Virus record (IMG/VR): IMGVR_UViG_3300020463_000111
Coordinates: 1-27,349 of that record
Strand: one strand, 5' to 3'
Source of the DNA: a virus
DNA: 27,349 nt
Positions within the stretch are counted from its first letter, which is position 1, and the number at the start of each line of letters is the position of its first letter. The notes below the pieces were generated by a model. It searched no databases. It saw only the letters and a list, made by a program, of their open reading frames with translations, and was not told the origin of the DNA. Position numbers and translations under genes: made by a program. Shown piece by piece: positions 1 to 27,349 of the stretch.

Positions 1-17
1 AATGGTATCAACAAGGT

Positions 18-293
18 ATGCCCGACATAATACCCGATGTACCACCTAGTCAAGCGAAGCTAATCGTAGTGCAGAAAGACGGACTGTATGAGTTATCGTA
101 CAAGATGTTGTTACCATACGATGCACCATATTGTGCGTTCGGAGATGGGAAGGAGATAGCACTTGGTGCGTTAGCAATGGGTGCTACGGCAGGTCAAGCT
201 GTAAACATTTGTAATGAACACTCTTTACAATGTGGTAAAGGTGTGGAATTATTCACTTTACATGGAGGTAACGATGAGCAGAAAGAATGCTAA
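18..293 (+). CDS. hypothetical phage protein, possibly 5'-truncated by window edge
   Basis: A 91-codon reading frame starting at the first ATG of the window. I do not recognise the family. The protein is soluble-looking, with no signal peptide or long hydrophobic stretch, and has scattered cysteines (residues 39, 65, 72 and the C-terminal residue 91). The frame stays open from the ATG back to base 3, so the true start may lie outside the window; the AAGGT just upstream of ATG 18 is too close to act as a normal ribosome binding site. Its last 20 bases overlap the next gene, which implies translational coupling at the head of the replication gene cluster. Both Pro-Asp pairs are encoded CCC-GA, the habit of the whole left arm. 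That it is coding is fairly secure; its start and function are not. Confidence 0.6.
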   Translation: MPDIIPDVPPSQAKLIVVQKDGLYELSYKMLLPYDAPYCAFGDGKEIALGALAMGATAGQAVNICNEHSLQCGKGVELFTLHGGNDEQKEC

Positions 294-600
294 GTATAAA
301 CGTAGTAACATACTACAGTTAGCAGACAAACTAACATCATCAGATAGAGAAGTAGAACATGGTGATGCTAGTAAAAACTTTGAGATGGTAGCAGATTTGT
401 GGAGTACATACTTGGGGGTGGATATCTTCCCCCATGAAGTACCCATGATGATGGTATTGTACAAGATTGCTAGGACTACTGAGAATCCTACCAATGTAGA
501 TAACTATGTGGATACATGTGGCTATGGTGCATTGGCAGGAGAACAAGTTCCCACAATCAATGAGGTTAAAGAACCTAGATTTACTAGGAGGGTTAGATGA
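274..600 (+). CDS. DUF6378-family phage protein
   Basis: A 108-aa protein that matches, by eye, the DUF6378 pattern common in tailed phages: a helix with D-R-E, then a HGDASKNFE segment (around residue 30), then DLWSTYLG, an F-P-H-E-V segment followed by MMMVLYKIAR (near residues 56-66), and a closing NVDNYVDTCGYGALAGE helix. The order 'Gly-Asp, Asn-Phe, Trp-x-x-Tyr-Leu, Met-Met-x-x-x-Lys-Ile-Ala-Arg, Val-Asp-x-x-Gly-Tyr' is the family signature. DUF6378 has no settled function; the all-helical layout resembles MazG-like nucleotide pyrophosphohydrolases, but that is inference. I chose the ATG at 274 because GGAGGT at 264-269 sits four bases upstream; in-frame ATGs at 214 and 262 lie upstream of, or too close to, that site. 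It overlaps the previous gene by 20 bases and the polymerase start by four (ATGA). Confidence 0.8.
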   Translation: MSRKNAKYKRSNILQLADKLTSSDREVEHGDASKNFEMVADLWSTYLGVDIFPHEVPMMMVLYKIARTTENPTNVDNYVDTCGYGALAGEQVPTINEVKEPRFTRRVR

Positions 601-2471
601 GAGTAATCACGATTGACTTTGAAACATACTATAGTCGTGAGTATTCCCTATCCAAGATGACAACTGAAGCCTACGTTAGAGACCCTCGCTTTGAGGTTAT
701 TGGTGTAGGTGTAAAGGTAGATGATAACCCACCCGATTGGTATAGTGGGGGGGATGTTGGTAGGTTTCTGAACTCACTAGACTACTCAGAAGATTCTATC
801 CTTGCACATAATACTGTGTTCGATGGTGCTATATTATCTTGGTTGTATGGTATCAAGCCTAGGTTTTGGTTTGATACTCTGTCTATGGCTAGACCATTCC
901 ACCACTCTACTGTGGGGGGTTCTCTCAAGGCACTAGCAAACTTCTATAACCTTGGTCAAAAAGGGGATGAAGTTATACAAGGTTTGGGTAAGAAACGCAA
1001 TGACTTCTCACCACAAGAACTTGACAAGTATGCTGACTACTGTTTGCAAGATGTAAACTTAACATACAAACTGTACGAAAAGCTAAGACAGAAAGTACCT
1101 GTGTCTGAACTTATGATTATAGATCAAACGATCCGTATGTATACTGAGCCTACTATTAAACTAGACAGGGGGGTACTATCTAACCATCTGCAAAAGGTTA
1201 AAGAAGATAAGAAGCAACTGATTGAATCCCTAGCACTTAAAGGTATTAGTGAGGACAGAGTTAAGAAGGCTCTTATGTCTAATCAAATCTTTGCAAAGAT
1301 ACTAGAAACTGTTGGTGTTGAACCACCGATGAAGACTAGCCTACGCACTGGTAAAGAAACCTATGCGTTTGCAAAGACAGATAAAGAGTTTACTGCTTTA
1401 CTCGACCACCCTAATCAAAAGGTGCAAACTCTAGTGGCGGCAAGACTTGGTACGAAGTCTACCATCGAAGAGACTAGGACTGAAAACCTTATGAAGGTAG
1501 CAGACAGGGGGGCATTACCTATTATGCTTAACTACTATGGCGCACATACAGGTAGGTTTAGTGGTGGCGATAAGCTGAACTTACAGAACTTACCTAGGAA
1601 TGGTGCGATTCGTAAGGCTATCACTGTACCCGAAGGTGATGTGATGATTGCTTGTGATTCATCACAGATAGAGGCCCGTATGGTTGCGTATATTGCAGGA
1701 CAAGATGATCTTGTGCAAGCGTTCCGTGAGGGCAGAGATGTATACAGTGAGTTTGCTACTGAAGTCTATGGCAAGAAGGTCACAAAAGATGATAAGATAC
1801 AAAGGTTTGTAGGTAAAACTTGTATTCTTGGACTCGGGTATGGCATGGGTCATGTAAAGTTTAGAGCCACTCTTGCTCTTGGGCAAGGTGGTATTGCTGT
1901 GGATATAGATGAGAACGAAGCCAAACGTATTGTAAACTTATACCGACAAAAGAACCATAAGATAGTGTCACTATGGCATAGCTGTGGTCATGCTCTTACT
2001 GGTATGGTGTCGGGTTCATCGGGTAACATATGTGAACTACTACCTTATGATAAGGATGGTATAACTTTACCCAATGGACTGAAGATAAAATACCATGCGT
2101 TGCGTAATACTGCTGATGGTTTTGAATATATATCTGACGCTAGGACTTTCCGTAAACTTACACAGAAAAGACTACTGACTGGTGAACAGCAGAAGATTGA
2201 CTGGACTAGGATTTACGGAGGTAAAGTTACAGAGAATGTGGTACAGGCCTTGGCTAGGATTGTGGTTGCAGAACAGATGGCATCAATCGGACAGTCATAT
2301 CATGTTGCTTTTCAAGTACATGATGAAGTGATTATCACTACCCGGGAACATGACACAGCACACGCACAGCAACTTGTTGAGAGGAAAATGTCTACACCAC
2401 CCCGCTGGGCAAAGGACTTGCCTGTTGCATGCGAGTCGGGTGTAGGTTATAATTATGGAGAAGCTAAATGA
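597..2471 (+). CDS. polA: family A DNA polymerase with 3'-5' exonuclease
   Basis: This 624-aa protein is the replicative DNA polymerase. The N-terminal DnaQ-like proofreading domain carries Exo I (D7-F-E9-T), Exo II (H71-N-x3-D76) and Exo III (Y148-x3-D152). The polymerase domain, from about residue 300, has motif A (D354-S-S-Q-I-E359-x-R361), the O-helix motif B (R403-x3-K407-x7-Y415-G416) and motif C (H575-D576-E577). No 5'-3' exonuclease domain is present, as in other phage family A polymerases, and the length fits that group. The residue aligned to E. coli Pol I Phe762 (eight after the O-helix Arg) is Leu411. AGGAGG at 586-591 decides the start, and the ATG overlaps the upstream TGA as ATGA. 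The stop likewise overlaps the next ATG, so the gene sits in a coupled operon with nucleases and helicase. Confidence 0.96.
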   Translation: MRVITIDFETYYSREYSLSKMTTEAYVRDPRFEVIGVGVKVDDNPPDWYSGGDVGRFLNSLDYSEDSILAHNTVFDGAILSWLYGIKPRFWFDTLSMARPFHHSTVGGSLKALANFYNLGQKGDEVIQGLGKKRNDFSPQELDKYADYCLQDVNLTYKLYEKLRQKVPVSELMIIDQTIRMYTEPTIKLDRGVLSNHLQKVKEDKKQLIESLALKGISEDRVKKALMSNQIFAKILETVGVEPPMKTSLRTGKETYAFAKTDKEFTALLDHPNQKVQTLVAARLGTKSTIEETRTENLMKVADRGALPIMLNYYGAHTGRFSGGDKLNLQNLPRNGAIRKAITVPEGDVMIACDSSQIEARMVAYIAGQDDLVQAFREGRDVYSEFATEVYGKKVTKDDKIQRFVGKTCILGLGYGMGHVKFRATLALGQGGIAVDIDENEAKRIVNLYRQKNHKIVSLWHSCGHALTGMVSGSSGNICELLPYDKDGITLPNGLKIKYHALRNTADGFEYISDARTFRKLTQKRLLTGEQQKIDWTRIYGGKVTENVVQALARIVVAEQMASIGQSYHVAFQVHDEVIITTREHDTAHAQQLVERKMSTPPRWAKDLPVACESGVGYNYGEAK

Positions 2472-2713
2472 TAAACGAAGATGATTTGCCTAACGAATTT
2501 AAGGCACACAACGATAAGAAACAAAGAATACTTGAGATACTTAGTAAGGTATCTGATGCTGTAAAGGAGAACCCTACGGCAGAGGAACTACTTGTCATGG
2601 TAAAGTTAGATGGAGAGTATGTAAGGTTCTCTAGTATACTAGAAAACAGTACAGAAACTGTAGCTATACTTGAAATGTTGAAGTATGACATAATGAAGAG
2701 GATGTCTACATGA
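2468..2713 (+). CDS. small acidic hypothetical protein
   Basis: An 81-aa protein that I cannot assign to a family. It begins with an acidic segment (MINEDDLPNEF), appears mostly helical, and has no hydrophobic span or obvious metal-binding residues. It is real by context: the ATG overlaps the polymerase stop codon in an ATGA, GGAGAA at 2457-2462 lies five bases upstream, and its own end overlaps the start of the nuclease gene by four bases. Coding-strand codon use matches its neighbours. Its position between the polymerase and a Cas4-like nuclease suggests an accessory role in replication or recombination, but nothing in the sequence shows what that role is. Confidence 0.75.
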   Translation: MINEDDLPNEFKAHNDKKQRILEILSKVSDAVKENPTAEELLVMVKLDGEYVRFSSILENSTETVAILEMLKYDIMKRMST

Positions 2714-3360
2714 CGTTATCACATTCATTCTCATCTATTAAAATGTATGAGAACTGCCCTAAAAGATACTACCATCAGAGGGTAACTAAAGAAGTAAAGG
2801 ACACAGGTAGTGATGCCACTATCTATGGTGAACGAGTACACGAAGCACTTGAACATCGGCTAGATAAACAGGTGGCATTACCTACTGAGTCTGAAGCCTA
2901 TGAACCTCTATGTAAAAGCATAGAGGATATGGGTGGAACTTTACAGGTAGAGCAGAAGCTAACACTAACTGAAAACCTTACACCAACAACTTGGTGGGAG
3001 AGAGACGCATGGCTACGATCCATACTTGATGTCCTAATTGTGCTTGATGATAAGGCTATCGTTATGGATTGGAAGACAGGTAAACGTAGACCCGATTTCT
3101 CACAGTTAGAAATGTTTGCGTTGCAAGTATTCCAACACTTCCCAAGCGTAAAGAAAGTCCAGTCAACTTTTGTATGGCTGAAGGATATGGCACTAGACTC
3201 GCATACATATCGTAGAGTAGAAACGGATGACATGTGGGTAAAATTACTAAGCAAAACAGAACGTATAAACCAGTCACTTATAAATAATAAATGGCCACCA
3301 AAGCCTAGTGGTTTATGTAGGTTTTGCCCTGCAAAAAATATTTGTGAATATTCAACTTGA
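2710..3360 (+). CDS. PD-(D/E)XK nuclease, RecB/Cas4-like with Fe-S cysteines
   Basis: A 216-aa nuclease of the PDDEXK_1 (RecB/Cas4-like) group. Visible catalytic pattern: GERVH with H44, E81 in V-E-Q-K-L, D107 in S-I-L-D-V, D120-W-K122 as the core D-x-K, and Q132 in S-Q-L-E-M. One cysteine near the N-terminus (C16, in ENCPKRYY) and three near the C-terminus (C203, C206, C212, in CRFCPAKNIC) match the spacing that binds a 4Fe-4S cluster in Cas4 and AddB nucleases. The protein probably trims or degrades single-stranded or broken DNA ends during replication, recombination or host DNA breakdown; polarity cannot be read from sequence. It overlaps its upstream neighbour by four bases. It is not a CRISPR adaptation gene: no cas1, cas2 or array is present. 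Confidence 0.9.
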   Translation: MTLSHSFSSIKMYENCPKRYYHQRVTKEVKDTGSDATIYGERVHEALEHRLDKQVALPTESEAYEPLCKSIEDMGGTLQVEQKLTLTENLTPTTWWERDAWLRSILDVLIVLDDKAIVMDWKTGKRRPDFSQLEMFALQVFQHFPSVKKVQSTFVWLKDMALDSHTYRRVETDDMWVKLLSKTERINQSLINNKWPPKPSGLCRFCPAKNICEYST

Positions 3361-3384
3361 CATCTATGTAAAGATAATTATATT
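3357..3384 (+). promoter_or_regulatory. weak candidate promoter before VRR-NUC gene
   Basis: TTGACA at 3357-3362 is a perfect -35 hexamer and TATATT at 3379-3384 is a near -10, spaced 16 bases apart. The 24-base gap here is one of very few in the left arm, and the following ATG at 3385 has no Shine-Dalgarno. The difficulty is that a transcript from this promoter would start a few bases after the ATG, so it could not express the full next gene. It may instead drive the helicase and later genes, or be chance in an A/T-rich gap. Confidence 0.25.
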
Positions 3385-3684
3385 ATGAGTAATACTCCCG
3401 AGGGAAAAATTAAACGTTGGTTAGATAAGTCACTCAAAGAACTTAACGTTTGGTTTTACAGTCCACAGAGTGGGCCTTTCGGTAAAGCAGGTATACCCGA
3501 TAGGGTAGCCATAGTGAGGGGTAGATTTGTAGGTATAGAGTGCAAGGCTGATAAGAGTAAGAAGCCGACTGCACTGCAAACCAAAACGATGAAGGAGATA
3601 GAGATGCAAGGTGGCAAATGTTTTTTAGTTTACGATAAAGAAACTATACAAGAAGTTATTACTTATATTAAGGGCGGACAATGA
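3385..3684 (+). CDS. VRR-NUC domain nuclease
   Basis: A 99-aa single-domain protein of the VRR-NUC branch of PD-(D/E)XK nucleases, the phage form of the domain found in FAN1 and resembling Holliday junction resolvases. The signature is intact: an N-terminal T-P-E-G-K helix, then G-x-P-D-R (near residues 36-40), G-R-F-V-G and I-E-C-K (about residues 50-53) carrying the catalytic Glu and Lys, then T-x-L-Q just after residue 60. The substrate is probably a branched or flapped replication intermediate. The length is normal for stand-alone phage VRR-NUC proteins. The start is inferred from the family; there is no evident ribosome binding site before ATG 3385, unlike most genes here. Its TGA overlaps the helicase ATG by four bases, so the two are likely translated together. 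Confidence 0.9.
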   Translation: MSNTPEGKIKRWLDKSLKELNVWFYSPQSGPFGKAGIPDRVAIVRGRFVGIECKADKSKKPTALQTKTMKEIEMQGGKCFLVYDKETIQEVITYIKGGQ

Positions 3685-5231
3685 TTGTTATTGAACAAGC
3701 AAAGGCTCTTGCTATTAAGCCAAAGCATCCTAATCAGATATTAAAAACCATACCTACAGCTCGCATGCTAAAGTATGACGGAGCAGAACTCGTTGTAGCA
3801 CCACACAAACTAGACGAAGTTAAGGTACTACGGAACTTAGGGTTCGAAGCACCATCACCAATCTTACATTATTATAATTGGGAGGGTAGGTTCACACCCT
3901 ACGAACACCAACGTATGACTTCTGCTTTCCTTACTATGCACAGAAAAGCGTTGGTACTTAATGAGATAGGAACTGGTAAAACACAGTCAGCATTGTGGGC
4001 ATCAGATTATCTTATGGAGATAGGAGAGATTAAGAAGGTTCTAATTATATCACCACTGTCTACACTTGAGAGGGTGTGGGGTGATGGTATCTTTATGAAC
4101 TTCCCTAATCGTACATCAGTAACTTTGCATGGAACAAGTGCAAGGAGAAAGAAGCTACTCAAAGCAGAAGCAGACTTCTATATTATAAACCACGATGGTT
4201 TCAATATTATATCCGATGATGCTGTCAACATGTTTGACCTTGTTATTGTAGATGAAGCCGCCGTTCTTAGAAACCCATCGACAAACAGATTCAAGACGCT
4301 CAGGAAGTTTATGGACAAACACCCGAGAACTCGTTTGTGGTTGATGACAGGTACACCTACACCGAATGATCCCACCGATGCTTGGGCATTAGCAAAGCTA
4401 GTGGATAGTCCACACTGCACCAAAACATTCACTGCTTTCAAGGAAGCTGTAATGATGAAGATAGGTCAGTGGAAGTGGATACCAAGACCCGAATCAATAG
4501 AGATAGTTAAACATATTCTATACCCTGCTGTTAGATACACTAGGGAAGAATGCTTAGACCTACCCGATACAGTCTATCAAACAAGAAAGATAGACCTCAC
4601 TCCCGAACAAAAGAAACACTACTCAATAATGCTAAAGCATTTTGTAACTCAGTTGGAGGAAGAAGGAACAATCACTGCTGTCAATGAAGCCGTGAAGTTA
4701 CAGAAGCTTGTGCAGATAAGTTGTGGTGTAGTGTACGGAGACGATGGACGGCACATCGAAGTTGATTGTGCGCCAAGAGTCAAAGTTGTTAAGGAGATTA
4801 TAGAGGAAGTAGGAGGTAAGGTTATAGTTTTTGTTCCCCTTACAGGAACATTAAACATGTTGGAGAGAGAACTGTCAAAGACTTGGGATGTAGCAGTTGT
4901 TAATGGAGCAGTGTCAGCTTCAAAACGAAACATCATATTCCATAACTTTCAGAATGAAAAGAATCCACATGTACTAATTGCTCACCCTGCGACTATGGCA
5001 CATGGTCTAACTCTTACTGCCGCATCTACTGTGGTGTGGTATGGGCCAGTGACAAGCAACGAGCAATACATTCAAGCGAATGGTCGCATTGAAAGGATAG
5101 GTAAGAAACATGTCTCAAACGTCATACACATAGAGTCAACAGACTTAGAGTATAAGATGTACGAGAGATTAAAAAATAAACAAAAACTACAAGGTCTTTT
5201 ACTAGACCTTATACAGAAGGAAACGAGGTAA
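3681..5231 (+). CDS. SNF2-like superfamily II helicase/ATPase
   Basis: A 516-aa superfamily 2 motor of the SNF2-like type common in podoviruses. In order: FTPYEHQ at about residues 71-77, Walker A G-T-G-K100-T, motif Ia around LIISPLSTLERVW, Walker B D191-E-A-A (a DEAD-box variant), motif III M-T-G-T-P near 222-226, and in the second RecA lobe motif V around AHGLTLTAAS and motif VI Q465-A-N-G-R469-I-E-R472-I-G. It probably uses ATP to translocate on double-stranded DNA, remodelling forks or stripping bound proteins. Such genes often sit beside VRR-NUC genes in phages, and here the pair is translationally coupled (ATGA at 3681-3684), suggesting a joint role in processing branched DNA. No DnaB-type replicative helicase is present in the window; unwinding at the fork more likely falls to the 951-aa primase-helicase. 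Confidence 0.92.
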   Translation: MIVIEQAKALAIKPKHPNQILKTIPTARMLKYDGAELVVAPHKLDEVKVLRNLGFEAPSPILHYYNWEGRFTPYEHQRMTSAFLTMHRKALVLNEIGTGKTQSALWASDYLMEIGEIKKVLIISPLSTLERVWGDGIFMNFPNRTSVTLHGTSARRKKLLKAEADFYIINHDGFNIISDDAVNMFDLVIVDEAAVLRNPSTNRFKTLRKFMDKHPRTRLWLMTGTPTPNDPTDAWALAKLVDSPHCTKTFTAFKEAVMMKIGQWKWIPRPESIEIVKHILYPAVRYTREECLDLPDTVYQTRKIDLTPEQKKHYSIMLKHFVTQLEEEGTITAVNEAVKLQKLVQISCGVVYGDDGRHIEVDCAPRVKVVKEIIEEVGGKVIVFVPLTGTLNMLERELSKTWDVAVVNGAVSASKRNIIFHNFQNEKNPHVLIAHPATMAHGLTLTAASTVVWYGPVTSNEQYIQANGRIERIGKKHVSNVIHIESTDLEYKMYERLKNKQKLQGLLLDLIQKETR

Positions 5232-5233
5232 CT

Positions 5234-5641
5234 ATGGAACTAACTACAGATAAAGTTATTGCCACATACCTCAAGTTGAGAAGTCAGAAGGAAGCTATAG
5301 AGTCTGAGACCAAAGAGAAGGTCGCAGATATAAAAGCTAATCTTCTCAAACTTGAAGCGTGGCTAAAAGAAAAGATGGATGCGGATGGTGAAACTTCTAA
5401 GAAGACACCATTTGGTACAGCATTCATAACGACTACCGACTTTGCCCAAGTGGGAGATTGGGATGCAGTCTTAGGTTTTATTCAAAAGAATGAAGCATGG
5501 GATATGCTAGAGAAAAGAGTCAGTAAGACAGCAGTGCGTGGCTATATAGACCACAACAAAGCTGTTCCCGATGGTGTTAATTATGGCACACGAATAGATG
5601 TCAATGTTCGTAAGCCTGTTAATAAGGCAGACGATAAATGA
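5234..5641 (+). CDS. conserved phage protein with N-terminal coiled coil
   Basis: A 135-aa protein. The first roughly 55 residues form a charged helix typical of a coiled coil (LRSQKEAIESE, then KEKVADIKANLLKLE). A compact C-terminal part follows, with TPFGTAF, a DW at the start of a helix, and LEKRVSKTAVRGYI. I recall this layout from uncharacterised proteins beside SSB and recombination genes in many phages; a loose resemblance to Gam-type nuclease inhibitors is possible but unproven. It begins two bases after the helicase stop, with GAGG in the end of the helicase gene acting as ribosome binding site. Its stop overlaps the next gene by ATGA. It is probably a DNA-replication or recombination accessory protein. 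Confidence 0.75.
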   Translation: MELTTDKVIATYLKLRSQKEAIESETKEKVADIKANLLKLEAWLKEKMDADGETSKKTPFGTAFITTTDFAQVGDWDAVLGFIQKNEAWDMLEKRVSKTAVRGYIDHNKAVPDGVNYGTRIDVNVRKPVNKADDK

Positions 5642-6330
5642 TTGCACCGAAGATATCTATCAAAGGCTCACAGTTTCGTGCTGTCAGTGGTGACGAGGAG
5701 ACTGTACTGGATTACAGTATAGATGTTGTCATTGTCGGTGCGAATCCAAAGCTATCCAAGTCTTGGTATGCTGATGCTTGGTCTGAAGATAGCCAATCTT
5801 CTACTCCCGATTGCTACTCACTAGATGGTGTACATCCAAACAAGAACAGTCATGCCATGCAGAATGACATGTGTGTCTCTTGCCCACAGAACGCTTGGGG
5901 TTCTAGGACTACACCAACAGGTAACAAAGTTAAGGCTTGTGTCGATCAGAAACGATTGGCAGTTGTCTTAGCAGAGGGGCCCTTTAGTGAAGCATACTTA
6001 CTACAAGTTACTCCTGCGTCTTTGAAGAACTTGAATGCTTATCAAAAAGAATTGTCCATGCGTGGTATTGCACCCGAGATAGTAAGGACAAGGATAGAGT
6101 TTGATACACTCGCATCTTTCCCAAAGCTACGATTCAGCTTCCGTGGATTTAACGATGATGCAAATCAAACTCTTGTCGATGATCATTTGGGGACTAAGCA
6201 GACTAGGATTGTTACAGGAGAACTTGCTGTAGAAACTAAACAATCCAACCATTCATTAGACGATTTCGGTTTTGTCGAAGAGGATGGCTTTATATCAACT
6301 AACGAACTAGGAGGTTCAGACTATGAATAA
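5638..6330 (+). CDS. conserved phage protein with four-Cys zinc-like site
   Basis: A 230-aa protein sitting directly before the SSB gene and overlapping it by eight bases. Four cysteines (C59, C79, C82, C101, spaced C-x19-C-x2-C-x18-C) in the sequence DCYSLDG ... MCVSCPQNAWGS ... KACVDQ look like a zinc-binding unit. The middle part (LAVVL, then YLLQVTPASLKNLN) reads as beta strands, perhaps an OB-like fold. The C-terminal 40 residues are acidic, as in many ssDNA-binding proteins. I remember similar genes next to gp2.5-like SSB in marine podoviruses, where they are annotated only as hypothetical. A role as a second ssDNA-binding or recombination mediator protein would fit position, zinc site and acidic tail, but is inference. 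Confidence 0.75.
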   Translation: MIAPKISIKGSQFRAVSGDEETVLDYSIDVVIVGANPKLSKSWYADAWSEDSQSSTPDCYSLDGVHPNKNSHAMQNDMCVSCPQNAWGSRTTPTGNKVKACVDQKRLAVVLAEGPFSEAYLLQVTPASLKNLNAYQKELSMRGIAPEIVRTRIEFDTLASFPKLRFSFRGFNDDANQTLVDDHLGTKQTRIVTGELAVETKQSNHSLDDFGFVEEDGFISTNELGGSDYE

Positions 6331-7048
6331 AACTTTTACAACCGCTAAAGGGCTTGCGTACTACCCATATATCAGTGCGCCCGACACTAAGTTTGACGAG
6401 CAAGGACACTACAAAGTTAACCTTTGCTTATCAGAGGAAGATGCTCAACCAGTTATCGAACTCATAAAGCAAACTGTTGTTGAAGGTATTAAGGCTTTGA
6501 AGAAAGACAAGCCTAATATGGAAATCAAACAAGCACCGCTACCATTTAGTAAAGAACTAGATGAGGATGGTAATCCTACAGGTAACGTGATTGTTAAATT
6601 CAAATCCAAAGCCGCATACAAACCTGCTGTCTTTGATAGCAAAGGTAACATGATGACCAACTCTAACATCTATGGTGGGTCAGAACTAAAAGTAAACGGC
6701 TCATGTGCTTTCTTTCATACAGCTATGATTGGTGCAGGTGTATCAATCAGACTTAGAGCAGTACAAGTTATCCAATATGTAGAGGGTGCGAATGGTGCTA
6801 ATAAGTTTGGCTTTGATGAGGTAGAAGGATTCACCATAGAAGAAGATGTTTCTGTGAGTGAGACCCCTCCGGCAGCAGCTGCAGCGGAAGAACCAACACC
6901 TGCTCCTGCACCAAAGGTAGTGCAAGCTATCAAACCTGTGCAACAAGCTAAGCCTGTTGAAGAACCAAAGGCGGCAAAGACTGTCAGTGGTGCTGATGAC
7001 CTAGCCGCAGAGATCGCACAACTGGTAGGAGATGTGGACAATGGCTGA
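6323..7048 (+). CDS. ssb: T7 gp2.5-like single-stranded DNA-binding protein
   Basis: A 241-aa OB-fold ssDNA-binding protein. It tracks T7 gp2.5 closely in pattern: an opening F-T-T-A-K-G with Y-I-x-x-P-D, then G-H-Y-K-V-N-L-C-L, a helix rich in lysine, VKFKSKA, FDSKGN followed by IYGGSELKV, and a closing strand GAGVSIRLRAVQVIQ. These are the strands of the gp2.5 OB barrel. After residue 180 comes a low-complexity Ala/Pro/Glu linker (AAAAAEEPTPAPAPK) and a mildly acidic tail. The final residue is Gly rather than the aromatic residue that T7 gp2.5 uses to contact its polymerase. GGAGG at 6312-6316 sets the start, and the gene overlaps the previous one by eight bases. It coats single strands and coordinates polymerase and primase-helicase. 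Confidence 0.87.
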   Translation: MNKTFTTAKGLAYYPYISAPDTKFDEQGHYKVNLCLSEEDAQPVIELIKQTVVEGIKALKKDKPNMEIKQAPLPFSKELDEDGNPTGNVIVKFKSKAAYKPAVFDSKGNMMTNSNIYGGSELKVNGSCAFFHTAMIGAGVSIRLRAVQVIQYVEGANGANKFGFDEVEGFTIEEDVSVSETPPAAAAAEEPTPAPAPKVVQAIKPVQQAKPVEEPKAAKTVSGADDLAAEIAQLVGDVDNG

Positions 7049-7325
7049 TACACCACCTCTTGATTTCAAGAAAGTGGAAGCCTTACGGAAGCATATGCTT
7101 TTGACTACAAGTAATATGGCAGAACTTCTTGATGTATCTCGTATGACTTACTATGGTTGGGTTAGAGGTAATAGAATCCGAAAGAACAACGATAAGAAAG
7201 TACGGATTACACTCAAAGGATTGCTTGATATTATGACAGATGGGTGGCCTGCACCCGATGTCATAGCTATGGAACAAAAGTATAGATTCCAAAGGCTTCT
7301 TGAGGTTATGGACAAAACAGGGTAG
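7041..7325 (+). CDS. small helix-turn-helix DNA-binding protein
   Basis: A 94-aa protein with one clear helix-turn-helix near residues 18-43: TTSNMAELLDV as helix 2 and SRMTYYGWVRG as the recognition helix, followed by a basic stretch (RIRKNNDKK). This is the Xre-like arrangement. I chose the ATG at 7041 rather than 7032: AGGAG at 7027-7031 is nine bases before 7041 but immediately abuts 7032. The gene overlaps the SSB end by eight bases and is followed by a 49-base gap with a hairpin and a TATAAT box. It is therefore well placed to act on that gap and control the primase-helicase gene or the switch out of early expression; this is inference from position. It is the only candidate transcription regulator in the window. 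Confidence 0.8.
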   Translation: MADTPPLDFKKVEALRKHMLLTTSNMAELLDVSRMTYYGWVRGNRIRKNNDKKVRITLKGLLDIMTDGWPAPDVIAMEQKYRFQRLLEVMDKTG

Positions 7326-7331
7326 TATAAT
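7326..7331 (+). promoter_or_regulatory. candidate -10 box (TATAAT) before primase gene
   Basis: A perfect TATAAT directly follows the stop codon of the helix-turn-helix gene. No good -35 lies at the usual distance (TTGAGG at 7300-7305 would need a 20-base spacer), so it would rely on an activator or be weak. A start point about seven bases downstream would fall inside the hairpin listed next. Confidence 0.3.
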
Positions 7332-7358
7332 AGGGGGAGGGTTTCTACTCTCCCCTAT
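7330..7358 (+). other. strong hairpin in leader of primase-helicase gene
   Basis: ATA-G-GGGGAG (7330-7339) pairs with CTCCCCTAT (7350-7358) with one bulged G at 7333. The stem continues with G7340-T7349 and G7341-C7348, closing a six-base loop (TTTCTA). The stem is 11 pairs, G/C-rich in its core. No T-run follows, so it is not a classical intrinsic terminator. The Shine-Dalgarno (AGGTAGG, 7364-7370) and ATG 7375 lie just downstream. It could be a processing site, an attenuator or a translational element. Confidence 0.55.
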
Positions 7359-7374
7359 AACATAGGTAGGTAAC

Positions 7375-10230
7375 ATGAACACGCTAGAGTTTCTCAAGCG
7401 AGTCCTACCGATAGAAGGGTTTTATGTAACCACTGTTATCAACCAAGATGGTAGGAAACAGGGTTTCTTTGAGTCGGTAGAAGAACTTGCACATACATGT
7501 GAAAGATTGGATAGCACAGGTAACAACACTTATTTTGCTATATCTTCTTTCAGAGTTAAAGGTAATAGAAAGCAAGACAACGTTAGGGCTACTAAGGTTG
7601 TAGCTATAGATGTGGATTGTGGTGAAGGAAAGCCATACGCATCTTGGAAAGAAGGACTACAAGAACTAGGTAAATTTGTACACACAATGAGTTTACCCAA
7701 ACCGATGATAGTATATTCGGGTAATGGGTTGCATGTGTATTGGGTACTAACAGAAGAATTAGAACCACAAGACTGGAAGCCACTAGCCAATGCTATGAAG
7801 CAAGCGGCTTTGGATAAAGAGTTTAAGATTGATGCAGGACTTACAGCTAACAGTGCGTTAGTGCTAAGACCTATTGGTACACACAATCCTAAGAATGGTA
7901 ACGAGGTAAAACTTTTAGTAGACGCAGAACCAGTCGAAGTTTCTAGTCTGAAAGAATCTCTATCTTATTTCTATCGTGATGTGCCCGGGGCGCAAGAAGA
8001 TCACACTCGTGACAACACGTTGCTAGAGAATCTTGTGTCTAAACAAGAGTTTCCACTTGCTGTTGGTTCAATAGTTAAATCTAAATGTAAGCAGATTGAC
8101 TGGGCTGTAGACAATCAAGACAAGGTTGATGAACCATTATGGTATGACCTAATAGGTGTAGCCGCTTTCTGTAATGATGCAGAGAAGACAGCAGTAGAGT
8201 GGAGTCAGAGGCATCCGAAGTTTGATTACCATGCTACTGTAAGTAAACTCAACCACTGGAAAGATTCAGCTAGTGGCCCAACAACTTGTGCTAAGTTTGA
8301 TATCGACAGACCGAACGGGTGTAGAGGATGTGTTTACAAAGGTAAGATAGGATCACCTGCAAGACTAGGTGTTCAATACCAAGAAGCACCACTATCAGCA
8401 GAAGCACCCGATGCTCAAGCTAATCAGATACCAATACCAAAACCATTTAAGAGAACACAAGATGGTATAAAAGTTACCATAGATGATACAGATATAGATG
8501 TCTGTAAGTTTGATATATACCCTGTCAGCTATGGACTAGATGAATCACTAGGGTATGAGATAGTTAGATACCACTGGAATAGACCTCACATGGGGTGGCA
8601 AAACCTTGTGCTACGACAGGCATATCTAACAGAAGGCAATCGTGAGTTCGCTACAGCTATAGCGGATCAAGGGATTGTATTATATAACAAAAGACAAACG
8701 GAGTATTTTCAACTTATGTTAAGAACATATATGGATGAGTTGAGGCAAATCCGTACTATGACTAACTTATATTCTACTATGGGTTGGAAAGAGAAGAATA
8801 CGGCATTTGTCTTAGGCGATACACTTCTAAAGCGAACAGCAGAGGGAGTGACAGAAGAATCAATCAGTCTTGCATCGGGCATACAGAAGCAAGGTGCAGA
8901 CTTATATACCAGTAAAGGTGATGCAAACCAGTGGATAAACCTAACATCAGTGTTAGAAAAAGCAGGTTTGAAATCACATATGTTTACTTTAGGTGTTGGC
9001 TTTTCAGCACCACTGTATAACTTCACAGGACTCAAGGGATTAACTGTATCCCTATATGGGCCAACTGGTGGTGGTAAAACATTAGCACAATACTGGGCGC
9101 AATCTATCTACGGCAACCCCGACAAGCTACACTTTGCGGCTAAGTATACACAGAACAGCTTGTTCTCAAGACTTGGTACATACGCTAACCTGCCGCTAAC
9201 AATAGACGAAGTGACTATGATGCAGGATAAAGAGGTTGGTGACTTCTGTTATTGGGTATCACAGGGTAGAGATAAGGCTAGGTTAAATCGTAATGCCGAA
9301 GAAAGAGATGCAAAGACATGGGCAACACCTGTCATAGTATCTACCAACAAGTCTCTACAAAGTAAGCTGATAGCGTCTGGTCTGGATACAGATGCACAGA
9401 TGGCTCGTCTACTAGAACTTACTGTGCCGTCTGCACCTTTGTTTACTCGAGGCTCTGAAGCAGGTCGTAAAATATATGAAGCTGTCCACGCTCATTATGG
9501 GTCAGTAGGAAAACAATATATCATAAACTTGTTGTCAATGGGTGAAGAAGGTATCCAGTCTGCGATAGCTGAAGCATCAGATAACTTCCATAAGAAGTAT
9601 AAAGCTAAGTTTAGTGGTGAAGAAAGATACTGGGAACAGTCAATCATACTAGCAGACTTAGGTATGAAACTAGCTACTGAGTGGGGATTGATTAAGTTTG
9701 ATTACACACAAGCTACCGAGTGGGTACTAGCACAGATAGGTGCTATCCGTAGAACAGTACAAGAGAACCAAGTTGATTGCTTTGATCTTGTTGCTGAGTA
9801 TATGGCTGACTGTGCTGATACTTCTGTAACCATCATGCACACTGTAGGGCAGAAACCACAGCCCGACTTCTCTAGAATACCAAGAGGTGACATCCGAATC
9901 AGATTAGATGTGTTCAGAAAATCTGCATCAGAAGTATTTGATAAGGGTAGTATGATGATTGATAGGACTCACTTTAGAAAGTGGTTGTCTGTACGCGGCG
10001 CTGATTACAAGTCATTCAAACAGGAACTTGCTGTGGAGAATGCGTTAGCTACACCTCGATCAGAGAAAGCATCACTAGGTAAAGACACACCAATCAAACT
10101 AGCACAAAGCTATGTCATAGGATTTAATCTAACACACCCAAGATTCCAAAGCCTGCTTGAGAATGCAGATACGGCGGCTGACGATATGGCATATGGACAG
10201 CTACAGGTAGTGAAAGATAAAGACGTTTAA
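7375..10230 (+). CDS. AEP-type primase fused to DUF927/SF3-like helicase
   Basis: A 951-aa primase-helicase. The N-terminal third is an archaeo-eukaryotic primase: catalytic D79-V-D81 in AIDVDCG, the S-G-N-G-L-H120 motif, and R165 in LVLRPIGTHNPKNG. A central part holds a possible zinc site (C305, C316, C319 in the pattern TC ... CRGC, perhaps with C238 or C266). The C-terminal half, from about residue 380, is the DUF927-type ATPase: Walker A G562-P-T-G-G-G-K568-T569, Walker B L-T-I-D611-E612, and a sensor-like STN near 656-658. It should both prime and unwind at the fork, replacing separate DnaG and DnaB proteins; neither is seen here. AGGTAGG at 7364-7370 gives the ribosome binding site. 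The stop at 10228-10230 is followed by an overlapping open frame lacking a normal start (see 10214-10429), so the product may be longer by frameshifting. Confidence 0.9.
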   Translation: MNTLEFLKRVLPIEGFYVTTVINQDGRKQGFFESVEELAHTCERLDSTGNNTYFAISSFRVKGNRKQDNVRATKVVAIDVDCGEGKPYASWKEGLQELGKFVHTMSLPKPMIVYSGNGLHVYWVLTEELEPQDWKPLANAMKQAALDKEFKIDAGLTANSALVLRPIGTHNPKNGNEVKLLVDAEPVEVSSLKESLSYFYRDVPGAQEDHTRDNTLLENLVSKQEFPLAVGSIVKSKCKQIDWAVDNQDKVDEPLWYDLIGVAAFCNDAEKTAVEWSQRHPKFDYHATVSKLNHWKDSASGPTTCAKFDIDRPNGCRGCVYKGKIGSPARLGVQYQEAPLSAEAPDAQANQIPIPKPFKRTQDGIKVTIDDTDIDVCKFDIYPVSYGLDESLGYEIVRYHWNRPHMGWQNLVLRQAYLTEGNREFATAIADQGIVLYNKRQTEYFQLMLRTYMDELRQIRTMTNLYSTMGWKEKNTAFVLGDTLLKRTAEGVTEESISLASGIQKQGADLYTSKGDANQWINLTSVLEKAGLKSHMFTLGVGFSAPLYNFTGLKGLTVSLYGPTGGGKTLAQYWAQSIYGNPDKLHFAAKYTQNSLFSRLGTYANLPLTIDEVTMMQDKEVGDFCYWVSQGRDKARLNRNAEERDAKTWATPVIVSTNKSLQSKLIASGLDTDAQMARLLELTVPSAPLFTRGSEAGRKIYEAVHAHYGSVGKQYIINLLSMGEEGIQSAIAEASDNFHKKYKAKFSGEERYWEQSIILADLGMKLATEWGLIKFDYTQATEWVLAQIGAIRRTVQENQVDCFDLVAEYMADCADTSVTIMHTVGQKPQPDFSRIPRGDIRIRLDVFRKSASEVFDKGSMMIDRTHFRKWLSVRGADYKSFKQELAVENALATPRSEKASLGKDTPIKLAQSYVIGFNLTHPRFQSLLENADTAADDMAYGQLQVVKDKDV

Positions 10231-10429
10231 AAAGATAAGACTACCCAATGGTAGATACCTTTATCTTAGGTTAGATACTCCGCCATACAAGTTTGCACAC
10301 CCTAAAACTATAGAGCGTATAAACAAGAAATTGCTTAGCGCAGGTAGAGTTTGGGAGAAAAGACAGGAGTATCTGAAAAAACAAGCCTCTGAGAAGCCCG
10401 TACAGAGGGGTAAAGACCCTTCTAGGTAG
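10214..10429 (+). CDS. short basic ORF without canonical start; possible +1 frameshift extension
   Basis: An open frame of 71 codons runs from just after a TGA (10211-10213) to TAG 10427-10429. It contains no ATG or GTG, and its only TTG is deep inside at 10331. The translation looks like a true protein: a strand-like K-K-I-R-L-P-N-G-R-Y-L-Y-L-R-L segment, an HPKTIERINKKLL helix, then a highly charged tail ending GKDPSR. It starts inside the primase-helicase gene and lies in its +1 frame. Two readings fit: a start at a non-standard codon (ATA 10217 or ACG 10223), or a +1 shift at GTT-TAA (10225-10230) that adds about 65 residues to the primase-helicase. A lost start codon or sequencing error is also possible. 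The frame fills what would otherwise be a roughly 210-base empty stretch in a genome with almost no gaps. Confidence 0.55.
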   Translation, partial: KIKTFKKIRLPNGRYLYLRLDTPPYKFAHPKTIERINKKLLSAGRVWEKRQEYLKKQASEKPVQRGKDPSR

Positions 10430-10439
10430 TCTAGCTACC
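10425..10439. terminator. candidate bidirectional terminator at convergent junction
   Basis: GGTAG (10425-10429) and CTACC (10435-10439) form a perfect five-pair stem with loop TCTAG, exactly where the rightward and leftward transcription units meet (stops at 10429 and 10442). An alternative longer pairing is GGGGTA (10407-10412) with TACCCC (10436-10441). Neither strand has a T-run after the stem, so the call rests on location and symmetry. Confidence 0.35.
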
Positions 10440-10441
10440 CC

Positions 10442-13400
10442 CTAATTTGCCTCTACTCCGTAAATATCTAGCAACTCATTGATGGTTGGACGTATTGTAG
10501 TTGGTGCAAACTTCCTATATCTGTTCACACTATTCTTCTTAGCAGACTTCAATGACTTGTTTGCAGAACCAACGAAGTCTTTAAAGAAAAACTCTGTGCC
10601 TTTGGTATCTCTGTTGTGTTCCTTTACCAAGTCTAAGATTCTACGAACCTCATCTCTATCACCCTCTAGCTTAGCTTTGATATATGCTTGCTTGTAGTGA
10701 GCCTTCATATCTTGGACATAGGCTTGAGTCTGCTTTGTCATTCTAATAACATCATTCTGCACCATGACTTGATATGGATAGAAGCCCATCATTCTAAATA
10801 CAGAAACCGTAGTACCCACTTCATTATCTAAGACTGTACCATCTGCCCTAGTAATCTTTCCATCATGTAGATATGTCATACCATCAACCAAACCTCTTAC
10901 AGCAGAAGATGGTACGTCTCTAAGTATATCTGTAAATCGTGTTGTTCCGTCTTTGAGGCCCACAGTCTCTGCACCATACCTGAGAAGTTGTGTTCCTGTG
11001 CCAAACAACCCTGCCATCCCTGAGTAGACAGGCCCAAAGAAGTTCTCTGCTTCTCTCCAATACTCCCCAGCATGACTTTTTGCTTTGAAAGCACCAGTCA
11101 ATGGAATCAAATCACCAAACCCAAGTCGTGTAGATATTGTTGCTCCTGTCCACTGGTCAAGAAATCCTCTCATAAATGTCGGTGATGCACCGGGGATGAA
11201 CGCATCAACAAGCCGTGCAGTTTCTTCCTCTACGCTCTTCATCTTGATACCAAAAGTTTGAGCAAGAGTATCAATCAAGTCCATCAAGTCGTCAGCAAAT
11301 GGTAGTCCTTTCATACCCGACATAATGAACAGCATAGACAACATAGCTATTCTGCCTTTCTTATCCATACCTTTCATTAGCTGAACACTGATGATGACGA
11401 ACTGTTTATACATGAAAATATATTGTGCTAAGTTTCCTCTAGCCATCTCGGGTCTGTTATACATAGCGTATTCACCCTGTGATGTATTCACTGCCTTCGT
11501 AGCAAACTCTTTCGCATTCATCTCAACCTCTGCCCTTTCGTCTACCGGAAGGTTAGAGAGATTAGTTCCAAAACGATTGGATGATAGTATTCTTTCTCGT
11601 TCCATCCTGTAGGCAGCTAGGAAGGTAGTACGTCTGTTAAGTTGTTCTGTGTAAGAAAACGCAGACATCCATGTTTTGATCAAACCATTATAGTTGTTAC
11701 TAGCTCTACCACCTCTTGATGTACCAACGAGTGCGTTAAACTGTGCAGCTTGCAGCACACCTGCGGCTGTAGCATCTAGCATAGCATCAGCTTCATCTGG
11801 AGATAGACCGTGTTGACGCTGTAATCTATCAGCTTCTGCCTGTAATGCAGGGTCTCTTGTAGGGTTAGCTACCTGAACCATGTATTCATAGGTGGATAAC
11901 CTAAAATTACCAGCGTTATAAACTGCTCGGGTCATAGCTCCAGCAGATTTACCCAGTCCAAAGCCACCACCATAACCTCTGTTTGGATTATAACTACCAA
12001 GATAAGGTATGGCATGAGTAACCATAGACATCATGTTTACTGCAGCAGTAGCAATAGAACCACCAAGCTGTAGTAGTACAGCATACAGCTTGAACCTAGA
12101 ACCAACCTCGCCAGACAGAATGTCTTCTGTTGAGTCTTGGATACTTGCTGCATCTGCATAGAACTGTAGTAGTTTTTTAGCTTCTTCTCTGGAATCTTCA
12201 CCACGACCTTCGTTAGGTATCTCGTTACCATTTCTGTCTTTTGCTTTGACAGGAGCATTTTGGTCAGCAGAATGACGATATTGATATGCGTAAGCATCGT
12301 ATGCTTTTCTAGCTGCTTCTCTTTGTGCTTCTGTACCTCGTAGCGTAGCTGCTTCTAAAGCTTGTAGTTTATCAGGATCACCTCTGAACTTGTTGTTGTC
12401 TGCCATAATATCGTTCAGCTGCCATGAGTAAGTAATCTTACCTGCTACATGAGCTTGTGTTTCTAAATGTTCTGCGACACTTCTAATGACATCTTTATCC
12501 CAACCGGGGTTACCTGATCTCTGCAAACTTCTTCGTGCAGTAGATTGAACACTGGTTAGAGATGTAATAATACGTTGTCGTTCTTGAGGTGTAAGACCAA
12601 TATCTAAACGCTGAACTACACTCATAAACTCTGTAAGATTCATAGAGTTAGTAAGTGGTTGTGATTGTCTAGCTTTTGCTACCTGCGCTCTAAACTGTAT
12701 GTTTCTAGTTTGCCCAGACTTATCTCTCATCTGGTAGGTTATAGGGTCAGCACCCTCTGCTACAATATCTTGTAGTCCTTCTGCTATTCTTTGTGCATCA
12801 GACTCAGCTTCAGTTTGAAAGAATGGTATTGCTCCAGCATAAGTTTCTTCTAGCTCAACAGCTTTACCTGTGTTTGCATCATATGCCTGCATACGAACTT
12901 GCCACTTACCTCGTCTGGTAAATGGTACATACCCAGTTACAAGTGTACGTCTTGCATTGAAGTCTGCATTAACAGCTCTTTGATCTAACAAAAACAAGTT
13001 TTGTATAGCGTTAGTTACATTGTACGCTGTACTTTCAGTAAACTGTAATGCTCTTAATCTTGGGATAGAGTCAATAATATCTCTATATCTATCAGTCTGA
13101 AACTCTGCAGTGTTATCTCTACCGTTTTGCCAGTCTGTTACTTTTGCATCGTTATGGAAAGCTCTGTTAATAGCTGCTAAAAATGTTCCAGCTTTATCAA
13201 TAGACTCTTGGATTGGCCCATCTAATGTAGCGCCTTCCATATAAAGATTAGAATATTCTTCTATAATCCTTCTAAATATTTGTACATCTTCTCCACTAGG
13301 TAGTGCGCCACCTTCACCTGTAAATGTTCTAAAGTTTTCTAGTGCTTGTTCTCTTTGTCCTTTGACTGCATCCATATTAGCCTGAAGGACATCAACAGCT

Positions 13401-16400
13401 GCTTGGTTTACAGCTGCTCTGTTCTCAGAATAGATACGCCATGTATTATCAGTAACAGTAAATTCTTGGAATTTAGTTTCACCATTACTTAATTCAACAG
13501 TGAACCCTCGTTCAAACTCTTCTCTGGATACTGTACCCATTTCTTCTAGCTGTCTACGAACGTCAGCATTTACTTGTGGATCACCTGAATCCATACCTTG
13601 CATAAGAACTTCTAGGTCTCGTATATTCTGATCTGAGTTTTGAGTGGCTTTTAATTGTGCACCATAGGCAAGCATCTCTCCTGCTTGCTCAAGCTCAAGT
13701 TTAGTTGGCCCTTTACTGCTAAGACCCATCCAATCTGGTGTATGTGTAAATGCTGTAAGTCTTTCATACTCAGACATCATACGTCTTGTCTTACCAGACT
13801 GAAGCTGGAAGATTTTAAAGATCATAGATAGACCTTCACTACGCTGTGCTTTATTATCTAGCGTCTGTACCGCTTCAGCCATCTCACCAAAGAAACGACT
13901 TAGCGATTTACCTTTAGCTCTTGGTAATTTCCTTACTAGCTCAGATACACTATCAAATCCACCGAACTTACCTGATCTACGGTTAAGGGCATCGGCTTGG
14001 AAAAAGTTAGTAGCATGGTCAGCTCGTACATCTTCGATTTGGAATCGACCGTACTCACTCTCTGACTGTAGTTGTTTTAGGTTAAGAGCTAACTGTTGCG
14101 CGCCTACAACACCTCTGCCACCTGTGCGTAAGTTCTTACGAGATTGACTTAAAAAGTACCGGGTGAGATCAGGATCGCCAACCGCTAACCAATCACCTAA
14201 CCCTATAACATCTAGCACAGACTGTATTACATTCTTGAGTCTATCTATCATACTGATGTCAAGCGCAGCTGCTCGTTCAGCAAGCACTTCTTCAACAGCT
14301 TCTAGTATGTTCATGTCAGGATTAGCTTGTTTTATAATATCAGCCGCAGCCCGTACATGACCATCAGTTCTATATATTTCACGGAAGATAGAGTTCATTC
14401 TTTCACGAGGCATGAAGGCACGGAAACCAAAGTGGCCTAATGCTTCGTGAGCAACAGTCAACCTGATCTGCTCTTTAGTCCGTGCATAGTCACTAAAGAT
14501 AATAACTTGGTCACCAACAGAATAACCAACAGCTTCTACTGTATCAAAATCACCAAGTGGTCTACCAGCTTGAGCACGTTTATAAAGCTCAGGGTTAGTC
14601 CGAGCTAGTTCCTGTACGTTAGCTACGATAGTAACAGTTGGTTTTACTTTTAGTTTTTTAAGAACTTGTTTGACAATAAGGTCTATATCACCCCTACCCA
14701 AAGCTTCTGTAGGTTTGCCATCTGCCCTACGAAAATTACCCTCTTCATTTTTAGAGTCCATCTCTTTCATAATCTCAGCGGTAGGTTGCAGCCTGTTTAC
14801 TCTTGCGTTTTCACGTTGAGTACGTCTACCTTTTTTAAGTAGCCGTTGGCCTTCTGCCTGCTGTGAGTTGATTTCAGTCTGTGTTTCGGGTGTTGGGTCA
14901 GGTACAATACGACCATTAAACAACCTTTTAGTTTTTAGATTACCCCTATTATCAAAGAAATCTTTGAGTGAGTAACCATTGGCCATCAGATAGTTTCTAT
15001 CTGAGTTAGCAAAATAAGTTTGTATACGATTGATCTCACGGCTACCGGTAGACTCACCGCCCTGCTGAGTTCTTTGCTCTACAGAAGCTCTATCAGACGT
15101 AAGTTCAACCACAGGATTATATCCACTGAAAGATTTAAACTCGTATCTCTCTAAGTGTGAGTTAAGGATATCCTCTAGCAACCTAGAGTTTTCTAGCTGT
15201 ATCTGTGCTGTTTTTTCAGCAGCAACTTTTCTACCTTTTTTACCTAAAGCTTCTTCATATGCTCTTCTAAAAGCTTCAAAGTCAATCTTATCTCCAGCTG
15301 CCTGTTGTCTTCGTAGAGCATTAAGTACCCTATCAGCTGTGTCCTGTCCTAATACTTCACCTTGAGTTTCTTGTGATATAGCTTGGTTAATAGCTTCTTG
15401 CTGTGGTGATGTGTACCACGCTGGCATACTAGTAAGAGCTACTTGAACTTCAGCAAGCAGTTGGTTTTTAGTGGCATACTCTAACCAAGGTTTGTTCCTA
15501 CCCTTGTTAGAACCTCTAGTAAATGTACCTTCTAACGGTTGTGCGTTAGCTTGAGTTATAAACGCATCATGTAATGCTTTACGCTGTTGTGGCGTAAACT
15601 CAGTTTTATTTAGATACTCAATAGCACTAGCCTGAATGCCCTGCTTAGTAAGGTTTGAGTCAACTTCAAAAAATGCAAAACCCATAAGCTGATGTGCATA
15701 CGACCATGCTTCACCATGCTTAGTAAAATCAGTAGTTGTATCAAACTTAGCTTTGAACTCATTGAGTTCTTCTTGTGCAGATAGCTTTAAGCTATAGTAA
15801 TTATCGTCATATATCTTTTGTGCAATATCACCATTCACAGCATTGCCAGCTACTAGCTGACCCCACTGTTCTCTAGCTTGTTCAGGCAATCTATCCAAAG
15901 GTACAGTACCAGCAGGTGCTAAACTGTTCCATGCTTCTATAGGTGTCTGACCTGTAACATCAACAAAGACTGGGCTTATACGAGAGTCTGATTCCTGAGC
16001 TTGTTTTTGACGAGCTTCTTGGCGAGCTTCCCGAATTGTTCGTTGCTCTTCTTGTTGATTCGCTGTTGTCTGGCGTACTGACGCTTTTCTGAGGCGCTCT
16101 TTGCCCCTACCCTCTCGGGTAGTTTGTTCGCGGAGGTTGTCTCTTCCTCGAACTTCGCCGCTAGGCTGGGTTTGTTGGCGTACAGCCACTTCATCTGTGC
16201 TTTGCTCTTGAACGGCATCTGTCCTCCTTTGTTGTGGTCTATCAAAACTTGCTACAATACCTTCCATTTCTGCAACAATATTATCTTGTTCTGCTACATC
16301 ATTATTATCTATAGCAACTTGAAAATCATCTACATACTCTTGAATGTTTTCTCTAGGTATGTTGTTAGCCACCATCTGGTTGACAAGTGGTGTTATCTCA

Positions 16401-18871
16401 GGAGTAGGTGCTTGATCAAATGGTAATACCATCTGACCTTCTTGCTCTAGCTGAGCAGCAGTTGGTTCTGCAGCAACAGCCGCTTGACCTCTTCGTAGTG
16501 CTTCTCGTCTTGCACTAAATTTACGTTTGGGTGCAGCCATTCCCGGCAGACTTAATTGTGTAGGTACTCGTTGAGGTATAGCAACCTGTGCTTGTTCACG
16601 AGCTTTACGCTCTTCAATTTCTTGAGTGAGCCTATTATTCTCTGCAAGTATCTGTTCTACTCTAGCATTTTCTAGTTGAGCCACTTGCTCATTTAATCTT
16701 TGCTGTTCGGCTAAATCAAACTCTTGTTGTCTTTGCGCTCGCTCAGCTTCTTCTGCTCTAATTCTTTGTTGTTCAGCAAGTTCAAGCTGTTGTTCCTGTA
16801 TTCTATTATTAGCAGCCTGTAGAAGTTGTTGTCCTAAAGCTGTCTCTTGTGCTGCCGGGATAGTTTGAGCTGTAGCCTGTACATCTTGAAGCGTTGTATC
16901 AAGCGGAAGTGTTTGTTGTCCTGCTGCTTCTAGCTCAGCTTGTGTAGGCTCTGGTGTAACCACATCTTCACGCACATCCGTGCCAGCTTGTGCACCCGTT
17001 GGAAACGTTACTTCTTGTACCCCTGATGGTGTAAGCATAACACGCTCGTTTGCTTGAGCACTTTGCCCCCTTACAGCAAAAGATGGTCTCTCTGATAATT
17101 CATTTAAATCACGAGCAGTAACTGGCCCTTCTGGTGGAAATAAAATTCCTTGTTGGCCTTCTTCCTGACCGGGCAAAACTGGTTGATTAGCTTGAACTAC
17201 AGTATCTAGCGGCTCCCCTGCTCTAGTACCTTGTTCGCCTGCAACAAAGTCAGGAGGCCCAGCCACTCTACTAACCGCTGGAGTAGGAGCAGGGAGAGCC
17301 GCAGCACCACCTGCACCCGGTGGTAATTGACCCTGCGGAGGAGTCTCAGGGCCTAATATATCACCTTCAAGGGGAGGAGCAGGTAGTAATTTTTGATCCG
17401 CTTGTGGATCGTCTTTGTCTAGTATGTTTGTTGGTTCACCTAGATTACCTTTTTTAAGGCTAGCAAAACCACCTAGTGGGCCACCAATAGCGAAGCCCGC
17501 TGCAAAAGAATTGATTAATCGTCTAGTAGTTTCTTCATCACCAAATGATTGGTCTGTACCGTACAGTAGTAAAGACTCTTGACCAAGTTCTGTAAGACCT
17601 TCAAGTGTACCACCGACACCTAGACCTTTACCTACTCGTTTAGCGACACCGCCTGATTTAAGAACATTTGGCCCAAGCCCAAAGATACGACCTGCCAAGA
17701 AAAATTCTGGTAATACTTCCATAGCTGCATATGGTATAGCTAATCCTGCTGCTGTACCTCTATCACCTACACCTGTATCTCTTACCTCACCATAGATATC
17801 AGCTACACCCATACCATAAGAACTGATTATAGATGCGCCTGCTGCACCACCTGCAATAGCTTGTCCTCTACCTATCTGACCAGCTTTAAGTGCGCCTCTT
17901 AGTGTTGAATCTGATAAAAACTGTGCGCCCGGAGTAGCAACTCCTGACCTACCTACATAAAAAGCTGCAGGGTTTTTAGCTTGAGCCGCAGCTGTTAAAC
18001 CTGACATCTCACGAAGAAGTTTTTTCTCACCTTTGTTAAGAGCTTGACCCTTCATATATTTTTTAGCAGCCGCTGCTACAGCCAGTTTTACTTTTTCTTT
18101 ACCCAGCATAGCATATAAAGCACCACCTGCGGCAGTAAATGGATTAGCACCACCACCTGCAACTGCACCTGCACCTGCACCAAGTAAAGCAAAACCGATA
18201 GATTCTAGTAAGTTTGGCCCTTGCTGTGCAAAGTTAGCAACAAACCAGTCAATAGGGCCACCTTTAAAATACTCACCATCTTCACTCTTAAACTCTCGTT
18301 GAAACGGTTGGTTGTAGTATAATTCTTTAACTGCGTTATCTACTAAGTCTTGTCCAAACTCTTCAAACCCTAAAAACTGAGCACCTCTACCAGCAAGAAG
18401 TTTTAGGTTATCCCCACCAATTTCAAAGTTTCTTGCAAACAAAGTACCCAAACTAGGGTCTTCAATATTATTCATAAATGTTTTGTAGGAATCAGGAGAT
18501 ACAAACTGCCAGTCACCATCGGGCTGCTTAGCCCTAGGTCGGTCTAGGTATCCTCTCGCTTCTGCATCTAGTGCTGATTGTTTGTCATCAGCATTATACA
18601 ATGCACCATTAACAAACATTTCGTTTCTTGACGGGCTAAACAACACAAGTGGCCCAGTTTCTGGTGGTGTATCAAATCCACCCAGTAAAGCACTCTCTAA
18701 TGCTTTGTCTTCTGCCTGTTGTTGTATAAGCTGATCTGCAAGTCCTGCTTTTAAACCTTGAAGTCCTGACCCCATCTCAACAGGATCGAATGGGTTTCTA
18801 GCTCCGGGCGCAGTAGTAGCATCATAAAACGAGCTGTCAAATGCTTGTAGCCCTGCTTTTTTTGGAGCCAT
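10442..18871 (-). CDS. giant virion ejection protein (T7 gp16-like position) with HExxGH domain
   Basis: A 2809-aa protein, last of the structural operon and in the slot of T7 internal core protein gp16, so probably ejected into the host with DNA. Layout: a globular N-terminus; hydrophobic Ala/Gly-rich segments at roughly 220-470; a long Pro/Gln/Glu linker (about 490-980) with a coiled coil near 680-770; a metallopeptidase-like segment with HEALGHFG (H1475, E1476, H1480) and EEVLAE (1527-1532); and helical regions to the end with a hydrophobic stretch around YIFMYKQFVIISVQLMKGM. The HExxGH pattern has one residue more than classical HExxH; I recall this form in large phage 'polyvalent' proteins. 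No transglycosylase motif is seen; that lies in the upstream 817-aa protein. AAGGA six to eight bases before ATG 18871 supports the start, two bases after the preceding stop. An 80-codon gene is nested within the linker. Confidence 0.85.
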   Translation of the reverse strand: MAPKKAGLQAFDSSFYDATTAPGARNPFDPVEMGSGLQGLKAGLADQLIQQQAEDKALESALLGGFDTPPETGPLVLFSPSRNEMFVNGALYNADDKQSALDAEARGYLDRPRAKQPDGDWQFVSPDSYKTFMNNIEDPSLGTLFARNFEIGGDNLKLLAGRGAQFLGFEEFGQDLVDNAVKELYYNQPFQREFKSEDGEYFKGGPIDWFVANFAQQGPNLLESIGFALLGAGAGAVAGGGANPFTAAGGALYAMLGKEKVKLAVAAAAKKYMKGQALNKGEKKLLREMSGLTAAAQAKNPAAFYVGRSGVATPGAQFLSDSTLRGALKAGQIGRGQAIAGGAAGASIISSYGMGVADIYGEVRDTGVGDRGTAAGLAIPYAAMEVLPEFFLAGRIFGLGPNVLKSGGVAKRVGKGLGVGGTLEGLTELGQESLLLYGTDQSFGDEETTRRLINSFAAGFAIGGPLGGFASLKKGNLGEPTNILDKDDPQADQKLLPAPPLEGDILGPETPPQGQLPPGAGGAAALPAPTPAVSRVAGPPDFVAGEQGTRAGEPLDTVVQANQPVLPGQEEGQQGILFPPEGPVTARDLNELSERPSFAVRGQSAQANERVMLTPSGVQEVTFPTGAQAGTDVREDVVTPEPTQAELEAAGQQTLPLDTTLQDVQATAQTIPAAQETALGQQLLQAANNRIQEQQLELAEQQRIRAEEAERAQRQQEFDLAEQQRLNEQVAQLENARVEQILAENNRLTQEIEERKAREQAQVAIPQRVPTQLSLPGMAAPKRKFSARREALRRGQAAVAAEPTAAQLEQEGQMVLPFDQAPTPEITPLVNQMVANNIPRENIQEYVDDFQVAIDNNDVAEQDNIVAEMEGIVASFDRPQQRRTDAVQEQSTDEVAVRQQTQPSGEVRGRDNLREQTTREGRGKERLRKASVRQTTANQQEEQRTIREARQEARQKQAQESDSRISPVFVDVTGQTPIEAWNSLAPAGTVPLDRLPEQAREQWGQLVAGNAVNGDIAQKIYDDNYYSLKLSAQEELNEFKAKFDTTTDFTKHGEAWSYAHQLMGFAFFEVDSNLTKQGIQASAIEYLNKTEFTPQQRKALHDAFITQANAQPLEGTFTRGSNKGRNKPWLEYATKNQLLAEVQVALTSMPAWYTSPQQEAINQAISQETQGEVLGQDTADRVLNALRRQQAAGDKIDFEAFRRAYEEALGKKGRKVAAEKTAQIQLENSRLLEDILNSHLERYEFKSFSGYNPVVELTSDRASVEQRTQQGGESTGSREINRIQTYFANSDRNYLMANGYSLKDFFDNRGNLKTKRLFNGRIVPDPTPETQTEINSQQAEGQRLLKKGRRTQRENARVNRLQPTAEIMKEMDSKNEEGNFRRADGKPTEALGRGDIDLIVKQVLKKLKVKPTVTIVANVQELARTNPELYKRAQAGRPLGDFDTVEAVGYSVGDQVIIFSDYARTKEQIRLTVAHEALGHFGFRAFMPRERMNSIFREIYRTDGHVRAAADIIKQANPDMNILEAVEEVLAERAAALDISMIDRLKNVIQSVLDVIGLGDWLAVGDPDLTRYFLSQSRKNLRTGGRGVVGAQQLALNLKQLQSESEYGRFQIEDVRADHATNFFQADALNRRSGKFGGFDSVSELVRKLPRAKGKSLSRFFGEMAEAVQTLDNKAQRSEGLSMIFKIFQLQSGKTRRMMSEYERLTAFTHTPDWMGLSSKGPTKLELEQAGEMLAYGAQLKATQNSDQNIRDLEVLMQGMDSGDPQVNADVRRQLEEMGTVSREEFERGFTVELSNGETKFQEFTVTDNTWRIYSENRAAVNQAAVDVLQANMDAVKGQREQALENFRTFTGEGGALPSGEDVQIFRRIIEEYSNLYMEGATLDGPIQESIDKAGTFLAAINRAFHNDAKVTDWQNGRDNTAEFQTDRYRDIIDSIPRLRALQFTESTAYNVTNAIQNLFLLDQRAVNADFNARRTLVTGYVPFTRRGKWQVRMQAYDANTGKAVELEETYAGAIPFFQTEAESDAQRIAEGLQDIVAEGADPITYQMRDKSGQTRNIQFRAQVAKARQSQPLTNSMNLTEFMSVVQRLDIGLTPQERQRIITSLTSVQSTARRSLQRSGNPGWDKDVIRSVAEHLETQAHVAGKITYSWQLNDIMADNNKFRGDPDKLQALEAATLRGTEAQREAARKAYDAYAYQYRHSADQNAPVKAKDRNGNEIPNEGRGEDSREEAKKLLQFYADAASIQDSTEDILSGEVGSRFKLYAVLLQLGGSIATAAVNMMSMVTHAIPYLGSYNPNRGYGGGFGLGKSAGAMTRAVYNAGNFRLSTYEYMVQVANPTRDPALQAEADRLQRQHGLSPDEADAMLDATAAGVLQAAQFNALVGTSRGGRASNNYNGLIKTWMSAFSYTEQLNRRTTFLAAYRMERERILSSNRFGTNLSNLPVDERAEVEMNAKEFATKAVNTSQGEYAMYNRPEMARGNLAQYIFMYKQFVIISVQLMKGMDKKGRIAMLSMLFIMSGMKGLPFADDLMDLIDTLAQTFGIKMKSVEEETARLVDAFIPGASPTFMRGFLDQWTGATISTRLGFGDLIPLTGAFKAKSHAGEYWREAENFFGPVYSGMAGLFGTGTQLLRYGAETVGLKDGTTRFTDILRDVPSSAVRGLVDGMTYLHDGKITRADGTVLDNEVGTTVSVFRMMGFYPYQVMVQNDVIRMTKQTQAYVQDMKAHYKQAYIKAKLEGDRDEVRRILDLVKEHNRDTKGTEFFFKDFVGSANKSLKSAKKNSVNRYRKFAPTTIRPTINELLDIYGVEAN
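15976..16218 (-). CDS. nested gene: small phage protein of the MPFKSKAQ family
   Basis: An 80-codon gene lying entirely inside the 2809-aa gene, same strand, different frame. It begins MPFKSKAQMKWLYANKPSL and continues with KFEEET and KLPERV, then a basic helix. This opening (K-S-x-A-Q-x-x-x-L/M-x-A-N-x-P-x-x-A, then an E-x-x-T and L-P-x-x) is a widespread small phage protein family that I recognise from memory; its function is unknown, but it is usually found among phage structural genes. An excellent Shine-Dalgarno (AAAGGAGG) lies four bases before the ATG. An upstream in-frame ATG at 16245 precedes that site and is not preferred. The overlapped giant frame here encodes only a disordered-looking Arg/Gln/Glu linker (residues about 885-966). 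About 42 of the first 58 codons end in G or C, against an A/T-leaning genome, though the host frame's R/Q/E-rich content could partly cause this. Confidence 0.78.
   Translation of the reverse strand: MPFKSKAQMKWLYANKPSLAAKFEEETTSANKLPERVGAKSASEKRQYARQQRINKKSNEQFGKLAKKLVKNKLRNQTLV
16223..16230 (-). promoter_or_regulatory. ribosome binding site of the nested gene
   Basis: On the minus strand this reads AAAGGAGG, then ACAG, then the ATG at 16218-16216. It is one of the strongest Shine-Dalgarno matches in the right arm, though it lies in the middle of another open reading frame. This decides the nested start at 16218 rather than 16245. Confidence 0.75.
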
Positions 18872-18873
18872 GT

Positions 18874-21327
18874 TTAATCCTTCTTATCACGCTTGTAGTT
18901 ATTAGTTCCAGATGGTGTTGTTACAGGTTGTTTTATATAAGAATACACATCCTCACCATTAGGCCCTGTAGACTTTTGCTCAACAAGCATATAGGTTTGA
19001 CGCCCTTCTTGTATAATGACACCGCCATCACCAGTATTTGAAACTGTTACTTTATTATCTGTTTCATATTTTTTCTCTAACATCTTATATTGAGCTTCAA
19101 GACGCTTTCTATAGTTCTCACCTAAATCTTTATATTGTTGTTTCATAATCTCAAGCTGAGTATCAAACTCTTTCATAGCCATCTTACCTGCAAGATCAGC
19201 CTGTGATCCTCTATACCCTTGGTCAAAAGCTAGCCGTAGCGTATTACTAAGTTGTTTTTGATCCATAGTTTTATATGGTTTGCCGCCAACAGTAACATCA
19301 TACTTACCATCAGATCGTGGATTAATACGGATATCTAGTCCTGAATACTGTGACCACACCATAGCTGCTCTATCTACACTACCTTTAGTAAGGTCTGACA
19401 GTGCTTGCATACCCTGTAGGTACATAATTTTATTCTCAGATTTCTTGGCTTCAAGCATACCTTTAGTACGAGTATCGGTAGCTGCTATCTCTGCATTTGT
19501 AGCAAGCTCACTGAGTTGTTTAGCACGGGCTAGATCAGTACCGCCAGTATTCATAATCTCAGAAAACCGTCTGTAGTAATCCGCTAACTCATTTTGGTAT
19601 TTTACATTAGCATTAGTTTGATTAATAATTAACTCTCGTTCTTCAAGAAAGTTACGCAATTCAAAACCAACAGCTGACGGGTCTTTTGTATAAAACGCAG
19701 GGGGTTTTACCTCTGTCTTACTCTCAGGTACATTATTCTCTGGTGCTTTTTTTGTACCATCATCAACACCAACTCCCTGACTTACCTCTGCAAGACTACT
19801 TACATCTGTGCTTGATTGTGCTGTATTACTAGTATTTGTTGATTGACCTGATTTATCTGTTTGTACATCAGTAACAAGACCAGCTACGGGTTTTTCTGTA
19901 GTCGTAGTGGTTGTAGTATTATTAGTAGTTCCGCTAGTATCTTGAAATGGTTTGTTGTTTGTTGTGGTAATCGTTGTACCACCTGTCTTTTGCAAAATAG
20001 AATTGTAAATACCAATAACAGCTCGGTTGTAGTCAGTATTAGTAAGTGAGCCATCATTAGCTGTGGTCGGAGTTCCTCGTTGCAGAACAGATTCCATACC
20101 ACCTTGATAACCTGCAGCAAGCAAGTTCATAGGCACACCAATATACTGTCCGTATTTTAGATACAATAAACCAGCTGCTGGGCTTTGCATGTTACCTTTT
20201 TGCATAGCTGAAGCTAAGTTAACTACTTCTTGAGGGATATTGTATTTTTTAATATTCGCTGGATTTGTATACCATGCCTTCATCTGATCAAAAGTATCAG
20301 GCATAACCTGCATAATACCTTTAGCACCTTTAGTAGAAGTCAGGTTCTTAGCAGTTCCAAAAGAACTTTCCATACCCATGATCGCCATAGCAAAATCAGG
20401 GTTAAGACCTATTGCTGAAGCTACATTCCTAACTTCTTGCACTTTTTTATTACTAAACGCTTTGGTTAGTGCATCATCAGTAGTTAAAGTAGAAACTCGT
20501 TTATCGGCTTTACCTGAAGATTCTCTGTTAATTTGTAGTTCTTCACGTTTAGGAGCATCTTCTTTAAATTTTTTATACCAACCTGTTGGGTCAATCGCAG
20601 CTGTTTTAAGCTGATCTTTGTTTTGTAAAAAATAATTTAATGCTTCTTTAGATTGAAACCAATCAGAAGCCTCTGTAGATATACTTCTTTCTTTTGCTTG
20701 TTCAGGACTGTCCGTAAAGTAACCAAGGAAATTACCCCAAGGGCTACCTGCAAGTGCATCACCATAACCTGTAGCAGCACGAACTTTTATCTTGCTCATT
20801 ATCTTTGCAAAGTCACCCCTTGCAAAAAGCGTGTCTATATCCTTCATAAATTTTGAAGATTTTTCATCAAGCTGTCTAATGTCAGGAGTGTTTCCTGTAC
20901 CAATACCACTAAAGTCTAGTTCTTTATTGGGATCAAAGTCAGGAACAGATAGTGCACTACTTGCAGTTTCAGTTTCATCAATAACAATCTGATCGTCACC
21001 AACAGTAGATTCTTCGGTAGCATCACCCGGAGGTATAATAGTTTGAGCTTCTGGTATTACTACTTCAGGTGCTTTCTTTTCTTTAGGTGGGTCAACAGTA
21101 ATATAATTACCACCAAATCCATCTAGGCTCAGACCTGCTGAACCTTGAGTTATATCTGTAGCAGTAGGAAGTGTAGGCTTTTTAAGATTCTGTAAACCAA
21201 ATCTTTCTTGATCACGAGTAAAGTTTGCCCGTTGCAGAGCTTGTAATCTGTTCTCAGCTTCTGCACCCTCAACAAACTTATCTTGGTTTAAGTTTCCTGC
21301 TATGTTTCCAATGAGTCCTAATACCAT
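18874..21327 (-). CDS. ejection protein with lytic transglycosylase (SLT) domain
   Basis: An 817-aa virion protein with a soluble lytic transglycosylase domain at about residues 295-445. The catalytic Glu is E320 in MGMESSFG, followed by the KGIMQVMPDT motif (G337-P343), the AAGLLYLKYG helix, and AAGYQGG near 404-410 as the A-Y-N-x-G equivalent. It should cut peptidoglycan locally to let the genome pass at infection. The N-terminal region, residues 1-290, is of unknown fold with an acidic linker at 80-150. A Thr/Asn-rich stretch (about 449-480, including seven consecutive Thr) and a Ser/Thr linker separate SLT from a helical C-terminal part (about 550-760) with coiled-coil character. By gene order it stands where T7 has gp15, whereas T7 carries its SLT in gp16. 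The ribosome binding site is modest (AGGGG). It ends two bases before the giant gene. Confidence 0.87.
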   Translation of the reverse strand: MVLGLIGNIAGNLNQDKFVEGAEAENRLQALQRANFTRDQERFGLQNLKKPTLPTATDITQGSAGLSLDGFGGNYITVDPPKEKKAPEVVIPEAQTIIPPGDATEESTVGDDQIVIDETETASSALSVPDFDPNKELDFSGIGTGNTPDIRQLDEKSSKFMKDIDTLFARGDFAKIMSKIKVRAATGYGDALAGSPWGNFLGYFTDSPEQAKERSISTEASDWFQSKEALNYFLQNKDQLKTAAIDPTGWYKKFKEDAPKREELQINRESSGKADKRVSTLTTDDALTKAFSNKKVQEVRNVASAIGLNPDFAMAIMGMESSFGTAKNLTSTKGAKGIMQVMPDTFDQMKAWYTNPANIKKYNIPQEVVNLASAMQKGNMQSPAAGLLYLKYGQYIGVPMNLLAAGYQGGMESVLQRGTPTTANDGSLTNTDYNRAVIGIYNSILQKTGGTTITTTNNKPFQDTSGTTNNTTTTTTTEKPVAGLVTDVQTDKSGQSTNTSNTAQSSTDVSSLAEVSQGVGVDDGTKKAPENNVPESKTEVKPPAFYTKDPSAVGFELRNFLEERELIINQTNANVKYQNELADYYRRFSEIMNTGGTDLARAKQLSELATNAEIAATDTRTKGMLEAKKSENKIMYLQGMQALSDLTKGSVDRAAMVWSQYSGLDIRINPRSDGKYDVTVGGKPYKTMDQKQLSNTLRLAFDQGYRGSQADLAGKMAMKEFDTQLEIMKQQYKDLGENYRKRLEAQYKMLEKKYETDNKVTVSNTGDGGVIIQEGRQTYMLVEQKSTGPNGEDVYSYIKQPVTTPSGTNNYKRDKKD

Positions 21328-21336
21328 TCTAGACCC

Positions 21337-22710
21337 CTACGCTATCTGTCCAAATTGACTTTTCTTCTTATTCTCCTCTATTTGATTAGGAGTTATAACA
21401 CCGGGTATATTATTATCCATCTGAGGCATACTGTTTGTGTTAAGACCTGCTACTGTTTGGGCATCTTTTGCTCTCTCAGCATCAGTCTTACCTCGATTTA
21501 CTGCAAATGAACCAAAGAATTTTTGGATGTTATCTTTCTTTGCCTGTGCACTTGCTTGAGCTGCAGAGTCTTGTCCAGCATAAAACTGAGCTAGTCCTAA
21601 CTGAGCATTTGCTGCATTTGTAGAAGAACTAGGGATAAGCCCAACGCCTGTACTTGTAGCTTTATTCTGGAGATCAACACCTGATAAGAAACCTCTGTCA
21701 AACGCAGATTGTACATTAGCACTACCTGATAACGCAGCTCGCCTCATATCACCTGAAGATACACCGCCTTCTCTTAGACCAGCTTTACGCTCAAACTCTC
21801 GTAGTTTACGACCTTCTGTAATTGCAGCTTTGTTAGCCGCTTGCAGACCAAAATAATTTGGATCATAATATCCAGCTTGAACCATATACTGTTTAGCAGC
21901 TTCCATCTTTTGATTAAATGCTGCTTCATCTTTTGCTTTAAGCGCTGTAAGTTCTGCTTTGTATTGCTCAATAGCTTCTAGTGTTTCTGCACTTTGATTC
22001 GCTGGTGTACCAACAATCGCTTCTGCAGCTACAGCCCCACCAACCTGAAGCACAGCATTAGCCAATGTCTCTGGATTAGTAAGTTTGCTTGCCACAAGCT
22101 GACCTGCACTACTCAAACCTGTTTTCATACTGTCTAGAAAACCTACTTTTGTAGCGGCGTCTGCAGTGCTAGCAGCATTTGATAAAGTTGCGGCAGTACT
22201 AGCTCCTGTACCAGAAGTGGTCATAGACGCTGGTACAATTTCTGCGCCAGCAACATTAGTTCCAGCTGAACCCGGAACCGCACTACCATCTAGTGTAGTA
22301 GCTGTGGTAGCCGTTGTCGTTGATGAAGCCGCTGGATTGCCGAACATTCCCGGTTTAGCAGCTGCTGTGTAACCACCGATACCGCCTCCGATAAGTCCTG
22401 AGATAGCACCTGCTTTTACATCACCGCCTGTAACTTTAGCTGCAACAGCACCAAGTCCCGCACCAACGATTGCTGAACTAACAACCGCTGTGGCTGTAGC
22501 ACCAATAGTTGCCGTAACCGCTGCGCCAACAGCTGTAGAAGCAACCAAAGCACTGGCAATCGCAGGAGCCGCAATAGGAATAGCAACCGCTACAACAACT
22601 GCAACAAGTTTTTTTAATCCGCCACCATGATGTGTCATAGGAACGGGTGTTATAGTAGTCTCGCTAGTAGGGCCTATCGAAACTACTAGAGGATTTATTA
22701 TAGTTTGCAT
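21337..22710 (-). CDS. hydrophobic ejection/internal virion protein, T7 gp14-like position
   Basis: A 457-aa protein with a long Ala/Gly/Val-rich hydrophobic region at about residues 33-115 (for instance AIPIAAPAIASALVAS, then GAGLGAVAAKV and GLIGGGIGG), likely able to insert into membrane. The rest is Ala/Gln-rich and helical, with a REFERKAGLREGGVSSGD segment near the middle. In T7-like phages gp14 is an ejected protein that forms a pore in the host outer membrane; a small GNAT-like protein upstream and the SLT and giant proteins downstream give the same gp13-14-15-16 order. Sequence identity to T7 gp14 is not apparent to me, so this rests on order and composition. AAGGAGGT lies four bases upstream of the start, the best ribosome binding site of the arm together with that of the nested gene, suggesting high expression. 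Confidence 0.7.
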   Translation of the reverse strand: MQTIINPLVVSIGPTSETTITPVPMTHHGGGLKKLVAVVVAVAIPIAAPAIASALVASTAVGAAVTATIGATATAVVSSAIVGAGLGAVAAKVTGGDVKAGAISGLIGGGIGGYTAAAKPGMFGNPAASSTTTATTATTLDGSAVPGSAGTNVAGAEIVPASMTTSGTGASTAATLSNAASTADAATKVGFLDSMKTGLSSAGQLVASKLTNPETLANAVLQVGGAVAAEAIVGTPANQSAETLEAIEQYKAELTALKAKDEAAFNQKMEAAKQYMVQAGYYDPNYFGLQAANKAAITEGRKLREFERKAGLREGGVSSGDMRRAALSGSANVQSAFDRGFLSGVDLQNKATSTGVGLIPSSSTNAANAQLGLAQFYAGQDSAAQASAQAKKDNIQKFFGSFAVNRGKTDAERAKDAQTVAGLNTNSMPQMDNNIPGVITPNQIEENKKKSQFGQIA

Positions 22711-23190
22711 TTAGACCTCCTTAGTTAAATCCTGTCTTAGTAGTGAATACTTTCGTTCAAAGCCCTGTGCTAATAATATTTTCTCAATAGCTGGTGAGAC
22801 TAGGCATTCCATTTTAGTAACTCCACAAATCTGTGCCCAACCACAAATCTGCTTCCAAAAATCTCTTATATTATGACGTAAATCTCTACCACCTAAAGCG
22901 ACAATATTCATGGCTGTAAACTGTGGGTAGTATACAAGCTCTAACGCTAACGCTAATTTAACATCAGAAACTTCATCGTCATCATTTTTTATTGCAATAA
23001 CGTATAGCTGTCCTTTAAGCGCACGATCATAGATATTATCTACAGTCATCTCGCCGTCCATAGCTCTGTCAATACACTCTTGAAACAGCGGTACACACGC
23101 ACCCCAATACTTATCATACAACTCTTTTGTAGATAGAAGTTGTGCGTTGTATTTTTTAGTTTCTTTTTCTTGCACTACTTGTAACGACAT
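22711..23190 (-). CDS. GNAT-fold-like protein, T7 gp13-like position
   Basis: A 159-aa protein with a GNAT-like ending: a helix FWKQICGWAQICGVTKMEC (about 111-129), a segment L-V-S-P-A-I-E-K-I-L-L, then A-Q-G-F-E-R-K-Y-S-L-L near the end, the usual 'GF' loop and last strand of acetyltransferases. A clear acetyl-CoA loop (Q/R-x-x-G-x-G/A) is not evident; GGRDLRHN at 100-107 lies where it should be. T7 gp13, also small, sits just before gp14 and is related to GNAT-like DUF2833 proteins in my recollection. The protein may thus be a structural descendant needed for virion assembly rather than an enzyme. Its ATG overlaps the previous stop as TAATG, and its TAA is directly followed by the next gene. 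Confidence 0.6.
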   Translation of the reverse strand: MSLQVVQEKETKKYNAQLLSTKELYDKYWGACVPLFQECIDRAMDGEMTVDNIYDRALKGQLYVIAIKNDDDEVSDVKLALALELVYYPQFTAMNIVALGGRDLRHNIRDFWKQICGWAQICGVTKMECLVSPAIEKILLAQGFERKYSLLRQDLTKEV

Positions 23191-24011
23191 TAAACTTCAC
23201 CGCCTTCTTCATATTGTTTAAGCATTCGATCAAAAAACTCTGTACCTTTTGCTTTTACAACATTCTTAGGGATGACATATTCTCCGCCTTCCATCTCGGC
23301 ATTGTTAACACCAGCTACTTTAACTGGTATTCCGCCTTGAGCATGTGACGGCCCGACAAGTACACCACCTTCATTCATCATTTGTGGTGGTTGTGGCTGC
23401 ATTCCTTCTGCGCTTTCAATCTGTACATCAGCCTCCATAGCTTTTGCTGCCATAAGTATAGCACTAATAAGACCCTCATCATATTGTTGAGGCATATCTT
23501 CTTCTGGAACTAATCCTCTTTGGATAGCCAGCTGCCTAATCTGAGGATACATAGAAGGATTTTGCTGTACTGTTCTAGCAAGTTGGATAATCATATTTAA
23601 CTGATTAGTGTCTAGCTCACCTGATTGAATACCTGCCTCAATAGCTGCTCGTATTCTAGCTACCACCTCTGGATTCTGCGCCAAAGTCTGATCTATCTGG
23701 TTATTCATCATTGCTGGATTAGTAGGGCCTTGTGGCATTTGTGGTTGCAACCCTGCTGGCTGAACCATACCACCTTCTTGAAATGTAGCAGGTTGCATCC
23801 TAAAATCTAAAACCGGATACTGTGGATTTCCGCCTGTTACCCCTGTAGGTATTTCACCTAAAGCCGATTGTGTAACGGGAGGTGCAGGCATTGTTATTAG
23901 TGTTTCGATCGCTGGTGGTAAATCCAATGACACAGAGTCAGGCACAGCTGGACTTACCAGATCAGGAGCTTTAGCTTGCATCATAGGATCAGTGTCTGGT
24001 TTCATTACCAT
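23190..24011 (-). CDS. virion-associated protein, Pro/Gln-rich with GPSHAQGGI motif
   Basis: A 273-aa protein. The first 105 residues are Pro/Met/Gln-rich and probably disordered. A helical middle (about 105-200) follows, and then a compact C-terminal segment GGVLVGPSHAQGGIPVKVAG with EGGEYVIPKNVVKAKG and a final FFDRMLKQYEEGG. The pair 'G-P-S-H-x-x-G-G-I' and 'E-G-G-E-x-x-I-x-K' recurs near the ends of many phage tail and internal virion proteins, where its role is not known. The start at 24011 is favoured over ATG 24005 because AGAGGA lies eight bases upstream of it. It overlaps the next gene by one base. Position between the tail nozzle gene and the ejection set supports a virion role. Confidence 0.7.
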   Translation of the reverse strand: MVMKPDTDPMMQAKAPDLVSPAVPDSVSLDLPPAIETLITMPAPPVTQSALGEIPTGVTGGNPQYPVLDFRMQPATFQEGGMVQPAGLQPQMPQGPTNPAMMNNQIDQTLAQNPEVVARIRAAIEAGIQSGELDTNQLNMIIQLARTVQQNPSMYPQIRQLAIQRGLVPEEDMPQQYDEGLISAILMAAKAMEADVQIESAEGMQPQPPQMMNEGGVLVGPSHAQGGIPVKVAGVNNAEMEGGEYVIPKNVVKAKGTEFFDRMLKQYEEGGEV

Positions 24012-24013
24012 AA

Positions 24014-24385
24014 TTACCGTCCTCTCATTTGTTTAATTAAAAAATTAAGTGTAGCTCTCATCTCAGCTACATCGCCAGCTAAGGTCTGTACATCCACGAT
24101 AAGTTTCCGTACATCACTTAAATTAGCTAGATCATAAGCAGTGCCACTTATAGTAATAGTAGAACCATCACCTTTAGCAGTTACCTGCTGCATCTTTTGT
24201 TGACCCATTTGATTTACTGTAACTTGACCTTGGGTTATTGCTTTACTTACAACGTCAGTTTCACCACGAAGCCCAGTTAGAAGTTCTATGTTTTCTTTAA
24301 CTGCACCAATAAGTACAGTTTGGTAATCTGTAAAACCTCCTTGTGGTACTGCTGGTACACTTGTAAATCTATTGGCTACACTCAT
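24014..24385 (-). CDS. small hypothetical structural protein with C-terminal helix
   Basis: A 123-aa protein I cannot name. It has an N-terminal Pro-rich piece, a helix around residues 24-45, a Gln/Val-rich stretch (QGQVTVNQMGQQKMQQVTA), a short strand region (STITISGTAYDL), and a closing heptad-like helix (VRKLIVDVQTLAGDVAEMR) suited to a trimeric or longer coiled coil. The ATG overlaps the nozzle gene stop (ATGA), with GAGGAC six bases before the start. Such short coiled-coil proteins next to tail genes are often adaptor or fibre-attachment components; this is only suggested by position. Confidence 0.65.
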   Translation of the reverse strand: MSVANRFTSVPAVPQGGFTDYQTVLIGAVKENIELLTGLRGETDVVSKAITQGQVTVNQMGQQKMQQVTAKGDGSTITISGTAYDLANLSDVRKLIVDVQTLAGDVAEMRATLNFLIKQMRGR

Positions 24386-26787
24386 GCTGTCCTCAATCCG
24401 TATGGGGTCTCACCTATATGTATCGCCCGTATTCTTGACGAACCTGACACCCCGACTTCGAATGTATCACTTCTATACCCTGTTGGCAATCTAAATACTT
24501 CGTCAGAACTTATTGTCCCTTGAAAGATCAACTGTTTATCAACAAACAACTTAAAGGTAACTGGTAACACACCTGAAATATCTTTTTGAAAACGTGTTTG
24601 TCCGTCCGCATTAATAGCAAAAGCATTTAAAGTACCTATATTTGACACTCTAGCCCCAGCATCTGTATAATCTGTAGGCCCATTAACGCAACCAAGTTGT
24701 ATACTTTTAGCAAATATAGCATTGTTAAAAGCTGGTATGGCATTATTAAAAGCAATTATGTTTTCAGTCTCTGTTCCGGGTGTTTCAAAATCTGCAATAA
24801 CCCTAGCAGCACCAAGGTTCATAAAATCTTTAGTTACGATAGTTTTTGACTTCCACTCCAATGGAGAAAGAACCTGTGATTTATTGTCCCATTCATACAG
24901 ATTACCTAAAGTATCGCCAATGTAATACATAATACCTGTCTCATAATCGGTACAGGCAGCAGTAAACGTATACTGAATGCTTACAAAAAACCCGCCTACT
25001 TTATCATCTCGTTCATAGATAAATGATTTACTAGAATGAGAGCCAAAATACTTACCATTATAATAATGGCCAACGAGAGTAGCAGGGTTGAGAGCTTCAT
25101 TCCAAGTATCCCAGTCGTGGATAAGTTTAGTTACGAGGTCTATACCTTGTGAAGGAGCATAGGTAGCAAGCCCACCATGCGTTGCCCACATAACACCATA
25201 ACCCATATTAACAACAGATTTTTTAGAAAGACATGGGTACAATGTATCAATACGAGCAGACACCATAGTAGCAGGATCGTTACCTGATACTTGGTATGGA
25301 TACTCTTTTGTAAGGACAAGAATAAAACCTTGTATAGATTCTATTGCTACAATGTCAGAATCAAACGTTAATCTAAAACGCTCAGGCCAAGCATGTGGTC
25401 TATCAGGAAAAGAAAAACACAACTGGTTATCAAAAAAACCAATAAGAATATTATTATGGGCTGCACGAATACCGTTCATACCTGTAGGTGGTGGGTCGTT
25501 ATCCTCAGAGTTTAGTATCCTAGACAAGCCCGATATAAGAAAATCATCTACAAAAGTAAAACTACCTCCGTCACCCCAATATCTAGCTGTATCATCTAAA
25601 CTTTCTGAGACATCATGGAACACTGTACCATTAGTATCAGCAGTTTCACCAATAGCATTTCCACTGTCAGAAAATGTAAACGAATACTTATCAACAATAG
25701 ATGCTACAGAAAATTCACCATTCATACTGCCGCTGTCTGTAGTCATACCGGATAATTTAAATCTATCATTAACAATAAAATTATGTGGCTCTGCCAAGGT
25801 TAAAGTAACTACACTACCACTTCGTGCTACTTTGGTTGTAGCTGTTGGAAACCATAATGTTGCCAGTTGAAAATACTCTGTAGCGGCTGCTGAAACAACA
25901 GTTCTATATAATCGTATACCTCGTACAAAATTTTGTGCAGGTACGGAAGGTTTTGCAGTAGGTAAGTTAGTTACGTTTACAGTCTGCCCTTCTTTAATAT
26001 ACACCTCGTTTGAAGGTAAAGATGGTATAGCTTCTTCATCCCAAGGTGTAACCCATGTAAAAACATATGTTCTGATCTGTGTATTACCCGCAAGTTCAGA
26101 ACGACCGGAAGTATTTCCTGTTTTAGATACAGTGTCACCCGGACTAAAGTAAGTAAAGTCGGTGGCATTTAAAACTGTAACCTCTACGTTAGTAGCATTA
26201 AAAGCCTTAGCTTCGTCTGATGTGCCAAAATCCCTGACTGACACAACATTACCTGAACGTAAGTTGTGGTTTCCTGAACCATAGAATGTCGCGGTATTAC
26301 CACTATCTCTTTCATAGTGTGTTGAACTTACAACATTAAATGTTACAGCAGTAGCAGTTGGGGTTGTCTCGGGTAGTGGTAAACCAAGGTCGTAATAACC
26401 GTTAGTTACAGGAAACGGAGCACTTCCATTAGTAGCTAAATCATAGTTAGAAACTTTAGGTGTGCCATCGCCCGTATAATAAAATCTTTGTTCAGTGTCT
26501 TCTGTGTTAGAAGTAGTTGTCCAAGGTGCAGACGCAGTAGCAATATCTACATCATTGAGGTATGTAAGGAATACATTGTTACCGTTAGAAGGATTAGTAA
26601 GCTTATATAGTGTTTGAATTGTACCCGTTCGCCCGACATTTTCAACAAGCTTTGGAGTCCTATAAGGTATAAGATCACCAGAATACAGTTTAACATTGAA
26701 AGCATTTTGGGCAGCTCCATCAGGAAGTAACTCTGAAGATACTTTTGGAGCTTCCCCTAGAAACTTTGTTAGCTTTACTGACCCCAT
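24382..26787 (-). CDS. tail nozzle/stabilisation-like virion protein
   Basis: An 801-aa structural protein. The opening (KLTKFLGEAPKVSSELLPDG, then AAQNAFNVKLYSGDLIPYR) is a pattern I associate with podovirus 'stabilisation' or tail-tube nozzle proteins, the group of P22 gp10 and T7 gp12. Residues about 155-225 and 318-390 look like two copies of a beta-sandwich module (HN-x-x-x-G/N-D/N, then F/M-N-x-x-x-x-V, then F-T-Y/F), set into the main chain. From about 400 to 690 short strand repeats (FILVLTKEYPYQVSG, VMWATHGGLATYAP, GKYFGSHSSKSFIYERDD) resemble propeller blades. The product likely forms the end of the tail tube that DNA and ejection proteins pass through. Its start overlaps the endolysin stop as TAATG, and the ribosome binding site is poor, so coupling probably matters. 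Confidence 0.65.
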   Translation of the reverse strand: MGSVKLTKFLGEAPKVSSELLPDGAAQNAFNVKLYSGDLIPYRTPKLVENVGRTGTIQTLYKLTNPSNGNNVFLTYLNDVDIATASAPWTTTSNTEDTEQRFYYTGDGTPKVSNYDLATNGSAPFPVTNGYYDLGLPLPETTPTATAVTFNVVSSTHYERDSGNTATFYGSGNHNLRSGNVVSVRDFGTSDEAKAFNATNVEVTVLNATDFTYFSPGDTVSKTGNTSGRSELAGNTQIRTYVFTWVTPWDEEAIPSLPSNEVYIKEGQTVNVTNLPTAKPSVPAQNFVRGIRLYRTVVSAAATEYFQLATLWFPTATTKVARSGSVVTLTLAEPHNFIVNDRFKLSGMTTDSGSMNGEFSVASIVDKYSFTFSDSGNAIGETADTNGTVFHDVSESLDDTARYWGDGGSFTFVDDFLISGLSRILNSEDNDPPPTGMNGIRAAHNNILIGFFDNQLCFSFPDRPHAWPERFRLTFDSDIVAIESIQGFILVLTKEYPYQVSGNDPATMVSARIDTLYPCLSKKSVVNMGYGVMWATHGGLATYAPSQGIDLVTKLIHDWDTWNEALNPATLVGHYYNGKYFGSHSSKSFIYERDDKVGGFFVSIQYTFTAACTDYETGIMYYIGDTLGNLYEWDNKSQVLSPLEWKSKTIVTKDFMNLGAARVIADFETPGTETENIIAFNNAIPAFNNAIFAKSIQLGCVNGPTDYTDAGARVSNIGTLNAFAINADGQTRFQKDISGVLPVTFKLFVDKQLIFQGTISSDEVFRLPTGYRSDTFEVGVSGSSRIRAIHIGETPYGLRTA

Positions 26788-27302
26788 TACTTTTCAACCA
26801 TTCCTAGCGCAACCTCTGTTGCCTCATCGTTTCGCCTAGTCCAACCCCTACCAAACGCATCAAAGTGATTTAGACCCTCATAAAAACTTTGCCTTACTTC
26901 TTTAAACTTTTCTATCATAAAATTTGTGTCTTGCCCTAGAATAAGTTGTAGTGTCTTTGGCCCTATTACACCGTCTGGCTCAGCGCCACAACATTTCTGT
27001 ATACCTTTAGAACTTCTACTTACTCCAGAATTAACAGCCCAATCAAAAACAACGTAGTCTAAACCGGAAGGTAGTTCATCGCAATTTGCTTTTACCCAGT
27101 AATTATTTAGATATATTGGAGCAACATCTTCTGGTGTAAGTTTCATCATATCTTGTTTATCGACTTCGTAGCCTAACCACTCTTCGTAAACTTTTTTAGT
27201 AACTCCGAGGTTTGTCATACCCCCCGGATCACGTTCGTGATTTACAAATCCGCCTTCGTGCTTCAACAGAAGCTGTAGTGATTTATCAAAATTCTCTCTC
27301 AT
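26787..27302 (-). CDS. GH108 endolysin (N-acetylmuramidase)
   Basis: A 171-aa endolysin of glycoside hydrolase family 108. The N-terminal catalytic part has L-L-L-K-H-E16-G-G-F with the family's catalytic Glu, followed by DPGGMTNLGVT (25-35), and AVNSGVSRSSKG at 89-100. The C-terminal part (D-G-V-I-G-P-K-T, then a helix ending EGLNHFDAFGRGWTRRNDE) is the PG_binding_3-type region usually joined to it. There is no signal peptide or N-terminal membrane anchor, so release should depend on a holin. The gene directly overlaps the holin-like reading frame upstream (ATGA, 27299-27302), the normal lysis cassette order, and precedes the tail gene with a one-base overlap. AAGGGA about eight bases upstream is a fair ribosome binding site. 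Confidence 0.93.
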   Translation of the reverse strand: MRENFDKSLQLLLKHEGGFVNHERDPGGMTNLGVTKKVYEEWLGYEVDKQDMMKLTPEDVAPIYLNNYWVKANCDELPSGLDYVVFDWAVNSGVSRSSKGIQKCCGAEPDGVIGPKTLQLILGQDTNFMIEKFKEVRQSFYEGLNHFDAFGRGWTRRNDEATEVALGMVEK

Positions 27303-27349
27303 TTAGTAATTCCCTTTTGCTTTTCATATGTCCTAAGTCCTCCGATTCC
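27299..27349 (-). CDS. C-terminal end of a 3TM-type holin (partial)
   Basis: The final 16 codons and stop of a gene entering from the right edge: GIGGLRTYEKQKGITK. This ending (G-x-G-G-L-R-T-Y/F-E-K-x-K-G) closely resembles the end of three-transmembrane holins (GTA_holin_3TM type) that I recall from alphaproteobacterial phages. Its TGA overlaps the endolysin ATG by four bases, which is what a holin-endolysin pair would show. Only the tail is visible, so membrane segments cannot be checked. Confidence 0.6.
   Translation of the reverse strand, partial: GIGGLRTYEKQKGITK

Follow-up and report, generated by a model that had tools for sequence, protein, structure and literature searches.

Short DNA words avoided in the early arm of an uncultured phage genome and its relatives

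Organization of the two arms

The window, i.e. the whole analyzed stretch of 27,349 nucleotides from an uncultured virus (IMG/VR record IMGVR_UViG_3300020463_000111), comprises an early (left) and a late arm that converge at a junction (Table 1). In eight near-complete relatives, whose genomes of ~54 kb each carry both arms, the early arm occupies ~17-18 kb, or about a third of the genome; the window contains ~10 kb of it. GC content is the same in both arms of the window. The giant late gene was considered as an N4-like virion RNA polymerase; its position is similar, but Pfam and PDB sequence searches came back empty, and this assignment is not made here.

Table 1. Features of the window and their coordinates
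Feature	Position	Strand	Observation	Evidence
Early (left) arm, upstream end incomplete	1..10429	+	CCDGA/TCHGG and other early-only words avoided	gene families, word counts, codon-shuffle null
Early-arm genes: nucleotide-metabolism gene, DNA polymerase A, exonuclease, endonuclease, SNF2-like helicase, gp2.5-like SSB, primase/helicase-like protein		+		
Early-arm reading frames	18..10230	+	Pro-Asp/Glu written CCC-GA in 18/18	
CCCGA sites, first half	21, 33, 732, 1629, 3091, 3397, 3496, 4322 (other frame), 4488, 4563	+		
CCCGA sites, remainder	4602, 5567, 5806, 6073, 6380, 7254, 8407, 9118, 9862	+		
Exception: CCTGA (TCAGG on +)	4300..4304	-		
Exception: CCGGA (TCCGG on +)	6868..6872	-		
Exceptions: two CCAGA (TCTGG on + at 9376, 9381)	9376..9385	-		
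Convergent junction of the two arms	10430..10441	.	kept in relatives	ORFs, synteny
Giant late gene, 2809 aa, last of late arm	10442..18871	-	words at expectation past its final kilobase	
Last kilobase of giant late gene	10442..11443	-	shared avoided words still low	local codon shuffle
Remaining late arm: transglycosylase-like, internal virion, peptidase-like and endolysin-like genes	11444..27302	-	CCDGA words at expectation	

Word counts and codon choice in the window

According to a preliminary description of this DNA, CCAGA, CCTGA and CCGGA are missing from the plus strand of the early arm, and its 18 Pro-Asp or Pro-Glu pairs all use CCC, other prolines being mostly CCA or CCT. Exact counts bear this out: in positions 1-10429 the three words occur 0, 0 and 0 times and CCCGA 19 times, and all 18 pairs in the 12 left-arm ORFs use CCC, with prolines overall distributed as CCA 54, CCT 46, CCC 29 and CCG 13. 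On the complementary pattern, the 10 TCNGG words of the plus strand comprise TCGGG (6), TCTGG (2), TCAGG (1) and TCCGG (1), so that the same four exceptions were recovered, the TCCGG lying at 6868 instead of 6867, and TCG is used in five of the six Ser(TCN)-Gly pairs of the left-arm ORFs, as had been described.

The shortage of CCDGA in this arm is genuine and lies far past chance. When synonymous codons were permuted inside each of the 12 left-arm ORFs (300 shuffles), 21.0 CCDGA words were expected (range 13-29) and none was observed; for TCHGG the values were 4 observed and 21.1 expected (9-31), and for CCCGA 19 observed and 5.5 expected (1-13). With a more stringent null, in which the dinucleotide spanning each codon boundary is retained as well, the expectations were 14.1 for CCDGA (5-23; 0 observed) and 12.1 for TCHGG (5-20; 4 observed). 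The late arm matches its expectation (CCDGA, 47 vs 45.3; TCHGG, 50 vs 53.1). The giant gene, for which about 18 such proline pairs with about three CCC had been estimated, contains exactly 19 with three, and CCC accounts for only 4 of 40 pairs in the eight late genes together. Thus, the per-arm shuffle proposed earlier as a check upholds a DNA-level constraint that involves both strands and is limited to the early region.

CCDGA is one among many words avoided in the early arm, which in the window is further short of CCAGC, GCAGC, AGCTC, ACCGT and ACCGG. Other words are avoided throughout: GGWCC, CCWGG and CGACG are lacking from the late arm (11444..27302), same as from the early arm. CCDGA as one recognition site was rejected, since CCAGA and CCTGA part between lineages and CCGGA tracks CCGG; the suggested cause survives as the type of constraint that a nuclease would impose, and the single motif CC-not-C-GA does not. 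Modification-dependent enzymes that read CCDG were set aside, since CCAGT and CCTGC are not depleted.

Early-only words in relatives and along the genome

The near-complete relatives were searched for five-letter words depleted in only one arm. ORFs were called mechanically (at least 60 aa, greedy by length, overlapping ORFs dropped), and genes oriented against the direction of their arm were omitted; in G000 the arm test covered 10 early genes (9693 bp), and the Pro-Asp/Glu null 12 left-arm ORFs. All eight relatives have early-only words (17, 12, 5, 5, 10, 11, 11 and 8), although two close pairs, G001/G003 and G005/G006, are not independent. The nesting is one-way, with 0 late-only words in all eight by the same test. 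Permutation of gene labels (300) gave on average <1 early-only word and a maximum of 2-5; G005 and G006 have five words each against a permutation maximum of four. Counts close to the cut-offs vary slightly between shuffle runs (KPP25, three or two late-only; N4, 0 or one late-only; HTVC033P, four or five early-only), and for G001, a member of the window's lineage, one of the cut-offs used gave 15 early-only words.

The avoided words include palindromic ones (GGWCC, CCWGG, GCWGC and CCGG/GATC-type) and non-palindromic ones (CCAGA, CCTGA, CCAGC, AGCTC and ACCGT), and the majority are asymmetric 5-mers. For every asymmetric word of the early-only set that was examined, both strands show the depletion; thus, the constraint acts on double-stranded DNA. 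GGWCC is absent or almost so in both arms, and avoidance of CCAGC and GCAGC is common to all lineages examined. Otherwise the avoided sets turn over between lineages through silent changes. Early-only avoidance as such is general among the relatives (8/8), but the motif first described varies: both CCAGA and CCTGA are avoided in the window's clade, only CCAGA in G007 and G009, and neither in G010/G011, and the CCGGA shortage accompanies a broader shortage of CCGG. Since the early set of the window's lineage has CCAGA, CCTGA and CCGG words, Pro-Asp/Glu can be written there only as CCC-GA. Among 27 conserved early Pro-Asp/Glu pairs, 25 use CCC in G001 and 23 use CCT in G005. The late arm of G001 has CCC in 4 of 38 conserved pairs.

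Named isolates, scored with HTVC010P, HTVC011P and HTVC019P left out, provide an independent check. Early-only words were found in HTVC033P (5), HMO-2011 (5), HTVC104P (2), HTVC103P (1), CRP-603 (1) and CRP-9 (1); Rollin, with 50 kb examined, has two early-only and one late-only. The arm test gave no early-only words in the Roseobacter phages CRP-2 and CRP-3, in T7 and N4, or in RHph and KPP25. CCAGC, AGCTC and CCTGA replicate as early-only in the cultured pelagiphage HTVC033P, and GCAGC in HMO-2011. HTVC033P, which grows on HTCC1062, has the same overall depletion pattern as the uncultured group, which makes the pattern testable at the bench.

The avoidance fades past the junction. From the promoter-proximal early half to the far late arm, the observed/expected counts of three shared words in six genomes were 15/176, 29/186, 62/84, 354/384 and 1061/1053, the words having been selected from these same uncultured genomes. 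Expressed as observed/expected, the early halves give 0.09 and then 0.16, the final kilobase of the giant gene ~0.4, and the DNA beyond it 1.0. By local codon shuffle, that kilobase has one shared word vs 2.6 expected in the window and 21 vs 48.1 in nine genomes pooled, being low in 9/9. The shared-word gradient runs in the same direction in G010/G011. CCDGA itself has no gradient within the early arm (0.14 and 0.11 in its halves), and the shared words return in the 0.7-1 kb of the early arm that adjoin the divergent late genes. Contig ends are a weak sign of a physical end or of early-arm-first entry; the near-complete records are cut at differing places.

Interpretation and comparison with known systems

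We favor, at a probability of roughly 0.58, restriction-site avoidance confined to the first DNA to enter the host as the reason why the early arm is kept almost free of these words. A nuclease agent, early-arm-first entry and a protective function are here inferred, and the following steps are proposed: (i) host nucleases recognizing these words would attack the leading DNA before phage protection is made, (ii) later-entering DNA would meet a phage-made countermeasure or a disabled host, so that the same words would be tolerated, and (iii) the words avoided genome-wide (GGWCC, CGACG and, in the window's lineage, CCWGG) would be targets of enzymes that escape neutralization. A scan of ten G001 genes (nine early, one late) found no known anti-restriction family and no Ocr-like gene. 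An acidic DNA-mimic anti-restriction protein was also considered; the one early ORF in seven genomes (pI 4.49) is weakly acidic, and it is not put forward as such a protein. Several observations speak against the favored reading: the analysis turned up no host, enzyme or anti-restriction gene; most of the avoided words are asymmetric, unlike the sites that phages chiefly avoid; T7 and N4 lack early-only words; CCDGA has no gradient within the early arm; the shared words return beside the divergent late genes; and the Roseobacter phages have none (CRP-2 and CRP-3) or one each (CRP-603 and CRP-9).

A positional constraint on double-stranded DNA other than restriction at entry is an unlikely explanation, yet one to be taken seriously. 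It might come from a replication origin lying nearby in the early arm, from a site-specific protein of phage or host that acts on early DNA during replication or transcription, or from a defence that samples only early-transcribed DNA. Position dependence and strand symmetry name no agent, and the sharing of CCAGC and GCAGC by all lineages is what an agent that is part of the phage itself would predict. Lineage turnover of the word sets argues against it, as does the presence among the genome-wide words of the palindromes GGWCC and CCWGG, both established restriction sites; with several unrelated words avoided at once, several nucleases are the easier explanation.

If the arms differed in origin, as raised in the preliminary description, a replication module from a lineage with other hosts would have combined with a late arm that was already in place. 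Module exchange is reported for marine HMO-2011-type phages in the available text of PMC8528129, but the idea fares poorly here and we give it very little weight. Both arms are present in 8/8 near-complete relatives, with equal GC in the window, and polymerase identity (95, 93, 90, 89, ~80, 79 and 75%) falls in parallel with that of the internal virion protein (91, 91, 83, 83, 65-67, 71 and 71%); moreover, the words specific to a lineage appeared once the lineages had diverged, and the depletion extends past the junction. Selection at the level of mRNA or translation, whether through codon-pair bias, ribosome pausing or a toxin that cleaves early transcripts, is slightly less credible still. 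In its favor, the effect shows up in the choice of codons, 18/18 CCC-GA, and the early genes make up one transcription unit, but within one and the same coding strand each asymmetric word is as depleted as its reverse complement, and the shortage runs on into an oppositely transcribed gene; codon-pair or translational bias was rejected because the effect is not tied to the coding strand. Chance, composition or an assembly artefact is negligible even for a motif picked after inspection, given 0 words where 300 shuffles yield 13-29, an effect and junction synteny common to independent contigs, and replication in named isolates of words picked in the uncultured group.

The density of avoided words might also record in the sequence when and in what order the genome enters: close to zero from the leading end through the early arm, fading shortly past the junction, and neutral in DNA that arrives once protection is established. 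We hold this proposal tentatively, at somewhat less than even odds. Were it true, the leading end, the exposed length and the nuclease set, including asymmetric 5-mer specificities, would be readable from uncultured phage genomes. The pattern itself lets static sequence yield a testable statement on ocean phages, namely which of their DNA is exposed to the defences of the host and how long the exposure lasts.

By gene, the nearest named relatives are RHph and KPP25 for the polymerase (37%), Rollin for the terminase (43%) and HMO-2011-type phages for the portal (~27%). Convergent early and late arms, as here, are found in HMO-2011-type and Rollin/RHph_TM/KPP25-type phages. The early regions of T7 and N4 are the first to enter, and the 0.3/Ocr protein, which T7 makes first, shields later-entering DNA; T7 differs in having no early-only words. 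In conjugative plasmids, the leading region is the first-entering DNA and carries anti-defence genes, according to the available part of PMC11602122; the early arm would likewise be first-entering DNA adapted to defence, there by genes and here by word avoidance.

The early-arm avoidance may be a broad relative of first-step transfer in T5. The available text of PMC9345386 and PMC13250531 describes T5-type phages as resistant to EcoRI despite carrying its sites, and that of PMC13250531 a T5 relative with a pre-early region free of EcoRI sites. As in T5 and its relatives, most of the genome tolerates the sites and one end region lacks them, the entry order here being inferred; in T5 one palindromic enzyme and ~8-9% of the genome are involved, whereas here it is 5-17 words, mostly asymmetric, and about a third. 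In a phage survey, the sites avoided were chiefly those of orthodox Type II enzymes, and sites of other types were hardly ever avoided (PMC6286503). GGWCC and CCWGG resemble the short, nearly vanished sites of that genome-wide avoidance, whereas the early-only words are mostly non-palindromic and invisible at the whole-genome level. Avoidance of many asymmetric words appears only with the genome split into its arms, and whole-genome surveys may therefore miss it.

CCDGA in the window and its lineage

The preliminary description held that CCAGA, CCTGA and CCGGA (collectively CCDGA) are missing from the + strand of the early arm, and exact counts agree, including those of the few exceptions to TCGGG, which lie where they had been reported (table). 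All 18 Pro-Asp/Glu pairs of this arm use CCC, as described; the contrasting giant gene uses it in 3 of 19 pairs, and the eight late genes together in 4 of 40. The proposed codon-shuffled null (300 shuffles, proteins and codon usage per gene kept constant) yielded 13-29 CCDGA for the early arm against 0 observed, and 9-31 copies of its reverse complement TCHGG against 4. When the dinucleotide spanning each codon boundary was preserved too, the expected ranges were 5-23 and 5-20, respectively. Usage is not shared by the two arms: the late arm matches expectation (CCDGA 47 vs 45, TCHGG 50 vs 53).

Coordinates of the features (in the window unless a locus is named)
Feature	Coordinates	Strand	Observation
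Window (virus record, 27,349 bases)	1-27349		GGWCC, CCWGG and CGACG missing from both arms
Early arm	1-10429	+	CCAGA 0, CCTGA 0, CCGGA 0, CCCGA 19; TCGGG 6, TCTGG 2, TCAGG 1, TCCGG 1
Giant late gene (2809 aa)	10442-18871	-	Position comparable to that of the virion RNA polymerase in N4
Early-arm genes of the relative G001	L083:2189-5173		AAA ATPase, DUF3150-like protein and DUF2201 metallopeptidase/VWA-like protein, consecutively

The same analysis of two near-complete relatives of this lineage, G001 and G003, gave 2 and 8 CCDGA in the early arm (35 expected in each), with late arms at expectation (85 vs 82 and 82 vs 86). In all 19 loci with a polymerase at least 91.5% identical, CCC occupies every one of the 34 CCN|GA polymerase sites; all prolines of these polymerases comprise CCA 108, CCC 52, CCG 20 and CCT 178. 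Two loci at 89-90% identity have CCT at 4 of 4 sites, and usage is mixed in more distant bands. G001 and G005 were also compared at their conserved Pro-Asp/Glu pairs (proteins >1500 aa excluded): early genes use CCC at 25 of 27 sites in G001 and CCT at 23 of 27 in G005, while the switch is absent from late genes (CCC at 4 of 38 in G001). The two lineages made different silent choices at nearly every early site.

Relatives and genome architecture

Many relatives were found in IMG/VR (the best 80 of 168 were retained); the first 25,000 bases of the window had no near match among 50,697 phage records. Near-complete relatives are 52-55 kb long, and an early arm of ~17-18 kb, encoding small genes, an ATPase, a metallopeptidase/VWA-like protein, polymerase, exonuclease, helicase, an SSB-like protein and a primase/helicase, converges on a late arm of ~35 kb that terminates in the giant gene. 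Since relatives share this junction, the window is not a chimera. Named phages are only distantly related: the polymerase is 37% identical to that of Rhizobium phage RHph_TM3_14A, the terminase 43% to that of Pseudomonas phage Rollin, and the portal about 27% to those of HMO-2011-type marine phages. The only matches of the giant gene product are PHROG families of unknown function, at its C-terminal part; searches against Pfam and PDB sequences gave none. The ATPase/DUF3150-like/DUF2201 row of G001 resembles the annotated genes 24-25 of N4.

Sets of avoided words and their position

The idea of a single motif, CC-not-C-GA, was not sustained. In every relative, a scan of all five-letter words under the same null revealed a whole set of words missing from the early arm. 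CCAGC is early-only (avoided in the early arm, freely used in the late arm) in each of the six genomes listed. The same holds for GCAGC in five genomes, and the pooled table of G010/G011 gives this word at 0.23; AGCTC is early-only in four genomes, CCAGA in three, and CCTGA only in the window's clade. Eight near-complete genomes, counted uniformly, have 17, 12, 5, 5, 10, 11, 11 and 8 early-only words and no late-only word; permutation of gene labels (300 times) gave a mean below one early-only word and a maximum of 2-5. The L054 locus of another relative (15,491 bases) follows its own rule on the + strand: CCTGA 33 vs CCTGT 1, and CCAGT 33 vs CCAGA 1. The isolate HTVC103P likewise avoids ACAGG/CCTGT, in the early arm only.

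Asymmetric early-only words and their reverse complements are equally depleted within the same coding strand, as in G001 (observed/expected: CCAGA 1/20.1 and 2/10.6; AGCTC 1/13.8 and 2/14.7; CCAGC 0/9.7 and 1/7.8). Avoidance therefore acts on double-stranded DNA; mRNA or codon-pair selection would not deplete the words of both strands alike.

A second class of words is shunned in both arms. All eight near-complete relatives lack GGWCC entirely or almost entirely: GGACC/GGTCC coding counts are 0, except that the six-genome pool has 8 vs 93 in its far late arm. CCWGG is avoided in both arms of the window's clade, G007 and G009, and CGACG in two clades. GATC is almost gone from the early arms of G005 and G006 (loci L018 and L019) and lowered in the late arm (G005: 2 vs 40 and 26 vs 102). 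A/T-rich words (such as AAATT, AATT and AAAA) fall far below the codon-shuffle expectation, more strongly in the early arms of the window and its relatives (AAATT in G001: early 7 vs 50, late 83 vs 148), a depletion that restriction does not explain in an obvious way.

Avoidance tracks position rather than gene class. For CCAGC, GCAGC and AGCTC pooled, six genomes gave 15/176 (observed/expected) in the early-arm half nearer the promoter, 29/186 in the remaining half, 62/84 within 2 kb after the junction, 354/384 over the following 6 kb and 1061/1053 beyond; the same zones of G010/G011 gave 23/98, 39/98, 18/35, 146/154 and 408/393. In its final kilobase the giant gene, whose transcription runs opposite to that of the early genes, contains 21 of these words vs 48.1 expected (shuffling restricted to this piece); the sum covers the window and its eight relatives, and each of the nine genomes is under expectation. 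Against a simple gradient, however, CCDGA is flat within the early arm of the window's clade (0.14, 0.11), and the shared words return in the final 0.7-1 kb adjoining the divergent late genes. This return might fit a physical end just inside that stretch. Contig ends are a weak indication of it: they cluster nearby on the early side, where by hand tally among the best 80 of 168 relatives 12 of 26 contigs reaching 7 kb upstream of the polymerase stop at 7.2-8.9 kb, but have no sharp pile-up on the terminase side.

Cultured phages, a possible mechanism and precedents

The same word test found five early-only words in the SAR11 phage HTVC033P, among them AGCTC (early 2/11, late 54/50), CCAGC (1/8, 75/72) and CCTGA (0/13, 46/65); these stay under expectation to about 22 kb, ~7 kb beyond its arm junction (6 vs 15.3 in 17.5-22.5 kb). 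HMO-2011 has five (GCAGC early 4/28, late 88/115), HTVC104P two (AGCTC 1/12, 36/47), and HTVC103P one at this cut-off (ACAGG), its AGCTC counts nevertheless being 0/11 and 25/43. A single early-only word occurs in CRP-603 and likewise in CRP-9, which also has one late-only word. The 50 kb of Rollin that were examined contain two early-only words and one late-only word. Early-only words were absent from CRP-2, CRP-3, N4, T7, RHph_TM3_14A and KPP25, the last having three late-only words. Thus, the pattern is strong in the uncultured group and found in some marine isolates, and phages organised into early and late arms do not show it in general.

A nuclease cut anywhere in linear phage DNA is lethal; therefore, an arm-limited effect requires arm-limited exposure. 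In the simplest reading, the early arm would enter the host first and would stay exposed until a product expressed from it protects the remaining DNA. Such a scheme predicts (i) one-way nesting, with early-only and no late-only words, (ii) strand symmetry, (iii) lineage-dependent word sets, and (iv) a fading edge, all of which were observed. Early-first entry alone accounts neither for the absence of early-only words from T7 nor for which enzymes recognise asymmetric five-letter words.

According to the excerpted text of a published survey, avoidance occurs chiefly at orthodox Type II sites (PMC6286503). Because the literature searched, judged by titles and abstract openings, contains no description of multi-word avoidance limited to the early arm of a phage, we place it as a variation on a known phenomenon rather than a wholly new one. 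Its closest precedent, as far as the excerpts of the two sources tell, is the T5 family (PMC9345386, PMC13250531).

Follow-up and report, generated by a model that had tools for sequence, protein, structure and literature searches.

A nested gene is usually regarded as a singular relic that double constraint holds fixed. The Rz/Rz1 spanins of phage lambda are a familiar case, in which a complete phage gene lies in the +1 frame of another phage gene and has its own start; we know of no exchange of unrelated occupants in this pair. The diversity of spanins has been described (PMC6139136), and overlapping genes in general show an excess of phase 1 (PMC2542354). A second type of nesting is represented by the ShiLan-type out-of-frame HNH endonucleases found inside phage methylase genes (PMC11855218). 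Such an insert is stop-free in the host frame and holds a complete gene in another frame, is patchily present at one site among close relatives, and encodes a homing nuclease without a detectable Shine-Dalgarno (SD) sequence.

The window analyzed in this study (the whole stretch of 27,349 nucleotides of IMG/VR virus record IMGVR_UViG_3300020463_000111) carries an 80-codon frame within a gene for a 2809-aa protein. It resembles Rz/Rz1 in its full +1 nesting and its own start; the spanins, however, are two partner proteins of one machine, unlike the slot in the giant gene. Two properties of the ShiLan type are also seen here, namely a stop-free host frame combined with a complete gene in the other frame, and occupation of one site in some close relatives but not in others (loci L118 and L161 compared with L119). 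In contrast to the ShiLan type, the slot is occupied by small basic non-nuclease proteins with an SD, has been retained for long, and accepts two unrelated families; searches of Pfam and PHROGs gave no nuclease family match for either the MPFKS or the MPLKKGSS proteins. What is new is a slot that is equipped with an SD, has long been retained and accepts unrelated, interchangeable occupants that are not nucleases, while out-of-frame HNH inserts and Rz1 nesting were already known.

The nested frame and its host gene

The relevant features of the window are as follows.

10442..18871, minus strand: giant host gene, 2809 aa, with a C-terminal region that matches phrog_11358
15976..16218, minus strand: nested small gene of the MPFKS family, 80 aa plus stop, ATG at 16218, recognized by homology, conservation and selection
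16223..16230, minus strand: SD of the nested gene, AAAGGAGG, inside the giant reading frame
15976..16218, minus strand: the overlap read in the giant frame, residues 885-966, a Gln/Arg/Glu/Thr-rich low-complexity linker

The giant protein belongs to the DarB-like / PLxRFG giant protein superfamily, with residues 2264-2756 matching phrog_11358 (E=1.4e-46). A virion or ejection role, and hence the label "ejection protein" used in the preliminary description, is plausible. Residues 1475-1480 (window 14432-14449, minus strand) read HEALGH, a zinc-metallopeptidase-like HExxH motif at a place where no Pfam domain is called.

The 80-codon frame is +1 relative to the giant gene and lies entirely within it. 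Translation of positions 15976-16218 (minus strand) gives MPFKSKAQMKWLYANKPSLAAKFEEETTSANKLPERVGAKSASEKRQYARQQRINKKSNEQFGKLAKKLVKNKLRNQTLV followed by a stop, with the N-terminus MPFKSKAQMKWLYANKP, and the order at the start is SD AAAGGAGG (16230-16223), ACAG, ATG. Translation thus bore out the preliminary description, which had reported a complete frame with AAAGGAGG four bases 5' of its ATG and a host frame that encodes only low-complexity linker at this place.

A profile search of PHROGs matched the nested product to phrog_1375 (E 2e-4), with weaker matches to phrog_16759 and phrog_5320; membership of phrog_1375 is indicated by both the profile match and the N-terminal motif MPFKSxAQ, which extends to MPFKSxAQ..W..A..P in the family and the nested gene alike. 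M1, P2, S5, Q8, P17 and P34 are invariant across 60 aligned members. MPFKS relatives, nested or free-standing, are present in many IMG/VR contigs, which confirmed the earlier attribution to a widespread small phage family; in the wider record set the gene occurs as a single copy per record where present. Many relatives in phrog_1375 are free-standing, whereas the gene described here lies in the +1 frame of a giant gene and has an extended C-terminus. A tblastn search of cultured phages with the consensus, which is nearly blind, gave one match. Free-standing MPFKS-type genes, apparently unannotated, lie between annotated genes in the records of cyanophages P-RSP2 (L012) and S-CBS2 (L014). With so few alignment columns, the family tree does not reveal how often nesting arose, and a host search among bacterial genomes gave no match.

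Conservation and selection in the overlap

Giant homologues that span the nested site were compared in 30 IMG/VR loci (35-94% aa identity). An MPFKS homologue was nested at the site, always +1, in 27 of them; L118 and L141 carry a different small gene (MPLKKGSS) and L119 carries none. In giant homologues, 27 nested starts were tested and each has an SD motif, compared with 61 of 2222 (2.7%) other +1 ATGs. The start of the nested frame (ATG or GTG), conserved together with the SD, is the exact start of the family homology.

In eight pairs, substitutions counted by giant codon position were distributed 124/82/59 in the overlap and 716/496/1092 in the flanks (p=6e-14), so that in the overlap the peak shifts to the third codon position of the small gene. 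Changes silent in the small frame and altering the giant one outnumbered the reverse by 124 to 40. Counted against expected mutations, dN/dS is ∼0.35 in the small frame and ∼1.3 in the giant frame, the latter being a rough pairwise count and not a codon-model fit. Judged from these substitutions, the small frame is under purifying selection, while the giant frame in the overlap seems to be free of detectable protein-level constraint (dN/dS ∼1.3); given the two values, the giant protein seems to keep merely an open linker at this site. The comparison of dN/dS in both frames that had been proposed earlier therefore places the constraint on the small frame. The preliminary description had also named findings that would speak against the gene (no homologues outside the locus, stops in relatives, constraint on the giant frame only); instead, the frame has homologues at other loci, relatives keep it open and the constraint is on the small frame. 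As expected of a nested gene, the frame is complete from start to stop, lies in another frame of the same strand, and is conserved and selected.

The length of the nested frame alone is not beyond chance, since, when the giant gene is shuffled among synonymous codons, 25% of the shuffles contain an ATG-frame of at least 80 codons, and it could on this count be an untranslated open frame that arose in a stop-poor Gln/Arg/Glu linker. Family homology, conservation of the SD and start, and the codon-position signal nevertheless place it far beyond chance and, with the gene swaps described below, refute a chance origin at the sequence level, leaving it a negligible probability. Programmed frameshifting from the giant frame, which is on the same strand and would reach the +1 frame, would give a fusion instead of a separate protein. 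We consider this very improbable, as the SD and the ATG or GTG are conserved where family homology begins and in-frame stops are found 6-123 bases upstream of the nested start in every homologue checked; because of these stops, the nested product would be a separate protein. Another +1 frame of the giant gene (86 aa, 12037-12297) was dismissed as a chance frame, being interrupted by stops in relatives.

Other host genes and exchange at the slot

MPFKS genes are also nested +1 in giants with the same C-terminal superfamily (L034, L038, L048, L060, L071 and L088) and in a second giant family (L010, L083 and Flavobacterium elemo phage MT497078). In MT497078, the out-of-frame gene lies within an annotated 3667-aa structural protein (CDS 3-11006; L011:3583-3711). 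Matches to MPFKS were obtained by tblastn in 68 Flavobacterium phage records, and in the elemo phage records examined the annotation is one structural protein across the nested site; the three elemo genome stretches compared are identical, and this comparison is therefore uninformative on selection. At 13 further loci (including L026, L040, L059, L065, L073 and L074), the gene is nested +1 near the N-terminus of a ∼400-aa protein that occupies the scaffold position, between portal and capsid; substitutions shift in the same way here (p=1e-5), but an SD is lacking. On this evidence, at least three kinds of gene serve as hosts of a nested MPFKS gene.

In L076 and L055, a second-family giant is followed, after 7-10 bases, by an MPFKS gene. 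The stretches examined of cultured superfamily giants from F116, 8P, Y7, Vibrio 1F273_PE002 and Microcystis Mel-JY34 contain no nested MPFKS gene. In L022/L023, a call of a nested gene was discarded because the long frame is GC-rich and probably spurious. The giants of L060 (7050-7307), L094 (6942-7202) and L077 (frame 6513-6827) contain a second nested +1 frame that is conserved (CLPGWEQYQSKEEQQKQ... type); in L060 and L094 it is 85-86 aa long and preceded by a GGAG-type SD.

The MPLKKGSS family, which matches phrog_2423 (E 1e-7), is unrelated to MPFKS in profile comparison, and the two were never found together in one of the records examined. Nesting, always +1, is seen at seven MPLKKGSS loci, of which two (L189 and L190) have a host gene from a further giant family. 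The slot holds an MPLKKGSS gene in L118 and L161 and no nested gene in L119. L118 and L119 are 93% identical on both sides of the slot, and this identity breaks off at the nested ATG and returns immediately after the stop; L161 and L119 show the same pattern. L145 (MPFKS) and L160 (MPLKKGSS) have a common SD leader, GGAGAC.CCAAGTGCC, followed by unrelated genes, with similarity returning after the stop. The MPLKKGSS genes of L118 and L158 share ∼93% DNA identity (152/162 bases), compared to ∼55% in their flanks. All swap partners are metagenome contigs, and the closeness of the L118, L119 and L161 flanks argues against misassembly. As both families are absent from L119, an incomplete contig, the nested gene may be dispensable. 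These comparisons indicate that the slot is exchangeable, containing an MPFKS gene in most cases, an unrelated MPLKKGSS gene in some, or nothing.

Origin, role and significance of the nested gene

The 80-aa frame is very probably a genuine gene, nested +1 in an exchangeable slot of the giant protein's disordered linker. Ribosomes on the giant mRNA would also initiate internally at the nested SD and ATG, yielding a small basic helical protein as a separate product, and the giant protein would merely tolerate the linker at the nested site. In the swaps seen among relatives, the breakpoints are at or close to the nested start and stop. A wider reading, which we find quite possible although short of probable, is that giant genes carry dedicated nested slots, two in some cases (L060, L094 and L077), and that these are always-+1 dual-frame cassettes that recombine at their own start and stop and in this way pass from one phage to another and even into unrelated host genes, carrying small assembly or ejection proteins that can replace one another.

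Two origins had been proposed earlier, fusion of two genes through a free-standing small gene and invasion of the giant gene. Invasion is favoured by the collinear flanks and the breaks of identity at the nested ends, while fusion found no support: no split halves of the giant protein were seen in relatives, and in the related L076 the small gene stands behind an unsplit giant. In free-standing members the +1 frame is open in 3/36 and 0/33, and the other frame in 9/36 and 5/33; since +1 is so seldom open in them, the uniform +1 nesting looks unlike random capture, and inheritance and exchange of a ready dual-frame cassette is more likely. The same uniformity, against the free-standing bias to the other frame, would suit ancestral overprinting, in which extension of the upstream frame or fusion absorbed a small gene that once stood free behind a head gene, with vertical inheritance thereafter, as would the MPFKS genes just behind the giants of L076 and L055. 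We nonetheless regard this course as rather unlikely, because the swap and empty-slot pairs point to exchange after nesting, no relative with split halves was seen, and the same-superfamily giants of F116, 8P and Y7 lack the nested gene in the stretches examined. Less likely still are selfish passengers, moron-like or homing-like, that insert in tolerant linkers of long late genes without benefit to the virion. Such passengers would fit the breakpoints, which fall where the genes begin and end, the greater likeness of a cassette than of its flanks, the empty slot of L119, the dissimilar occupants and the precedent set by out-of-frame HNH homing genes within a phage methylase (PMC11855218); on the other side, the products are basic proteins of 50-90 aa without a nuclease family match, the giant clade has retained the gene, as the sole copy in the record, through deep divergence, and free-standing members are located in head gene clusters.

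Concerning its role, the basic product of the exchangeable slot is predicted by AlphaFold to form helices at residues 6-15, 17-26 and 42-75 (mean pLDDT 86.5). Searches of the PDB by sequence and by fold gave no convincing solved-structure match, and a viral fold library returned only uncharacterised small phage proteins. Among the neighbours of free-standing members are genes for portal, head-tail adaptor, terminase and major head proteins, and a portal gene lies directly upstream of MPLKKGSS in two of the four cases scanned (L173 and L231), the upstream gene having no assignment in the other two. In T7, gp6.7 and gp7.3 are small virion proteins of 88 and 99 aa at the portal, core and tail, and the N-terminus of gp7.3 is mostly positively charged (PMC11784390); their genes are free-standing, and they serve here as a role model, with no sequence homology claimed. 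Since free-standing members are often near portal, terminase or head genes, and the hosts of nested ones are giant genes of the virion type or genes in the scaffold position, we tentatively suggest, from gene neighbourhood, charge and analogy, that the product may act at the portal as a small helper in head assembly or in the core and ejection, in the manner of gp6.7 or gp7.3.

The link to portal-side genes and to giant genes of the virion type thereby offers a handle on the function of the widespread MPFKS family. Such genes escape gene callers in which overlaps are forbidden, as exemplified by the elemo phage annotation. At this site the position of the nested gene is kept, unrelated families can replace one another in it, and the host frame tolerates them; overlap is thus not an evolutionary dead end.
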